Origin: Arthrobacter sp. B3I9
GTDB taxonomy: Bacteria; Actinomycetota; Actinomycetes; Actinomycetales; Micrococcaceae
Length of the DNA: 64,000 nt
Assembly: GCF_030816935.1 (NCBI RefSeq)
Contig: NZ_JAUSYO010000001.1
Span: 2,232,001-2,296,000 of the forward strand
Direction: 5' to 3'
How positions within the stretch are numbered: position 1 is the first letter of the stretch; each line of letters opens with the position of its first letter. This document shows positions 1 through 64,000 of the stretch, in pieces. The translations under genes were made by a program, and so were the position numbers. Below the pieces are notes generated by a model that searched no databases, was not told the origin of the DNA, and saw nothing but the letters and a program-made list of their open reading frames with translations.

Positions 1-1
1 G

Positions 2-508
2 TTCGCCGCCATGCGCAAGGACCTTGACCTCACCGACCCGACGGCAACCCCCGCAGCCTCCGCCGCTCCTGGTCCCGATGAGGCTGGCGCCGGTGCCGTC
101 CCGACGCCCAGCGAGACGGCCGCGGCCTACGAGAAGGCCGAGCAGCCCGTCGCCGTGGCCAACGGTTCCGGCGTGCCGGCCCGGTCTGCCGAGATCATGC
201 AGTCGCTCCTCGCCGGCGGGTTCAGCCAGCTGTCCAAGTTCACCGCTCCGCCGGTCGCCACCACGGCCGTCTACTACGGTGCCGGGTACGCCGACGCGGC
301 CAGGGACATTGCTGCCCTGCTGTCGGTTCCCGCCACGCAGGTGCTGCCGGCGGCCGGTGTCACGGGCGTCCAGGTCTACCTGGGGAGCGACTTTGCCAGC
401 GGCACCCCCACCGGGAACGCCACGGTTGCCCTGCCGCCGGACATCGTCAACCAGACGGCCGGGGACACGGTGTGCCAGCAGGCCAACCCGGAGCTGATCA
501 CGCGCTGA
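2..508 (+). CDS. LCP-family cell-wall ligase, C-terminal part with LytR_C domain (5' partial)
   Basis: The frame is open to the left edge of the window, so this is the C-terminal end of a longer protein; the first ATG at 11 is probably internal. A low-complexity Ala/Pro/Thr linker (about residues 10-45) is followed by a compact domain beginning VAVANGSGVPARS and ending near VCQQANPELITR. This pattern, a beta strand with an NGSGV motif followed by a helix and a GxxGVQVYLGSD-like strand, is the LytR_C domain found at the end of actinobacterial LytR-CpsA-Psr proteins, which attach glycopolymers to peptidoglycan outside the membrane. The catalytic LCP domain is outside the window, so the family call rests on the C-terminal domain only. 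Confidence 0.7.
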   Translation, partial: FAAMRKDLDLTDPTATPAASAAPGPDEAGAGAVPTPSETAAAYEKAEQPVAVANGSGVPARSAEIMQSLLAGGFSQLSKFTAPPVATTAVYYGAGYADAARDIAALLSVPATQVLPAAGVTGVQVYLGSDFASGTPTGNATVALPPDIVNQTAGDTVCQQANPELITR

Positions 509-517
509 CGAAGCCCT

Positions 518-558
518 GGCCAGGGACTGATCGTTCCTGATCAGTCCCTGGCCCGTTT
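518..558. terminator. Bidirectional terminator hairpin between LCP and M13 genes
   Basis: Perfect 15-bp inverted repeat, 518-532 against 539-553, with a 6-nt loop and a short T run at 556-558. It begins 9 nt after the LCP stop and lies between two convergent genes, so it can serve both. Confidence 0.85.
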
Positions 559-589
559 CCGCCGGCCTGCAGGCATCGCTCGGGGTCCG

Positions 590-2542
590 CTACCAGATGC
601 TGACGCGCTCCGCCGGCGGCATCCACATGCCGTCCTGCTCGGTCACCCCGAACCCCTCGTGGAACGCCTCAAGGTTCTTGGCGATCTGGTTGGTGCGGAA
701 CTCGTTGGGCGAGTGCGGGTCCGTGGCCAGGCGCCGGATGGCTTCCTCGGTCCGCATGACCTGCCGCCAGCCGGCCGCCCAGGACGCGAAAAACCGCTGG
801 ACGCCGGTGAACCCGTCCAGCACCGGCGGCTCCTGCCCGCCGAGGCTGATCAGGTACGCCTTGTACGCGATGGTCAGGCCGCCCAGGTCACCGATGTTCT
901 CGCCCAGCGTCAGCTTGCCGTTGACATGGTGCCCCGGGGCGGCGCTGGGGGAGAGCGCCTCGAACTGGTCCACCAGCTTCTTGGTCAGTGCCTCGAACGC
1001 CGTACGGTCATCCTCGGTCCACCAGTTCCGCAGCAGTCCGCTGCCGTCGTGCTGGGAGCCCTGGTCGTCGAAGCCGTGGCCGATCTCGTGCCCGATCACC
1101 GCGCCGATCCCGCCGTAATTGACCGCGTCGTCGGCGTCGGCGGTGAAGAACGGCGGCTGGAGGATGGCTGCCGGGAACACAATCTCGTTGAGCAGCGGGT
1201 GGTAGTAGGCGTTGACGGTCTGCGGAGTCATCAGCCATTTCTCGCGGTCCACCGGCTTGCCCACCTCATCGAGGTGCCGGTCGACGTCGGCGCTGTGGGC
1301 CCGCTCGACGTTGCCGAGCAGGTCGGCCGGATCGATCTGCACAGCGGAATAGTCGATCCACTTGTCCGGGTAGCCGATCTTGGCGCGGAACGCGTCGAGC
1401 TTTTTGAGCGCCTCCTGCTTGGTTTCCTCGCCCATCCAGCCCAGCCCGGAGATGGAGTCCCGGTACGCCTCGATGAGGTTCGAGACCAGCGACTGCATGC
1501 GTGCCTTGTGGGATTCGGGGAAGTGCCGGGCCACGTAGATCTGGCCGACGGCCTCGCCCAGGGCAGCCTCGACGACGGCGACGCCGCGCTTCCAGCGGTC
1601 CTTGTTGCGGGGCGTGCCGCTGAGCGTGGTGCCGTAGAAGGCGAAGTTGGCGTCCACAAACTCGGCCGACAGGTAGGGCGCGGCTGCACTGAGCACACGC
1701 ATGGCAAGCCACTCCTGCCAGCTGGCCAGCGGCACCGTTTCCAGCAGGGAAGCCGCTCCGGTGAAGAACTCGGGCGTGCTCACGACGAGTTCGGCACGCT
1801 TGTCCGCAGCGATCCCGGCCGCCTCGAACCAGTCACCGAACAGCGGGAAGAGACCGGCGGCCTCCTCGGCCGACTTGAGGTTGTACGTCTTCTGCGGGTC
1901 CCGCAGGGTGACGTTGTCCCAGTGGTGGGAAGCGAGGGAGGTTTCCAGGTCCACCACGCGGCCTGCGGCGGCTTCCGGATCCGCGACGGCCGCGAGCTCG
2001 AACATGGTCTTCACATGCGCCCGGTAGGCGTCGACCATCGGGGCGAACTTCTCTTCCCGGTAGTAGGACTCGTCCGGCAGGCCCAGTCCGCCCTGCCCGG
2101 TGTAGAGCAGGATCCGGTCCGGGTTTCCGGCGTCCGGCGCGGGATAGATGTAGAACAGGCCGCCGACGTCGGCGCGGAACAGCCGACCGGCCAGCGCCAC
2201 CAGTTCGGCGACGGACGCCGCGGCAAACACGTCCGCAAGCCGGGACCGCACCGGCTCCAGGCCCTTGGCCTCCACCGCGGCCTCGTCCATGAAGCTGCTG
2301 TAGAGCCCGCCGATTTTCCGCTCGATGCCGGTGGCTTCCCCGCCCCGGGCTGCCGCGTCCTCGATGATCGCCCGGACTGCGAGTTCCGAACCGTCCCGGA
2401 GCGCCGTGAACGTCCCCTCCAGCGGACGGTCGTCCGGGATCTCGGTGCTCTTGAGCCAGGCGCCATTCACGTGCTGGTACAAGTCGTCCTGCGGCCGCGT
2501 GCTGGCGTCTATAGTGGACAGGTCTATCCCGGAAAGTGGCAC
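590..2542 (-). CDS. M13 family metallopeptidase (neprilysin/PepO-like)
   Basis: Zinc endopeptidase of the M13 family, 650 residues, the usual family length. The zinc site HEIGH is at about residues 485-489 and the third ligand is the Glu of GENIGD near 548; the substrate-binding NAYYHP motif precedes the zinc site. No signal peptide is visible, so it is probably cytoplasmic, as in many actinobacteria. An upstream in-frame ATG at 2590 exists, but GTG at 2542 is preferred: it follows a GAGGAG ribosome site at about 7 nt and gives the normal PLSGIDLS start. It is monocistronic, convergent with the LCP gene and divergent from leuA. Confidence 0.93.
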   Translation of the reverse strand: MPLSGIDLSTIDASTRPQDDLYQHVNGAWLKSTEIPDDRPLEGTFTALRDGSELAVRAIIEDAAARGGEATGIERKIGGLYSSFMDEAAVEAKGLEPVRSRLADVFAAASVAELVALAGRLFRADVGGLFYIYPAPDAGNPDRILLYTGQGGLGLPDESYYREEKFAPMVDAYRAHVKTMFELAAVADPEAAAGRVVDLETSLASHHWDNVTLRDPQKTYNLKSAEEAAGLFPLFGDWFEAAGIAADKRAELVVSTPEFFTGAASLLETVPLASWQEWLAMRVLSAAAPYLSAEFVDANFAFYGTTLSGTPRNKDRWKRGVAVVEAALGEAVGQIYVARHFPESHKARMQSLVSNLIEAYRDSISGLGWMGEETKQEALKKLDAFRAKIGYPDKWIDYSAVQIDPADLLGNVERAHSADVDRHLDEVGKPVDREKWLMTPQTVNAYYHPLLNEIVFPAAILQPPFFTADADDAVNYGGIGAVIGHEIGHGFDDQGSQHDGSGLLRNWWTEDDRTAFEALTKKLVDQFEALSPSAAPGHHVNGKLTLGENIGDLGGLTIAYKAYLISLGGQEPPVLDGFTGVQRFFASWAAGWRQVMRTEEAIRRLATDPHSPNEFRTNQIAKNLEAFHEGFGVTEQDGMWMPPAERVSIW

Positions 2543-2646
2543 GGATGCTCCTCGAAACAGGCAGGCCCGGCACGGCACTGGCACCGGCATGGGGTCTGCA
2601 TGATGGACGTTAGGACGTTTGGCTCCTTCATCTTACGCACCCGTGT

Positions 2647-2652
2647 TACTGT
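2647..2652 (+). promoter_or_regulatory. -10 box of the leuA leader transcript
   Basis: TACTGT lies 6 nt before the GTG of the leader peptide, the spacing expected if transcription starts on the GTG itself. No convincing -35 is seen at 16-18 nt; TTGGCT at 2619 is 22 nt away. Confidence 0.5.
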
Positions 2653-2658
2653 GAAAAG

Positions 2659-2687
2659 GTGCGCGCAGAACTGCTTCTTCTTAGCTG

Positions 2688-2715
<28 letters not shown>
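2659..2715 (+). CDS. leuA leader peptide (18 codons, four consecutive Leu)
   Basis: The reading frame is VRAELLLLSCRGEASDAI followed by TAG. Four consecutive leucine codons (CTG CTT CTT CTT, 2671-2682) sit 82 nt before the leuA start. A short leucine-rich leader upstream of leuA is the hallmark of ribosome-mediated attenuation in actinobacteria. There is no Shine-Dalgarno sequence at useful spacing, and the -10 box position suggests a leaderless mRNA. It was assigned from composition, position and the overlapping hairpin at 2688-2750. Confidence 0.75.
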
Positions 2716-4536
<1,821 letters not shown>

Positions 4537-4570
4537 CCGGACTGGGTGCCGTTCCGCTGCCCCTGTTCGC

Positions 4571-4600
4571 CTGCGCCGCCGGATCTGTCCGGCGGCGCAG
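4571..4600 (+). terminator. leuA terminator
   Basis: Perfect 13-bp stem (4571-4583 with 4588-4600) and a TCTG loop, 34 nt after the leuA stop. The T tract is weak, as is usual in GC-rich actinobacteria. Confidence 0.75.
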
Positions 4601-4694
4601 TGCGTGTCCGGCCTATGACTGCCGACGCCGGCCCGTGCCGAAGGCCCTGGTCCGGGAAGACCGTGTTTACCGAAAGGCAGTGCGAAGATTAACC

Positions 4695-5450
4695 GTGGCC
4701 CAACTATCTTCCTTTGCAGCTCGCTCCTACCGTGATGACGGCGTCGTGCTGCGCACCCACAAGCTCGGGGAAGCGGACCGCATCATCACCCTGCTGACCA
4801 AGCACCACGGCCAGGTGCGTGCCGTGGCCAAGGGGGTCCGCCGCACCAGCAGCCGCTTCGGGGCCCGGCTCGAGCCGTTCATGGTGGCGGACCTGCAGCT
4901 GGTCTCGGGGCGGACGCTCGACGTCGTGATCCAGGCCGTCGCCAAGGGCGCCTATGGAAGCAGCATTGCCGCAGACTACGGCGCCTACACGGTTGCCGCG
5001 GCGATGACGGAGACCGCGGAAAAGCTTACCGACGTCGACAACGAGGCGGGAACCGCCCAGTACAACCTGCTGGTGGGTGCGCTGGCCTCCCTGAGCCGCC
5101 GCGACCATACCCCGGAACTGATCCTCGATTCATACCTGCTCCGCGCCCTTTCCACCGGCGGCTGGGCCCCGAGCTTCACTGTCTGCGCGCGCTGCGGCGC
5201 GCCGGGGCCACATAGCGCATTCGCGGCGCCTCTCGGCGGCATGGTCTGTGCCGACTGCCGGCCTCCTGGTTCCCCTGCGCCCGCGGCCGAGACTGTGGTG
5301 CTGCTTGGCGCCCTGCTGACCGGGGACTGGGCCACGGCGGACGCCTCCCAGCCCGTTCACCGCCGCGAGTCCGCCGGACTGGTGGCCAGCTACCTGCAAT
5401 GGCATCTGGAACGTGCGCTTAAATCCCTCAAACATGTGGAGCGAACTTAA
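4695..5450 (+). CDS. recO: DNA repair protein RecO
   Basis: Recombination mediator that helps load RecA onto SSB-coated single strands in the RecFOR pathway. The N-terminal OB fold has the conserved run [18 protein letters not shown] and [16 protein letters not shown]; a C-terminal CARC...CADC zinc finger is at about residues 160-184. It has 251 residues, as expected. The GTG at 4695 was chosen because the protein then starts [15 protein letters not shown]; the open frame runs further upstream through the terminator region without a plausible start. It ends 2 nt before uppS, so the two are translationally coupled. Confidence 0.95.
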
Positions 5451-5452
5451 CG

Positions 5453-6316
5453 GTGTTGGGCAAGAATGCGGGAAAGAACCCGGCGAAGAAGAATGCACCG
5501 GCGCGGCAGCGGACCGCTCCGGTGGTGAAGCCGTATGGGCACCCCTCCGGCGCCGTGCCGCCCGCCATTCCGGCGGAGCTGATCCCGCGTCACGTCGCCA
5601 TCGTGATGGACGGCAACGGCCGCTGGGCGAACCAGCGGGGGCTCCCGCGGATTGAAGGCCACAAGGCGGGGGAGCCCGCCCTGCTGGATGTGATGGCGGG
5701 GGCGATCGAGCTGGGGATCGAACACGTCAGCGTGTACGCCTTCTCCACCGAAAACTGGCGCCGGTCACCGGAGGAAGTCCGCTTCCTGATGGGGTTCAAC
5801 AAGGACGTGCTGCGCCGGCAGCGCGACCAGCTGGACGAATGGGGCGTCCGGATCCGGTGGTCCGGCCGGCGCCCGCGGCTCTGGGGCTCCGTCATCCGGG
5901 AGCTGGAAGAGGCCGAGGACTACACCCGGGGGAACAGCACCTGCACGTTGAACATGTGTGTCAACTACGGCGGCCGGGCCGAGATCGCCGACGCCGTGTC
6001 CGCGATCGCGGAAGAGGTGGCCGCCGGACGCCTCCGGCCCGGGGCCATCACGGAGAAGACCATCCAGAAGTACCTTGATGAGCCCGACCTGCCGGACGTG
6101 GACCTGTTCCTGCGGAGCTCCGGTGAGCAGCGGTTGTCCAACTTCATGCTCTGGCAGTCGGCGTACGCGGAATTCGTCTTCCTTGACACGCTCTGGCCTG
6201 ACGTGGACCGGCGCACCCTGTGGGACGCGGTGGAGATCTATGCCAAACGGGACCGCCGCTACGGCGGTGCCATCGACGCTGCCGTCCCGGTCACGGGCGG
6301 CGCGTCGAGCACGTAG
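5453..6316 (+). CDS. uppS: Isoprenyl transferase (undecaprenyl diphosphate synthase)
   Basis: cis-Prenyltransferase that adds isopentenyl diphosphate units to make the C50-C55 lipid carrier for cell-wall synthesis. The catalytic Asp is D53 in [35 protein letters not shown] and [25 protein letters not shown] segments are all present. The N-terminus carries a Lys/Ala-rich extension of about 45 residues typical of Arthrobacter. The GTG start lies 2 nt after the recO stop. The last 58 nt overlap the 3' end of the convergent hydrolase gene, so the two messages share complementary ends. Confidence 0.96.
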
Positions 6317-7392
6317 GCCCGGACCCACCGCGCCAGCCGGGCGTAGGCGTCTTGACGCACCTTCGGCGCAGACAGGAAGACGTCGTGCAGTGCGCCGTCG
6401 ATCCTTTCCAGCGTGACGCTGCGGCCAAGGCCCAGGGACCGGAGGGCGATCGTGTTTACATCGAGCACGGCATCCGTGCTCCGCATGGATTCCTTCCAGA
6501 CCATCCCGTTGGCGCTGGCTCCCGAGATCAGCACGAGGACGGGGATGTCGAGGTTCAGGCCCCGCGCCACCCGGGCCTGCCCGGCGAGGACTGCGCTGAG
6601 CCATCCCGCGCGGACGGGGAAGGCCTGCGGCGGCCGGAACGCATCGTCCAGGGTCCACTCGCCCTCGGCCGAGCTGCTGATGCTGCGCCAGTAGAACCCC
6701 CGCTCGGGAAGCCGGATCACGGACTCCGGCCGCAGCCACGCGAGCGGGCCAAGCAGGGTGCGCGTCGCGCGCCGCACGGCAGGGCTGCCGTGCATTTCCA
6801 GCCAGGGGCTGTTCAGGATCAGCTGCGATGCGACGCCGGGGTGCCGGCTCGCCCAAAGCGCGGCAACCAGGCCGCCGGTGGAGTGTCCCATCAGCGTGAC
6901 AGCCGGCGGCGCCGTGCCGCCGGGCGCAAGCGAGCCAATGATGCCGAACGCCCCGGTGATCTCGGCGTCGTAGTCCGCCAGGTCGGCGACATAGCCGCCA
7001 GGGGTTTCCGGCCGGAGGCTCCGTCCGTGATTGTGCAGGTCCAGGGCGAAGAACTGGAATCCACTGCCGGTCCAGAACTCCGCCAGCTCCTTGTTGAAGA
7101 AGTAGTCGCTCCAGCCGTGAAGGAACAGGACGGCCCGCGACTGGGCCGGCCCCGCCGGGAGCGGTGCGGCAGCCTCGGGACCGGTCCGCAGCCGGACCTC
7201 CGGCCCGGTGCCTCCGGCCCGGGGCGGAACGTGCCGCACCAGGGTGGCGGTGCGTGCGACGCCGTCCGCACCCGCGGCCTGGAAGGTGCAGGCTTCGAAG
7301 CCGGCACCGAGCATGTCGCTCTCCCACTGCGCTGGGACCGGGGCAGTGCCCGGGGCCGCGCCGGGAGCCGGAACGGCGCTGTCGCTGGTCAT
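6259..7392 (-). CDS. Alpha/beta hydrolase (monoacylglycerol lipase/S33-like)
   Basis: Serine hydrolase of 377 residues with nucleophile S171 in GHSTGG, oxyanion motif LHGW at about 91-94, and the catalytic His in GALHDVF near the C-terminus. A helical lid region (about 195-265) and the [12 protein letters not shown] strand resemble lysophospholipase/serine aminopeptidase S33 proteins; the substrate cannot be told. There is no signal peptide. It is divergent from pyrD (57 nt apart) and its final 58 nt overlap uppS. Confidence 0.88.
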
Positions 7393-7448
7393 GGCTTCAT
7401 GCTAGCGCCGGGTTTGGTCTGGGCCACAAGAACCGGAAAACTAGACCC

Positions 7449-8522
7449 ATGCGCGTATATCCCACATTCTTCCGGCTGGCCTTCTCATGGATGGACGCCG
7501 AACGCGCCCACAAGATCGGGTTCCAGGCCATCCGCCTGGTGCATACCTGCGGCGCCGGGCGGGTGCTGCAGAAGTTCACCGCGCCGGCAGCCTCCCTCCA
7601 GACCCAGGCTTTCGGCCTGACCTTTCCCTCCCCGTTCGGGCTGGCAGCCGGCTTCGACAAGGAAGGGCACGGCATCGAGGCCCTCACGGAGCTCGGCTTC
7701 GGCCACGTGGAGGTCGGCACCATCACGGGCCAGGCGCAGCCGGGCAACCCCGCTCCCAGGCTCTTCCGCCTGATTGAGGACCGGGCCGTGATCAACCGGA
7801 TGGGCTTCAACAACGACGGCGCCGCAGCGGTGGCGCCCCGCCTGAAGTCCGCCCGGGCCGCGCTGCAGCGCCGGCACCCGGGGGTCCGGCCGGTCATCGG
7901 GGTCAATATCGGCAAGAGCAAGGTGGTGGAGCTCGAGGACGCGGTGGAAGACTACCTCGTGAGCGCCCGCAGCCTGGCTCCCGCCGCTGATTACCTTGTC
8001 GTCAACGTCAGTTCGCCGAACACCCCGGGCCTGCGGCTGCTGCAGGACGTGCAGACGCTCCGCCCGCTGTTGACCGCGGTGGGGGAGGAAGCGGACAAGG
8101 CAGCCGGCCGCCACGTGCCGCTCCTCGTGAAGATCGCTCCGGACCTCAGTGACGAGGACATCGACGACGTCGCCCGGCTTGCACTTGACCTGGGCCTGGA
8201 CGGCATCATCGCGACGAACACGACCATTGGCCGCACGGGTCTGGCGTCCGGTCCGGACAAGGTCGAGGCGTGCGGTGCCGGCGGACTTTCCGGGGCGCCG
8301 CTGAAGCAGCGTTCCCTTGAGGTGTTGTCCCGGCTGAAGGCCGCAACCGGGGGTGCGCTGGCGCTCGTATCCGTTGGCGGCGTTGAAACGGCGCAGGATG
8401 TCCAGCAGCGGCTCGACGCCGGGGCCACCCTGGTGCAGGGCTACACGGCCTTCCTCTACGAAGGCCCTTTCTGGGCTGCGCACATCAACCGGCTGCTGGC
8501 AAAGCACCCCTCCCGGCGGTAG
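7449..8522 (+). CDS. pyrD: Dihydroorotate dehydrogenase (quinone)
   Basis: Class 2, membrane-associated FMN enzyme that oxidises dihydroorotate to orotate in pyrimidine synthesis and passes electrons to menaquinone. It is 357 residues with an N-terminal amphipathic helix (VYPTFFRLAFSWMDAE) for membrane contact, the FMN region GLAAGFDKEG, the catalytic Ser in NVSSPNTPGL, and GGLSGAPL/SVGGV phosphate-binding loops at the end. ATG 7449 is chosen because the class 2 proteins begin with this helix; the frame upstream is the shadow of the divergent hydrolase. Confidence 0.96.
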   Translation: MRVYPTFFRLAFSWMDAERAHKIGFQAIRLVHTCGAGRVLQKFTAPAASLQTQAFGLTFPSPFGLAAGFDKEGHGIEALTELGFGHVEVGTITGQAQPGNPAPRLFRLIEDRAVINRMGFNNDGAAAVAPRLKSARAALQRRHPGVRPVIGVNIGKSKVVELEDAVEDYLVSARSLAPAADYLVVNVSSPNTPGLRLLQDVQTLRPLLTAVGEEADKAAGRHVPLLVKIAPDLSDEDIDDVARLALDLGLDGIIATNTTIGRTGLASGPDKVEACGAGGLSGAPLKQRSLEVLSRLKAATGGALALVSVGGVETAQDVQQRLDAGATLVQGYTAFLYEGPFWAAHINRLLAKHPSRR

Positions 8523-8562
8523 CTGTACTGCCAGACGTCATACCCGCGGGTTCCGGGCACAA

Positions 8563-8600
8563 AAGAGGCCCGGGCAGTTGAGGAACTGCCGGGGCCTCTT
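8563..8600. terminator. Bidirectional terminator between pyrD and DUF3043 gene
   Basis: 17-bp stem with one mismatch (8563-8579 with 8584-8600) and a GAGG loop. The A-rich left flank and TT right flank fit use by both convergent genes. Confidence 0.85.
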
Positions 8601-8612
8601 GGAAACGAAAAC

Positions 8613-9212
8613 TTAGGAGGGGAACTCGCCGCGCTTGACCTGCGGCTTCGGCATGCGCAGGCGGCGGAACTGCAGGGACCGCATGGAGCCGTACCAGACA
8701 GTGCCGCGCTCGGCCTCGCCGAACTTGGCGGCAAGGCGTGTCTTGAGCTTCCGGGACAGGATGAAGGCGTCCACGAACACCGCCAGGAACATCACCCAGA
8801 AGGCGCCGAGGACATAGATCATCAGGTCGCTGGAGGCGGGCACCAGGAGCGACACGACCACGAAGACCAACGCGCCGAACATGAGGTACTCGCCGAGGTT
8901 GAACCGGGCGTCCACGTAATTGCGGGCGAAGCGCTTCTGCGGGCCCTTGTCGCGAAGCGGCAGGAACCGCTCATCCCCGGTATCCATGGCCTGGCGCATC
9001 TTCAGCCGCTGGTCCTGGATGGCGACGCGCTCGGCGGCCTTGGAGGCCTTGCGGTCCTCGGGCACGAGCGGCCGCTTGCGTGCGGCCACCTGCGCACTGC
9101 GCTTGGGCGTGGGCGCTCCCTTGCCCGAGGCGGCGTCCCGGGCCGAAGCCGCGGCCGCCTGCTGGTCAACTATTTCCTGCGCCGTGGGCGCTTCCTTTTT
9201 TCGTCCAAACAC
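8613..9212 (-). CDS. DUF3043 family membrane protein
   Basis: Actinobacterial protein of unknown function, 199 residues. The N-terminus has the family signature VFGRKKEAPT, followed by a basic, charged region (about 20-100) and two transmembrane segments (about 113-130 and 135-153) and a basic C-terminal tail. The start is the GTG at 9212: a TATTCT -10 box ends 6 nt upstream, which implies leaderless translation. The longer frame to 9653 runs through the promoter region and the divergent peptidase and is not used. Confidence 0.88.
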   Translation of the reverse strand: MFGRKKEAPTAQEIVDQQAAAASARDAASGKGAPTPKRSAQVAARKRPLVPEDRKASKAAERVAIQDQRLKMRQAMDTGDERFLPLRDKGPQKRFARNYVDARFNLGEYLMFGALVFVVVSLLVPASSDLMIYVLGAFWVMFLAVFVDAFILSRKLKTRLAAKFGEAERGTVWYGSMRSLQFRRLRMPKPQVKRGEFPS

Positions 9213-9218
9213 CCATAT

Positions 9219-9224
9219 AGAATA
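9219..9224 (-). promoter_or_regulatory. -10 box of the DUF3043 gene
   Basis: TATTCT on the minus strand, 6 nt before GTG 9212; it defines a leaderless start. Confidence 0.55.
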
Positions 9225-9294
9225 CCCCGCGGCCGCCGGCCCGGGTCCCAGTCCGGGCGCCAGCGCGCGGCCCGCCCTGGGGTCCACCCCGGAG

Positions 9295-9331
9295 CCCCTC
9301 ACCGAGCCCGTCACCGACCCCTCACCGAGCC
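9295..9331 (+). repeat. Iterated TCACCGA motif in divergent promoter region
   Basis: A 14-bp direct repeat (CCCCTCACCGAGCC) occurs at 9295-9308 and 9318-9331, with a third degenerate TCACCGA copy between them, giving an 11-12 bp period. It lies in the 178-bp region between two divergent leaderless genes. Confidence 0.6.
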
Positions 9332-9355
9332 TTTCGGCGGCGACCGGAGCGCTAT

Positions 9356-9383
9356 TTGTGGTGGTCAGCGGCGCGGGTAGTGT
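9356..9383 (+). promoter_or_regulatory. Promoter of the M20 peptidase gene
   Basis: TTGTGG (9356-9361), 16-nt spacer, TAGTGT (9378-9383), then 7 nt to ATG 9391. This predicts transcription starting at or next to the ATG. Confidence 0.55.
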
Positions 9384-9390
9384 TTCCGCC

Positions 9391-10821
9391 ATGACTTCTT
9401 TTCCTGCCGCCAACGCCCACAGCGCTTCCGGACACGTTGAAATTCCCGAGGCCGACGCCCTGCGCCAGGCCGTCGCCGAATCCTTCGATGCCACCATCAC
9501 CCAGTTGAAGGACCTCGTGGCCATTCCGGGTATCGCCTGGCCCAGCTTCGATCCGGCCCCGCTGGACGCCAGCGCCGAGGCGGTGGCCGGTCTCGTCCGG
9601 GCAAGCGGTTTCGACGACGTCCGGATCCTGCGCTGCGACAAGGAGGACGGCACGCCCGGCGGCCCCGCCGTCGTCGCCCGCCGGCCGGCCGCCGCGGGAA
9701 AGCCGACCGTCCTCCTGTACGCGCATCACGACGTGCAGCCGGCCGGAGATCCGGCGCTGTGGGAAACAGAGCCGTTCACCGCCGTCGAACGCGATGGCCG
9801 GCTCTACGGCCGCGGAGCCGCCGACGACAAGGCGGGGATCATGGCCCACATCGCGGCCTACTCCGCGGCGGTCCGGGTGCTGGGGGAGGACCTCGGCCTG
9901 GGCGTGACGTTCTTTTTTGAGGGGGAGGAAGAAGCTGGTTCCCCGACGTTCCGGTCTTTCCTCGAAAGGCATAAGGACCTCCTGCGCGCCGACGTGATCG
10001 TGGTGGCGGACTCCAGCAACTGGAAGGTCGGCGTCCCGGCGCTCACTACGAGCCTGCGCGGGCTTGTGGACGGCACCATCGAGGTCCAGGTCCTGGAACA
10101 CGCCGTGCATTCCGGCATGTTCGGCGGCCCGGTGCTGGACGCCCCCACCCTGCTTGCCCGCCTGATCGCAACACTGCACGACGCCGACGGCGCCGTCGCC
10201 ATCCCCGGTCTGGTCAGCCGCGACAACGTGACGGTGGACCTTACTGAAGCGGAATACCGTGCCGACGCTTCCGTGCTCGACGGCGTGAAGCTCGCCGGAA
10301 CCGGAAGCATCGCCTCCCGGATGTGGACAAAGCCCGCCCTGTCCATCATCGGCTTCGATGCCCCCGCGGTTGACGTCGCCTCCAACACCCTGCTCCCGCG
10401 GGCGCGCGCCAAATTCAGCCTGCGGCTCGCGCCCGGCCAGGATCCCGCCGAAGCCATGGAAGCGGTGCGCAGGCACGTCGAGGCGAACGCGCCCTTCGGC
10501 GCCCGCGTCGTGTTCACGCCGGGGGAGAGCGGCAGTTCCTTCCTGACGGACACCTCCTCCAAAGCGGCAAAGGTGGCCCTGTGGGCCCTGGGCGAGGCCT
10601 GGGGCGTCCCGGCAGTGGAAACGGGAATCGGCGGCTCCATTCCCTTCATCGCCGACCTGACCGAGCTCTACCCGGACGTCCAGATCCTCGTCACCGGTGT
10701 GGAAGACCCCGATTCCCGCGCGCACAGCGCCAACGAATCCCTCCACCTGGAGGACTTCCGGAATGCCATCACGGCCGAAGCCTTCATGCTGGCACGGCTC
10801 AACGCGGAAGGACTGGCGTGA
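9391..10821 (+). CDS. M20/M25/M40 family dipeptidase
   Basis: Di-zinc metallopeptidase of 476 residues. Metal-site motifs are visible: YAHHDVQPAGD, GRGAADDKAGI (bridging Asp), EGEEEAGS (general base Glu and ligand) and a late His in DSRAHSANE. A lid/dimerisation domain is inserted between about 210 and 340. It is cytosolic by appearance and probably releases amino acids from dipeptides or acylated amino acids. ATG 9391 is preferred to the far upstream frame because a promoter ends 7 nt before it and the family starts here. Confidence 0.93.
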   Translation: MTSFPAANAHSASGHVEIPEADALRQAVAESFDATITQLKDLVAIPGIAWPSFDPAPLDASAEAVAGLVRASGFDDVRILRCDKEDGTPGGPAVVARRPAAAGKPTVLLYAHHDVQPAGDPALWETEPFTAVERDGRLYGRGAADDKAGIMAHIAAYSAAVRVLGEDLGLGVTFFFEGEEEAGSPTFRSFLERHKDLLRADVIVVADSSNWKVGVPALTTSLRGLVDGTIEVQVLEHAVHSGMFGGPVLDAPTLLARLIATLHDADGAVAIPGLVSRDNVTVDLTEAEYRADASVLDGVKLAGTGSIASRMWTKPALSIIGFDAPAVDVASNTLLPRARAKFSLRLAPGQDPAEAMEAVRRHVEANAPFGARVVFTPGESGSSFLTDTSSKAAKVALWALGEAWGVPAVETGIGGSIPFIADLTELYPDVQILVTGVEDPDSRAHSANESLHLEDFRNAITAEAFMLARLNAEGLA

Positions 10822-10886
10822 CCGGACCGCAATATCCGCCGTCGGGGGAACATCCAGCGGGTCCGCAGGGTTACGACAGGAGTTAG
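10818..10886 (+). CDS. Possible 22-residue Pro/Gly-rich peptide or gene remnant
   Basis: A GTG overlaps the peptidase stop (GTGA) and opens a 22-codon frame rich in Pro, Gly and Tyr (PQYPPSGEHPAGPQGY). Such sequence is common at the N-terminus of actinobacterial membrane proteins, so this may be the start of a gene whose remainder is gone. No other support was found. Confidence 0.25.
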   Translation: MTGPQYPPSGEHPAGPQGYDRS

Positions 10887-10992
10887 AGCTACACGTCCGA
10901 CCGACGTAGCATGTAGCTATAGCCCATACCGTTCAAGTAGGGGCGGGCACCGCGTACGTGGAGCCGCCACCACCGTCGTCAGAAGGTAGGCC

Positions 10993-11382
10993 ATGAGCAC
11001 TACAACCAATGAAAACAGCGCCGACACCACCGTTATTGCCGGCGAGGAGCTGCCCACGCACGAGGTCAACCTGACCGACGTCGCCGCCGGCAAGGTCCGC
11101 AGCCTGCTGGAGCAGGAAGGCCGCACCGACCTGCGCCTGCGCGTGGCCGTGCAGCCGGGCGGTTGCTCCGGCCTTATCTACCAGCTCTACTTCGACGAGC
11201 GGCTCCTCGAGGGAGATGCCGTCCGCGATTACGACGGCGTTGAAGTTGTCGTCGACAAGATGAGCGTCCCGTACCTCAGTGGTGCCAGCATCGACTTTGA
11301 GGACACCATCGCAAAGCAGGGCTTCACCATCGACAATCCCAACGCCGGCGGCTCCTGCGCCTGCGGTGATTCCTTCCACTAG
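10993..11382 (+). CDS. erpA: Iron-sulfur cluster insertion protein ErpA (HesB/IscA family)
   Basis: A-type carrier that delivers Fe-S clusters to target proteins; 129 residues. The three conserved cysteines are present: GGCSG in the middle and SCACGDSF at the end. A short disordered N-terminus precedes the fold. Start ATG 10993 follows AGAAGG at 7 nt. It is upstream of, but separated by a hairpin from, the cytochrome oxidase genes. Confidence 0.95.
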   Translation: MSTTTNENSADTTVIAGEELPTHEVNLTDVAAGKVRSLLEQEGRTDLRLRVAVQPGGCSGLIYQLYFDERLLEGDAVRDYDGVEVVVDKMSVPYLSGASIDFEDTIAKQGFTIDNPNAGGSCACGDSFH

Positions 11383-11402
11383 GGCCGGCCGTTCGGCCGG
11401 CC
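11383..11402 (+). terminator. erpA terminator-like hairpin
   Basis: Perfect 9-bp GC stem (11383-11391 with 11394-11402) with a TT loop, starting directly after the erpA stop and followed by TTAG. There is no long T tract. Confidence 0.6.
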
Positions 11403-11581
11403 TTAGTGCCGCCCGAAACGGACACGGGCCGGGCCGGAAAAAACGCTTCCGAGCCACGGTGCGGACATGTGGGCGAAAACTCCTGCGGAGCGGTAAGCTC
11501 TACAACGAGTAGTAAAACTTTTCGTGTGCCCGGAACGCCAGTGGTGACCCGGGCGACAGCAACAAGTAGGAAGGGCCGTCT

Positions 11582-12454
11582 GTGAGTTCGCAGAACCGAA
11601 CCGGCAGCCGACGCAAAAAGATCTCTACGATCACTGGCTTGGCACTAGCCGGCGCGTTGGCTTTGACTGGATGTTCACCAGAGGTACAGAAGGGGTGGAT
11701 GCCCACCGAACGTGGGACCACCAGTAACACTGACCGCATCATGGACCTCTGGGTCAACTCATGGATTGCCGCGCTGGTAGTGGGCATCATTACCTGGGGT
11801 CTGATGATCTGGTGCATCGTCGCTTACCGGCGGCGCAAGGGCACCGTGGGCTTCCCCCGCCAGAACAGCTTCAACCTGCCGCTGGAGGTCTTCTACCTGA
11901 CGATCCCGCTGTTCATGGTCCTGGTGTTCTTCTACTTCACCGACCGTGACCAGCAGGCAATCGACAACCGCAGCCAGCCTGCCGATGTCGTTGTCGACGT
12001 CCGTGGCAAGCAGTGGGCCTGGGACTTCAACTACAAGAAGGGCGACGTCGTCACCGGAGACGTCCACGAAGCCGGGGTCCAGGCGCACCTGACCGGTCAG
12101 GAAGTGGACAAGGAAAAGCTGCCCACGCTGTACCTGCCCGTCAACAAGTCGGTTGACCTCGAGCTCAACGCCCGCGACGTCATCCATTCCTTCTGGGTTC
12201 CCGCCTTCCTCCAGAAGCGCGACATGATCCCGGGCAAGGTCAACTACATCAGGTTCACCCCCACCAAGGAGGGGACCTACGACGGCAAGTGCGCCGAACT
12301 CTGCGGCGAATACCACTCCGAAATGCTGTTCCGCGTGAAGGTTGTCTCCGAGTCAGAGTTCAAGGCTCACTTGGAGCAGCTGCGTCAGGACGGCAACTCC
12401 GGCCTGCTCGGCGAAGAGTACGACCGACTCCCGGCCAAGACCGAAAACAAGTAA
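11582..12454 (+). CDS. ctaC: Cytochrome c oxidase subunit II
   Basis: Subunit of the aa3 oxidase carrying the CuA centre that takes electrons from the bcc complex. 290 residues: a lipoprotein signal with lipobox LTGC (Cys31), two transmembrane helices (about 52-75 and 94-113), then an extracytoplasmic cupredoxin domain with the CuA ligands in [10 protein letters not shown] and [12 protein letters not shown]. The GTG start is 11 nt after a GGAAGG-like ribosome site. It is the first gene of a ctaC-ctaD-ctaF operon. Confidence 0.96.
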
Positions 12455-12464
12455 GGGAAGCGAC

Positions 12465-14189
12465 GTGGCAACCACCTACAGTCAGCCCTCCGGGATCCTC
12501 ACGGCTCCCGTAGTACCCAAGTCCAAGGGGCGCATCGTCGTCAACTGGATCACCTCGACCGACCACAAGACCATCGGGTACATGTACCTGATCGCGTCCT
12601 TCGTGTTCTTCTGCTTCGGCGGTGTGATGGCGCTGCTGATCCGCGCCGAGCTGTTCGAGCCCGGTATGCAGATCCTGCAGACCAAAGAGCAGTACAACCA
12701 GCTGTTCACCATGCACGGCACCGTCATGCTGCTGATGTTCGCCACCCCGCTGTTCGCGGGCTTCGCCAACGTCATCATGCCACTCCAGATCGGCGCGCCC
12801 GACGTCGCCTTCCCCCGGCTGAACGCGCTGGCCTTCTGGTTCTTCCTCTTTGGCTCGACGATCGCCGTCTCCGGCTTCATCACCCCGCAGGGTGCAGCGT
12901 CGTTCGGCTGGTTCGCCTACGCGCCGCTGTCGAACACCACGTTCAGCCCGGGCGTGGGCGGTGACCTCTGGGTTTTCGGCCTGGCGCTTTCCGGCTTCGG
13001 CACCATCCTGGGTGCGGTCAACTTCATTACCACGATCATCTGCATGCGCGCCCCGGGCATGACCATGTGGCGCATGCCGATCTTCACCTGGAACATCCTG
13101 GTCACCGCGATCCTGGTCCTGATGGCGTTCCCGCCGCTGGCTGCGGCCCTGTTCGCCCTTGGCGCGGACCGCCGCTTCGGCGCGCACATCTTCGATCCGG
13201 AAAACGGCGGTGCCGTGCTCTGGCAGCACCTGTTCTGGTTCTTCGGCCACCCCGAGGTCTACATCATCGCGCTGCCGTTCTTCGGCATTGTCTCGGAGAT
13301 CTTCCCGGTGTTCAGCCGCAAGCCCATCTTCGGCTACAAGGGTCTGGTCTACGCGACGATTTCGATTGCCGCACTGTCCGTGACCGTGTGGGCGCACCAC
13401 ATGTACGTCACCGGTGCCGCGCTGCTGCCGTTCTTCTCCTTCATGACCATGCTGATTGCTGTTCCGACCGGCGTGAAGTTCTTCAACTGGATCGGCACCA
13501 TGTGGCGGGGCTCCCTCACCTTTGAGACCCCCATGCTCTGGAGCATCGGCTTCCTGGCTACCTTCCTCTTCGGCGGCCTGACCGGCATCATCCTGGCTTC
13601 CCCGCCGCTGGACTTCCACGTCTCCGACACCTACTTCGTGGTGGCACACTTCCACTACGTGGTCTTCGGCACCGTGGTGTTCGCAATGTTCGCCGGCTTC
13701 TACTTCTGGTGGCCGAAGTGGACCGGGACCATGCTGAACGAGCGCCTGGGCAAGGTCCATTTCTGGATGCTCTTCCTGGGCTTCCACGGCACGTTCCTTA
13801 TCCAGCACTGGCTCGGCGTCATCGGTATGCCCCGCCGCTACGCGGACTACATGCCGCAGGACAACTTCACGTGGATGAACCAGTTCTCCACGTACGCGTC
13901 CTTCCTGCTGGGTGCCTCGCTGATCCCGTTCTTCTGGAACGTCTACATCACGTGGCGGGCTGGCGAAAAGGTAACGGTTGATGACCCGTGGGGCTTCGGT
14001 GGCTCGCTGGAGTGGGCAACTTCCTGCCCGCCGCCGCGGCACAACTTCACCTCGTTGCCGCGGATCCGTTCCGAGCGTCCCGCGCTGGACCTGCACCACC
14101 CTGAGCTCTCCCAGTCCTACACCATTGAGTCTCCTGCCCCTGCTGCAGCGACCCTTGGTAACGCCGACCAGAAGGACGCCTCGCTGTGA
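12465..14189 (+). CDS. ctaD: Cytochrome c oxidase subunit I
   Basis: Catalytic subunit of the aa3 oxidase, 574 residues with about 12 transmembrane helices. The haem-copper site is visible in FGHPEVYI (CuB His and cross-linked Tyr) and WAHHMYV; the late HFHYV carries the haem a and a3 ligands. It pumps protons while reducing oxygen. GTG 12465 is used, 10 nt after the ctaC stop; the frame upstream is only the ctaC shadow. Confidence 0.97.
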
Positions 14190-14587
14190 AGATCGAATCA
14201 AGGATTTTTGGACTCGGAGTTTTCTTCTTCGTCCCGGTCGCCCTGGTCTACGGGTTCCTGACCCACTGGAGCGAGTGGGTCGGTGTCCTGGGCATCCTGC
14301 TGGTCGGAGGCCTCGCCGGCATGATCGGCGCGTACCTCGGCTTCACCGGCAAGCGCGTCGGGCTTCGGCCCGAGGACCGCAGCGACGCTGAGATCCACGA
14401 AGGCGCCGGCGAGCAGGGGCACTTCAGCCCCTGGAGCTGGTGGCCCCTGGTCCTGGGCTTCTCCTGCGCCGCGGGATTCCTCGGCCTGGCCGTGGGGTTC
14501 TGGATTGTCTACATCGCAGCCGGCCTGGCGGTCGTTGCCCTGGTTGGCTGGGTGTATGAATACAGCCGCGGTGACCACGCGCACTAG
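14186..14587 (+). CDS. ctaF: Cytochrome c oxidase subunit IV (actinobacterial)
   Basis: Small actinobacterial-specific subunit, 133 residues with four hydrophobic helices in two pairs and a charged loop (about 55-75). The GTG start overlaps the ctaD stop (GTGA), so translation is coupled. A strong terminator ends the operon 30 nt downstream. Confidence 0.93.
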
Positions 14588-14617
14588 CCGCAGGTAAGCA
14601 CTAAGCAAAAAATAAAA

Positions 14618-14653
14618 GACGGCGGGCCCCACCAGAAGGTGGGGCCCGCCGTC
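14618..14653. terminator. Terminator of the ctaCDF operon
   Basis: Perfect 16-bp stem (14618-14633 with 14638-14653) with an AGAA loop, preceded by an A-rich run. It can also stop the convergent HPr gene. Confidence 0.92.
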
Positions 14654-14724
14654 GTATGTCTGTCGCTGCTGGCCGTACGTTCGCCTCTCTGCTGGAAAGC
14701 GCGAGCAAAGCCGTTGCGGGGGCT

Positions 14725-15018
14725 TCAGCCGGGCTGTGCGGTCTCCAGGAGGAGGCGCAGGTTCTCCAGTGCCCCCTCGGCCTCCAGGACGCTGTACGGG
14801 GCGGGGATCGCGTCCGCTGCGACGGCCAGTTCCACCTCGCAGCCGCAGGCGAAGTCCTCGGTCATCACCTCAAGCAGCGACCGGGCGTCGACTCCGGGTT
14901 TGCCGTCCTTGCTGATGGTGACCGGGAGCCCTGTTTCGGTCACTGCGCGCACAAACGCTGCCGCCGGCCGGGCGTGCAGGCCGACGGTGGCGTGGACAAT
15001 TGCCTTGCGTACTGGCAA
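14725..15018 (-). CDS. ptsH: HPr family phosphocarrier protein
   Basis: Phosphocarrier of the sugar phosphotransferase system, accepting phosphate from enzyme I and passing it to EII proteins. 97 residues. The active-site His is H15 in GLHARPA; a Ser is at 47, matching the regulatory Ser46 position. A TTG start at 15018 follows AAGGAG at 6 nt and puts His exactly at 15; the longer frame to 15078 is not needed. A TAGGCT -10 box lies at 15054-15059. It is divergent from a DasR-like regulator with a dre-like palindrome between them. Confidence 0.9.
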   Translation of the reverse strand: MPVRKAIVHATVGLHARPAAAFVRAVTETGLPVTISKDGKPGVDARSLLEVMTEDFACGCEVELAVAADAIPAPYSVLEAEGALENLRLLLETAQPG

Positions 15019-15096
15019 CGGGAACTCCTTAGCTGATTCCGGCGTGTGCTTCAAGCCTAGCCGGGGTTTGAGCAGCACACGAAACGACAGGGTGCT

Positions 15097-15106
15097 GGTC
15101 TAGACC
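15097..15106. promoter_or_regulatory. dre-like operator (DasR-type) between ptsH and gntR
   Basis: The perfect palindrome GGTCTAGACC is the core of the Streptomyces DasR site (consensus ACTGGTCTAGACCAGT); the left side also matches in CTGG. It lies upstream of the ptsH -10 box and 53 nt before the regulator start. The sequence match is direct; binding by the neighbouring GntR protein is inferred. Confidence 0.75.
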
Positions 15107-15158
15107 TCCGCCGCGGTGGCTTAACCTTGAGGTATGAACCAATGCGGCAGGCAGTACC

Positions 15159-15950
15159 ATGGCGTCCTCTGACGCGTCCCGGATGGCCGGAGACATCGAC
15201 CGGCAGAGCGGCACACCCATCTATGTCCAGCTGCGGGAAATCATCCGGGCACACATCGTCAAGGCGTGTCCTCCGGGGTCGGCGCTGCCATCGGAGCGGG
15301 ACCTTGCCATCCGCTTCGGACTGGCCCGCATGACGGTCCGCCAGGCCATCGACGCACTGGTCGGTGAGGAGGTCATCGAGCGCGTCGTGGGCCTGGGAAC
15401 CTTCGTCCGCAAACCGAAGCTTGACCTCCAGGTGAAACTGACGTCCTACAGCGAGGAGATGCAGCGGCGCGGCATGGTTCCGGCGGCGAAAGTCCTCAGC
15501 TTCGAGCAGATCGGGGCCAGCGCCTTCCTCGCCCGGGAGCTGCAGCTGGAGGAGGGCACACCGCTGGTGCGGTTCCGTCGCCTGCTGCTGGCCGATAACG
15601 AGCCGATGAGCGTGGATGAGAACTTCATCCCGGCACACCGGGTTCCCGGCCTGCTGGACGAGGAGCCGCCGACGTCGCTCTACAACGTCCTGAGTGAGCG
15701 CTTCGGGCTCGTGATGGAGTGGGGCGAGGACATGATAGAGGCCACCGCGGCGTCGCCGTCCACCGCCAGGCTGCTCAACGTTGAAGTAGGTTCCCCGCTG
15801 TTGAAAATCCAGCGCCATGCTTTTGTGGCCCGGGCCATGGTGGACTACTCCGTGTCTTACTACCGGGCTGACCGCTACAAGCTCTGGGTGCCGCTGCAAC
15901 GCCCCGGTGTCCGGCCGACGCGCAATTACGCGTCGGGCTACCGCCAGTAA
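15159..15950 (+). CDS. GntR/HutC family regulator, DasR-like
   Basis: 263 residues: an N-terminal winged helix (about 18-90) with PIYVQLREIIR, LPSERDLAIRFGLARMTVRQAI and RVVGLGTFV, then a UTRA effector domain (about 100-255). Both match DasR/NagR regulators that sense amino-sugar phosphates. The adjacent ptsH gene and the dre-like palindrome support a role in PTS/amino-sugar control. ATG 15159 gives a 15-residue lead before the fold; ATG 15183 would also work. A terminator follows 18 nt after the stop. Confidence 0.88.
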   Translation: MASSDASRMAGDIDRQSGTPIYVQLREIIRAHIVKACPPGSALPSERDLAIRFGLARMTVRQAIDALVGEEVIERVVGLGTFVRKPKLDLQVKLTSYSEEMQRRGMVPAAKVLSFEQIGASAFLARELQLEEGTPLVRFRRLLLADNEPMSVDENFIPAHRVPGLLDEEPPTSLYNVLSERFGLVMEWGEDMIEATAASPSTARLLNVEVGSPLLKIQRHAFVARAMVDYSVSYYRADRYKLWVPLQRPGVRPTRNYASGYRQ

Positions 15951-15968
15951 GGACAGAAGCGGTACAAG

Positions 15969-15998
15969 AAAGGCCCGGTCCAAGCGGACCGGGCCTTT
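15969..15998. terminator. Bidirectional terminator between gntR and qcrB
   Basis: Perfect 13-bp stem (15969-15981 with 15986-15998), AAGC loop, A run on the left and T run on the right. Confidence 0.9.
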
Positions 15999-16015
15999 CT
16001 GGTGTTGCGATGGTG

Positions 16016-17704
16016 CTAGTGGCTGAGGGTCTTCTGCGACTCGGTCGCTTCGATTGCCTCATGGACGCCGTGGTGGCCGTGGGCCGCCTCGAGCTCGGCG
16101 GGGGAGGCCGGAGCAACCCGGTCCTCGAAGAACCACCGGGAGAGCGCCGCGCGGCGCTTCTCCTTGCCGTCGACCACGCCGTTGGCGTTGGGCTGCGCGG
16201 GGAGCGGGGTGGGCGACTCGAACCCGACCAGCTTGTACCGCTTGTATTCGTCCAGCGGGGCGTGAACCTCAATGAACTCACCGTGCGGCAGCCGGACAAT
16301 ACGTCCCGTCTCGCGGCCGTGAAGGGCGATCTCACGGTCCTTCCGCTGCAGTGCCAGGGCGACGCGCTTGGTCACAACGAAGGCGATGACCGGTCCTAGG
16401 AAGAACAGCGCACGCAGCCAGTAGGTGACATCGTTCAGCGCCACGTTGAAGTGCGTCGCAATGAGGTCGGAGCTGGCAGCGGCCCAAAGGACGGAGTAGA
16501 ACACGAAGCCTGCCACGCCGATAGCCGTACGGGTCGGCGCGTTGCGGGGCCGGTCCAGCACGTGGTGCTCGCGGTCGTCCTTGGTGATCCAGCGTTCGAT
16601 CCACGGGTAGGTGAAAAGAACCGTGAACACGATTCCCGCCGGAACCAGGGCCGGCAGGAGCACGTTGAAGGTGAATACGTGGCCGAACCAGACCTGCTCT
16701 ACGTGCCAGTTGCCGAGAGTGCCCGGCATCAGGCGCAGCGCACCGTCCACCCAGCCGATGTACCAGTCAGGCTGTGTGCCTGCGGAGACCGGGGAGGGGT
16801 CGTAGGGGCCGTAGTTCCAGATCGGGTTGATGGTGAAGAACGCCGCCATGATGGCAATGACACCGAACACGATGAAGAAGAAGCCGCCGGCCTTGGCCGC
16901 GTAGACCGGGCCCAGGGGGTAGCCGACGACGTTGCCGTCGTTGCGTCCGGGGCCGGGGTATTGGGTGTGCTTGTGGACGACCACCATGAAGAGGTGGATC
17001 ACGATCATCAGGAGGATCAGGGCCGGAACCAGCAGGATGTGCAGCGTGTACAAGCGGCCGATGATCATCGAGCCGGGGAACTCCCCGCCGAAGAGGAAGA
17101 ACGAAATGTACGTGCCCACCACGGGAATCGACTTGATGACGCCGTCGATGATGCGCAGGCCGTTGCCGGAGAGAAGGTCATCGGGAAGCGAGTAACCGGT
17201 GAAGCCGGCAGCCAGCGAGAGGATGAGCAGAACGCCGCCGACAACCCAGTTCATTTCACGCGGCTTGCGGAAGGCACCGGTGAAGAATACGCGCAGCATG
17301 TGCACCGCCACCGATGCGCAGAACAGCAGCGCGGACCAGTGGTGGACCTGGCGCATGAACAGGCCGCCGCGGATGTCGAAGGAGATGTTCAGCGAGGAGC
17401 TGTACGCTACGGACATCTCGACGTTCTTCAGCGGAACGTAGGAACCGGCGTAGTGCGTTTCGGCCATCGACGGGTCGAAGAAGAACGTCAGGAACGTTCC
17501 GGAAAGCAGCAGGATCACGAACGTGTACAGCGCCACTTCACCGAACATGAACGACCAGTGGTCGGGGAAGACCTTGCGTCCGAATTCGCGGAGCATGGCG
17601 GACCCGCCGACACGCTGGTCGACGAAGTCGGTGATACGGCCGGCCTTGGTCGTGGGGACGAAGGTGGTGGTATTAGCTGTTGTTGTTGCGCTCATGCTCA
17701 TCAC
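16016..17704 (-). CDS. qcrB: Cytochrome bc1 complex cytochrome b subunit
   Basis: Di-haem membrane subunit of the menaquinol:cytochrome c reductase, 562 residues including the long C-terminal extension of actinobacterial QcrB (from about residue 430). The core has HHWSALLFC, GYSLPDDLLSG and the Qo-site region, with about nine transmembrane helices. Start codons at 17704, 17701 and 17695 all fit a GGGAG ribosome site; the exact one is unclear. The gene begins inside the qcrA coding region (about 32-nt overlap), so translation is coupled. Confidence 0.95.
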   Translation of the reverse strand: MMSMSATTTANTTTFVPTTKAGRITDFVDQRVGGSAMLREFGRKVFPDHWSFMFGEVALYTFVILLLSGTFLTFFFDPSMAETHYAGSYVPLKNVEMSVAYSSSLNISFDIRGGLFMRQVHHWSALLFCASVAVHMLRVFFTGAFRKPREMNWVVGGVLLILSLAAGFTGYSLPDDLLSGNGLRIIDGVIKSIPVVGTYISFFLFGGEFPGSMIIGRLYTLHILLVPALILLMIVIHLFMVVVHKHTQYPGPGRNDGNVVGYPLGPVYAAKAGGFFFIVFGVIAIMAAFFTINPIWNYGPYDPSPVSAGTQPDWYIGWVDGALRLMPGTLGNWHVEQVWFGHVFTFNVLLPALVPAGIVFTVLFTYPWIERWITKDDREHHVLDRPRNAPTRTAIGVAGFVFYSVLWAAASSDLIATHFNVALNDVTYWLRALFFLGPVIAFVVTKRVALALQRKDREIALHGRETGRIVRLPHGEFIEVHAPLDEYKRYKLVGFESPTPLPAQPNANGVVDGKEKRRAALSRWFFEDRVAPASPAELEAAHGHHGVHEAIEATESQKTLSH

Positions 17705-18743
17705 GCTCCCAATAGCTAGGTCCTACAGGTTCATGGAAGTCGCTGGTGGCGACGAGGTAGCCCTCGGAGTCAACTGCGATGGGCAGCTGGGGGAGCGGCC
17801 GGCTGGCCGGGCCGAAGATAACCTTGCATTCCTGGGTCAGGTCGAAGGTTGACTGGTGGCACGGGCACAACAGGTGGTGGGTCTGCTGCTCGTAAAGGGC
17901 AACAGGGCAACCAACGTGGGTGCAGATCTTGGAGTACGCGACGATGCCGTTGTAACCCCAGTCCTCGCGGCCCGCGGAGGGCTTGAGGGACTCCGGGTTC
18001 AGGCGCATGAGCAGGACGACGGCCTTGGCCTTTTCGTTCAGCTTGCCTTCGTGCAGCTCGTTGAGGCCTTCCGGAATGACGTGGAAGGCGGATCCGATCG
18101 TGACATCTGCGGCCTTGATCGGGGTGCCCTCGGGGTCGCGGGTAAGCCGCTTGAGCTTGCCGCCCTCCGGTGCCCACATGGTGTGCGCCAGCTTGTCGTC
18201 GGGACGGGGACCGAGGTCACCGAACACAGCCAGAGCCGGCAGGGGAGCCAGGGCGACCGCGCCGAGCAGGGTGTTGCGGATCAGCGGGCGCCGCTTGATG
18301 CCGGTTTCCTCGACGATGTCGTCGACAATCCGCACAGCAGCCTGGCGGTCGTCCTCGGCACGGATGGCGTGACGCTCCTCCGAAACCTCGTGGTCCGGCA
18401 TGAGGGCTTTGGCCCAGTGCACGATGCCGGTGCCGATGCCCAGCATGGCAAAGGCGGTGCCGATGCCCAGCAGGGTGTTCTGCAGCCGGATGGTGGCAAT
18501 TGTGGTGTCATTGCCCAGATCGATGGCGAAATACGCCACCAGGAATATCAGGGTGCCGACAACGGAGGCCCCGAAAAGTAGGGCTACCTGCCGTTCTGCT
18601 CGCTTTGCGGCCCTCGGGTCCGTGTCAGCCAGGCGCAAACGATGCGGGGGAATTCCAGGATCCTGGAACTTCTCCACCTCATTCTGACCAGCCGTAGCTA
18701 CGGTGCCCGAGTGGATCGGACTGCCGTCACTATGGTTGCCCAT
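17673..18743 (-). CDS. qcrA: Cytochrome bc1 complex Rieske iron-sulfur subunit
   Basis: Carries the [2Fe-2S] centre that takes electrons from menaquinol. 356 residues with three transmembrane helices in the N-terminal half, the actinobacterial form. The cluster motifs CTHVGC and CPCHQS are at about 282-305. ATG 18743 is preferred to the ATG four codons earlier because GAGG lies 6 nt upstream of it. The end overlaps the start of qcrB. Confidence 0.95.
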   Translation of the reverse strand: MGNHSDGSPIHSGTVATAGQNEVEKFQDPGIPPHRLRLADTDPRAAKRAERQVALLFGASVVGTLIFLVAYFAIDLGNDTTIATIRLQNTLLGIGTAFAMLGIGTGIVHWAKALMPDHEVSEERHAIRAEDDRQAAVRIVDDIVEETGIKRRPLIRNTLLGAVALAPLPALAVFGDLGPRPDDKLAHTMWAPEGGKLKRLTRDPEGTPIKAADVTIGSAFHVIPEGLNELHEGKLNEKAKAVVLLMRLNPESLKPSAGREDWGYNGIVAYSKICTHVGCPVALYEQQTHHLLCPCHQSTFDLTQECKVIFGPASRPLPQLPIAVDSEGYLVATSDFHEPVGPSYWERDEHERNNNS

Positions 18744-18846
18744 AATTCGCCTCATCCCTCTCTCGTCCCGGCGTGTGCCGGGTTAGCTTTCAATTCATAC
18801 TGCTGAAGTGCCAGCAGAAACTTTCTTACAGGTGCAGCGGATGTGG

Positions 18847-19632
18847 TTAGGACGTCCGCGAGGTCAGCCAGATGGTGAAGGCGATGATGACGCCCAGGCC
18901 GGCGATCCAGACGAAAAGTCCTTCGGATACCGGGCCCAGGGCACCAAGGTCGGCGCCGCCCGGGGAGCCGTTGGCTTCAATCTGCTTCAGGAAGGTGATG
19001 ATGTCGCGCTTACCTTCCGGGGAGATGTTCGCGTCGTTGAAGACGGGCATGTTCTGCGGGCCGGTGACCATGGCCTCGTAGATGTGCTCGCCGGAGACTC
19101 CCGCCAGGGCCGGGGCGAACTTACCCCGGGTGAGTGCACCGCCGGCAGCGGCGGCGTTGTGGCACATGGCGCAGTTGGTGCGGAAGAGCTCTCCACCCTT
19201 GGCGGAGTCGCCCTGCTCATCGAGGACTCCGGCTTCGGGGATGGCCGGGCCGGGGCCGAGGCTGGCAACGTAGGCGGCCAGCTGGCGGGTCTGCTCTTCG
19301 TTGAACTGGACAGGCTTCTTGTAGGCCTGGGGACCGTTCATCTGCATGGGCATGCGGCCGGTGCCAACCTGGAAGTCAACTGCTGCGGCGCCCACGCCGA
19401 CCAGGGAGGGTCCGGACGGCGATCCGCTCGCACCCATGCCGTGGCAGGTGGCGCAGTTGGCCTCGAAGAGCTTTCCGCCTTCTTCAACGTCATTGGCGGT
19501 GAAGGTGGTGGTGGCCTTGGCCTGGTTGACAGTGGTAGCAACGGCGTACAGCCCACCCGTGACCAAGAGGCCCATCAGTAGCAGCGCTATTGCTGCCAGC
19601 GGGTGACGTCGCTTCTGCGAGAGTGCCTTCAC
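18847..19632 (-). CDS. qcrC: Cytochrome bc1 complex di-haem cytochrome c subunit
   Basis: Two cytochrome c domains with haem sites CATCH and CAMCH replace a soluble cytochrome c, passing electrons straight to CtaC in the bcc-aa3 supercomplex. 261 residues: an N-terminal membrane segment (about 12-32), the two haem domains, and a C-terminal anchor (about 238-256). The start is GTG 19632. It is separated from ctaE by 88 bp, which contains a small GGCTC-GGG-GAGCC hairpin. Confidence 0.95.
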   Translation of the reverse strand: MKALSQKRRHPLAAIALLLMGLLVTGGLYAVATTVNQAKATTTFTANDVEEGGKLFEANCATCHGMGASGSPSGPSLVGVGAAAVDFQVGTGRMPMQMNGPQAYKKPVQFNEEQTRQLAAYVASLGPGPAIPEAGVLDEQGDSAKGGELFRTNCAMCHNAAAAGGALTRGKFAPALAGVSGEHIYEAMVTGPQNMPVFNDANISPEGKRDIITFLKQIEANGSPGGADLGALGPVSEGLFVWIAGLGVIIAFTIWLTSRTS

Positions 19633-19720
19633 GTAGTGGTTCCTTTATTCGATCCTGCGTTGGCTCGGGGGAGCCGCTTCTAGAAATTCTGTCTCTTGTA
19701 GAAAAAGAGTCAAATTGCGG

Positions 19721-20359
19721 CTACTTCAGGACGTAGATGACCAGGAAGAGGCCGATCCACACGACGTCCACGAAGTGCCAGTAGTACGAGGTAACGATCG
19801 CGGAGGTTGCTTCGAAGTGGCCGAACTTCTTTGCTGCGAAGGAGCGGCCGATGATGAGCAGGAAGGCAACAAGGCCGCCGATGACGTGCAGGCCGTGGAA
19901 GCCCGTGGTGATGTAGAACGCTGAACCGTAGGCATTCGACGAGAGGGAGACGTGCTCGGACACGAGCATGGCGTATTCCGTCGACTGGCCGGCCACGAAG
20001 AAGGCACCCATGATGAAGGTCAGGGTGAACCATCCGTTCATTCCCCAGCGGGTGAAGCTGAGTCGGCCGCCACTTCGGCGCGGCTGGAGCCGCTCGGCGG
20101 CGAAGACGCCCATCTGGCAAGTGAAGGAACTTGCCACGAGGACGATCGTGTTTACGAGCGCAAAGGGGAAGTTGAGCTTGGCTGTCTCTTCCGCCCACAT
20201 CTGTCCGGACGTCGAACGGAGAGTGAAGTACATGGCGAAGAGACCGGCGAAGAACATCAACTCACTGGACAGCCAGACCACGGTTCCAACGGAAACCATA
20301 TTCGGGCGATTCAGCGTCGGGTGCGCCGGGGTACTGGGGGCATGGGTCGCAGATGTCAC
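19721..20359 (-). CDS. ctaE: Cytochrome c oxidase subunit III
   Basis: Integral subunit of the aa3 oxidase, 212 residues with five transmembrane helices; [11 protein letters not shown] and [14 protein letters not shown] are diagnostic. GTG 20359 is chosen (VTSATHAPS); the frame upstream to 20395 runs through the promoter. It heads the ctaE-qcrC-qcrA-qcrB gene block. A perfect palindrome touches its start codon. Confidence 0.95.
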
Positions 20360-20376
20360 ATAGACATTATGTCTAT
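20360..20376. promoter_or_regulatory. 8-1-8 palindrome at the ctaE start
   Basis: ATAGACAT-T-ATGTCTAT is a perfect inverted repeat abutting the ctaE GTG and containing the possible -10 boxes TATAGA or TAATGT (minus strand). Its position fits an operator for the ctaE-qcrCAB genes. No regulator could be assigned from sequence. Confidence 0.55.
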
Positions 20377-20507
20377 AAAAGTCCGTCCTGCCCAACGCAA
20401 ACCGCGTTTTCGGAGGACTTTTTCTACAAAGCCGCGAATTCGCGCGGAAAAGTTCCGGTACCCGTTCACATTGGTCATAGCGGCACGCACCTCGGTAGCA
20501 TCGGGAG

Positions 20508-21566
20508 GTGACTTCTCAGGCATCTGCCCAGCCCGCCGGCAACACCTGGCCGCGGCTCATCGGCGCGCTCATCGACGGTACGGATCTCACAACCGGAAGC
20601 ACCCAGTGGGCGATGAATACGATCATGTCCGGAGAGGCATCGCCGGCACAGGTGGCGGGATTCCTCGTTGCCCTGCGGTCCAAGGGTGAGACTGTGGACG
20701 AGCTCGCGGGGCTGGTGGAGGCCATGATCTCCAACGCCAGCCCGATAGGCATCTCCGGCGAGAAGCTGGACATCGTCGGCACCGGCGGGGACCAGCAGAA
20801 CACAGTGAACATCTCCACCATGGCGGCCCTGATCGCCGCCGGCGCTGGCGCCAAGGTGGTCAAGCATGGCAACCGCGCCGCGTCCTCGGCGTCAGGCTCG
20901 GCCGATGTCCTGGAGGCCCTTGGCGTCCGGTTGGACCTTCCCATTCCGCGGGTCGCGCTGAATGCCGACGAGGCCGGCATCACCTTCTGCTTCGCCCAGG
21001 TGTTCCACCCTTCCATGCGGCACGCCGCCGTCGCCCGCCGGGAACTCGGAGTGCCGACGGCATTCAACTTCCTGGGCCCGATGATCAACCCCGCCCACGT
21101 CCAGGCCTCGGCCGTCGGCGTCGCCAACGAACGGATGGCGCCCCTGGTGGCGGGCGTCCTGGCCAAGCGCGGGAGCCGCGGGCTCGTCTTCCGCGGCAGC
21201 GACGGGCTGGATGAATTGACTACCACCGGACCCTCCCGTGTCTGGGAGATCCGGAACGGCGCGGTGACGGAGGAAACACTGGACCCGCGCGACCTCGGGA
21301 TCCGCCGGGCAACCCTCGAAGAGTTGCGCGGCGGGGACGCGGCGGCCAATGCCGCCGTCGTCCGTGCGGTCCTCTCGGGCGCTCCGGGAGCCGCCCGCGA
21401 CGCCGCCCTGGTCAACGCCGCTGCGGGACTGGTGGCGTTCGACCTCGACGCGGTGGGCACCCTGGCGGACCGGATGGCTTCGGCCCTGAAGCGGGCGGCG
21501 GAATCAATTGATTCCGGGGCGGCTGCCGAAGTACTGGAGCGCTGGGTGGCACTCTCACACAGCTAG
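20508..21566 (+). CDS. trpD: Anthranilate phosphoribosyltransferase
   Basis: Transfers phosphoribose from PRPP to anthranilate in tryptophan synthesis. 352 residues. The PRPP loop [14 protein letters not shown] is near residue 87, with [21 protein letters not shown] and [10 protein letters not shown] regions typical of TrpD. It stands alone, away from other trp genes, as is common in Arthrobacter. The GTG start is preceded by TAGCAT at 6 nt (possible leaderless start), though GGGAG just before it could also serve weakly. Confidence 0.95.
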
Positions 21567-21645
21567 GCCCGCCGGGCCCGGCAGCAGCGTCCGCCCGCTA
21601 CCAGTTCTAGCCGGTTGCTGCTTATCGGCTGCTGCGCCCAGCCGG

Positions 21646-21930
21646 CTACTGTTCGAACCCGAGTGCGAAGGCCGCGTCGAGGTCGTGCTGGGAGTAGGCG
21701 CGGAACGCGATCTGGGTGGTGGTGTGCACCACTCCGGGAACCTTGGAGAGCTTGTCCGCGATGGCGTCCGCGAGGTCCTCGTGCTTCGCCACCCTGGCGA
21801 TGGCGATCAGATCCCATTCCCCGGTCACGGAGTAGACCTCGCTGATGCCCGGGATGGCGGAGATTTCTTCAGCGGTTTCGGGGATGCGGGAAGCGTCTGT
21901 CTTGATCAGGACGAAAGCGGTCACCACGTC
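21646..21930 (-). CDS. Stand-alone Lrp/AsnC ligand-binding domain protein
   Basis: 94 residues that match only the RAM/ligand-binding half of Lrp/AsnC proteins (AFVLIKTD, YSVTGEWDLIAIARV, GVVHTTTQIAF); no helix-turn-helix is present. Such proteins form rings and bind amino acids, possibly modulating full-length Lrp partners. GTG 21930 or 21927 is the likely start, with AAAGG at 7 or 10 nt; the frame upstream is not conserved-looking. It is convergent with trpD. Confidence 0.85.
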   Translation of the reverse strand, partial: DVVTAFVLIKTDASRIPETAEEISAIPGISEVYSVTGEWDLIAIARVAKHEDLADAIADKLSKVPGVVHTTTQIAFRAYSQHDLDAAFALGFEQ

Positions 21931-22013
21931 TGAGCCTTTCCGGAGCTGTTGCGCCGTTGCCGGCCGATTAATGGCCCGCCGGAGCGACGCCATTTTCCTG
22001 CAAGCCTAATACA

Positions 22014-22454
22014 TCAGGCCTGCCGGCGGCGTGTGCGGAACCGGTCCACCGCCAAGGCCAGGAGCCGGTATCCAAGCAGGAAAACGGCCAGCGCCAGCAG
22101 CGCCACGATGACGAAGGGCAGAACCACGGTCTGCCCGGTGGCCGCCCGCAGCAGCATGCCGACGGCCACCGTTCCCAGCCAGACGCCGACGCCGGCCGGC
22201 CACAGGGCGAGAGGAGCGCGCCAGGCGCGCAGAACCAGCCAGCTTGCGGCGGCACCGGCGAGGAAAGGCCAGGCAGTGGCCAGGACCCCGGTGACGTCTT
22301 CAGCGCGCTGGTGCGCATCCCGTCCGATGGCGGCAAAAACAAGGATGAAGACGACGTCGGCCGCGGCGGCCAGCGCGGCGGACCGACTGAACCCGGCGTC
22401 GCGGACTGGATGACTGGCTGGATTACCGGAAACTCCGGGCGTGGATGACGTCAT
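22014..22454 (-). CDS. DUF3054 family membrane protein
   Basis: 146 residues with four hydrophobic helices and the DUF3054 signatures DVVFILVFAAIGRDAH, TAWPFLAGAAASWL and FLLGYR. Function unknown; small actinobacterial and haloarchaeal membrane protein. It is monocistronic. Confidence 0.85.
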   Translation of the reverse strand: MTSSTPGVSGNPASHPVRDAGFSRSAALAAAADVVFILVFAAIGRDAHQRAEDVTGVLATAWPFLAGAAASWLVLRAWRAPLALWPAGVGVWLGTVAVGMLLRAATGQTVVLPFVIVALLALAVFLLGYRLLALAVDRFRTRRRQA

Positions 22455-22619
22455 GGTTCAAGCCTAGCCCCGCAGCCCGGCCGGTTCCGCCGGCCTTTCC
22501 GGCGCTGAACCGGGGATGACGTCCGTTGTCCGCCCGCCGCCGCCGGACTAGGCTCTGGCTCAACCCGCATCGCGGCCGGTGTCCGCCCGGCCGCACGGGC
22601 AGAACGGGAAGAGTACCCA

Positions 22620-23096
22620 GTGAACGAAAAAGTCACGACCTGCCTGTGGTTCGACAACCAGGCCGAGGAAGCCGCCGAGCACTACGTTTCCCTCTTCGAG
22701 GACGGCAAGGTCCTGGACGTGGCCCGCTACGGCGAAGGCGGTCCCGGGCCCGCAGGCCAGGCGATCACCGTCCGCTTCGAGATCGGAGGCCGGACGTTCA
22801 CGGCGCTGAACGGAGGACCGGCCTTCACCTTCAACGAAGCGGTCTCCTTCGTTGTGGATTGCGGCTCCCAGGAAGAGGTTGACCGGTATTGGGCGGCGCT
22901 GAGCCAGGGCGGCGCCGAGGGGCAGTGCGGCTGGCTCAAGGACAGGTACGGCGTCTCGTGGCAGGTGGTCCCGTCCGTGCTGGGCCGGCTGATCGGCGGG
23001 CCGGACCCGTTGGCCAGCCAGCGCGCGATGCAGGCCATGCTCGGGATGCAGAAGCTGGACATCGCGGAGCTGCAAAGGGCCTACGACGGCGGCTGA
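22620..23096 (+). CDS. VOC superfamily protein, PhnB/3-demethylubiquinone methyltransferase-like
   Basis: 158 residues of the PhnB-like VOC group: CLWFDNQAEEAAEHYVSLF at the start, FTALNGGPAFTFNEAVSF in the middle and CGWLKDRYGVSWQVVP later. Despite the family name these are usually not methyltransferases. GTG start at 22620. Confidence 0.88.
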   Translation: MNEKVTTCLWFDNQAEEAAEHYVSLFEDGKVLDVARYGEGGPGPAGQAITVRFEIGGRTFTALNGGPAFTFNEAVSFVVDCGSQEEVDRYWAALSQGGAEGQCGWLKDRYGVSWQVVPSVLGRLIGGPDPLASQRAMQAMLGMQKLDIAELQRAYDGG

Positions 23097-23241
23097 ACCG
23101 CGGGGAGGGCCGCCGGAACGGGACTACCGCCACGGAGATTGGCTTGCATCTTGCTGTCGGCTCCCCGCAGGGTGTCAAATCCTTAAGACAGGCCGTTCCG
23201 CCGCCCGGAGCGCACCATGAACACGACGCCAGGAGGCACTC

Positions 23242-25419
23242 ATGCCGGCAAAGGATGCAAAGGCGCCGGCAAAGAACGCCGGCCGTGGTGCCGACCTCCG
23301 GCGTGCAGACACCACCGAAGGCCCTCCGCCGGACCGGCCGGAACAAATCCGGAACATAGCCCTCGTCGGCCACTCGGGGGCAGGGAAGACGATGCTCAGC
23401 GAGGCGCTGCTCGCCGCGACCGGCGCTATCTCACGGATGGGGTCGATCGCAGAGGGCACCACCGTGAGCGATTCGGAACCGGCGGCGATCCACCAGCAGC
23501 GATCCGTCGCCCTCTCAGTGGTTCCTCTCGGCGTCGACGGCGTCAAGGTGAACCTGCTCGACACCCCAGGATACGGAGAGTTTGTCGGTGAACTGCGGGC
23601 CGGCCTGCGGGCTGCTGACGGGGCGCTGTTTGTTGTGTCAGCGGTTGACGATATCGACGCCGCCACCAGCGCTCTCTGGGCAGAGTGCGAGAGCGCCCGC
23701 ATGCCCAGGGCGGTTGTGATCAGCCGTCTGGACCACCCCCGGGCGGATTTCGAGGCCGCCCTGGCCAGGTGCCGGCGTGCTTTCGGAGACGCCGTGATGC
23801 CCCTGTACGTGCCGCTCGGCTCAGGCACCGCAGCGGCGGGCCTGCTGGGGCTCCTCTCCGGAACCGTGTCTGAGCCTGTGCTGGACAACCCGGTGCCCGT
23901 GTTCCGGACGGCCGACGACGCCGAACGCGCCGCCTCGGAGACGGCGCGCAGCGCGCTTATTGAAGGGATCATCGCCGAGAGCGAAGACGAGACGCTGATG
24001 GACCGGTACCTTGCGGGGGAGGACATCGCCCTGGACATCCTGATCCAGGACCTGGAGACCGCGGTGGCCCGGGCGTCCTTCCACCCTGTACTGCCGACCT
24101 CCGCGGAAACCGGCCTGGGCGTGGCGGAACTGCTCGAGACGGTGACGCGGGCGTTCCCGTCCCCGGCCGAACGCCAACTGCCGCCCGTGACGGATCTTGC
24201 CGGTGCCCCGGCCGGCCTGCTCGGCTGCGACCCCGAGGGACCCCTGGCCGGTGAGGTGGTGCGCACCACGATCGACCCCTTCCTTGGCAGAGTGTGCCTG
24301 GTGCGAATTTTCTCCGGCACCCTGCGGGAGGATACGGCCGTCCACGTCAGCGGCCACGGCCTTGCCGACCGGGGCCATGAGGACCACGACAGTGACGAGC
24401 GGGTTGCGCACCTTTACTCACCGATGGGTTCGAGCCTGCGGCCGGTCCCGTACAGCGTTGCGGGAGATATCTGTGCCCTCACTAAGCTGGGCACCGCCGA
24501 AACGGGGGACACCGTCTCGTCCAAGGAACTGCCCCTCCTGGTCCAGCCGTGGGAGATGCCCGAACCGCTGCTGCCCGTTGCCATTGAAGCGGCCTCTCAC
24601 GGTGACGAGGACGTCCTCGCCAGGAGCCTGGGAAAGGTCGCGGCGGGTGACCCCACGCTCCGGGTTGAACGGAATTCCGAGACGCACCAGCTGATTCTGT
24701 GGTGCATGGGCGAGGCCCACGCGGAGGTGGTCCTCGGCCGGCTGAGGGACCAGGGCGTAAACCTCCACACGGTTGATGTGGTGACTCCGTTGCGGGAGAC
24801 CTTCGCGGCAGCAGCGTCCGGTCACGGCCGGTACGTGAAACAGTCCGGCGGCCACGGCCAGTACGCCGTCTGCGACATCGAAGTTGAGCCGCTGGAGCGG
24901 GGCACCGGCTTTCAGTTCATCGACAAAACGGTCGGAGGGGTGATCCCGGGGCCTTTCATCGCTTCGGTGGAAAAGGGGGTACGGACCCAAATGCAGAAAG
25001 GTGTTGCCGCCGGCTTCCCCGTCGTCGATATCCGGGTGACGTTGCTCGGAGGCAAGGCGCATAGTGTGGACTCTTCTGACGCGGCCTTCCAGGCGGCTGG
25101 CGCACTGGCCCTGCGGGAGGCCGCCGCGACCACCCGGATCCAGTTGCTGGAACCCGTCTCGGAGGTGACTATCAGCGTGCCGGAGGAGCACGTCGGCGCG
25201 GTGATGAGCGGCCTGTCGTCCCGGCGCGCGCGACTGACGGGGACGACGTCGACGGGCGGAGATATCACCGAAATCGCTGCAGAGGTTCCGGATCAGGAAC
25301 TGTTGCGCTACTCGATTGATTTGCGCGCACTGACTTCCGGGAGCGGGCGGTTCAGCAGGACCTACCTGCGGCACGAGCCGGTGCCGGCGAGCGCTGCCCG
25401 CCCGGCCGCGAAGGCTTGA
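23242..25419 (+). CDS. Elongation factor G-like protein (FusA2-type paralogue)
   Basis: A 725-residue translational GTPase with all EF-G domains but clear divergence from housekeeping EF-G. The P-loop GHSGAGKT is at 43-50 and DTPG at 107-110, but the G4 NKxD is replaced by SRLD at 161-164. Residues 1-35 are a charged extension. C-terminal domains IV-V are present (GRYVKQSGGHGQYAVCDIEVEP, and a C-terminal RRARLTGT). Actinobacteria often carry such EF-G2 proteins of uncertain function; M. smegmatis EF-G2 lacks translocation activity. It is not next to rps/tuf genes. Confidence 0.88.
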   Translation: MPAKDAKAPAKNAGRGADLRRADTTEGPPPDRPEQIRNIALVGHSGAGKTMLSEALLAATGAISRMGSIAEGTTVSDSEPAAIHQQRSVALSVVPLGVDGVKVNLLDTPGYGEFVGELRAGLRAADGALFVVSAVDDIDAATSALWAECESARMPRAVVISRLDHPRADFEAALARCRRAFGDAVMPLYVPLGSGTAAAGLLGLLSGTVSEPVLDNPVPVFRTADDAERAASETARSALIEGIIAESEDETLMDRYLAGEDIALDILIQDLETAVARASFHPVLPTSAETGLGVAELLETVTRAFPSPAERQLPPVTDLAGAPAGLLGCDPEGPLAGEVVRTTIDPFLGRVCLVRIFSGTLREDTAVHVSGHGLADRGHEDHDSDERVAHLYSPMGSSLRPVPYSVAGDICALTKLGTAETGDTVSSKELPLLVQPWEMPEPLLPVAIEAASHGDEDVLARSLGKVAAGDPTLRVERNSETHQLILWCMGEAHAEVVLGRLRDQGVNLHTVDVVTPLRETFAAAASGHGRYVKQSGGHGQYAVCDIEVEPLERGTGFQFIDKTVGGVIPGPFIASVEKGVRTQMQKGVAAGFPVVDIRVTLLGGKAHSVDSSDAAFQAAGALALREAAATTRIQLLEPVSEVTISVPEEHVGAVMSGLSSRRARLTGTTSTGGDITEIAAEVPDQELLRYSIDLRALTSGSGRFSRTYLRHEPVPASAARPAAKA

Positions 25420-25498
25420 ACCTGAACTGTTCCGGGTCGCAGGCAGGGTTATTGGCCGTCTCTTCCGGTACGCGGGTACATGGTGGCACGATGCCATT

Positions 25499-25831
25499 AT
25501 GAGCGAAAAGAAAGACGCGCCGCCAAAGCACCAGGAGCAGGGGAGTTACGGCGGTTCACCAACTACGGAGCAGATGCGTTCCGTCGGTCAGCGCCGGCGG
25601 GACGCTGAAGAAAAGCTCGAGCATCACCTGGAGGAGGTCCGCCATAAGGAGGACTCCCGGACCGCCGACGCCGCAGAAGACGACGCCCCGGAAGGCCCCG
25701 CCAAAGAAGCGGTGGACAGCGCCGACGTTGCTGCGATCCAGAACGATGACCGGCTTACTGCAGCCGACCGTGTCGACCTGATCGCCAACCAAGTCGTCGC
25801 GGGCGACGAAGACAGCGGGCCGGGGGCCTAA
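25499..25831 (+). CDS. Hypothetical charged protein
   Basis: 110 residues, highly charged and probably disordered, with Glu/Lys/Arg-rich helix (about 30-52) and an acidic C-terminus (AADRVDLIANQVVAGDEDSGPGA). Function not recognised. The stop shares the four bases CTAA with the stop of the convergent gene. Confidence 0.7.
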   Translation: MSEKKDAPPKHQEQGSYGGSPTTEQMRSVGQRRRDAEEKLEHHLEEVRHKEDSRTADAAEDDAPEGPAKEAVDSADVAAIQNDDRLTAADRVDLIANQVVAGDEDSGPGA

Positions 25832-26898
25832 ACCGGCCTGTCGGACGTTCGGGGTTCCCGGTCCAGGGGGTCGATTCCGGCGCGAAGACCCGCCCATTGG
25901 GGACACACGTCAGCGACCCAACGATTCACGTGGGCGAGCGCGCTGCGCCGGGTGCCCTCGGAGCGGTTCCACACCACCTCGTGACCGCCGGGAGAGTGCC
26001 CCCCGCGCGAGGCTGCCATGATGCGCTGGACGACGTAAAAGGTCTGTGCGAAAACGAACTCGTGCGCGCCGCGCTCCACGGCCGCCAGCCATTCCGCGGC
26101 GACCTGGATGACTTGCGTCCGCGTCGGGCCGAAGATCTCCTGGACGACGTTCCAGCTGCCTTCCGTACGGGCCCTGTCCGGTAGCCCGCCAAGACTGAGA
26201 TCAACAGCAGCTTGCTCGCCGCCGGCGTCGCGCCACACGATGGCTACCTCCAGCGAGTCGTCCCCTCCGGCGGGAGTGAAATGCATATAGGCGTTCACCT
26301 CGTGGAAGTGCCTGGGAATTGCCAGGCCCTGGGCTGGTTCCAGCCGCAGCCCTGATATCGCTCCCGGCAGTTCGGACCCGAGGCCTAGGACTTCTTTGAT
26401 GTCTCCTTCCCAGGCTCCGATCCTGCCTGCCGCCCCGGCAATACGGTTCAGTTCCAGGAGAGACTCTGCATACGGGATACCCCTGCTCTTGTCGGCGGCC
26501 CTGCGCCCCGCTGCGGCGGTCCAGATGAGGTACAGCGCCTGGATGGATTCATTGACCAGTTCGCGGGTCGTATCGCTGCGAAGTTGGGGAAATTCCACGT
26601 ATCCCAGGAGCGAGGCTGCGTCGTCGGCCAACAGCGGAGCCTGCGCTCGGTTGACACTGACCCATCGCCGCGGGCCGTTTTCGAGGTCTTCGGGGCTGCC
26701 GGGTTCCTCGGAGCGATCGTCTTCGAATCCATACCGGAGTCCTACGGCGAGGTCACCGGCTTCAGCATCGAGGACATGCCCGGACACCGCGAGCGGGATC
26801 GGGGCCCACGAATGACCGGCCCGGATCTCGATGCGTTCCAGACCGCCTCCCCTGCAGAGGTGTGCGAAGCGGTCGTCATCCGCAACTCCGGAGAACAC
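25828..26898 (-). CDS. Hypothetical protein, 356 residues
   Basis: No family recognised. The protein is soluble in appearance, with a central HFHEVNAYMHFTPAG strand-like segment and a Trp-rich C-terminus (NRWVADVCPQWAGLRAG). The frame is long, with GC-rich third positions as in neighbouring genes, which supports coding. GTG start at 26898. It overlaps the convergent gene by 4 nt. The 225 bp upstream (26899-27123) shows no gene; it holds the palindrome CCGGTGGCCACCGG near 27066. Confidence 0.65.
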   Translation of the reverse strand: MFSGVADDDRFAHLCRGGGLERIEIRAGHSWAPIPLAVSGHVLDAEAGDLAVGLRYGFEDDRSEEPGSPEDLENGPRRWVSVNRAQAPLLADDAASLLGYVEFPQLRSDTTRELVNESIQALYLIWTAAAGRRAADKSRGIPYAESLLELNRIAGAAGRIGAWEGDIKEVLGLGSELPGAISGLRLEPAQGLAIPRHFHEVNAYMHFTPAGGDDSLEVAIVWRDAGGEQAAVDLSLGGLPDRARTEGSWNVVQEIFGPTRTQVIQVAAEWLAAVERGAHEFVFAQTFYVVQRIMAASRGGHSPGGHEVVWNRSEGTRRSALAHVNRWVADVCPQWAGLRAGIDPLDREPRTSDRPV

Positions 26899-27123
26899 TA
26901 GGCCCTCCCGGGGGGAGAGCAGGAATCAGTGGCTGGAATAAACGGATGGCTGCCGTGCATGGGAACTACCTCCTGGAAAGGCGCCGAGACGAGGGCGCTG
27001 CCAGGGTCCGGGGCAACAATGCCATGTTAGGCGCACACGCCTGTCCTTGAGAAGAACCACGTTGCCTTGCCGGTGGCCACCGGCGGCGGCCGGCCTGCCC
27101 CCACCCGTCAAAGGGCTGGGGAC

Positions 27124-27366
27124 TCATCCGCGGCCCCTGAGCCGGATGGTGCGGGCCTGGTGAATGGCGGCCAGGGCAATGGCACTGGCGGTGAGGCGGA
27201 GGGCATGGACTCTGTACCACCGCCTCAACAGAGGTTTGCGGCGCATCTCGCTGAGCGGTTGCGGGCTGAAGAACAGGACCGGGTTAATGGAGCGGAGCAG
27301 ATAGGCGGTAGCGGCAGCACCCGTCGTGGAGGCGGCGGCAGCCACTAGCAGCAAGATGCGGCGCAC
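27124..27366 (-). CDS. Small hypothetical membrane protein
   Basis: 80 residues with an N-terminal hydrophobic segment (about 4-24) and a basic C-terminal half with a second weakly hydrophobic stretch (LTASAIALAAIHQ). No family recognised. GTG start. It stands alone, so coding status rests on the membrane-protein pattern. Confidence 0.5.
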   Translation of the reverse strand: MRRILLLVAAAASTTGAAATAYLLRSINPVLFFSPQPLSEMRRKPLLRRWYRVHALRLTASAIALAAIHQARTIRLRGRG

Positions 27367-27574
27367 AATCTACCGCCGGGCTCAATACCGGGCTATGCCT
27401 TTCACCAAGGGCAATTGACTGGAATACGGCTGACTCGAATACGGCCGGAAGCCCCTATGCCTTGCTGACGGGAGGTGGCAACATCCTTCCCATCAGCTGG
27501 AACCTGGAGGATGGCGCTGGTAGTCCAGCGGACCTCATCGGGGAACAAAGCACCGCAAACGAAGGGAGATTGCC

Positions 27575-27988
27575 ATGACAGCCGTACGCGAGATCATGAC
27601 GGGCAACGCCGAATGTGTCCGTGCCAATGAGACGCTCGAGCAGGCCGCGCGGAAGATGAAGGAACTCGACGTCGGCTCGTTGCCGATCTGCGGCGAGGAC
27701 AACCGCCTCAAGGGCATGCTGACGGACCGGGACATCGTCATCAAATGCCTCGCTGAAGGCGGCGACCCCCGGACCGCCACCGCGGGCGACTTCGGTCAGG
27801 GAAAGCCCGTGACCATCGGTGCGGATGACACCGTTGAAGAGGCGATCAGGACGATGCAGGACCACAAGGTGCGCAGGCTGCCCGTCATAGACGGCCACGA
27901 CCTGGTCGGGATGCTCAGCCAGGCGGACATCGCCCGGAACTACCCCGAGGAGCGCGTCGGGGAGCTTGTCGAATTCATCTCATTCTGA
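27575..27988 (+). CDS. CBS-domain pair protein
   Basis: 137 residues made of two CBS domains (about 7-62 and 75-130): VREIMTGNAECV, GMLTDRDIVIK, VRRLPVIDGHDLVGMLSQADIAR. Such pairs bind adenine nucleotides and often act as energy or stress sensors. Good ribosome site GGGAG 6 nt before the ATG. It stands before a transporter gene but is separated from it by a terminator carrying a tandem repeat. Confidence 0.9.
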   Translation: MTAVREIMTGNAECVRANETLEQAARKMKELDVGSLPICGEDNRLKGMLTDRDIVIKCLAEGGDPRTATAGDFGQGKPVTIGADDTVEEAIRTMQDHKVRRLPVIDGHDLVGMLSQADIARNYPEERVGELVEFISF

Positions 27989-28002
27989 CTCCACCGCCAC
28001 GC

Positions 28003-28041
28003 AAGGAAGGTGCTGCCGGCCAGTGCCTTCCTTCCGTTTAA
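28003..28041 (+). terminator. Terminator after the CBS gene
   Basis: AAGGAAGGTGCTG (28003-28015) pairs with CAGTGCCTTCCTT (28021-28033) with two G-T wobbles, followed by CCGTTTAA. The right arm plus tail is repeated twice more downstream. Confidence 0.7.
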
Positions 28042-28086
28042 CCAGTGACTTCCTTCCGTGTAACCAGTGCCTTCCTTCCGTGTAAC
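28021..28086 (+). repeat. 22-bp tandem repeat, three copies
   Basis: Three adjoining 22-nt units at 28021-28042, 28043-28064 and 28065-28086, each CAGTG-(A/C)-CTTCCTTCCGT-(T/G)-TAAC, differing at one or two positions. Each unit can pair with the upstream arm of the terminator at 28003-28015. Confidence 0.9.
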
Positions 28087-28237
28087 GCGGCAGTAAACGG
28101 GGGCACATCAGGCCTGTCGGAGAATTGGGCCAGTGTCTATTCTGACTGTAATGACCGCTGCGACACACGGTCTACAGGCCGCCGGCACATCCCGGGAAGC
28201 CTTCCCGCGCCGGGGCCGTCTCAATGAGGAGGCGTCG

Positions 28238-30214
28238 ATGTCGAGTCCTGATGTGCCAACGCGTGGTCCGGCGAGATCCGGACCGTACATCATCACCGGA
28301 ATCCTGTTGGCCATCGCCGTCGTGGTTCCGTTGTTTGTGCCCGCGTATTCGGTCGACGAGCCCCGCCTGGCCGGTATGCCCTTCTTTTACTGGTACCAGA
28401 TGGCGTGGATACCCATCACGTCGGCCCTGGTGGGGATCTCGTACTGGCTTGTCAGCAAGGAGGACCGGCGGCGGCGTTCCCTCCGTGCGCGGGGTTTCGA
28501 GCACGGAGGAGGACCGGTGAGCGGGGCCACCATGCCCCTGGCCGTTCCGGACCGGCCCATCAGCGGCATTGCACTCGCGATTGTGATCATTCTCTTCGTC
28601 CTGGTGGCGGCCCTGGGGTTCTTTGCCGCGCGGTGGCGCCGGGAAGAGGCCACCGGGCTGCACAGCCTGGATGAATGGGGCCTCGGGGGCCGCGGTTTCG
28701 GAACCTGGGTAACCTGGTTCCTGCTTGGCGGCGACCTCTATACGGCCTATACCTTTGTGGCGGTACCGGCGGCCATGTGGGCCACCGGAGCGGTGAGCGG
28801 TTTCTTCGCTGTGCCGTACACCATCGTTCTGTATCCGATCGTGTTCCTCCTGATGAGCCGGTTATGGTCCGTCTCGCACCGGCACGGGTTCGTTACGCCG
28901 GCTGACTTCGTCGGTGGCCGCTATGGCAGCAGGGCCCTGTCCCTCGCCGTCGCGGTCACCGGCATCGTGGCGACCATGCCTTACATCGCACTGCAGCTGG
29001 TGGGCATAAAGGCCGTGCTTACGGTGCTGGGCCTGGGCAGCGCAGAGAACGTGCTTCTCACGGACCTGCCGCTGATTATCGCTTTCGTAGTCCTGGCCGC
29101 CTACACCTACACGTCCGGACTGCGGGCTCCGGCCCTGATCGCCGTGGTGAAGGACCTGCTGATCTATCTCGCGGTCATCGTCGCCGTGATCTACCTGCCG
29201 ATCAAGTTCGGGGGCTGGGGCACGATTTTCGACGCCGCAGAGGCAAAACTGGCTGCGGCCAACCCGGCTACCGGGAAGCCTGCCGGAGTCTTCATTCCCG
29301 GGGCGGGCAGTTACTCCGCCTACTGGACGCTGGCCCTCGGGTCCGCCTTGGCGCTGTTCATGTACCCGCACTCCATCACCGGTGTCCTGGCGACCAAGAG
29401 CAGGAACACGATCCGCAAGAATGCCGCGGTGCTGCCGCTGTACTCATTGATGCTGGGGTTCCTCGCGCTGCTCGGATACGCGGCCATCTACGCCGGTACC
29501 AAACCCATCGACCTGAACGGCGCGGTCAACCCGCAGCTGGTGGTGCCGCAGCTGTTCCTGGACCATTTTCCGGCGTGGTTTGCCGGTATCGCCCTCGCTG
29601 CCATCGCTATCGGTGCCCTGGTCCCCGCCGCGATCATGTCGATCGCCGCGGCGAACCTGTTCACCCGCAACATCTACCGCGATTTGATCCGGCCCGACGC
29701 CGAACCCCGGCAGGAAGCCAAGGTCTCAAAGATCGCATCCCTGGTGGTGAAATTCGGTGCACTTGTTTTCGTCATAGCCATGGACCAGTCAGCAGCGATC
29801 AACATGCAGCTCCTCGGCGGCATCTGGATACTGCAGACCTTCCCGGCGATCGTGGCGGGGCTCTACACCCGGTGGTTCCACCGGTGGGCCCTTTTCGGGG
29901 GTTGGGCTGTCGGAATCATCTATGGCACTGTCGCGGCCTACAACGTGGTTAATCCCGTCACGAAGGCCAACTTCGGCGGCTCCATCGCCGCCATCCCCGG
30001 CACCGATATCCAGGTCTACATCGCCGTTGTGGCGTTTGCGATAAACCTCCTCGTGGCCGCAGTCCTGTCACTGGTCTTCCGCGCCATGAAGCTCCCGCAG
30101 GGGAAGGACATCACGCGCAGCTCGGATTACGGCGCGGATGAGAACGATCCGAAGGTAGCCCAGATCCAGCGCGATTACCCACTTGCCGAGCCAAAGCGGT
30201 CAGGTGACGCTTAG
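28238..30214 (+). CDS. DUF3311-SSF fusion: sodium/solute symporter with N-terminal DUF3311 domain
   Basis: 658 residues. Residues about 15-80 are a DUF3311 domain with two transmembrane helices (PFFYWYQMAWIPITSALVG); after a linker, residues about 110-650 form a sodium:solute symporter of the monocarboxylate/acetate type with about 13 helices (LGGRGFGTWVTWFLLGGDLYTAYTF, GFVTPADFVGGRYG). In most actinobacteria DUF3311 is a separate small gene just upstream of the symporter; here they are one chain. ATG 28238 follows GAGGAGG at 5 nt. The substrate is probably a short carboxylate, by family only. Confidence 0.88.
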   Translation: MSSPDVPTRGPARSGPYIITGILLAIAVVVPLFVPAYSVDEPRLAGMPFFYWYQMAWIPITSALVGISYWLVSKEDRRRRSLRARGFEHGGGPVSGATMPLAVPDRPISGIALAIVIILFVLVAALGFFAARWRREEATGLHSLDEWGLGGRGFGTWVTWFLLGGDLYTAYTFVAVPAAMWATGAVSGFFAVPYTIVLYPIVFLLMSRLWSVSHRHGFVTPADFVGGRYGSRALSLAVAVTGIVATMPYIALQLVGIKAVLTVLGLGSAENVLLTDLPLIIAFVVLAAYTYTSGLRAPALIAVVKDLLIYLAVIVAVIYLPIKFGGWGTIFDAAEAKLAAANPATGKPAGVFIPGAGSYSAYWTLALGSALALFMYPHSITGVLATKSRNTIRKNAAVLPLYSLMLGFLALLGYAAIYAGTKPIDLNGAVNPQLVVPQLFLDHFPAWFAGIALAAIAIGALVPAAIMSIAAANLFTRNIYRDLIRPDAEPRQEAKVSKIASLVVKFGALVFVIAMDQSAAINMQLLGGIWILQTFPAIVAGLYTRWFHRWALFGGWAVGIIYGTVAAYNVVNPVTKANFGGSIAAIPGTDIQVYIAVVAFAINLLVAAVLSLVFRAMKLPQGKDITRSSDYGADENDPKVAQIQRDYPLAEPKRSGDA

Positions 30215-30313
30215 CATCTCTGCTTCTGTCCGGCCCACACCGCACCCCATCTCAAGAAAGGCTGGCCAACGGCGTCCCTTACATTGCCCGCCCATGGGAA
30301 GAACAATGTAGCC

Positions 30314-30739
30314 ATGATGTTCACTCATGATGACCCGATTCTCGTCCTGGACGAAGAGCAGTCCTGGAAGCTTCTGGAAAACACCCAGCATGGCCGCCTG
30401 GTCCTTACTGCAGCCGGAGAAACCGACATCTTTCCGATCAATTACCGCGCCCGCAACGGCGTCGTAATCCTGCGCACAGCGCCGGGCACCAAACTCGCGG
30501 AGCTCACCGTCAATGCGAACGTCCTCTTCGAAGCCGACGGTATCACCAGCGAGGAAGCTTGGAGTGTGGTGCTTAAGGGCACGGCGCGAGTACTGACAGG
30601 GAGCCAGGAAATCGCCGATGCGGAGGCTCTGGACCTGAAGTCGTGGGTACCCACTCCCAAGGACTTCTTTGTCGAAATCCGGCCCTCGCGCCTCCGCGGC
30701 CGGCACTTCAACTTTGGCGAGCAGCCGGAACGGTTCTGA
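30314..30739 (+). CDS. Pyridoxamine 5'-phosphate oxidase-like FMN split-barrel protein (copy 1)
   Basis: 141 residues of the Pyridox_ox_2 type: ENTQHGRLVLTAAGETDIFPINY, ILRTAPGTKL, FEADGITSEEAWSVVLKGTARVL and a C-terminal RLRGRHF. These bind FMN, F420 or haem-related ligands; the reaction cannot be told. ATG 30314 or 30317 is more likely than TTG 30284. It is the first of three paralogues within 5 kb and is convergent with the flavohaemoglobin gene. Confidence 0.85.
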   Translation: MMFTHDDPILVLDEEQSWKLLENTQHGRLVLTAAGETDIFPINYRARNGVVILRTAPGTKLAELTVNANVLFEADGITSEEAWSVVLKGTARVLTGSQEIADAEALDLKSWVPTPKDFFVEIRPSRLRGRHFNFGEQPERF

Positions 30740-30768
30740 GTGGCGCCATCATATTCTGGTCGGCGCCT

Positions 30769-31986
30769 TTACTGGTAGTCCGCCAGCCACAGGTCCGGTC
30801 CGAAGACTTCGTACTGGATGTCCTTGGGCGGAACGCCGCGCGCGATGAGGGCCGTGCGGACGGACTGCATAAACACGACGGGCCCGCAGAGATAGTATTC
30901 GGCGTCGTCGGGGAGCTCCAGGTCCCGGACGTCCATGAAGCCCGTGCGTGCGTCAGGGCTGCCGTCTGCTGCGCCCTCCGCGTCCGGCCCGGACAGGAGC
31001 CAGGTGACCATGGAGCCGTCCGCCAGTTTCTCCAGGTCCTCTGATACCTGCTGCCGCAGCGCGAACGACTCGGCGGAGTCGTTGGCGTGGAGGAACAGCA
31101 CTTTACGCCGAGCACCGGCTTTCGCCAGATGGGAGAGCATGCCCGCCATAGGCGTAATGCCGATCCCGGCGCTGGCGAGCACCACCGGACGGTCGCTGTA
31201 TTCCAGCACCACATCGCCAAACGGCGCGGACAGAACCACCTCGTCGCCGACGTCCACGGAGTCGTGGATGAGGTTGGACATCTCGCCGTCGGGCGCCCCG
31301 CCAGTCCGGACGCGTTTGACGGCGAACTGCCGGTGCAGTCCGTCGTCGGCTTTGGTGAGGCTGTACTGGCGGGGCTGGTGGACGCCGTCGGGCATCTGCA
31401 TTTTCACGGTCACGTACTGGCCAGGCAGTGAGGGCTTGACGTCCCGTTCATCCGTGCGTTCGACGACGAGAGTGATGACGTCCTCCGTCTCCTGGATTTT
31501 CCGGGCCACCCGCCAGGTCCGCCAGATGGTTTCGGGGCTCAACCGGACCGCGCTGTACAGGCCGCGCTCCTTGTTGATCAGCATGTTGGCCATGAGCCAG
31601 TACACCTCGTCCCAGGCTGCGGCGACTTGAGCCGTGACTGCCCCGCCGAGTACGTCCACAATCGCCCACATCAGGTTGTCGTGGACCACCTGGTACTGGT
31701 CCGGGTGCAGGCCCAGGGATGCATGCTTGTGGGCGATCCTGGACAGCAGATGGTCCGGAAGGTGGGTGGGGTCGTTAACCAGGAACCCGGCGAAGGCTGC
31801 TATCGACCCGGCAAGGGCCTGCTGCTGCCGCCCGTCGGCCTGGTTTCCGCGGTTGAACAGCCCGTCCAGCAGTTCCGGGTGTCCTTCGAACATGTGGGCG
31901 TAAAAGCGCGACGCTATTTCCTGGATATTCTCGCCGACCACCGGGAGGGTGGCCTTGATGACAGGGAGGGACGTATCTGACAGCAT
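30769..31986 (-). CDS. hmp: Flavohaemoglobin / nitric oxide dioxygenase
   Basis: Converts NO to nitrate with O2 and NAD(P)H, protecting against nitrosative stress. 405 residues: globin domain (about 1-140) with Tyr29 at the B10 position and proximal His88 in AHKHASLGL; FAD domain with RQYSLT near 206; NAD domain with ASAGIGITPM near 275 and a C-terminal EVFGPDLW. No NsrR or NO-responsive site was identified upstream. It sits between two FMN split-barrel proteins. Confidence 0.95.
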   Translation of the reverse strand: MLSDTSLPVIKATLPVVGENIQEIASRFYAHMFEGHPELLDGLFNRGNQADGRQQQALAGSIAAFAGFLVNDPTHLPDHLLSRIAHKHASLGLHPDQYQVVHDNLMWAIVDVLGGAVTAQVAAAWDEVYWLMANMLINKERGLYSAVRLSPETIWRTWRVARKIQETEDVITLVVERTDERDVKPSLPGQYVTVKMQMPDGVHQPRQYSLTKADDGLHRQFAVKRVRTGGAPDGEMSNLIHDSVDVGDEVVLSAPFGDVVLEYSDRPVVLASAGIGITPMAGMLSHLAKAGARRKVLFLHANDSAESFALRQQVSEDLEKLADGSMVTWLLSGPDAEGAADGSPDARTGFMDVRDLELPDDAEYYLCGPVVFMQSVRTALIARGVPPKDIQYEVFGPDLWLADYQ

Positions 31987-32207
31987 CTCCTGGCTCCTCC
32001 GGCACGGGCTCGACGGCGGTTGGGTGGCGGTTGCTTCAACGTAGCACCGGGGGCGCCCGGGGGAACAGGGGCTCCCCGTCCCTCGTCCCGGGCTAACCAG
32101 TCCCGTGCTCTCAAGCAGGGGCCGGCGTACGATGGCCTAAGGCCCGCAGCCCGGTGCGTTGGCGTCGCCGGTGACGGGTGTCCCTGTTCGGCGGAGGAGC
32201 AGTGCCC

Positions 32208-33485
32208 ATGCATTTCGCTTTTGTTTGCCTGCCCGCCTCAGGCCATGTGAATCCGACGTTGCCTGTGGTTTCCGAGCTTGTCCGGCGCGGCCACCGTGTC
32301 ACGTACGCAACATCGTCGAAGTATGCGAAAGCTGTTGAGTCTGCCGGAGCGGCCTTCTTCGAGAGCGGCGAGGACTTGGCCGCGCAGTTTCCCCGGATGG
32401 GCAAGCCAGCAGAAGATGGCCGGGCGGCGCCGCCGGCGGCGGGGATGTTGGCGGGAGTGCCGTCCGGGATGTTGGCGGGCCTGCTGGAGCGGCTTCTGGA
32501 GAGGGCGAGGGAGGAATTTCCCGCGCTGTTGGCCCGACTCGCCGATGACCGGCCGGACGCGTTGTGCTACGACGCGATGACTCTCGCCGGAAAGATGGCG
32601 GCGATGAAGCTGGCCCTGCCCGATATCGCGTTGCTGCCGACCTATGCCACCAATGACCATTTCTCCATGCGGGAGTTGATGCCGGCCCGTGCCCCGGCGG
32701 ACACGATGGGCGCCTGGCAACAAGCCCGCCGGCTGATCCATGATTTCGCCGCCGAACAGGGCTTGAGCCAGTTCACCTTCATGGATGGCCCGCCAGCATC
32801 CTTGAATATCTGTTTCATTCCAAGGGACTTCCAGCCCGCGGGAGACACCTTTGACGCGCGCTTCCGTTTCGTGGGACCGAGCCTGGGCGAAAGAGCCGAC
32901 GCGGAGGCGTGGCAGCCGGGCAGCCGGAACACGCCGCTGGTATACGTCTCGCTGGGCACCACGCCCCTGAATGACCGCCCGGATTTCTTCCGGATGTGCC
33001 TGGAGGCGTTCGCGGCGACCTCGTGGCAGGTTGCCATGGCCATCGGCGAGCGCGTGGAACCGTCCGGGCTGGGGGACATCCCGGACAATGTGGAAGTCCG
33101 CGCCTTCTTTCCACAGCTGGATGTCCTGCGCCATGCCGACGTGTTTCTCTCGCACACGGGCATGAATTCCACAATGGAGGCTCTGTTCTTCGGAGTGCCT
33201 TTGGTCGCTTTTCCCCTGCAGCCCGAACAGGAAGCCAATGCACGCCGCTTCGAGGACCTGGGACTGGGACGCCGTCTTCCCGCGGAATCGCTCTCGCCGG
33301 CTCTGATCCGCACCATCGTCACTGACGTCAGCGACAACCAGGAGATCCGGCGCAACGTAGGGGTCATGAGCCAGCGCGTCCGCGCATCGGGAGGATCCAC
33401 GGCAGCCGCCGACGCGATCGAAACCTACGTTGGTGTCATTCCATCCCGGCCCGCGGTGCCTGGTTCAGGGAACTCCACCAGGTAG
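32208..33485 (+). CDS. MGT-family glycosyltransferase
   Basis: GT1-fold UDP-sugar transferase of 425 residues. N-terminal acceptor domain starts FVCLPASGHVNPTLPVV; the donor-binding signature is HTGMNSTMEALFFGVPLVAFPLQPEQ. This is the macrolide/zeaxanthin glucosyltransferase group; the acceptor is unknown, as no polyketide or carotenoid gene is adjacent. ATG 32208 follows GGAGGAG at 8 nt. The last 50 nt overlap the convergent gene. Confidence 0.9.
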   Translation: MHFAFVCLPASGHVNPTLPVVSELVRRGHRVTYATSSKYAKAVESAGAAFFESGEDLAAQFPRMGKPAEDGRAAPPAAGMLAGVPSGMLAGLLERLLERAREEFPALLARLADDRPDALCYDAMTLAGKMAAMKLALPDIALLPTYATNDHFSMRELMPARAPADTMGAWQQARRLIHDFAAEQGLSQFTFMDGPPASLNICFIPRDFQPAGDTFDARFRFVGPSLGERADAEAWQPGSRNTPLVYVSLGTTPLNDRPDFFRMCLEAFAATSWQVAMAIGERVEPSGLGDIPDNVEVRAFFPQLDVLRHADVFLSHTGMNSTMEALFFGVPLVAFPLQPEQEANARRFEDLGLGRRLPAESLSPALIRTIVTDVSDNQEIRRNVGVMSQRVRASGGSTAAADAIETYVGVIPSRPAVPGSGNSTR

Positions 33486-33903
33486 CTGGGGGAGTGACGG
33501 TGAAGCGCCTGCCCGTAATGGAGGTGGGGACGATGCGGACAAAGTGGTCCTTGTGGCCGGACTGCCACGGGAAGAGGAGGAGCCCGACGGTGTCGAGCAC
33601 GTCCTCTGCGGACCTGATCGTCTCCGCTTGTCCTTTCACGACAACGCTCCATGCGACGCCAGTGTCCGCGTTGACGCCGTCGGCCTCCAAAGCCACGGGC
33701 GCTTCGGCAAGGGCCAGGTCAAGCTTGGTCCCCTCGCCCGAGCGGAAGACTATCGTTCCGTGGTCGACCACGTAGTTGAGCGGGAAAATGTCCGGGTGGT
33801 CCTCCGCCCAAACGGCCAGCCGCCCCACGGAAACTTTGCGCAATTGCTCCCAGCATTGCTCGGAGCTAAGGACCTCGATGTCAGGGGTGGACGGGTGGTT
33901 CAT
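33436..33903 (-). CDS. Pyridoxamine 5'-phosphate oxidase-like FMN split-barrel protein (copy 2)
   Basis: 155 residues with the same signatures as copies 1 and 3: VSVGRLAVWAEDHPDIFPLNYV, IVFRSGEGTKL, EADGVNADTGVAWSVVVKG and ITGRRF. The start is ATG 33903; the much longer frame to 34524 is antisense to the DUF1003 gene. Its 3' end overlaps the glycosyltransferase gene by 50 nt. Confidence 0.85.
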   Translation of the reverse strand: MNHPSTPDIEVLSSEQCWEQLRKVSVGRLAVWAEDHPDIFPLNYVVDHGTIVFRSGEGTKLDLALAEAPVALEADGVNADTGVAWSVVVKGQAETIRSAEDVLDTVGLLLFPWQSGHKDHFVRIVPTSITGRRFTVTPPATWWSSLNQAPRAGME

Positions 33904-33990
33904 CACGTTTCCGAGGATACGCACAACGGCATTGAATTGACAGGGTTTCGGCGGCCCCCGCCGCCGGCCGGGGCAGCGGTACCCTGAGTC

Positions 33991-34407
33991 ATGAAAGAGC
34001 AAAAAGCCACGTGGCATACCCGGCACAAGTCGTCCCTGTCCAGGGGAGACCGGGCGGCCGACTACGTGCGCAACGGTATGGGCAGCTGGCCTTTCGTGGG
34101 CGGCTTCATCCTCCTCATGATCGTGTGGGCGGCAGTTAACAGCTTCGTGCTCACTGGCCGCGCGTGGGATCCGTACCCTTACATTCTGCTGAACCTGTTT
34201 CTGTCGATGATTGCCGGGCTGCAGGGGGCCATCCTCCTGATTGCCGCAAAGCGCCAAGACGCTATCGCGTCGGCCATGGCCCAGCACGACTACGACACGG
34301 ACCGGGAAGCGAAAGACGAGATTGAACGGCTCATAAAGATCAATGAACAGCAGCTGGCAATCCTCTGCGAACTCCAGTCGCAGTCCGGCAGCAACAACAA
34401 GCCGTAG
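33991..34407 (+). CDS. DUF1003 membrane protein
   Basis: 138 residues: basic N-terminus, ADYVRNGMGSWPFVGGFILLMIVWAAVNSF, two transmembrane helices (about 35-55 and 66-90), then a long amphipathic helix (about 95-130). Typical DUF1003 (cyclic-nucleotide-channel-like small protein), function unknown. It is divergent from copy 2 of the FMN protein. Confidence 0.88.
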   Translation: MKEQKATWHTRHKSSLSRGDRAADYVRNGMGSWPFVGGFILLMIVWAAVNSFVLTGRAWDPYPYILLNLFLSMIAGLQGAILLIAAKRQDAIASAMAQHDYDTDREAKDEIERLIKINEQQLAILCELQSQSGSNNKP

Positions 34408-34516
34408 CAAAGGCCGGGCCACCGTGGGGACGCCGCTATGGCCGGGGATAAGCACCCCCGGGTACTGGCCGCTCACCCGGTGATTTCCCCGGCTCCAGCA
34501 GGTATGGTGGCTGTCC

Positions 34517-34981
34517 ATGGACACTGCTGCGCCCTCAACGGGGAATCTGAGCTATGACGCTTGCTGGGAACTGCTGGCGGCCGGGATCGTGGGGCGCCTC
34601 GCCGTTATTGTCGACGGCCGCCCTGAAATATTTCCCCTGAACTATGTCCTGGACCGGCGGAGCATTGTTTTCCGGTCGTCCGGTGGCACCAAGCTTTGGG
34701 GCGCGCAAGCCGCAAGGGCCGCCGCTTTGGAGATCGACGGCTATGACCCCCAGCTGCAGGAGGCATGGAGCGTTGTAGTCACGGGTGACACGGAGGTCAT
34801 CAGCAGACAGGAGGAGAAGGATGCGGTGGACGCGCTCGGCCTGGAGCCCTGGCAACCCGGAGAGAAGTCGCACTACATCCGCCTGGCACCCCAGGTCCTG
34901 ACCGGACGCCAGTTCAAAGTCAGTCGACCGGACCTCTGGAACACGCGCCTGAGCGATGCCCGGCGCTCAACGTTCGAGTAG
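34517..34981 (+). CDS. Pyridoxamine 5'-phosphate oxidase-like FMN split-barrel protein (copy 3)
   Basis: 154 residues closely resembling copy 2: AAGIVGRLAVIVDGRPEIFPLNYVLD, IVFRSSGGTKL, EIDGYDPQLQEAWSVVVTGDTEV and LTGRQFKVSRP. It lies 109 nt after the DUF1003 gene and probably shares its message. It is convergent with the PRISE-like gene. Confidence 0.86.
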   Translation: MDTAAPSTGNLSYDACWELLAAGIVGRLAVIVDGRPEIFPLNYVLDRRSIVFRSSGGTKLWGAQAARAAALEIDGYDPQLQEAWSVVVTGDTEVISRQEEKDAVDALGLEPWQPGEKSHYIRLAPQVLTGRQFKVSRPDLWNTRLSDARRSTFE

Positions 34982-34995
34982 CAGAGCCCCGCTGT

Positions 34996-36090
34996 TCAGG
35001 GGATGATCTTTTCCCCGCGGTACCGGTCGAACAGCCGGATGAAGCAGTCTTCCGTGCGCCGGTAGCCGTCAAAGCCGGCCAGGCGGCTCTTGCTCATGTC
35101 CGCGAGGACCTCGATGTTGCGTCCCAGGTCGGCGTCCGTGTGCCACCATGACGCCACACGCGCCAGGTCGGCCTCGGCAAGACCGCGAGCGGCCGCAATT
35201 GTGGACCATTCGTGGCCCATCCCGCCCATCTGTTCCTCGAGCGGCCTTGGCGAGCCCACGAAGCCTTCGGCTTTAACTCCGAAATAGGCTGCCAGCTTTG
35301 GCCACATCCAGCGCCATCTGAAGACGTCCCCGTTGACCACGTTGTAGGCCTGGTTGCCGGCTTCTTCGGTGGTTGCGGCCCAGAGCATGTGCTCGGCCAA
35401 GAGGTCACTGTCGGTCATGTCCGTGATGCCGTTCCACTGCATTTCGGAGCCGGGAAAGACGAAGGGCCTCCCGAGCTCCTTGCACAGGGTTGCCTGCGCC
35501 GCCAACGTCAGGCCCATGTTCATCGCGTTACCGACGGCATGGCCGATCACCGTGTGCGCACGGTGCACGGACCACCGGTACCCCTGCCGTTCTGCGGCGG
35601 CCCACAGCTCGTCTTCCTGCGCGTAGTAGAAGTTCGGCGCCGGCAGCCGGGGCTCGTCCTCCCGGAAGGGCGTGTCCGGAACGGGGCCGGCCCCGTACGA
35701 CTCGAACGGACCCAGGTAGTGCTTCAGTCCGGTCATCAGTGCTACGTGTTCGACGGGCGCATGATCCAGGGCGCCGAGAAGGTTCCGGAGCATTTCGACG
35801 TTGACCCGGATGTTCTCTTGTTCGGTGTCCTGCCTGGCCCACGCGGTGAAGAAAACATGGGTTGGTTTTTCGTCTCGGAGGGCAAGGGAGAGGCTGTCCG
35901 GCGACAACAGATCGGCAGCGATGTGCCGTGCGGGCGAGCCGGGGGACGGTTTCCGGGACAGCGCCAGTACTGTCCAGGTACCGTCTGCGGCCAGCAGGTC
36001 GACGATGGCCGAACCTGCGATGCCACTTGCGCCGACAACCAGCGCCGTTTTGGGTGTGTGGGCGCCCGAGCGGACTGCGGGGGAGGTCAT
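34996..36090 (-). CDS. SDR family oxidoreductase, PRISE-like (progesterone 5-beta-reductase/iridoid synthase group)
   Basis: 364 residues with an NADPH-binding Rossmann start (ALVVGASGIAGSAIVDLLA) and the group-specific GLKHYLGPFE and FYYAQED segments; the Tyr of FYYAQED is the catalytic residue. The family reduces enones; the bacterial substrate is unknown. It is followed (in the direction of transcription) by the convergent FMN protein and preceded at 110 nt by a SnoaL-like gene on the same strand. Confidence 0.87.
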   Translation of the reverse strand: MTSPAVRSGAHTPKTALVVGASGIAGSAIVDLLAADGTWTVLALSRKPSPGSPARHIAADLLSPDSLSLALRDEKPTHVFFTAWARQDTEQENIRVNVEMLRNLLGALDHAPVEHVALMTGLKHYLGPFESYGAGPVPDTPFREDEPRLPAPNFYYAQEDELWAAAERQGYRWSVHRAHTVIGHAVGNAMNMGLTLAAQATLCKELGRPFVFPGSEMQWNGITDMTDSDLLAEHMLWAATTEEAGNQAYNVVNGDVFRWRWMWPKLAAYFGVKAEGFVGSPRPLEEQMGGMGHEWSTIAAARGLAEADLARVASWWHTDADLGRNIEVLADMSKSRLAGFDGYRRTEDCFIRLFDRYRGEKIIP

Positions 36091-36200
36091 AACTACCTGG
36101 CTTTCTTAGAAGCGGTTGCACGCCGCGGCACGAGTTGAGCATGGCCTTGTCCACGGACAGCGAGGTGCTCCGGTGTCGAGTCTAGGCCCAACGGGCCGAT

Positions 36201-36584
36201 CTAGTGACCGCCACCCGCGAGGTATTCGGCGGCATTGTACTGAATCCGGAGCTCCCGGATCCTGTCGCCGTCGAACACAAAGAACTCGGAAAACCGGACG
36301 GTCGCGTCGGGCAGCTTCGCGTCGTAGAGCACCGCTGCGGCGTCGGACGTGACGACCGCCTGGAGAACCGTGATGTCGTGGACCGCTTCTATGAAGCCGC
36401 GGACCCCGTGGGCGAAGCGGTCGCCGCCGGCGATTCTGCCGGCGATCGGTCCCTCGAACACGAAATCTTCGCTCAACAGCGGCAGGAGAGTACGTCCGTC
36501 CTCGTACCGGTCCGCGCCCGCGCTGAGGACCTCGTAGTAGCGGCGGAGCGTCGGAGATTTTTCGAGGGTGGCCCCTGTGAGCAT
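36201..36584 (-). CDS. SnoaL-like/NTF2-fold protein
   Basis: 127 residues with the NTF2-like pattern (LRRYYEVLSAGADRYEDGRTLLPLLSEDFVFEGPIAG, RFSEFFVFDGDRIRELRIQYN). The fold serves polyketide cyclases, isomerases and many unknowns. AGGAGG 4 nt before ATG 36584. It may be co-transcribed with the PRISE-like reductase. Confidence 0.82.
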   Translation of the reverse strand: MLTGATLEKSPTLRRYYEVLSAGADRYEDGRTLLPLLSEDFVFEGPIAGRIAGGDRFAHGVRGFIEAVHDITVLQAVVTSDAAAVLYDAKLPDATVRFSEFFVFDGDRIRELRIQYNAAEYLAGGGH

Positions 36585-36685
36585 GATGCCTCCTGCAGCA
36601 CGAACAGCAGTGTGAGAACACTTGCAAGGTTCAATTCGGCATTCCCGAATGTCAAGTGCGGCGGTGAGGAAAGACCCTGCCCGGG

Positions 36686-37417
36686 CTAGGACAACCGGGC
36701 CACATTTCGCCGCAGCGGCCGGCGGGCGGAGCCGTCCGAGAACAGGTCGGGGGAGGACGCCTGGATCCGCTTAACGTCGTCGAACACGCCGCGGAGGTGG
36801 AGCCGCAGGGAACTGTCGGCGTCGGCGAGGTTCTTTGATTCGAGTGCGTCCACGACGGCGGTGTGCTGGGCAATCAGGGTGGAAACCGGGCGGGTGTCGA
36901 TCAGGCTCAGCCGCCGGGCCCGGTCCAGGTGCGCCTTGGCCGAATTCACGGCTGTCCAGGCCGACTCGTGCCCGGCCAGGCGCAGCAGCTCCCGGTGGAA
37001 TTCCTCATCAAGCCGGAAGAACTCCTCGATGTTGCCCTCGGCCTCGGCGCTGCGCTGGCTGGCCAGGATCTCGCGGAGGCCGGCCATCCCTGCCGCGTCA
37101 GCGGTGAAATCGGTGAGCGAGGCGCACTCTATGGCTTCCCGGACGAACTGGGCCTGGGCCACCCGCCCCAGATCCACCAGCGAGACGAACGAACCGATCT
37201 GCGGGAAGACCTGCACCAGGCCTTCCTCCCGCAGAAGAATCAGGCTTTCCCGCACCGGGGTGCGGCTGACACCCATCTCCTGGGCAAGTTCATTTTCCGA
37301 CAATGGCTGACCCGGAGGGAGCTCTAGCGAAATGATCCTGCGCCGCAGCGTTTCTAGAGTCTGATCGCGAACGGACAGCCGCGGAAACTGCCCTTTATCG
37401 CCTTTGTTGCCTGCCAT
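36686..37417 (-). CDS. GntR/FadR family regulator (FCD domain)
   Basis: 243 residues: winged helix (about 14-80; LSENELAQEMGVSRTPVRESLILLREEGLVQVFPQIGSFV) and an all-helical FCD effector domain with His/Asp metal ligands (EFHRELLRLAGH). It is divergent from manD, and such pairs are usually regulator and target; the likely effector is a sugar acid such as mannonate or KDG. The overlap of an inverted repeat and the manD promoter supports repression. Confidence 0.9.
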   Translation of the reverse strand: MAGNKGDKGQFPRLSVRDQTLETLRRRIISLELPPGQPLSENELAQEMGVSRTPVRESLILLREEGLVQVFPQIGSFVSLVDLGRVAQAQFVREAIECASLTDFTADAAGMAGLREILASQRSAEAEGNIEEFFRLDEEFHRELLRLAGHESAWTAVNSAKAHLDRARRLSLIDTRPVSTLIAQHTAVVDALESKNLADADSSLRLHLRGVFDDVKRIQASSPDLFSDGSARRPLRRNVARLS

Positions 37418-37421
37418 GGAA

Positions 37422-37465
37422 CCATTCTAGCGACCGTTGACAAACTAGAATGGTAGTGCTTGTAT
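37422..37465 (+). promoter_or_regulatory. manD promoter with overlapping inverted repeat
   Basis: TTGACA (37437-37442), 17-nt spacer, TTGTAT (37460-37465) is a near-consensus promoter. CCATTCTAG (37422-37430) and CTAGAATGG (37445-37453) form a perfect 9-bp inverted repeat spanning the -35, and ATGGTAG is repeated at 37451 and 37464. This is the probable operator of the divergent FadR-type regulator. Confidence 0.7.
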
Positions 37466-37578
37466 GGTAGCTAGAGCCGCGGAAACAGCCGGCCTTGCCC
37501 CCTCTTCCTGTCCCTTGGGAAGGTAGAGGCCGGGCTGGCTGCAAATTCAACTCCGGCCCACCATCTGAAGGACCTCCA

Positions 37579-38790
37579 GTGAAGATCACCGACGCACGGG
37601 TAGTGGTTTCGTCGCCAGGACGGAATTACGTCACGCTCGTAATCGAAACCGAAGACGGCATCACCGGCATCGGCGACGCCACCCTGAACGGGCGCGAGTT
37701 GGCCGTCGCCTCCTATCTGGCCGACCACCTGTGCCCCCTGCTGATCGGCCGCGACGCCCGCCGCATCGAGGACGCGTGGCAGTACTTCTACAAGGGCGCC
37801 TACTGGCGCCGCGGACCGGTGACCATGACGGCGATCGCGGCGATCGACGTCGCGCTCTGGGACATCAAGGGCAAGGCCGCCGGCATGCCCGTTTACGAAC
37901 TCCTGGGCGGAGCGGCCCGCGAGGGCGTCATGGTCTACGGCCACGCCAGCGGTTCTTCCCTGGACGACCTGAGCGCGGACTTCCAGCACCACCTGGACCT
38001 CGGCTACAAGGCCATCCGTGCCCAGGCCGCCGTTCCGGGGCTGGACAAGACCTACGGCATCGCGCCCGTGGACGGGAAGCTTTACGAACCGGCCAGCAGC
38101 AACGTCCCGCAGGAAGACACCTGGGAAACCACCGCCTACCTGGACTTCGCCCCGAAGATGATGGCGCACGTGCGGGAGCAGTTCGGCTACGGCGTCCATG
38201 TGCTGCATGACGTGCACCACCGGCTGACGCCGATCGAGGCAGGCCGCCTGGGCGCGTCGCTGGAGCAGTACCGGCCGTTCTGGATCGAGGACCCGACGCC
38301 GGCCGAGGACCAGTCCGCGTTCCGGCTGATCCGCCAGCACACTACGACGCCGGTCGCGGTGGGGGAGGTGTTCAACTCTATCTGGGACTGCCAGCAGCTG
38401 ATCACCGAGCGCCTGATCGACTACATCCGCACGTCGGTCTCGCATGCCGGCGGCATCACGCACCTGCGCAGGATCTTCTCCCTCGCGGACCTTTACGGCG
38501 TGCGCTCCGGCTCCCACGGCGCGGGCGATCTCTCACCCGTCTCCTTCGCGGCCGCGCTGCATGTGGACATGAGCATCCCCAACTTCGGCATCCAGGAGTA
38601 CATGGGACACCGCGACCCGGCCAACGAGGTCTTCGAAACTTCCTACTCCTTCACCGACGGCTACATGCATCCCGGAGATGCGCCCGGACTCGGTGTGCAG
38701 TTCAATGAAGAGGCAGCCGCCGCCTACCCGTTCGACGCCAAATACCTGCCCGTCAACCGGCGGCTCGACGGATCGGTGCACGACTGGTGA
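37579..38790 (+). CDS. manD: D-mannonate dehydratase, enolase superfamily
   Basis: Dehydrates D-mannonate to 2-keto-3-deoxygluconate. 403 residues. The ManD catalytic set is present: Arg147, Tyr159, metal ligands Asp211, Glu237 and Glu263, and His213/His313. GTG start with AAGGA at 6 nt; a 110-nt 5' leader separates it from the promoter. Some family members act poorly on mannonate or prefer gluconate, so the substrate is inferred from motifs and the adjacent aldolase. Confidence 0.92.
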
Positions 38791-39002
38791 ACGACGCGAC
38801 GCACAAGCCAACGGGAGCTCACGCGGCCCTGCCCGCCACCCGCTCTGCGGCGACCGTTGTTCCTGCCCTGCTGGGGTTCCGGCGCATTTTCGGCCAGGAC
38901 CTGGAGCAGCACGAGGGGTTCAAGAACTTGCTCCTCAACTGGTACGGCATCATTGAAACCGACGGGCTGGACGGCCTGAGAAAAGAGATCAACCATGGCT
39001 GA
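38787..39002 (+). pseudogene. Remnant of a mannitol dehydrogenase/fructuronate reductase-type gene
   Basis: A 71-codon frame overlapping the manD stop (GTGA) and the eda start (8 nt). The N-terminal 25 residues are nondescript; residues about 27-70 (LLGFRRIFGQDLEQHEGF, then LLLNWYGIIETDGLDGLRK) resemble the C-terminal helix pair of the mannitol dehydrogenase family, which includes UxuB. The coenzyme-binding domain is missing. It looks like an internally deleted gene kept in frame with its neighbours; a functional small protein is the alternative. Confidence 0.5.
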
Positions 39003-39621
39003 CGCATCGGACGTCCTGCGCATTTCACCGGTCATCCCGGTGGTCACCATCGACGACCCCCAGGACGCCGTTCCGCTCGCGAGGGCCCTGGCCGACGGCG
39101 GCGTAAAAATCATCGAGCTCACGCTCCGGACCGACTCCGCGCTGACGTCCCTGAAGCTCATTGCGGAGGAGGTGCCGGACATCCTGGTGGGGGCCGGAAC
39201 CATCCTCACGCCGGGACAGGCCGATGCCGCTGTGTCGGCCGGCGCAAAGTTCCTGGTCAGTCCCGGGGTAACGCCGGGCCTGCTGTCCCACGTGCTCACG
39301 CTTGACGTTCCGGTACTCCCGGGTGTGGCAACCGTGGGGGAGGTCATGGCGGTTCTGGAGAGCGGCCTGGACACCATGAAATTCTTCCCCGCGGGGCCCG
39401 CCGGCGGGCCAGCCTACCTGGCCGCCATCGGCGCGCCCATCCCGCACGTCCGGTTCTGCCCCACAGGCGGGATCAGCCTGGCAACTGCCCCGGACTACCT
39501 GAAGCTTCCGAACGTGTCCTGCGTGGGCGGCAGCTGGCTGACTCCGGCAGCGGCCGTCGCGGCCAAGGATTGGGACACGGTCACCAGCCTGGCCCGCGAG
39601 GCCGCCACGCTCAGCAACTAG
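38995..39621 (+). CDS. eda: KDPG/KHG aldolase
   Basis: Cleaves 2-keto-3-deoxy-6-phosphogluconate to pyruvate and glyceraldehyde 3-phosphate. 208 residues with general base Glu41 (IIELTLRT) and Schiff-base Lys129 (MKFFPA), and VGAGTIL, GVTPG and PTGGI motifs. It closes the mannonate operon; KDG must be phosphorylated by a kinase that is not in this window. Confidence 0.94.
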   Translation: MADASDVLRISPVIPVVTIDDPQDAVPLARALADGGVKIIELTLRTDSALTSLKLIAEEVPDILVGAGTILTPGQADAAVSAGAKFLVSPGVTPGLLSHVLTLDVPVLPGVATVGEVMAVLESGLDTMKFFPAGPAGGPAYLAAIGAPIPHVRFCPTGGISLATAPDYLKLPNVSCVGGSWLTPAAAVAAKDWDTVTSLAREAATLSN

Positions 39622-39664
39622 GGCGCATGGGGCGGGTTCCGGCAAGTTCGCGCTAAAAAGCTAT

Positions 39665-39775
39665 TCAGCGCCAGATGGACGTGAAACGCGTCAGCAGGAC
39701 GATCATCACGATGACCGCGATCGTGAAGAGGATAGTCCGGGTCCAAAGCGAAATTCCCTTGCGGTCAGGGGTCAA
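39665..39775 (-). CDS. 36-residue single-span membrane peptide
   Basis: A TTG start overlaps the stop region of the upstream VOC gene by 11 nt and opens a 36-codon frame: basic-polar N-terminus (LTPDRKGISLWTR), then a 17-residue hydrophobic span (TILFTIAVIVMIVLLTR) and a short aromatic/basic end (FTSIWR). The transmembrane pattern and the overlap suggest a real small gene, but nothing else supports it. Confidence 0.45.
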   Translation of the reverse strand: MTPDRKGISLWTRTILFTIAVIVMIVLLTRFTSIWR

Positions 39776-40142
39776 GCCGCTTGCGCAGGAGGCAGAACTC
39801 ATTGCCCTCTGGGTCGGCCAGAACGTGCCATTGCTCCTCGCCGGACTGTCCGACGTCGGCGGGCCGGGCGCCGAGGTCGAGCAACCGTTCCAGCTCGGCG
39901 TCCTGGTCCCGGTCGACGGGGTTGACGTCGATGTGCAGGGGGAGCTTGCCGGTCCGAGGGTCGCTGCTGGGGCTCAGGATGATGGTCGGCTGCAGGCCAC
40001 CGAACCCGGCGTCGGGCGGCCCGATCTCGATCGCACCATCCTCCCGGCCAAGCTCAACGTAGCCGAGGACCTCGCTCCAGAAGAGCGCGAGCCGTTCGGG
40101 GTCGGCGCAGTCGAGGACCAGTTCACTGATGCGGCATGACAT
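39765..40142 (-). CDS. VOC family protein (glyoxalase-like)
   Basis: 125 residues with a paired beta-alpha-beta VOC fold: ISELVLDCADPERLALFWSEVLGY, LHIDVNP, and WHVLADPEGNEFCLL. It belongs to the group of unknown-function glyoxalase/bleomycin-resistance-like proteins. Confidence 0.87.
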   Translation of the reverse strand: MSCRISELVLDCADPERLALFWSEVLGYVELGREDGAIEIGPPDAGFGGLQPTIILSPSSDPRTGKLPLHIDVNPVDRDQDAELERLLDLGARPADVGQSGEEQWHVLADPEGNEFCLLRKRLDP

Positions 40143-40230
40143 GGGACTCAGTGTACGGATACGTGCGGTTCGGATGCAGCCATGCCGGACCGGCGCCTGA
40201 CGGCATCCTGCGGAGACGACGTGCTGAGTC

Positions 40231-40824
40231 TTAGGCGCCGGGTGCGGCGTCCGGGCCGGGCTGGAGCAAGTGGCGGTACGTATAGAGGTCGCGGAGCAGG
40301 GCGATCTCGGCGAGATGATGGATCATCTCGCGGTTGATGTGCAGGACCAGTGCCGCCATGGGGGCGTCGGCGTACGGTCCTTCGGCTGGCCCGCACGGCG
40401 CCGCCAAACCGGCGTCGCCGAGGCTCTTCACACCGTGGATCCACCGTGCATAATGCTCATCCAGCCGGGCCAGTGCCTCGGCTGCCGTCGCCGGATATTC
40501 GAAGTTCTGGTAGTCAACTGCAGGGCCGCCGAAGTGCGAGGCGGTGCGCGCACCGAGCACACCGACCAAAATGTGGCCCAAGCGCCAGGCAATGGTAGTC
40601 AGCGGAGCCGGAACCGGCTCCGGGTAGCTGAAATCAATGGTGAAATCCCCGGCACCCGGCGCGGTAGGGGAGGTTGAGGCGTCCTTGCGGCGGACATTCC
40701 AGCCCGGAACCGGTTCCCAGAAGTACTCGTAGTCAGTCAGCCCGTTCAGGCGCGGGCGGGCCTGGTTGCTGAAATGCCAGTCCAGTTGTTCCGCCAACTC
40801 GTGGTTCCAGTGAACATCCGGCAT
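40231..40824 (-). CDS. DinB superfamily protein
   Basis: 197 residues, four-helix-bundle DinB/YfiT-like: LDWHFSNQARPRLNGLTDYEYFWEPVPG, TTIAWRLGHILVG and HINREMIHHLAEIALLRDLY with the metal-ligand His residues. Likely a thiol-dependent (mycothiol-type) transferase relative. Unrelated to DNA polymerase IV despite the name. Confidence 0.87.
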   Translation of the reverse strand: MPDVHWNHELAEQLDWHFSNQARPRLNGLTDYEYFWEPVPGWNVRRKDASTSPTAPGAGDFTIDFSYPEPVPAPLTTIAWRLGHILVGVLGARTASHFGGPAVDYQNFEYPATAAEALARLDEHYARWIHGVKSLGDAGLAAPCGPAEGPYADAPMAALVLHINREMIHHLAEIALLRDLYTYRHLLQPGPDAAPGA

Positions 40825-40971
40825 AGCGAACCTCCTTGGGCGTCCAGCCGCGAGTGGCGGGGCGGATTACAGCAAAGTACCGCGAACATTCCGCTGCCGA
40901 AAGACCCCGACCACGCCCGGCAGGCTCCGGCCGGCGAAGGTGAAGCGGGGGAATGCGTGGGGTACGTGCGT

Positions 40972-41550
40972 TCAGTCATGCAGGGTGGGCCGGTAGGTGA
41001 GCTCTTGGACGTGGCCGTCGAGCGTCCGGCTCTCGATCAGCTCGAGGTCGAAGTCGGCTGCACCCCGGAAGATTGGGTCCACTCCGGTCTGACCGGTGAT
41101 GACAGGGAAGAGCGTCACCTGGACGCTGTCGACCAGACCGGCGGCCATCAGCGCCCGGTTCATCGATAGGCTGCCGTGTGAACGCAACGGCACCTCGGAC
41201 TCCTCCTTGAGACGGGCGACGACGTCGACCGCGTCGCCGCTCACAACTGTCGCTTCCGGCCAGTCGAGCGGTCCTTCCAGCGTGGTCGACACCACCGTTG
41301 CCGGCAGGTTCCTCATCAGCGTGACCCATGGGTCACGGACCTCGGATTCCGCGGTGCTCGAGGACAGCATTTCCGCGAATATCCGATACGTGTTGGCCCC
41401 GAACACCATCCGCTGTTCCTCGCTGTACAGGGCGAGGCGGCGCTCGAGCAGTTCTGGGCCTTGCTTGCCCCAGTAGCCGCCCCAGTTGCCGCGGTGGGAG
41501 CCGAAACCGTCAAGGCTGGAAAAGACGTCGAAGGTGTAAGTGGCGGTCAT
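40972..41550 (-). CDS. Dihydrofolate reductase-like (RibD C-terminal) protein
   Basis: 192 residues with the RibD_C/DHFR fold: TFDVFSSLDGFGS, MVFGANTYRIFAEM, HGSLSMNRALMAAGLVDSVQVTLFPVITG. The group contains many NADPH reductases of unknown substrate. The 225 bp upstream (41551-41775) holds no gene. Confidence 0.88.
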   Translation of the reverse strand: MTATYTFDVFSSLDGFGSHRGNWGGYWGKQGPELLERRLALYSEEQRMVFGANTYRIFAEMLSSSTAESEVRDPWVTLMRNLPATVVSTTLEGPLDWPEATVVSGDAVDVVARLKEESEVPLRSHGSLSMNRALMAAGLVDSVQVTLFPVITGQTGVDPIFRGAADFDLELIESRTLDGHVQELTYRPTLHD

Positions 41551-41775
41551 CGTGTGCTCCTCGAGTGCGGTCCGTCGAACGGGGGATACAGAGCGGGATC
41601 ACGGGGAAACCTAGAACGCCGAGCTTCGGCTGTCAACGGTCGCATCACTTAAGCGATTCCTTCCCGGTGTCCACTGATACTTGGGTTGACGCGCCAAGGT
41701 CCTTGACATCGCAAAGTAGCATGGCGGCAGGTTTGGGCCAACGATTGGATCTGTCGAGCGGTCAGGGAGAGCAGC

Positions 41776-42450
41776 ATGAAGCCGTCAGTGCATGTTTTCG
41801 ACGTCAACGAGACGTTGTCGGACATGTCCACCATGGGACAACGGTTCGTTGAAGTCGGGGCACCGGAACATCTGGCCAAGCTGTGGTTCGCGACCCTGTT
41901 GCGCGATGGATTCGCGCTTGCGGCCGCCGGTGACAACGTTCCTTTCGCTGCCATCGGCGCTGAGGCGTTGCCCGGCCTGTTCACCGGTACCGAACTGAAC
42001 CGGGACCTCGAGGCGGCAGTGGAACACATCATGAAGGGTTTTTCCGCGCTCGAGTTGCACCCTGATGTCGTCGATGGCGTGAAGGCCCTGCACGCCGCCG
42101 GATACCGGCTCGCTACTCTAACAAACGGCTCCACGGAGGTGGCCGAAAAGCTGTTCGACGACGCAGGCATCCGCGACAGCTTCGAGCTACTGCTGTCGGT
42201 TGAAGACGCCCGGGCGTGGAAGCCGGGTAAAGCCTCCTATGAGTACGCCGCCGCTGCCCTGGGGACGTCCCCTGAGCAGATGCTGCTGGCCGCTGTCCAT
42301 CCTTGGGATATTCACGGGGCATCCCGCGCCGGCTTGGCCACGGCGTGGATCAATCGCAGGGGCGCGCCGTACCCGAACTATTTCCAAGCGCCGGATCACA
42401 TTGTCTCCGTCCTGCCCGAACTGGTCTCGGCATTGGATGGAAGAACCTGA
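41776..42450 (+). CDS. Haloacid dehalogenase type II
   Basis: 224 residues of the HAD superfamily, L-2-haloacid dehalogenase group: nucleophile Asp9 in FDVNETL, TNGST, and Lys in AWKPGKASYEYAA; the last acidic motif is HPWDIHGASRAGL. The family hydrolyses 2-haloacids, but many members act on other substrates. Its stop codon is inside a terminator stem. Confidence 0.88.
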   Translation: MKPSVHVFDVNETLSDMSTMGQRFVEVGAPEHLAKLWFATLLRDGFALAAAGDNVPFAAIGAEALPGLFTGTELNRDLEAAVEHIMKGFSALELHPDVVDGVKALHAAGYRLATLTNGSTEVAEKLFDDAGIRDSFELLLSVEDARAWKPGKASYEYAAAALGTSPEQMLLAAVHPWDIHGASRAGLATAWINRRGAPYPNYFQAPDHIVSVLPELVSALDGRT

Positions 42451-42472
42451 CGGTCGGCACGACCGTCAGGTT
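42444..42472 (+). terminator. Terminator overlapping the dehalogenase stop
   Basis: Perfect 13-bp stem (42444-42456 with 42460-42472) with a 3-nt loop; the TGA stop lies in the left arm. The tail is TTGGTCTG. Confidence 0.8.
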
Positions 42473-42555
42473 GGTCTGCGGAAGCGTACCGGAGCCGGCC
42501 TTGTCCCTGGCGGAAACCCGGTGCTTGCCACGGATGTTTAGGGCAGACTGGTGGC

Positions 42556-43629
42556 GTGAGCCAAATCCGGTGGGTGCTGCACGTCGATCTCGACCAGTTC
42601 ATAGCGGCGGTTGAAGTGCTCCGGCGGCCGGAGCTTGCCGGCAGGCCGATCATTGTCGGCGGTCGCGGCGACCCCACGGAACGAGCTGTGGTGTCGACCG
42701 CATCCTATGAAGCAAGGGCCTTCGGCGTGGGTTCGGGAATGCCTTTACGCATTGCGGCCCGAAAGGTGCCAGACGCTGTAATCCTGCCCGTCGACCAGGA
42801 GGCTTACCTCGCGGCCTCTGAAACCGTCATGGCTACCCTGCGCGAGCAGCCCGGCGCCACCGTGCAGGTGCTGGGTTGGGACGAGGCCTTTGTCGGCACT
42901 GAAACGGAGAACCCTGAAGCCTACGCCCGGCACGTGCAGGCCGCTGTCCTGGAGCGAACGCAACTGCACTGCAGCGTTGGCATCGGTGACACTCTGGTCC
43001 GAGCCAAGGTCGCCACCGGTTTCGGCAAGCCGGCCGGCGTCTTCCGTCTCACTTCCGGGAACTGGCTCGACGTCATGGGCAGCCGGCCCACCAAGGACCT
43101 GTGGGGGGTCGGGACCAAAGTGTCGGGGCGGTTGGCCAAACTGGGCATCAACACAGTCGCCGAGCTGGCCGCGTCCGACCCCCAAGACCTGGTCCCGGAG
43201 TTCGGCCCGAGGATGGGTCCTTGGTATGCGGAGCTCGGACGGGGGGACGGCGCCAGCGTTGTGGATGACACGCCCTGGGTTGCCCGCGGGCATAGCCGGG
43301 AGACCACCTTCCAGCGCGACCTGACCGAGCCGGCCCAGGTGGAGGACGCGGTGAGGGACCTGACAGCGCGTGTCCTTGAGGATGTTGTGGCCGAAGGACG
43401 GCCGGTGGTCGGCCTGACCCTCAAGGTCCGATACGCGCCATTCTTCACCAAGACCCACGCGCGGAAGATTCCCGAGACATTCGACCGGAATTACATCCTC
43501 GCGCGCGCCTTGGACCTCGCCGCCGGAATCGAAGCGGACCGTCCAATCCGGCTCCTGGGCCTGCGGGCCGAAATGGCAATGCCGGACGACGCTCGAAAGG
43601 GCCATACCCCCACGCGCGGCGGTTGGTGA
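42556..43629 (+). CDS. Y-family DNA polymerase IV, DinB2-like (no aromatic steric gate)
   Basis: Lesion-bypass polymerase of 357 residues. Catalytic acids are D11 (HVDLDQF) and D109-E110 (LGWDEAF); fingers motif YEARAFGVGSGMPL is near 51. The residue at the steric-gate position (aligned with Dpo4 Tyr12) is Ile16, not Tyr or Phe. M. smegmatis DinB2, with the same HVDLDQF signature and Leu at this place, readily inserts ribonucleotides. The C-terminus lacks an obvious beta-clamp motif. GTG start at 42556. A housekeeping DinB with an aromatic gate would be expected elsewhere. Confidence 0.9.
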   Translation: MSQIRWVLHVDLDQFIAAVEVLRRPELAGRPIIVGGRGDPTERAVVSTASYEARAFGVGSGMPLRIAARKVPDAVILPVDQEAYLAASETVMATLREQPGATVQVLGWDEAFVGTETENPEAYARHVQAAVLERTQLHCSVGIGDTLVRAKVATGFGKPAGVFRLTSGNWLDVMGSRPTKDLWGVGTKVSGRLAKLGINTVAELAASDPQDLVPEFGPRMGPWYAELGRGDGASVVDDTPWVARGHSRETTFQRDLTEPAQVEDAVRDLTARVLEDVVAEGRPVVGLTLKVRYAPFFTKTHARKIPETFDRNYILARALDLAAGIEADRPIRLLGLRAEMAMPDDARKGHTPTRGGW

Positions 43630-43793
43630 CCGCGCCGCATCACACCCAGGACGATGACGACGATGGCGAGCGCGCCCGCACACCAGAGGACCACCTGGTT
43701 CGCAAGGGCGGTCAGCACCAGGCGGTAACGCATATTGAGGACATGCGGGGGCGGCTCCGCAACCGTGTCGGCGGCCGGTGGGATCATGACCCT

Positions 43794-44075
43794 ATGACGG
43801 CTCCAACGGTGGAAGCGGCGACCAATGATCTGATGGATCGGGCCTGGAACGTTGTCTATGACCTGCTCGCGGAGCGCGGGTTGTTCCGTGACGGGCTGGA
43901 CGTCGAGGAGTACACCGGGATCCATTCCTGGGTGGACGGCCTCATCCGGTACACAGTGGTCCACTCCCGATCCGTAGCGGTGCTTTTCCAGGACACCTGC
44001 CCGGTGGACGCGGTGGTGTTCCACCACGACCTGCTCGGCGCGGACGACCCGAAAAGCTACTTTTCCTTCCCTTAG
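43794..44075 (+). CDS. Hypothetical protein, 93 residues
   Basis: A small acidic soluble-looking protein (MDRAWNVVYDLLAERGLFRDGLDVEEYTGIHSWVDGLIRYTVVHSRSVAVLFQDTCPVD). No family recognised. ATG 43794 is chosen because the sequence before it looks non-coding. Confidence 0.6.
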   Translation: MTAPTVEAATNDLMDRAWNVVYDLLAERGLFRDGLDVEEYTGIHSWVDGLIRYTVVHSRSVAVLFQDTCPVDAVVFHHDLLGADDPKSYFSFP

Positions 44076-44398
44076 CCCCTTAGTCCCTCCGCCCGACGAC
44101 CATGGCGGGCGGCTGCGCTGGGTTCTTCGCAGCTGCGACGCCCGGCAACATCGCCGAACCACTTGTGCCACGCTGATGCGACCCAACTGGCAATTCCCGC
44201 TCCTGGACATCAAGAACCGGTGAGGCCGTGTTGAAAGTAGTGCCCTAGGGACGATTCCACATGGTCGGGCGAGGGCAACTTGAGGGGATCTTTAGTCTTT
44301 CCAGAACAAAAACGATCGTTTTGGTTGACACGGTTGGGGGAGGAGATGCCAAATAGTCACTCCCGGGGAGACGGCACTAGAACAAGTTGGATGGAGAG
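44076..44398 (+). other. Intergenic region with a 14-bp palindrome and TTGACA
   Basis: No gene seen in 323 bp. At 44309-44322 the perfect palindrome AAAACGATCGTTTT occurs, and TTGACA at 44325-44330 follows 2 nt later; the -10 is unclear. The palindrome resembles LacI-type operators (central CG), and its place just before a -35 suggests control of the small gene at 44399. The region is more AT-rich than its surroundings. Confidence 0.5.
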
Positions 44399-44608
44399 AT
44401 GAACGCACCGGCATTTGAGGAAGTTCGTCAACGAACCTATGACGTACTGGCAAAAGTTCAGGAAAAGTTGCGGTCCGACTGGCTCTACGATGACCAAGGG
44501 CCGAGCCATGAGCAGGTTGAGGCTCTGGACGAGGCGCGCAAACACGTAGCTGCGGCGAGGGCTGCCCTGCGCAAAGCTGCCCCGGTGCCGGGCTCCGTCG
44601 TACCTTAA
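44399..44608 (+). CDS. Small helical hypothetical protein
   Basis: 69 residues, nearly all helical and charged (FEEVRQRTYDVLAKVQEKLRSDW, EQVEALDEARKHVAAARAALRKA), suggesting a two-helix coiled coil. No family recognised. ATG 44399 or TTG 44387 could start it; neither has a well spaced ribosome site. Confidence 0.55.
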   Translation: MNAPAFEEVRQRTYDVLAKVQEKLRSDWLYDDQGPSHEQVEALDEARKHVAAARAALRKAAPVPGSVVP

Positions 44609-44722
44609 CAGGTGGACCATACCGAGCTTCGCTGGGCGGCGTTGAGGCGGAGGAGGTCGGAGCTGACGTTCCGGGCGGGGCGGGGAACGTAGCTGACCGT
44701 CGACCCGGTCAACGGCGTCGTT

Positions 44723-44932
44723 TCACGGGCAGGCCGCCCCGCGCGGCATCGTTGCGATGAGCGGGCCTCCGGTGGCCCATGAGGCGGAATCCTCCTGAAT
44801 TCGGACGCCGTGTGAGGAGCCGGGCCACAGGGGATCGAAGCCCACGAAATTCGCCGACAGTTCCAGGACCACGCTGAGACGTCTCGCTGATCTGCCTCTT
44901 ATACGGGCGAACCGCTTTCCCGTCCCGGTCAT
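44723..44932 (-). CDS. Hypothetical protein, 69 residues
   Basis: Starts with ATG overlapping the stop of the upstream gene (ATGA), which argues for a coupled two-gene unit. N-terminus is basic (KRFARIRGRSARRL); the rest (LSANFVGFDPLWPGSSHGVRIQED) matches nothing I recognise. The 114 bp downstream shows no gene. Confidence 0.4.
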   Translation of the reverse strand: MTGTGKRFARIRGRSARRLSVVLELSANFVGFDPLWPGSSHGVRIQEDSASWATGGPLIATMPRGAACP

Positions 44933-45513
44933 AGGTCGTTTGCTCCTCTTGGAGGGCAGCCGTCGTGTACCGGCAGTAAAGGGTGGGGGTAGGTGGCTGC
45001 GTCGACGGCGTCCAACACCTCCAATGCCGTCAGGTGTGCCGCCACTGCGACGTCTTTAATCGCCTTGCCGTGGGTGATTGCTGCGGCGACCGCAGAGTGC
45101 AGGCGGGTGACGCCTTGACCGTCGGTTCTAGAAGATTCGAGCAGTGCGGCGGCCTCTTCCACGGCGAGGATTTCGTTGTCGTTCACCACAGTCCTCCAGT
45201 CGCGTCGGGTCGTTTCCGGCAACCGGTCCGGGAGGGCGCCAGGGCTCAGTGTCTGCCCTCGGAGCGTGAGCTGGTATTGGGCCAGTGCTGTTTCCGGCTG
45301 CCCTGGGTGGGCCGCGAGGAGGCGGCGGAGCGCATCTCTGGTCCCGGCGTGGTGCGGGTCAGTCTCTGACAGCATGGCCTCGATGATGTCAGCGGCCTGT
45401 CGACCTATTCCCGCGACGTCCTCGTCCGGGGAGATCGCGGGCTCCGCGGTTGCCGGCGGTCCACACCGACTCGCCGGTCGACGAATTAGCCATAACCTCA
45501 ACTTTGCGTCCAA
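44929..45513 (-). CDS. Hypothetical protein, 194 residues
   Basis: A long frame with helical segments: ADIIEAMLSETDP...TRDALRRLLAAHPGQ, then LAVEEAAALLESS and GKAIKDVAVAAHLTALEVLDAVDAA. The last could be a helix-turn-helix. TTG 45513 or ATG 45375 may be the start. It ends in ATGA with the next gene. The 270 bp before the polyketide synthase (45514-45783) contains no gene. Confidence 0.55.
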   Translation of the reverse strand: MDAKLRLWLIRRPASRCGPPATAEPAISPDEDVAGIGRQAADIIEAMLSETDPHHAGTRDALRRLLAAHPGQPETALAQYQLTLRGQTLSPGALPDRLPETTRRDWRTVVNDNEILAVEEAAALLESSRTDGQGVTRLHSAVAAAITHGKAIKDVAVAAHLTALEVLDAVDAATYPHPLLPVHDGCPPRGANDL

Positions 45514-45783
45514 AATGCCGTGGGCTCAAACATCGATCCTGCTGACTACCGGGATTTTTCGTCCCAAGAACCCTGGCCCGGGATTGTTCGTGTGTGTGCG
45601 GAAGTTGCCACCGGCGAACGTTGCCAAAGCAGCTACTTTACATAATGTCGATTATCGGCGCTTTAGAACAAGCCCTGGAAGGGGCTGGAGTCCCGTCCGG
45701 CTGGGCCTTCGCCCACGCGACTCGGCCCGGTCCTCCGTCAGGCCAATCATTGTCTTTAGCGTCGGCCTCACTGAGAATGAACC

Positions 45784-46980
45784 ATGACGGTCTACCTGAG
45801 GTCCCTGGAAACTGCTGTTCCGCCAACTGTCCTGATCCAAACCGAGGCGCGCGACGTCTTTGCCGCCCAGCCCGGGCTCACGCGTCTCGGCTCGCGCCTG
45901 GTCAGCACGTGCTTCGACTCGGCCGCCATTGACACCCGGTACACGGCCGTCGAGGAACTCACCACGGCCAGCCGTTCGGACAACCCGCGGTTCTTCGACC
46001 CGGCCACCGGCCTGCTGCTGAGCCCCAGCACCAAAGTCCGGAATGACATCTTCGCCACCGAGGCCACCAAGCTCTTCATCGAGGCTGCCCGGAAAGCCCT
46101 CGACGCCTGCTCAGGAATCGATCTACTTGACATAACTCATCTCGTGACCGTCTCCTGTACCGGATTCTACAATCCCGGCCCGGACTACAAGATCGTCCGA
46201 GCCTTGGGACTGAACCCTGCCGTCCAGCGCTATCATCTCGGCTTCATGGGCTGCTACGCCGCATTCCCCGCGCTGCGGGCGGCGAAGTCCTTCTGCGAGG
46301 CGGACCCGGACGCCGTCGTGCTGGTGGTCTGCGCCGAGCTCTGCTCCCTGCACGTGCGGACCTCGAACGATCCTGACACCATCATGGGCTCGGCCCTGTT
46401 CGCGGACGGTGCCGCAGCGGCCGTCATCAGTGCCCGGGACATCCCGAACGAACCGGCGCTCCTGCAGCTGGACCACTTCGAAACGGTCCTGACCCCGGTC
46501 GGCGAGGAGTCGATGGCCTGGAACATCGGCGACCAGGGCTTCGAGATGGTCCTTGGCAACTACGTCCCGCACATCATCGATGACCACATCATCGGCGCCC
46601 TGGAACCGCTGCTGTCCCGGGAGGCTTCCCTGCTCGGACTCCCCTACCGCGACATCCGGCACTGGGCCATCCATCCCGGCGGCCGCAGCATCCTGGACAA
46701 GGTCCAGTCCAGGCTCGAGCTCAGCGACGAGCAGCTGGTGCCGGCCCGCGAAACCCTCCGGAACTTCGGCAACATGAGCAGCGCTACGGTCCTGTTCGTG
46801 ATCAAGCACATCCTGGATCTTCCGCCGGAGGACGGCGACGGGTGGATCTGTTCCATGGCGTTCGGACCCGGCCTGACGGTGGAAACGGCGCTCTTCACGA
46901 AGCTCAGTGACACTCCCGCCGCGGCAACCGCCCCGGCACTCCGGAGCGCCGCCGCCCAGCCGGAAACCGCGTTGGCCTGA
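45784..46980 (+). CDS. Type III polyketide synthase (alkylresorcinol/alkylpyrone type)
   Basis: Iterative homodimeric ketosynthase of 398 residues that extends an acyl-CoA with malonyl-CoA and cyclises the chain. The triad Cys157 (GFMGCYAAF), His297 (HWAIHPGG) and Asn330 (GNMSSAT) is complete. It is the first gene of a three-gene operon followed by a methyltransferase and a flavin monooxygenase, the order of srsABC in Streptomyces griseus, which makes methylated and oxidised phenolic lipids. Confidence 0.93.
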   Translation: MTVYLRSLETAVPPTVLIQTEARDVFAAQPGLTRLGSRLVSTCFDSAAIDTRYTAVEELTTASRSDNPRFFDPATGLLLSPSTKVRNDIFATEATKLFIEAARKALDACSGIDLLDITHLVTVSCTGFYNPGPDYKIVRALGLNPAVQRYHLGFMGCYAAFPALRAAKSFCEADPDAVVLVVCAELCSLHVRTSNDPDTIMGSALFADGAAAAVISARDIPNEPALLQLDHFETVLTPVGEESMAWNIGDQGFEMVLGNYVPHIIDDHIIGALEPLLSREASLLGLPYRDIRHWAIHPGGRSILDKVQSRLELSDEQLVPARETLRNFGNMSSATVLFVIKHILDLPPEDGDGWICSMAFGPGLTVETALFTKLSDTPAAATAPALRSAAAQPETALA

Positions 46981-46990
46981 TGGCTGGAAC

Positions 46991-47689
46991 GTGAAGCTCC
47001 TGCCCGAACGCGCGGCCGGCGCCGTCGAGCAGATGGACCTGCCCGGTTGCGACCCTGCCCGGCTGGACCGCACCTACGCGCAGTTTGCGCTGGTCAACAG
47101 GGTTGTTGCCGGCTGGCGCGGCATCTACCTCCGTCATCTCAGGCCCCGGCTCCGGGCCGGTCCGGCCACCCTCCTCGACGTCGGTTGCGGCGGCGGGGAC
47201 GTGTCGGTGTTGCTGGCCCGGTGGGCAGCCCGCGATGGGCTGCGGCTTGAGATCACGGCCATAGATCCGGACCCCCGGGCCAGCCGGTTCGCCGCGGACC
47301 ACCACGCGTCCGCGGGCGTGATGTTCCGGCAGGCGACCTCATCCGCTCTGGTCAGGGAGGGCCGCAGCTACGACTTCGTTGTGTCCAACCACGTCCTCCA
47401 CCACCTCGCTGCGGACGAGTTCCCGGCGTTCCTGGCCGACTCGGCAGCGCTCTGCCACGGACGCGTGATCCACAGTGACCTGCGGCGCAGCGCGGTGGCC
47501 TATGCACTCTTCTTCGCGGGCTCCTGGCCGATGACCGGTTCCTTTATCCGGCAGGACGGGCTGACCTCCATCCGGCGGAGCTACACTACGGCGGAGTTGC
47601 GCGACGCCGCTCCCCCGGGCTGGACGGTGGCACGCAGCGCTCCCTTCCGCAACCTGCTGATCCTCTCCAAGGGTGCCGGAGTTGCCTGA
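46991..47689 (+). CDS. Class I SAM methyltransferase (SrsB-like)
   Basis: 232 residues; SAM loop LLDVGCGGGDVSVLLARW (near residue 60), acidic ITAIDPDP and FVVSNHVLHHL motifs. GTG 46991 starts 10 nt after the synthase stop; the upstream frame is the synthase shadow. By position it would methylate the resorcinol product of the synthase. The C-terminus overlaps the next gene by 17 nt. Confidence 0.88.
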   Translation: MKLLPERAAGAVEQMDLPGCDPARLDRTYAQFALVNRVVAGWRGIYLRHLRPRLRAGPATLLDVGCGGGDVSVLLARWAARDGLRLEITAIDPDPRASRFAADHHASAGVMFRQATSSALVREGRSYDFVVSNHVLHHLAADEFPAFLADSAALCHGRVIHSDLRRSAVAYALFFAGSWPMTGSFIRQDGLTSIRRSYTTAELRDAAPPGWTVARSAPFRNLLILSKGAGVA

Positions 47690-48839
47690 GGTCCTGATCA
47701 TCGGCGGCGGCCCGGTCGGCCTGTTCATGGCCACGTTGCTGCTGCAGGATGGCGTGCGGGTGCGGGTCCTCGAACAGCGGTCCGCGCCCGATCCGCACTC
47801 CAGGGCGATCGGCATCCACCCGCCTGCGCTGGATGTATTGCAGCAGGTCGGCGTTGCCGAGGACCTCGTTGCCGAAGGGGTCCGGATCCGCCGCGGGATC
47901 GCCGTCGACGGCGGACGGCAGCTCGCCGAAATGAACTTTGACGGCGTCTCGGCGACCTTTCCCTTCGTCCTGGCCCTTCCCCAGTGCCGGACCGAGGCGG
48001 CCCTGGAACGCCGCGTCCGGGAACTCGATCCCGGGGCACTGCTTCGCCGTGTCCGGCTCACCGGACTGCACGACGACGGCGCCCGGGTCACGGTGACCGG
48101 CGCTTCACCTGCCGGGCAGGTGCGGTATTCGGCGGCACTCGTGATCGCCGCCGACGGCGTCCGGTCCGCCGTGCGGGCGCTGCAGGGGACGGCCGTGAAG
48201 GCGAAGGACTATTCCGACAGCTACCTGATGGGCGACTTCGCCGACGCCACCTGCCTCGGTACGGATGCGGCGCTCTTCCTGGCGCCGGCGGGGATCGTCG
48301 AGTCGTTCCCGCTGCCCGGCGGGCTGCGCCGCTGGGTGGTCCGGCTCGACAGGACAGACGCGCAACGGACGGCCGCGCAGCCCAACCGTGACCAGGTCCG
48401 GTGGCTGGTGGAGCGCATCCGGGAGCGCACCGGAACCTACGTCGACGGCGGCAGCAACAGCATGCTCAGCAGCTTCGGTGTGCGGTCCCGGCTGGCACGC
48501 CGGATGGTCACCGGACGGACGGTCCTGATCGGCGACGCCGCCCATGAAATCAGTCCCATTGGAGGGCAGGGCATGAACCTGGGCTGGCTCGACGGCGTCG
48601 CGCTGGCCCCGCTCGTGCTCGCCGCCGTGCGCGGTGCGGACGTCGAAGCCGAGCTGCAACGGTTCGAACGCACCCGTATGGCGGCGGCCGTGAGGGCAAC
48701 GCGGCAGGCGGAAATCAACATGGCGCTGGGCCGGCCCCTCGGCAGGACGCTGCTCGGCATCAGAAACCACGCCATCGCCCGGGCCGCTGCCGTGCCTGCC
48801 GTGAACGCGTTTGTGGCCCGCCGTTTCACCATGCAGTAA
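47673..48839 (+). CDS. FAD-dependent monooxygenase (SrsC-like)
   Basis: PHBH-type aromatic hydroxylase of 388 residues: VLIIGGGPVGLFMATLL Rossmann motif at the start, ADGVRSAVR in the middle and VLIGDAAHEISPIGGQGMN near residue 285. GTG start 17 nt inside the methyltransferase gene. It would hydroxylate the alkylresorcinol, leading to an alkylquinone. The C-terminus is slightly basic and alanine-rich, and may contact membrane. Confidence 0.88.
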   Translation: MPELPEVLIIGGGPVGLFMATLLLQDGVRVRVLEQRSAPDPHSRAIGIHPPALDVLQQVGVAEDLVAEGVRIRRGIAVDGGRQLAEMNFDGVSATFPFVLALPQCRTEAALERRVRELDPGALLRRVRLTGLHDDGARVTVTGASPAGQVRYSAALVIAADGVRSAVRALQGTAVKAKDYSDSYLMGDFADATCLGTDAALFLAPAGIVESFPLPGGLRRWVVRLDRTDAQRTAAQPNRDQVRWLVERIRERTGTYVDGGSNSMLSSFGVRSRLARRMVTGRTVLIGDAAHEISPIGGQGMNLGWLDGVALAPLVLAAVRGADVEAELQRFERTRMAAAVRATRQAEINMALGRPLGRTLLGIRNHAIARAAAVPAVNAFVARRFTMQ

Positions 48840-48904
48840 GCCGGGCCGCTCCACCGTGCGGGCCGGTCCCGGTACCAAGCCCTGTCCCGGTCTTAGACTG
48901 GGGC

Positions 48905-49885
48905 ATGGTCCGCCTCTCCATGAAGCCGCGCCGCTCCCGGATGCCCCGGCGCAACGTGTGGGCGGCTGCGGCCGTGACGGGCCTGCTTGCGCTCGTGCCG
49001 GCGTGCAGCGCAGGCGGCGGGCCGGCGCCCGGGACGCCGTCTGGAACTGCATCCGGAACAGCCTTGGAGGAAGCGCAACCGGACGTCCGGGTCACCGCTC
49101 AGGTCAACCAGCTCCGCGACAACTACAGCAAGCAGATCGTCTCGATCGAGCTCACCAATACCTCCGATACCGTACTGACCGTGGTAGGTGCGCGCCTCGA
49201 AAGTGCTCTGTTTACAGACGGGATCAGCTGGCAGCCCTCCCCGGGCGGGATCGAGCTTCCACCGGGCCAGACCAAGAGCCTCCCGGCGCAATTGCCTGCC
49301 CCGGTCTGTGAAGCCGCCGGGCGGGGCGCAGCAGCGCCCACCGTCGCCGTTCGGATTGCGCCGGCCTCAAGCCCGGCATCTTCCCCGGATTCCGCCGCCC
49401 CGGAGAGTTCCGTTAAGGCGTCGGACCCCTACGGAGTCCTCGCGCGGAACAACACCGAAATGTGCCTCTCGCAGGCGGCATACGCAGTGGCAAGATTCCG
49501 GCTGGATCCCGGTTTGGAGGTCGCACCGGACGGACGCACCGCCGTCGTGCGTCTCCTCATCACACCACGGGAAAGCGGGACGGGCAGTGATGCCGGTTCC
49601 CTGACGGTGGTCAGGATCGACGGCACAACGCTCCTGGCAGAGGATGCAGCGGACCCCTGGCCCCACGACGTCCCGGTGCGTGCCGGCGGCGAAAGCCGCG
49701 AATTCCGGCTCGGGATCCGGCCCGCGCGTTGTGATCCGCATGCCGTCGCGGAGGACAAGGTGGGGACGCTCCTGCCGCTCCGGGTGACGGTCGCGGGGCG
49801 CGATGGAGTCTTGAAAGTCGACGCGGGACCGGTGCTCCGGGGCCGGATTTATGACTTTGTGACCGCGGCCTGCACACACCAGTAG
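48905..49885 (+). CDS. Probable lipoprotein of unknown function
   Basis: 326 residues with an N-terminal basic region, hydrophobic segment and lipobox VPAC (Cys34), then a Ser/Pro/Thr linker and two beta-rich repeats-like halves (SIELTNTSDTVLTVVGARLES; RLLITPRESGTGS). Two Cys pairs may form disulfides. No family recognised; probably surface-exposed. A TAGACT box ends 5 nt before ATG 48905 (possible leaderless start). Confidence 0.7.
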   Translation: MVRLSMKPRRSRMPRRNVWAAAAVTGLLALVPACSAGGGPAPGTPSGTASGTALEEAQPDVRVTAQVNQLRDNYSKQIVSIELTNTSDTVLTVVGARLESALFTDGISWQPSPGGIELPPGQTKSLPAQLPAPVCEAAGRGAAAPTVAVRIAPASSPASSPDSAAPESSVKASDPYGVLARNNTEMCLSQAAYAVARFRLDPGLEVAPDGRTAVVRLLITPRESGTGSDAGSLTVVRIDGTTLLAEDAADPWPHDVPVRAGGESREFRLGIRPARCDPHAVAEDKVGTLLPLRVTVAGRDGVLKVDAGPVLRGRIYDFVTAACTHQ

Positions 49886-49888
49886 GCT
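49883..49888 (+). promoter_or_regulatory. -10 box of def overlapping the upstream stop codon
   Basis: TAGGCT contains the TAG stop of the lipoprotein gene and ends 6 nt before the def ATG, implying a leaderless def mRNA. Confidence 0.5.
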
Positions 49889-49894
49889 GTTTGC

Positions 49895-50581
49895 ATGTCA
49901 GCAGAGGCCAAAGCCACGGACTACAGTGCCGCCCGTATCCAGGAAACCGTCGAGCAGATCCTCACCGCGGGGGTGCTGCCGGCAATCGTGCAGGCGGGCC
50001 ACCCGGTCCTGCGGCAGGTGGCCGCGCCCTTCGACGGCCAGCTCGACGCGGCCGAACTGGGGCAGCTGATCGACCTCCTGCGCAGCGTCATGCACAAAGC
50101 GCCGGGCGTGGGCCTTGCCGCCCCGCAGGTCGGCATCCCGCTGCAGATTGCTGTCCTTGAGGACGAGTTCGAGGTGGACCCGGTCGTCGCCGCCACCCGC
50201 GGCAGGGAGCCGCTGCCGTTCTTCGCGGTGCTCAACCCCTCCTACCGTCCGCTCGGGTCCCTGACCGCCGCGTTCTATGAGGGTTGCCTCTCCGTGAACG
50301 GGCTGCAGGCTGCCGTGTCCCGGCCTGCGTCCGTCCGGCTCGACTTCACGGCCCCGGACGGAAGCCGTCAAGAGCTGGACTTCAGCGGCTGGCAGGCACG
50401 GATTGTCCAGCATGAAACCGACCACCTGCACGGCATCCTGTACCTGGACCGGGCCGAACTCCGCTCCCTCACCACCAACGCCGAATACGCCGCCCGCTGG
50501 GCGCAGCCGGACATCAGCCTCGCGCGCCAGGAACTCGGCTTCCTGCCGGACCCGCAGACGCCCTGGGGCGAGTCGTCCTGA
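49895..50581 (+). CDS. def: Peptide deformylase
   Basis: Removes the formyl group from nascent N-termini. 228 residues with the three motifs GVGLAAPQVG, EGCLSV and QHETDHLHG (metal His residues and catalytic Glu). An N-terminal 30-residue extension and a longer C-terminus fit actinobacterial forms. It is not next to fmt. Confidence 0.95.
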   Translation: MSAEAKATDYSAARIQETVEQILTAGVLPAIVQAGHPVLRQVAAPFDGQLDAAELGQLIDLLRSVMHKAPGVGLAAPQVGIPLQIAVLEDEFEVDPVVAATRGREPLPFFAVLNPSYRPLGSLTAAFYEGCLSVNGLQAAVSRPASVRLDFTAPDGSRQELDFSGWQARIVQHETDHLHGILYLDRAELRSLTTNAEYAARWAQPDISLARQELGFLPDPQTPWGESS

Positions 50582-50644
50582 CGGGCGCCGGGCCGGGGGC
50601 CGCGATGGGGCACGCCGTGGCGTCCGCGGCCTAGGATGGACACC

Positions 50645-51538
50645 ATGCTTTCCGCGTCCCTCGCTTCCCTGCTGTGCCCGGTTTGCCGAGCCGGCTTCGT
50701 GCCGGGCGGGGACCGGACCCTGGTGTGCCGTGCGGGGCACAGTTTCGATGCGGCCAGGCAGGGGTACTTCAATTTCCTGGTCGGAAAGGGAACGGTCTTC
50801 GAAGCAGACGCCGCCGATATGGTGGCGGCCCGGTTTGAATTCCTCTCCGCGGGGCACTACCGGCCGCTGGCCGAGGCCGTGGCTGAGTTCGCCGCCCCGG
50901 CACTGGCCGCACGGCAAAACGCCGGCACCCCGGCCGTAGCCACGGTGCTCGACGCCGGCACCGGGACAGGGCACTATCTCAGGTGCCTGCTGGACCGGGC
51001 GGCTCAGGAAGGAACACTGCCTGACGGAAAGCCGATCGCGGCGATCGGACTGGATATTTCAAAGTTCGCGCTCCGCCGCGCGGCCAAGCTGAACCCCGAG
51101 GCGGTGAACCTGGTCAGTGACGTCTGGCAGCCGCTACCCGTCGCCGACCAAGCGGTCGACGTCGTCACGGTGGTCTTCGCGCCGAGGAATGCGGCGGAGT
51201 TTGCCCGGGTGCTCCGGCCCGGCGGCCGCCTCGTGGTTGTCACACCCCGGCCCGGGCACCTCGCCGAGGTGGCCGGCCAAACCGGCATGCTGGGGATTGA
51301 ACCGGCGAAAGACGAGCGGCTGGCGGCCTCCCTCGAGGCTCATTTCTCCGCGGTCGGCGGCCGCGACCTCGACCTGGGCCTGGCCCTCACCCCCGCCGAG
51401 GTAGCTAGGCTTGCGCTGATGGGTCCGGCCGGCCACCATCTTGACCGGGGCGCCCTCGACGCGCTGGCTGCTGCCCTTCCCCCGCTGACTGCCGTCTCCG
51501 CCTGCTTCCGGATCAGCCTCTTCGAACCGCGCTCCTGA
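50645..51538 (+). CDS. RlmA-like 23S rRNA (guanine) methyltransferase
   Basis: 297 residues: zinc finger CPVC...CRAGH near 14-37 followed by DAARQGYFNFL, then a SAM fold with LDAGTGTGHYL. This is the RlmA/TlrB/MyrA group; target G745 or G748 cannot be told by sequence. ATG 50645 is preferred over 50636 because TAGGAT ends 7 nt upstream of it. Confidence 0.87.
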   Translation: MLSASLASLLCPVCRAGFVPGGDRTLVCRAGHSFDAARQGYFNFLVGKGTVFEADAADMVAARFEFLSAGHYRPLAEAVAEFAAPALAARQNAGTPAVATVLDAGTGTGHYLRCLLDRAAQEGTLPDGKPIAAIGLDISKFALRRAAKLNPEAVNLVSDVWQPLPVADQAVDVVTVVFAPRNAAEFARVLRPGGRLVVVTPRPGHLAEVAGQTGMLGIEPAKDERLAASLEAHFSAVGGRDLDLGLALTPAEVARLALMGPAGHHLDRGALDALAAALPPLTAVSACFRISLFEPRS

Positions 51539-51689
51539 CATTGTTCTGCCTGGAGCCGCCACGTAACGACTTGGCCACGTTGCCGAACTAGTGTCCGCGG
51601 CCCGCCGTTGTCCGCCCCCTTCGGCTTAGGATGGAAGCACAGTTACGGAGGGCCTGCGCAGACAGGCCCCCGGGGCGAAGGGGGAACGG

Positions 51690-52151
51690 ATGTTCGACTG
51701 GCTGGCCGAAAACTGGTGGGCGTTGTGGCTCACGGGCTTCCTGGCATTCGCCGTGGTGGAGATGATCACACTCGACCTCTTCTTCATCATGCTCGGCGGC
51801 GGCGCCCTGGCCGGACTGCTCGCCGACTTCGCCGGAGCGGACCTCTGGCTCCAGATCGTCGCCTTCTGCGTCGTTTCCCTTCTCATGATCGGCTTCGTGC
51901 GGCCCGTCGCCCTCAAGCATCTGAACCGCGGCCCGGCAGAGCAGCGCAGCAACATCGAACGCCTGATCGGCGAGACCGCCCTGGTCATGGAACCGGTCAC
52001 CCGCAGCGGCGGCCTGGTCAAGATCGGCGGTGACGTCTGGAGCGCGCGCTCGGAAGCGGGAGTTCTCGCCCCGGGCCAGCACGCCGTCGTCAGCGCCATC
52101 GAGGGTGCCACCGCCGTCGTGGCCCCGCAGCCGGAAACGGCCAGCCCGTAG
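51690..52151 (+). CDS. NfeD family membrane protein
   Basis: 153 residues: three or four transmembrane helices (about 10-80) and a C-terminal OB fold (LIGETALVMEPV, VKIGGDVWSARSEAG). NfeD proteins partner SPFH/stomatin proteins, and the next gene is one. GGGGG 5 nt before the ATG. The leader has a GGGCCTG-CAGGCCC hairpin (about 51652-51671). Confidence 0.9.
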   Translation: MFDWLAENWWALWLTGFLAFAVVEMITLDLFFIMLGGGALAGLLADFAGADLWLQIVAFCVVSLLMIGFVRPVALKHLNRGPAEQRSNIERLIGETALVMEPVTRSGGLVKIGGDVWSARSEAGVLAPGQHAVVSAIEGATAVVAPQPETASP

Positions 52152-52202
52152 GCGCCCCCGAAAAGGTGGCCGGACTCCGGAAAAAGACTTCCCGTCGCCA
52201 AG

Positions 52203-52243
52203 ACGGCGGCGGGACCCACGCGGCAGAGATCCCGCCGCCGTCA
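52203..52243 (+). terminator. Hairpin between nfeD and the SPFH gene
   Basis: Perfect 13-bp stem (52203-52215 with 52231-52243) with a 15-nt loop. No T run; it may only attenuate transcription into the next gene, which is normally co-expressed with nfeD. Confidence 0.5.
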
Positions 52244-52277
52244 TAGCAGGACCACATAATTGGGGAAAAGGTGAGGT

Positions 52278-53294
52278 ATGGATATCGCAGTCGCTATTGT
52301 GCTGCTAGTACTCGTTGCGTTCGTAATAATCGTGCTGGTGCGCTCCGTGCGGATTGTCCCGCAGGCGCGGGCCGGCGTCGTCGAACGGCTCGGCAAGTAC
52401 CAACGCACCCTCAACCCCGGCCTCACCATCCTGGTCCCCTTCGTGGACCGGCTGCTGCCGCTGCTGGACCTGCGCGAACAGGTGGTCTCTTTCCCGCCGC
52501 AGCCGGTGATCACGGAAGACAACCTGGTGGTCTCGATCGACACTGTGGTCTACTTCCAGGTCACGGACGCCCGCGCCGCGACGTATGAAATCGCCAACTA
52601 CATCCAGGCCGTCGAGCAGCTCACGACGACGACGCTCCGCAACGTCGTCGGCGGGCTGAACCTCGAAGAGGCCCTCACCTCCCGTGACCAGATCAACGGC
52701 CAGCTGCGCGGAGTGCTTGATGAAGCCACCGGCCGCTGGGGCATCCGCGTCTCCCGGGTGGAGCTCAAGGCGATTGACCCGCCCCACTCGATCCAGGATT
52801 CGATGGAAAAGCAGATGCGCGCCGAGCGTGACCGCCGGGCTGCCATCCTGACGGCGGAAGGCACCAAGCAGTCTGCCATCCTGACGGCCGAAGGCCAGCG
52901 CCAGTCCTCCATCCTGAAGGCTGAAGGTGACGCGAAGGCGGCGATCCTGCGCGCCGACGGTGAGGCACAGGCGATCCAGAAGGTGTTCGACGCCATCCAC
53001 AAGGGGAACCCGGACAATAAGCTCCTGGCATACCAGTACCTGCAGACGCTCCCGAAAATCGCCGAGGGGTCGTCCAACAAGCTCTGGATCATCCCAAGCG
53101 AGGTGGGCGAGGCCCTGAAGGGAATCGGCAACGCCCTAGGTGGAGCGGTTTCAGGCCAGGCCTCTGACGGACTGTTCGGCCCGGATTCCAACGGCCGTGA
53201 GCCCGCCACCGCCGCGCCGGCGGCAGGTGCTGTGGGTACGGAAGCCGTCGCCCCTTCCGCCGGTCCCACTCCCCCGGCCCGTCCGCCGAGCTAG
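52278..53294 (+). CDS. SPFH/band 7 family protein (stomatin-like)
   Basis: 338 residues: N-terminal membrane anchor (about 2-24), SPFH domain (about 28-190), then a coiled region with short repeats of the form ILTAEG.RQS (residues about 193-235), and a Pro/Ala-rich tail. With NfeD it probably forms membrane microdomain assemblies. ATG start with GAGG at 8 nt. Confidence 0.92.
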   Translation: MDIAVAIVLLVLVAFVIIVLVRSVRIVPQARAGVVERLGKYQRTLNPGLTILVPFVDRLLPLLDLREQVVSFPPQPVITEDNLVVSIDTVVYFQVTDARAATYEIANYIQAVEQLTTTTLRNVVGGLNLEEALTSRDQINGQLRGVLDEATGRWGIRVSRVELKAIDPPHSIQDSMEKQMRAERDRRAAILTAEGTKQSAILTAEGQRQSSILKAEGDAKAAILRADGEAQAIQKVFDAIHKGNPDNKLLAYQYLQTLPKIAEGSSNKLWIIPSEVGEALKGIGNALGGAVSGQASDGLFGPDSNGREPATAAPAAGAVGTEAVAPSAGPTPPARPPS

Positions 53295-53351
53295 GCGCAC
53301 CAGCCATCTATCCGGTATAGTTGTGTATTTGTCCGAAGGGTTCGGCCCGTC

Positions 53352-53378
53352 GGAACAATTACGCTTCGCAAAGCGTTG
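53352..53378 (+). promoter_or_regulatory. Sigma-R-type promoter upstream of rbpA
   Basis: GGAAC (53352-53356), 18-nt spacer, GTTG (53375-53378) matches the Streptomyces sigma-R consensus GGAAT-N18-GTT. rbpA is a known sigma-R target there. A separate housekeeping-like TATAGT is at 53317-53322. No regulator gene is in the window. Confidence 0.7.
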
Positions 53379-53516
53379 AATCCAATGACGATTCAACCGG
53401 TCTTGGCCAGTGGCGCACCACTGGGAGCAACGCAATGCACACAGTAGTCCGGCACGGCCTGACCGCCACCGGATCACGCAGGGCACGGCCCTGTGAACCG
53501 AATAGAGGGAGAAAAG

Positions 53517-53864
53517 ATGAGCGATCGCAGCCTGCGGGGTATGCGCCTTGGCGCACAGAGCATGGAGACCGAATCCGGCGTCGAACCGGCTCCGCGTCAG
53601 CGGGTTGAGTACCGCTGCGAGGACGGCGAGCAGGTTTTCGTGACCTTCTCCTCCGAAGCGGAGATCCCCCCGGTCTGGGTATCGAAGACGGGCAAGGAAG
53701 CCTTGCTGGTCGATGGCGAACGTCCCGTCAACAGCAACGAGAAGGCCGTCCGCACGCACTGGGACATGCTGCTGGAACGCCGGTCCCTTCCCGAACTTGA
53801 GCAGATCCTCGAAGACCGTCTCACGATCCTGCGTGAACGCCGCGGCGAACGCCGCTCGGCTTAG
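53517..53864 (+). CDS. rbpA: RNA polymerase-binding protein RbpA
   Basis: Actinobacterial transcription factor that binds sigma and stabilises the open complex. 115 residues: N-terminal tail (RSLRGMRLGAQSMETE), core (YRCEDGEQVFVTFSSEAEIPPVW) and sigma-interaction helix (NEKAVRTHWDMLLERRSLPELEQILEDRL). Only one Cys remains in the core, so zinc binding is doubtful, as in several actinobacteria. ATG 53517 has GGGAG upstream. Two hairpins follow. Confidence 0.95.
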   Translation: MSDRSLRGMRLGAQSMETESGVEPAPRQRVEYRCEDGEQVFVTFSSEAEIPPVWVSKTGKEALLVDGERPVNSNEKAVRTHWDMLLERRSLPELEQILEDRLTILRERRGERRSA

Positions 53865-53868
53865 GCGC

Positions 53869-53890
53869 GCGCCAGCCGCACGGCTGGCGC
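53869..53890 (+). terminator. First hairpin after rbpA
   Basis: 10-bp stem (53869-53878 with 53881-53890), 2-nt loop, 5 nt after the stop codon; no T run. Confidence 0.6.
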
Positions 53891-53927
53891 CCCACGGCGG
53901 AGGCCGCAAGGCTCAAGCCGTAATTTA

Positions 53928-53977
53928 AAAGGGCCGGGCCCGCTCCGTCGTTATTGACGGAGCGGGCCCGGCCCTTT
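53928..53977. terminator. Bidirectional terminator between rbpA and ppm1
   Basis: Perfect 22-bp stem (53928-53949 with 53956-53977) with A and T runs at the outer ends; one of the strongest hairpins in the window. Confidence 0.95.
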
Positions 53978-53984
53978 GCTTGTC

Positions 53985-54719
53985 TTAGAGCGCCTTCTTG
54001 CCGGTCAGTTTGTTCCAGCGGGCCTTCAAGCCCCACCGGGTAACGTTCACCATGGCCTCGACCACGATGTTTCCGCTCATCTTTGACGCGCCGAGTTCCC
54101 GCTCCACAAAAGTAATGGGACGTTCCACGATGGTGAGCCCGAGTTTGGCCACCCGCCAGGCCAGGTCCACCTGGAAGCCGTAACCCACCGAGTCAACGGT
54201 GTCGAGGTTGAGTTTCTCCAGGGTCGCACGGCGGAACGCACGGAAGCCCCCGGTCACATCCTTGATCTTGACGCCCAGCATGATCCGGGCATAGGTGCTG
54301 CCGACGCGGGAGATCGCCTGGCGGTAGAGCGGCCAGTTGACGACGCTGCCGCCGGGAACCCAGCGTGAACCCATGGCGAGGTCGGCACCCTGCTCCACCG
54401 CCTCCAGAAGCTGGGGAAGCTGCTCGGGCTTGTGCGAACCGTCGGCGTCCATTTCCACGAGGACGTCATAGCCCTTCTCCAGGCCCCATTTGAAGCCCGC
54501 GATGTAAGCCGCGCCGAGGCCCGCCTTGCCTGCGCGGTGCAGGACGTGGACCTGGTCGTCCTCGGCGGCGATCCGGTCAGCCAGCCCGCCCGTGCCGTCG
54601 GGGCTGTTGTCGTCGACAACCAGGACGTCGGAAGCCGGCACAGCGGTGCGCAGACGCCCGAGAGTCTTGGGCAACGATTCGAGCTCGTTGTAGGTCGGGA
54701 TGATCGTGAGCACACGCAC
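53985..54719 (-). CDS. ppm1: Polyprenol monophosphomannose synthase (Ppm1-like GT2)
   Basis: Makes polyprenyl-phosphate-mannose, the donor for membrane-side mannosylation. 244 residues of the DPM1/GT2 fold: IIPTYNELESLP, VVDDNSPDGTGG, VEMDADGSHKPEQLP (DAD metal motif) and GSRWVPGG. There is no membrane domain, unlike two-domain forms, so it relies on a partner or peripheral binding. ATG 54719. Upstream promoters are described at 54720-55213. Confidence 0.92.
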   Translation of the reverse strand: MRVLTIIPTYNELESLPKTLGRLRTAVPASDVLVVDDNSPDGTGGLADRIAAEDDQVHVLHRAGKAGLGAAYIAGFKWGLEKGYDVLVEMDADGSHKPEQLPQLLEAVEQGADLAMGSRWVPGGSVVNWPLYRQAISRVGSTYARIMLGVKIKDVTGGFRAFRRATLEKLNLDTVDSVGYGFQVDLAWRVAKLGLTIVERPITFVERELGASKMSGNIVVEAMVNVTRWGLKARWNKLTGKKAL

Positions 54720-55213
54720 AGCGAGGCCTTTCCTTGGAGGGAGCGGTCAGAACGCCGGGGCAATCGATAGCGGACACCAGGCGCAACTTCCCATTATAGG
54801 GAGTCGCGGGGCGCGCTGTGGCCTCCCCCTTCCCAGGGCAGGTCCACCCGCTTCGGGCCAGTTCCGGAAGCCCGCGAAGTGTGCCACCGGAACCGTTTTC
54901 TGCTGCGAGGTGGACCCGCCCCCTGGGATCACCCATGGCCGCAGCCAGCGCACCGCATCACGCTGCGGCGCTGGTCTAAGCCGGGGGACATCCGGAGGCT
55001 GCATGCTGCGCCACCCTCCGTTGAGCGTCAATGCTACGGACGCCCCAACATCTGTCAACCGGACCGTGACCTGCCTTTTCATTCATCGTCGCAGGCCAGC
55101 GCCGTCCGGCTGAGGTCAATGTTTCGGGCCGTTTCCGCCGTGTGTCGTGCCACCGTCCCAGGGCCGTGGCTGGGCCCTGGCAGCAGCCCAAGGCCCGGGG
55201 CCCGGGCCCCGCG
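54720..55213 (-). other. 494-bp upstream region of ppm1 with two possible promoters
   Basis: No convincing gene. On the minus strand, TTGACA (53-58 of block 55001, i.e. 55053-55058) with a 16-nt spacer and TAGCAT (55031-55036) is a near-consensus promoter, and TATAAT at 54793-54798 lies 74 nt before the ppm1 start. A frame between them (54747-55082) is Arg/Pro-rich and not protein-like. So ppm1 probably has a proximal promoter and a longer distal leader. Confidence 0.5.
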
Positions 55214-56887
55214 TCAGGCCCCCAGGGCGCCGCTCGAGAACAGCTCGCGCCCGTCGCGGACGGTGAGCAGGCACTCCGGGTCTGAGCCGGTGTCCAGGGC
55301 CGGCAGCAGCGGCGTGCGGGCCCGGGGATCGGTGCTCCAGGACTGCAAGCGGCCGTCCGCGACCTGGACCATGAGTTCCTCGGTGTCCCACACGGCGAAG
55401 CTTGCCGGAGCCCCGGGGACCAACTGTCCCGCCATCGGATTGCGGTAGCGGGCGGCCCGCCACCCGGCCCGGGTGTGGCCCAGGAATGCTGCGCGGGCGG
55501 AAATCTGCTCCGCGGGATTGCTGTGCTCCAGGCAGGCACGGACGCTGGACCAGGGCCGCAGCGGGGTCACCGGGCTGTCGCTGCCGAAGCAGATCGGCAC
55601 TCCGGCTGCGTAGAAGGAGCCGAACGGGTTCATCCCGAGTTGCCGTGACCCCAGGCGCTGCCCGTACAGCTTGCCCTCACCGCCCCAGGCCGAATCAAAA
55701 GCCGGTTGGGCACTCACCGTCACGGAGTACTTGGCCAGCCGGGCGATGGCGTCCGCGTCGGCGAGTTCCACATGCTCGAAGCGGTGGCCCGCGGCACGGA
55801 CCCGCTGCTCCCCCACTTCAGCGGCGGCGCGGTCCAGGGCGTCCAGCGCCGCGTCCAGCCCGGCGTCGCCGATCACGTGGAAGCCGGCCTGGATGCCCAG
55901 CAGCGAGCACGCCGCCAGGTGCGCCGCCGCCTGGTCCACCGAGAGGTACAGGCTGCCGCGCTCCCCCGGGGCGTCGCTGTAGTCGGCGCGGAGCGCCGCC
56001 GTGCGCGATCCGATGGAGCCGTCGATGTTGAGGTCTCCCGCCAGGCCCAGCACCGACACCCCGAGGCCGTCGAGGATGGTCCGCGCGTGGTCCTCCGATG
56101 TGGCAAGCTCGCCCCAGTAGGGCAGGACCTCGGGAACGGCGGGAACGTCGAGGCTCGGGCTGTTCCAAGCGACGGCGAGCTGCAGATCCTCGGTGTTGCC
56201 GATATGCGGTGCGGCCATCTCGGCCACGGCCACGTACCCGCTCGCGGCAGCCGCGGACAGTGCCTGCTGCTGGTAGCCGCGGCGGGCGGCGGCAGGCAGG
56301 CGCCGCGCCGCCAGCCGGGCGGCCGTGTGCGCGGCGCGCTTGACCTGGCTGCCCTGGCCGTCCTGCGAGAGTCCGTCCAGCCCCTCCAGGCCGGCCGCGG
56401 CCACGAGGGCGGGGGAAACGAGTGCGGAGTGCACGTCGACGCGCGAGAGGTAGACCTTGCGCCCTCCTGCAGCCCGTTCCAGTTCCGCTGCCGACGGCAG
56501 GGCGGGGTTGGACCACTTGGACTCATCCCAGCCGTGGCCCAGGACGGTACCGTCCGCGGTGGAGCGCGCGACGGCGTCGAGCAGCTCCTGCGCGGAGCTG
56601 ACGCCGCCGAGCTGCAGCGAGTCCAGCGCGATCCCTGTTTCGGTCAGGTGGATGTGTGAGTCAACGAAGCCGGGGGCGAGAAGGGCGCCGCCCAGGTCCA
56701 CGACGTCCATGGACGCGTCGGCGATGGACGTGGCGGCCTGTTCGGAGCCCACCCACGCCACGGTGTCGCCGTCGACCAGCATTGCCGTGGCAAAGGGGTC
56801 GGCGGCCGTGTAGACGGAACCGTTGCGGTACAGCGTCACCTTGCGTGTTGCCGGGGACGGTGCGGGGGCGGCCGGAGAGTCGGTCAT
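55214..56887 (-). CDS. Amidohydrolase family protein (YtcJ-like)
   Basis: 557 residues with the metal-dependent amidohydrolase fold: GFVDSHIHLT near residue 80 (His-X-His ligands), HVIGDAGLDAALDALD, and CFGSDSPVTPL near 435. YtcJ-group proteins have unknown natural substrates. Residues 1-15 are a disordered lead. It shares the minus strand with the helY operon but is separated from helY by 118 nt. Confidence 0.88.
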   Translation of the reverse strand: MTDSPAAPAPSPATRKVTLYRNGSVYTAADPFATAMLVDGDTVAWVGSEQAATSIADASMDVVDLGGALLAPGFVDSHIHLTETGIALDSLQLGGVSSAQELLDAVARSTADGTVLGHGWDESKWSNPALPSAAELERAAGGRKVYLSRVDVHSALVSPALVAAAGLEGLDGLSQDGQGSQVKRAAHTAARLAARRLPAAARRGYQQQALSAAAASGYVAVAEMAAPHIGNTEDLQLAVAWNSPSLDVPAVPEVLPYWGELATSEDHARTILDGLGVSVLGLAGDLNIDGSIGSRTAALRADYSDAPGERGSLYLSVDQAAAHLAACSLLGIQAGFHVIGDAGLDAALDALDRAAAEVGEQRVRAAGHRFEHVELADADAIARLAKYSVTVSAQPAFDSAWGGEGKLYGQRLGSRQLGMNPFGSFYAAGVPICFGSDSPVTPLRPWSSVRACLEHSNPAEQISARAAFLGHTRAGWRAARYRNPMAGQLVPGAPASFAVWDTEELMVQVADGRLQSWSTDPRARTPLLPALDTGSDPECLLTVRDGRELFSSGALGA

Positions 56888-57005
56888 GGTGCGGAAGCTC
56901 CTTGGGGCTTGACGTGGGGCTTGACGGCGGCGCGCGCCGGCCGTGTTCGAACAAATGTCGTGGACTTAGGACGTGGCCAGGCGAGCGGGCTGCCGCCAGC
57001 CGGGA

Positions 57006-59891
57006 CTAGGCCACCGAGGAATACGCGACGACGCCGCGCTTGACCAGCTTGATCGCATCCCCGCACAACCGGGCGACCCTGGGATCCAGGTCCGGAATTT
57101 TGGCCAGCTGGTCCAACAGGTCGATAACCTGCTTGACCCACCGGACGAAGTCCCCCGCGGCGAGGTCCGTGCCGCTGAGGACGTCCTGGAGGTGCCGGCC
57201 CTTGGCCCACTTGAAGATCGGCCACACCAGGCCCAGCTCAGGCTCCCCGGTCAGGGGCAGCTTGTTGGCTTCCTCCACGTCTTCAAGGGCCGACCACTCC
57301 CGCACTACGGTATCGACGGCGGACTCCAGCGAGACGCTCGGCATCTTGGGGCGCAAGCCGCGGTCCTCCCGCTTGGCCTGGTACACCAGGATGCTCGCCA
57401 GCGCCGCCACTTCGGCGGCGTCCAAGTCGCCGAAGGCACCCATCCGCAGGGATTGGGAAATCAGAAGGTCCTTTTCCCCGTAGATCCGGCGCAGCCGCTG
57501 CCCGTCCCGGCTGATGGTGAGCGTCCCGGAATCGGAGGTTTCGAGATAGCCGTAGCCGGCCAGCACACCGCACACCCGGTCGAAGGTCTTGGCGATGGTG
57601 TTGGTGCGGCCCTGGATCTGGCGGACAAGACCGTCCGTCTCCTGCCGGAGCTTCCACCACCGTTCGGACCAGCGCTGGTGGTCTTCGCGTTCGCTGCAGC
57701 CATGGCACGGGTGGGCCCGCAATTCACGGCGCAGCTCGGCGATCCGCTTTTCCTGGTTCGGCAGGGCCGCGGCCCGGCCGAAGTCGTCATTCCGGCTGGG
57801 CGGCGCCGGCGGCCGGTTCTCGCGGAGCGCGTTCCGGACCGACGACGCCAGGTCACGGCGGGACTTGGGCACCTTCGCGTTGAACGACTTCGGGATCCGG
57901 ATCCGGGTTATCGGCGCAACGGGCCCTTCGACGTCCTGGATGCCGATCCGCCGCAGCTGGTTGTCCATCGTCATGATGGCCGGCCGGGGTTCGCGGGAAT
58001 GGTGGTCGGAACTGAGCACGACCGCCAGCCCGGGCGCCCTGCCGCTGGGCACGTCCACTACGTCGCCGGGCAGCAGCCGGCTCAGGGAATCCTCCGTGAG
58101 CGATTTCTTCGCGCGGGATCCGGTTCGGGACGCGTTTTTTTCGGCGTCGGACAGCGCCCGCAGCAGCCGGGAGTATTCCGTGAAGTCGCCCAGGTGGCAG
58201 TTCATCGCCTTGCTGAAGCCGGCCAGGGATTCTTCCCTGCTCCTGACCTGCTTGGCCAGGCCGACGACGGACCGGTCAGCCTGGAACTGGGCAAAGGACG
58301 ATTCCAGGATCTCGCGGGCGCGTACCCGGCCGAACTGGGCCAGCAGGTTGATGGACATGTTGTAGGTCGGCCGGAAGCTGGAATTGAGCGGATAGGTCCG
58401 GCGTGAGGCGAGGCCGGCGACGGCGGCCGGATCGGTTCCCGGCTGCCACAGCACGACGGCGTGGCCCTCGACGTCGATCCCGCGCCGGCCGGCCCGGCCG
58501 GTCAGCTGGGTATACTCCCCCGCCGTGATGTTGACGTGCGCCTCTCCGTTGAATTTGTCCAGTTTTTCGAGGACGACGCAGCGGGCGGGCATGTTGACGC
58601 CGAGCGCCAGCGTTTCGGTAGCGAAGACCGCCTTGACCAGGCCGTCGGCGAAGAGCTTTTCCACGACCTCCTTGAAGGTGGGCAGCATGCCCGCGTGGTG
58701 CGCCGCGAGGCCCCGCAACAAACCGTCGCGCCAGCTCCAGAACCCGAGGACGTCGAGGTCATCGGAGGGGATGTCCTGGGCGGCTTCGTCGACGCGGCTG
58801 GCGATGACGCGCTGCTCCTGCTCGGTGGTCAGCCACAGCCCTGCGGAGACGCACTGGGCCACCGCTGCGTCGCACCCGGCACGGGAGAAGATGAAGGTGA
58901 TGGCGGGCAGCAGGTCCTGACGGTCCAGGCTGGCAATCACCTGCGGGCGGGTCGCCTTGCGGACCGGGCTGCGCGGAGCTCCCCGCGGCGCATCGTCGCG
59001 CTCGTGCTGCTGGCGCCGCTGATTGCGCCCGCCGTGGCCGAAGCGGCCGCGGAAGTTCATCTGGCTTTCCGCCCGCGCCATGGACAGGAGCGCAGGATTC
59101 ACCTCGTACCCCAGGCGGGCGCCGGGCGCGAAGGCTCCCGTCGCGGCCGGGGCGTCCGCCTCCCCGGCGGGGGCGATTTCATCGAACCTCGTATCCCCGG
59201 CGAAGAGATCCACGATCTTCTTGCCCACCATGACGTGCTGCCAGAGGGGCACCGGGCGGTGCTCGGAGACGATCACGTCGGTCTGTCCGCGCACGGTGTC
59301 CAGCCAGGCGCCGAATTCTTCAGCGTTGGAGACAGTGGCGCTCAGCGAGGCCACCTGGACCTCGCTGGGCAGGTGGATGATGACCTCTTCCCAGACGGCG
59401 CCGCGGAAACGGTCCGCGAGGTAGTGGACCTCATCCATGACGACAAAGCCGAGGTCGAAGAGGGTGTCGGAGTCGGCGTAAAGCATGTTGCGGAGCACTT
59501 CGGTGGTCATCACCACCACGGGGGCGTCACCGTTAATGCTGGTGTCACCGGTCAGCAGGCCTACTTGCGAGGCGCCGTACTTCTCGGCGAGCTCGGAGTA
59601 TTTCTGGTTGCTGAGGGCTTTGATCGGCGTGGTGTAGAACGCTTTGAGGCCTCGCTGCAGCGCCAGGTAGATGGCGAACTCCCCGACGATCGTCTTACCC
59701 GCACCCGTGGGCGCAGCGACGAGGACGCCGCGGCCGGCCTGCAGCGAGAGGCACGCCTCACGCTGGAAGTCATCCAGTTCGAATTCCAGCGACCGAATGA
59801 ACCCGCCCAGATAGGTTTTGGCTTCTGCGGCCCGTTCGGCGCTGGCTCGGTAGCGGTCGGCCGGCGATTCAGGCCCGGGTAGTGAGGACAT
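57006..59891 (-). CDS. helY: DEAD/DEAH-box (Ski2-like) helicase
   Basis: 961-residue Ski2/Mtr4-type helicase, the HelY group of actinobacteria. Motifs: FQREACLSLQ, APTGAGKT (I), MDEVHYLADR (II, DEVH), SLSATV (III) and the later TGRAGRRGIDVEGHAV (VI). A DSHCT-like C-terminal domain is at about 790-960. Likely ATP-dependent RNA (or DNA/RNA) unwinding. It ends the tatA-tatC-helY chain, 24 nt after tatC. Confidence 0.93.
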   Translation of the reverse strand: MSSLPGPESPADRYRASAERAAEAKTYLGGFIRSLEFELDDFQREACLSLQAGRGVLVAAPTGAGKTIVGEFAIYLALQRGLKAFYTTPIKALSNQKYSELAEKYGASQVGLLTGDTSINGDAPVVVMTTEVLRNMLYADSDTLFDLGFVVMDEVHYLADRFRGAVWEEVIIHLPSEVQVASLSATVSNAEEFGAWLDTVRGQTDVIVSEHRPVPLWQHVMVGKKIVDLFAGDTRFDEIAPAGEADAPAATGAFAPGARLGYEVNPALLSMARAESQMNFRGRFGHGGRNQRRQQHERDDAPRGAPRSPVRKATRPQVIASLDRQDLLPAITFIFSRAGCDAAVAQCVSAGLWLTTEQEQRVIASRVDEAAQDIPSDDLDVLGFWSWRDGLLRGLAAHHAGMLPTFKEVVEKLFADGLVKAVFATETLALGVNMPARCVVLEKLDKFNGEAHVNITAGEYTQLTGRAGRRGIDVEGHAVVLWQPGTDPAAVAGLASRRTYPLNSSFRPTYNMSINLLAQFGRVRAREILESSFAQFQADRSVVGLAKQVRSREESLAGFSKAMNCHLGDFTEYSRLLRALSDAEKNASRTGSRAKKSLTEDSLSRLLPGDVVDVPSGRAPGLAVVLSSDHHSREPRPAIMTMDNQLRRIGIQDVEGPVAPITRIRIPKSFNAKVPKSRRDLASSVRNALRENRPPAPPSRNDDFGRAAALPNQEKRIAELRRELRAHPCHGCSEREDHQRWSERWWKLRQETDGLVRQIQGRTNTIAKTFDRVCGVLAGYGYLETSDSGTLTISRDGQRLRRIYGEKDLLISQSLRMGAFGDLDAAEVAALASILVYQAKREDRGLRPKMPSVSLESAVDTVVREWSALEDVEEANKLPLTGEPELGLVWPIFKWAKGRHLQDVLSGTDLAAGDFVRWVKQVIDLLDQLAKIPDLDPRVARLCGDAIKLVKRGVVAYSSVA

Positions 59892-59915
59892 GCTTCCAGC
59901 CTAGTGCGCGAACGG

Positions 59916-60752
59916 CTACAGATTCTCCAGCTCCGAGCTCGGAGTTGCCTGGTCCGCTGTGGCTTCTGTCTCCGCATCCCGCTTGACAGCGCGCCGGTCC
60001 CGGCGGCGGTCATTGATCAGGCAGAGGCCGATGGCCGTGAAAAAGAGGACCAGCATGGGCCCGGCGAGGTAGAACATGCTCATCGCATCGGCCCCGGGAG
60101 CTGCCATCGCGGCGAACAGGCAGACGAGGAATACCGTGATGCGCCAGCTCTTGACCAGCTGCTGGCCCTTGACCAGGCCGGCGAGATTCAGGCCGACAAG
60201 GACCACCGGCAGGAGGAAGGCAATGCCGAAGGCGAGCAGCAGGCGGAGCACGAATGACAGGTAGACCTGGGCGCTGATGAAGTTCGATCCCCCCGACGGG
60301 GTGAAGTCGGTCAGCACGCGGACCGCGTTCGGCAGCACCAGCCAGGCCAGCAGCACGCCGCCGACAAAAAGCGGCACCGCGGCGGCGACAAAGGACAAGG
60401 CCAGCCGGCGTTCCTTTTTGTGCAGCCCGGGCACGATGAAAGCCCACAGCTGGTACAGCCATACAGGGCTGGCAACGATGAGCCCAAGGAAAACGGACAC
60501 CTGGATCATCAGGTCGAAGGAGCTTGCCACGCCGTCGAAGTTCAGCGTGGCCTGCCTGCCCTGATGCTCGTTCAGGTCGCGGATCGGCTTGATCAGCGCC
60601 GCGAGCATCGGCTGGTAGACGAGGAAGCCGACGACTGTTCCCAGCACGACGGCGATCGCTGACTTGAAGAGCCGGTTCCGCAGCTCTTTCAGGTGGTCAA
60701 GGAGGGCCATCCGCCCTTCGGGATTAGACCGGCGGCCCATGGATACTGCCAT
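59916..60752 (-). CDS. tatC: Sec-independent translocase TatC
   Basis: Receptor subunit of the twin-arginine translocase, recognising the RR signal. 278 residues, six transmembrane helices, starting RMALLDHLKELRNRLFKS, with the conserved Glu in this region and FVVAAAVPLFVGG later. It is 6 nt after tatA. The C-terminal tail is charged and acidic. Confidence 0.95.
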   Translation of the reverse strand: MAVSMGRRSNPEGRMALLDHLKELRNRLFKSAIAVVLGTVVGFLVYQPMLAALIKPIRDLNEHQGRQATLNFDGVASSFDLMIQVSVFLGLIVASPVWLYQLWAFIVPGLHKKERRLALSFVAAAVPLFVGGVLLAWLVLPNAVRVLTDFTPSGGSNFISAQVYLSFVLRLLLAFGIAFLLPVVLVGLNLAGLVKGQQLVKSWRITVFLVCLFAAMAAPGADAMSMFYLAGPMLVLFFTAIGLCLINDRRRDRRAVKRDAETEATADQATPSSELENL

Positions 60753-60758
60753 GGGGAA

Positions 60759-61028
60759 TTACGCGCGGTTGGGAGGCGGGACGTCGGTTCCTTCGCCCGG
60801 TCGGCCCTGGGTGCCAGGAGTCCGCGGGTGGTTCACGACCCGGCCCTCGACGGGGTCGGTTTCCGGCGTGGCGTCGGTTTTGCCGTCCTTTTTCATTTCA
60901 CGGACCTCCGACTTGAAGATACGCATCGACTGGCCGAGGCTGCGGGCCATGCCGGGGAGCTTAGGAGCTGCGAAAAGCACCAGTGCCAGAACGATGATGA
61001 TGATGAGATGCCAGCCTTCAAGCCTCAT
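60759..61028 (-). CDS. tatA: Sec-independent translocase TatA
   Basis: Pore/assembly subunit of 89 residues: short N-terminus, one transmembrane helix (about 7-22; LIIIIVLALVLFAAPKLPG), amphipathic helix (MARSLGQSMRIFKSEV) and an acidic/polar tail. It precedes tatC; no separate tatB is seen in the window. Confidence 0.95.
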   Translation of the reverse strand: MRLEGWHLIIIIVLALVLFAAPKLPGMARSLGQSMRIFKSEVREMKKDGKTDATPETDPVEGRVVNHPRTPGTQGRPGEGTDVPPPNRA

Positions 61029-61064
61029 GACAAGAGGTCCTTTCGTTTAAACACAATCTTAGGT

Positions 61065-61430
61065 CTAACTGAATTCGATGTCGTGCAGCCGCTGGGGCTG
61101 GCCGCGGTCCGCCTTACGCTGGACGCGGCGCAGCCGGCGGGCCTCCCTGCGGGCCGCCTTAGCCGCCTCGTAGTCGTGCCGGACCCGGGCGGGCGGAGCG
61201 TAAACGGCGGACCCTGAGGCCAGAGCTGTCGGAGTTGCCGGAGTGCCGGGCTCGGCGGGCGCTGGAACCGGAGTGGCGGACGGCAAGTGGCCGAACCGGT
61301 CCCCCGCTTCGCCAAGTTCCTTCACCGTCGTCATGAACTTCCGGTACAAACGGACGCCGAGAACGACGAAGAACAACAGGGACAGCGCGACGAGCGCTAT
61401 CCAGATTACAATCCAGGACCACCAAGGCAT
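61065..61430 (-). CDS. Small membrane protein between pafBC and tatA
   Basis: 121 residues: an N-terminal transmembrane helix (about 5-27; IVIWIALVALSLLFFVVLGV), then a Pro/Ala-rich linker and a strongly basic C-terminus (ARREARRLRRVQRK). No family recognised. It lies in the operon with pafBC and tat genes, with 26-36 nt gaps, so it may be co-translated. Confidence 0.75.
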   Translation of the reverse strand: MPWWSWIVIWIALVALSLLFFVVLGVRLYRKFMTTVKELGEAGDRFGHLPSATPVPAPAEPGTPATPTALASGSAVYAPPARVRHDYEAAKAARREARRLRRVQRKADRGQPQRLHDIEFS

Positions 61431-61456
61431 GCTGACCAGTCTAGCCGGGGCGCCCG

Positions 61457-63461
61457 CTAGTCTTCGTACTGGCCCCGGGCAGCCTCAACCCAGTCCCGCG
61501 CCGCGTCGGCGAGGTCCGCCGGCTCCAGGACCCGGACCGCGCCGCCGTGCTGTGCCGCGAACATCGGAAGCCAGCCCGGATTGCCGAAGCGGATTTCCGC
61601 GAGCAGCCCGCCCCCTGGCAGGGCCGCGGTGCGTTCCGCGTAGTAGTCATCGGCTAGCCCGATGCCCCGGGGGGCCAGTTCGACGACGACGACAGTGTCG
61701 TCGTCGTTCGGGGTGAACAGTTTCACGGGCTGGCTCTCGCCGGGAGCGGCCGTCGCCGACACCGGGTGGCCGGTGGGATGCAGCTCCTCAATCCGGTCCA
61801 GGCGGAAGTTGCGCAGGCCCTGCGCCGAGTGGCAGTAGGCCTCGAGGTACCAGGTGCTGTCCAGTGAATAAAGCCGCAGCGGGTCCACGTCGCGCTCCGA
61901 GACAGCGTCCCTCTGCGGGGAGAAATAGCGCAGGCGCAGCTGCGCGCCGTCGCGGATGGCTTCGCGGGCCACGTCAAGCGTCCGCGAGTCTTTCGGCCCG
62001 ACCTCCGGGCCGGACAGGGAGGCTGCCTTCAGCCCCTCCTCCCCCGCGGCTGCCAGCAGCTTGAGCGTGACCGACTCCAGGGCGCCGCCGGCTGCGAGCT
62101 CGGGAAGGCCGTTGAGCGTTTCCAGGCCGGTCAGCAGGGCGCAGGCCTCCTCCACGGTGAAGCGCACGGGGCGGTTAAGGTCCAGGTCCTGGGTGATGAA
62201 GACGTGGTCATCGTCCCACTGGATGTCCAGCAGGTCATCCGGGTACCCCTCGGGAAGGCCCGAGCAGATCAGGATCCGGAGGTCGTCCTCGAGTTCCTTG
62301 CGGGTTATACCGAACCGTGCCGCGACCTCGCTGATGTGCAGGCCCTGGTTGTGGACCAGGAATGGGACCAGCTGGAGCATCCGTTTGAGCTGGTCCTCGG
62401 AAGTCCGTTTGTGCCGGCGTTTGGCCGGACCGGCCTCCGGAAAGGCGATCACCGGGGCTGGGGAGGACGCGAAGTCCGCCGCTGCGGCCAGCCGGCGCCG
62501 CACGGCCGTCACGAGCTCGGGCGGGGCCACAACCTTGACCCGCGGGCCGTAGGAGGCGAGTTCCTCCCCGAGGGTCTCGGCGTCACGGAACGGGACCGCC
62601 AGGCGGTCCCGGCCGGGTGCCGGTTCTCCACCGGGCTGCGCGGCAGGTTCTGCGCCGGGCTGGACCGGCCGGGCCCGCTTACGCAGCCCCAGCAGCCGGT
62701 CCGCCTCTACGTCAACCACTGCGGTCCGCAGGGGCAGCTCGGCCAGTTCTGCGAGCTCGGCGCGGACGTTGAAGCGGGCAGGCGGCGTGAATGTTTCCTT
62801 TTCGAGCACGGTCACGGCGGAGGTCAGGCGGGAAAGCCGGAAGAACCGGCGTTCCCCGCGCGTCTGGTCACGGCCGACGAGGTACCACTGGCCGAAGCGG
62901 CTGCCGAGGCCCCAGGGCTCGACGCGACGCTCCTCCTCCTTGCCGGTGCTGCTGGCGAGGTAGGAAAAGCTGACCGGGGTGCTGGGCGTGCATGGCGGTG
63001 ACGAGGTCCTCAAACGCCTGTCCTGCCGGGCGGATGCGCGGCTGGACGCCGGCGGGAAGCTCGGCGTCGGACAGCCCGCCGGCAGCCTGGAGCTTGCGTA
63101 CCGCGTCCAGCGCTGCGGAGCCGAGGGCGGCGTGTTCCCAGAGCTGCGCCGCCAGGATCAGGACCGTGCACTCTTCCGGGGTCAGGCTGACGTCCGGCAG
63201 TCGGTTGGAGTCCTTGCCGATCCGGTACCGCGTGGTGGCCGGGTCATCGGAGCCCCAGCCCTTGTCCGTCAGCGTCTCCACCTCGAAGCCGAACTGCCGC
63301 AGCTCCGTCTTGTCGCGCTCGAACATCCGGCCGAAGGAGACGTCGCTGCTCACCGAGTCGTGATACACCTTTTCCCGCAGCTCGCTGCGGCGCAGGCCGT
63401 ACTTCGTGTTCAACAGCGCGATGAGCAGGTTCAGGAGGCGTTCAGTACGTGAGGCGGACAC
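61457..63461 (-). pseudogene. pafBC: pafBC fused transcriptional regulator, disrupted by a one-base frameshift
   Basis: PafB and PafC are one gene here, as described for Arthrobacter. PafB begins at GTG 63461 (VSASRTERLLNLLIALLNTKYG) with an HTH and runs to ...AMHAQHP; the frame then shifts by one base at 62976-62979, a run of four G on the plus strand (four C on the coding strand), where three would restore VSFSYLAS. The rest carries the first WYL domain (QWYLVGRD), a linker, then the PafC half with HTH (near LVHNQGLHISEVAARFG) and WYL (STWYLEAY). Repaired, it is 667 residues. PafBC activates DNA-damage genes. Sequencing error is the first alternative; a real mutation would remove most of PafBC. 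Confidence 0.88.
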
Positions 63462-63467
63462 CTCGCT

Positions 63468-63495
63468 AGGGTACTTGCCCCGGGAAGAATGACAA
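63468..63495 (-). promoter_or_regulatory. Promoter of pafBC
   Basis: TTGTCA (plus coordinates 63490-63495), 16-nt spacer, TACCCT (63468-63473), then 6 nt to GTG 63461: a leaderless start. It overlaps the terminator arm of the upstream gene by one base. Confidence 0.6.
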
Positions 63496-63541
63496 AAGCG
63501 CGGCAACAGCCGGAAATGCTTTCCGGTTGTTGCCGCGCTTT
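63495..63541 (-). terminator. Terminator after the FKBP gene
   Basis: 22-bp stem with one wobble (63495-63516 with 63520-63541), 3-nt loop, 18 nt after the FKBP stop, with an A/T run at the outer ends. Its lower arm abuts the pafBC -35. Confidence 0.88.
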
Positions 63542-63559
63542 ACGTCGTGCGGGTGGGGA

Positions 63560-63955
63560 CTAGCGGACGGCGACCAGGTCGACGACGAAGATCAGCGCCT
63601 CGTTCGGTCCGATCGCTCCGCCGGCGCCTCGGGAGCCGTAAGCGAGTTCGGAGGGGATTTCGAGTCGGCGGCGGCCGCCGACCTTCATGCCCAGCAGGCC
63701 CTGGTCCCAGCCCTGGATGACCTGGCCGACGCCGACGCGGAAGTCCAGCGGAGCGCCGCGGCCCCAGGAGGCGTCAAATTCTTCACCGGTGGACCAGGCC
63801 ACACCGACGTAGTGGGTGGAGACGGTGTCGCCGGTCTTTGCTTCGGCGCCGTCACCCTCGATCAGGTCCGTGATGACCAGTTCTGTGGGAACGTCGCCTT
63901 CGGGGAAGTCGATTTCCGGCTTCTGGCGGTCGAGGTCGCGCTGTCCAAATGACAT
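63560..63955 (-). CDS. FKBP-type peptidyl-prolyl isomerase
   Basis: Cis-trans prolyl isomerase of 131 residues: VSTHYVGVAWSTGEEFDASWGRGAPLDFRVG, VIQGWDQGLLGMKVGGRRRLEIP and LAYGSRGAGG...LIFVVDLVAV. An N-terminal 30-residue extension precedes the fold; no signal peptide, so cytosolic. AAGGAG 5 nt before the ATG. The remaining 45 nt at the right edge is its upstream region. Confidence 0.94.
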   Translation of the reverse strand: MSFGQRDLDRQKPEIDFPEGDVPTELVITDLIEGDGAEAKTGDTVSTHYVGVAWSTGEEFDASWGRGAPLDFRVGVGQVIQGWDQGLLGMKVGGRRRLEIPSELAYGSRGAGGAIGPNEALIFVVDLVAVR

Positions 63956-64000
63956 GGATGCTCCTTCTTGTGTGGCTTGGGGTGGGGTAAAGGTTACTTG

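Follow-up and report, generated by a model that had tools for sequence, protein, structure and literature searches.

The fused pafBC gene of Arthrobacter sp. B3I9 is split between two reading frames, and this frame break is present in the sequence as given. Sequence comparison makes it very probable that the break arose when one extra base entered this single-contig assembly by error, in a gene that would otherwise be ordinary. This reading is favoured by similar insertions in gyrA, in dnaE2 (twice) and in other genes of the same genome, by an intact, near-identical protein encoded on a database contig, and by a shorter stretch at the site in relatives. By estimate, the assembly contains several tens of 1–2 base insertions, of which this would be one, and the living strain would most likely make a normal fused PafBC. 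Both the origin of the insertions in sequencing or assembly and an intact protein in the cell are our inference. The original prediction had offered loss of the gene, sequence error and a programmed shift as three unranked readings, among which the evidence favours error.

Organisation of the split pafBC locus

The pafBC gene occupies positions 61457–63461 on the reverse strand of the window (the whole 64,000-nucleotide stretch that was analysed), as delimited by the list of open reading frames (ORFs) and by alignments. The genome is a single contig of 4,123,267 bases with a listed completeness of 99.99%. The first part of the gene (frame A, 62979..63461, reverse strand) encodes the N-terminal half of PafB, consisting of the winged HTH and the helices that follow it. 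Frame A starts with a GTG at 63461 (VSASRTERLL...) and, past the break, continues through out-of-frame residues until it stops at 62868, for a total of 197 aa. The second part (frame B, 61457..62977, reverse strand) encodes the rest of PafB (WYL and WCX), a linker and the whole of PafC (HTH_PafC, WYL and WCX). It is open down to a stop at 61457, with the listed ORF comprising 518 aa from a TTG at 63013.

Pfam profiles matched frame B as WYL (PF13280) and WCX (PF25583), each in two stretches, and as HTH_PafC (PF19187). Frame A alone gave no Pfam match at E ≤ 0.001, and its domains were assigned by comparison with PafBC as described in the available part of PMC6789036. Tandem HTH-WYL-WCX modules are thus found across the two frames, the first HTH being recognized because frame A is 96.9% identical to the matching part of the intact protein of G010, the closest relative compared. 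Frame B matches the solved PafBC structure (6SJ9_A) with an E-value of 2.2e-203, its residues 12–517 aligning to residues 161–663 of the 6SJ9 chain. The protein of PDB entry 6SJ9 is the PafBC of Arthrobacter aurescens, a natural fusion that, from the available part of PMC6789036, has the same domain order and the same fusion as the gene described here. Unlike 6SJ9, the present gene changes frame at a length difference of one base, and the single uninterrupted reading frame of a fused PafBC is absent from this assembly. In all other respects it is an ordinary Arthrobacter/Pseudarthrobacter-type member of a known family, whose nearest relatives by pafBC are named Arthrobacter and Pseudarthrobacter.

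The gene lies close to Pup-proteasome genes. Upstream is an FKBP-type peptidyl-prolyl isomerase (63560..63955, reverse strand), beyond which, just outside the window, the order is a Pup-ligase gene, two proteasome subunits, a second Pup-ligase-family gene and a proteasomal ATPase. The downstream neighbours, all on the reverse strand, are a 121-aa ORF (61065–61430), tatA (60759–61028) and tatC (59916–60752), and a DEAD/DSHCT helicase is encoded on the tatA/tatC side of pafBC.

Alignment to relatives placed the break where the WYL domain of PafB begins (62973..62983, reverse strand). Residues 1–162 of the intact 682-aa ORF of G010 correspond to frame A (96.9% identity) and residues 162–682 to frame B (84.2% identity), with the frame switching at 62976–62977. 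The gene identity, the fusion, and the frame break and its place had all been called from the sequence in the original prediction, and were correct as judged by the ORFs, the Pfam and 6SJ9 matches and the G010 alignment. The same prediction attributed the break to a C run; positions 62976–62979 do read GGGG on the plus strand as it stated, but naming this run as the site of the extra base is uncertain, because relatives that keep the frame spell the site differently and the alignment does not give the exact position of the additional base. The window contains 514 runs of at least four G or C, and the pafBC region alone has 21, so that a run is uninformative by itself and the frame break is what counts.

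The site in relatives

The length of the site was compared in 18 relatives, and the presence of an open frame across it in 29 loci of the genus. A run-length comparison with relatives had been proposed as a check on the break, and in it the stretch proved to be one base shorter in 18 of 18 aligned relatives than here. One open frame crosses the site in 28 of the 29 genus loci, the remaining one being broken elsewhere. Across same-genus genomes, 33 of 36 hold one open pafBC frame (655–803 aa); the exceptions are G027, which is 68% complete and gave weak matches, G028, in which the gene lies on two contigs, and G030, in which it is broken elsewhere. A single frame was also found for 79 of 80 named Arthrobacter-group loci (650–793 aa, with one locus, L045, reaching a contig end). 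The sole exception among the 80, Arthrobacter sp. Hiyo4 (AP014718.1), likewise has a frame-broken pafBC in a single-contig assembly, but its break lies elsewhere, downstream, and it is of normal length at the site that is broken in this genome.

These counts bear on the idea that the two frames are joined into full-length PafBC by a +1 shift at the run, whether programmed or leaky. A +1 shift can proceed by a codon re-pairing one base forward, and the zero-frame proline codon at the site could re-pair in this manner. However, the longer stretch occurs in 0 of the 18 relatives, with one frame kept in 79 of the 80 named and 28 of the 29 genus loci, so a programmed site would be unique to this strain, and the conservation of a shift site among relatives that marks a programmed +1 gene is lacking. 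The other insertions of this genome, moreover, sit in unrelated genes. A programmed frameshift was rejected on the absence of the longer stretch in the aligned relatives, and is hardly credible as an account of the break.

The best of 564 database matches, of which 120 were listed, was an intact 667-aa PafBC (P0001) on a 2,428-base JGI contig, probably derived from a metagenome. It differs from this genome at 10 of 667 residues when the two parts are compared separately (3 of 161 and 7 of 506). We infer that P0001 and this strain belong to the same species, in which case the broken state would not be a fixed trait of the lineage; being a different strain, P0001 is silent on what this strain carries. 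A search of a plasmid collection gave no match.

Frame breaks across the genome

Three samples amounting to 484 kb of this genome were compared with the syntenic DNA of G010. Split genes were filtered for flanks that were both at least 40 aa long and 78% identical, and those that passed were inspected by eye. Conserved genes were split in 14 of 243 cases in this genome, of which nine passed the filter and two were dropped by eye, leaving seven: pafBC, gyrA, an MFS-type transporter, a 134-aa protein, mrpA, a GNAT/AAA protein and an oligopeptide-type permease. A thiolase, which failed the filter, was recognized by eye as an eighth and counted separately. All seven and the thiolase are insertions of 1–2 bases in this genome (two-sided sign test for insertion bias, p = 0.016 for seven and p = 0.008 for eight), although, since the count of seven rests on the filter and on inspection, the statement that all are insertions is valid for the kept cases only. 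The two dropped cases were a 438-aa ORF with an N-terminal extension ahead of a hisC-like sequence, and a 270-aa ORF with several indels that include deletions, which is probably not coding there. Four further, ambiguous cases did not pass (407, 372, 739 and 175 aa), the 407- and 372-aa cases including deletions.

NCBIfam matches for gyrA, mrpA and the thiolase were above the cut-offs, those behind the names of the MFS-type, GNAT/AAA and permease genes fell below theirs, and the 134-aa protein had no family match. The names hisC, mrpE, ctaD, uvrB and dnaE2 are our own presumptive assignments. On the contig, the breaks in the MFS-type, 134-aa, thiolase, permease, GNAT/AAA and mrpA genes lie near 239504, 267495, 391488, 423506, 455990 and 554994, respectively.

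In the reverse test, with G010 genes aligned on this genome, 9 of 246 were split and one passed the filter, an ORF in the mrp operon at which this genome is one base longer. This ORF (~557967–558788) overruns the end of its G010 counterpart. Four of the nine reverse splits fall at breaks that the forward comparison had included (pafBC, gyrA, mrpA and an ORF antisense to the permease), and another four are ambiguous and at N-termini; at one N-terminal case it is G010 that is two bases longer, before the point where a ctaD-like gene probably starts. The difference between 7 of 243 and 1 of 246 gives a Fisher p of 0.037. Unrelated conserved genes thus carry similar indels here, with few in the assembly of the relative, which is the pattern expected of assembly error. 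In-frame stops were found in 10 of 243 genes of this genome versus 18 of 246 of G010, nearly all near ORF ends, and were read as over-extended ORF ends. As stops are not in excess, the surplus in this genome concerns frame breaks rather than stops.

Extrapolation from eight breaks in 484 kb gives ~68 breaks genome-wide, at a rate per kb that is rough because 484 kb is the supplied length and includes stretches without a counterpart in G010, which yield no genes (in the first sample, approximately 25800–45600 of the window and everything more than 3 kb outside it). Two figures count against the error reading: the window's own sample contained one split in 34 genes, and the genome is listed as 99.99% complete.

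Long-read assemblies are known for gene-fragmenting indels, and those treated in the available part of the Kastor paper (PMC12007338) are also short, lie in many cases at short runs and hit conserved genes. In contrast to those indels, every case kept in this genome is an insertion, and the likeness drawn is one of indel pattern. A narrow literature search for PacBio insertion errors with gyrA returned nothing.

gyrA and dnaE2

The gyrA gene is frame-split on the reverse strand at 302443–305131 of the contig, with a one-base length difference to G010, near 302993, that divides it after residue 711 of 893. The other gyrA/parC-type gene of the genome shares 49% identity with it and has an unbroken frame. 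The gyrA break is probably another assembly error.

A dnaE profile search found two separate one-base insertions in the second dnaE-type gene, dnaE2 (2124809–2128311 of the contig), which we take to be a member of the damage-response pathway. The insertions lie near 2125980 and 2127479 of the contig. The three resulting segments share 96–97% protein identity with the intact G010 gene, and dnaE2 is in one frame in five of five relatives searched. Two frameshifts combined with such conservation point to insertion error and not to gene loss. A true recent frameshift loss of both PafBC and DnaE2 is very improbable; were it true, this would be a natural soil actinobacterium with a dismantled mutagenic damage response that retains a PafBC-type site ahead of uvrB.

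The same breaks might be genuine mutations throughout, in a strain that is a true insertion-biased mutator. That the seven kept breaks, the thiolase and both dnaE2 breaks are all insertions is what such a mutator would produce, but it would have to live with a shortened gyrA and an extrapolated 68 or so broken genes, in a 4.1 Mb genome whose proteins are otherwise strongly conserved, and the idea has next to no probability. The families rpoC, dnaE1, ileS and valS, located by profile search, are each in one open frame (the valS match being below the curated cut-off), and these four unbroken large families indicate that the insertion rate is modest. Under assembly error, tens of small insertions seem to be scattered through the genome record and would make conserved genes, including gyrA, mimic pseudogenes, and caution is warranted before a lone frame break in it is given a biological meaning.

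Possible loss of PafBC and the damage response

In mycobacteria, single-stranded DNA on the WYL domains activates PafBC, and RNA polymerase–SigA is redirected to damage promoters. Such single-stranded-DNA-activated transcription, from RecA-NDp promoters, is described for mycobacteria in the available parts of PMC11804915 and PMC6789036. A literature search for PafBC with frameshift gave mostly mycobacteria among the matches listed, and this case is not claimed to be absent from print.

A real break would reduce the first product to the DNA-binding half of PafB, and loss of function would be expected. A real, recent and strain-specific loss, by a one-base slip in a short run, would leave PafB as a 197-aa fragment and, beside it, a second piece that lacks a good start, with single-stranded DNA sensing and sigma adaptation gone, and the strain would offer a natural experiment on how a cell lives without PafBC. 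The break does stand in the sequence, dnaE2 is also broken in this genome, and the starts available to the second part are poor (TTG at 63013, CTG at 62827, and GTG at 62815 and 62809, with no ATG in the first 80 codons), all of which is consistent with loss. Against it, small insertions are also found in gyrA and other unrelated conserved genes, and a dnaE2 with two independent insertions but otherwise 96–97% conservation is unlike a decaying gene. Such a loss is given only a small chance.

Pairwise dN/dS against two relatives was low, at 0.038–0.059 for frame A and 0.145–0.171 for frame B, and similar to the values between the two intact relatives, 0.049 for the first piece and 0.129 for the second, so that no clear sign of relaxed constraint was seen in the pafBC pieces. 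A recent event would show no relaxed dN/dS, and the absence of relaxation fits an error or a very recent mutation alike. Gene decay was set aside for want of clear relaxation, though a recent loss would look equal.

A site with the RecA-NDp pattern still present ahead of a uvrB-like gene argues against PafBC loss, though weakly, since a recent loss would leave the site as well and in G010 no uvrB site matched this strict pattern. The pattern used is a presumed one for RecA-NDp. The site lies at 2410477–2410499 of the contig on the reverse strand, and the uvrB-like gene starts 29 bases after its first base.
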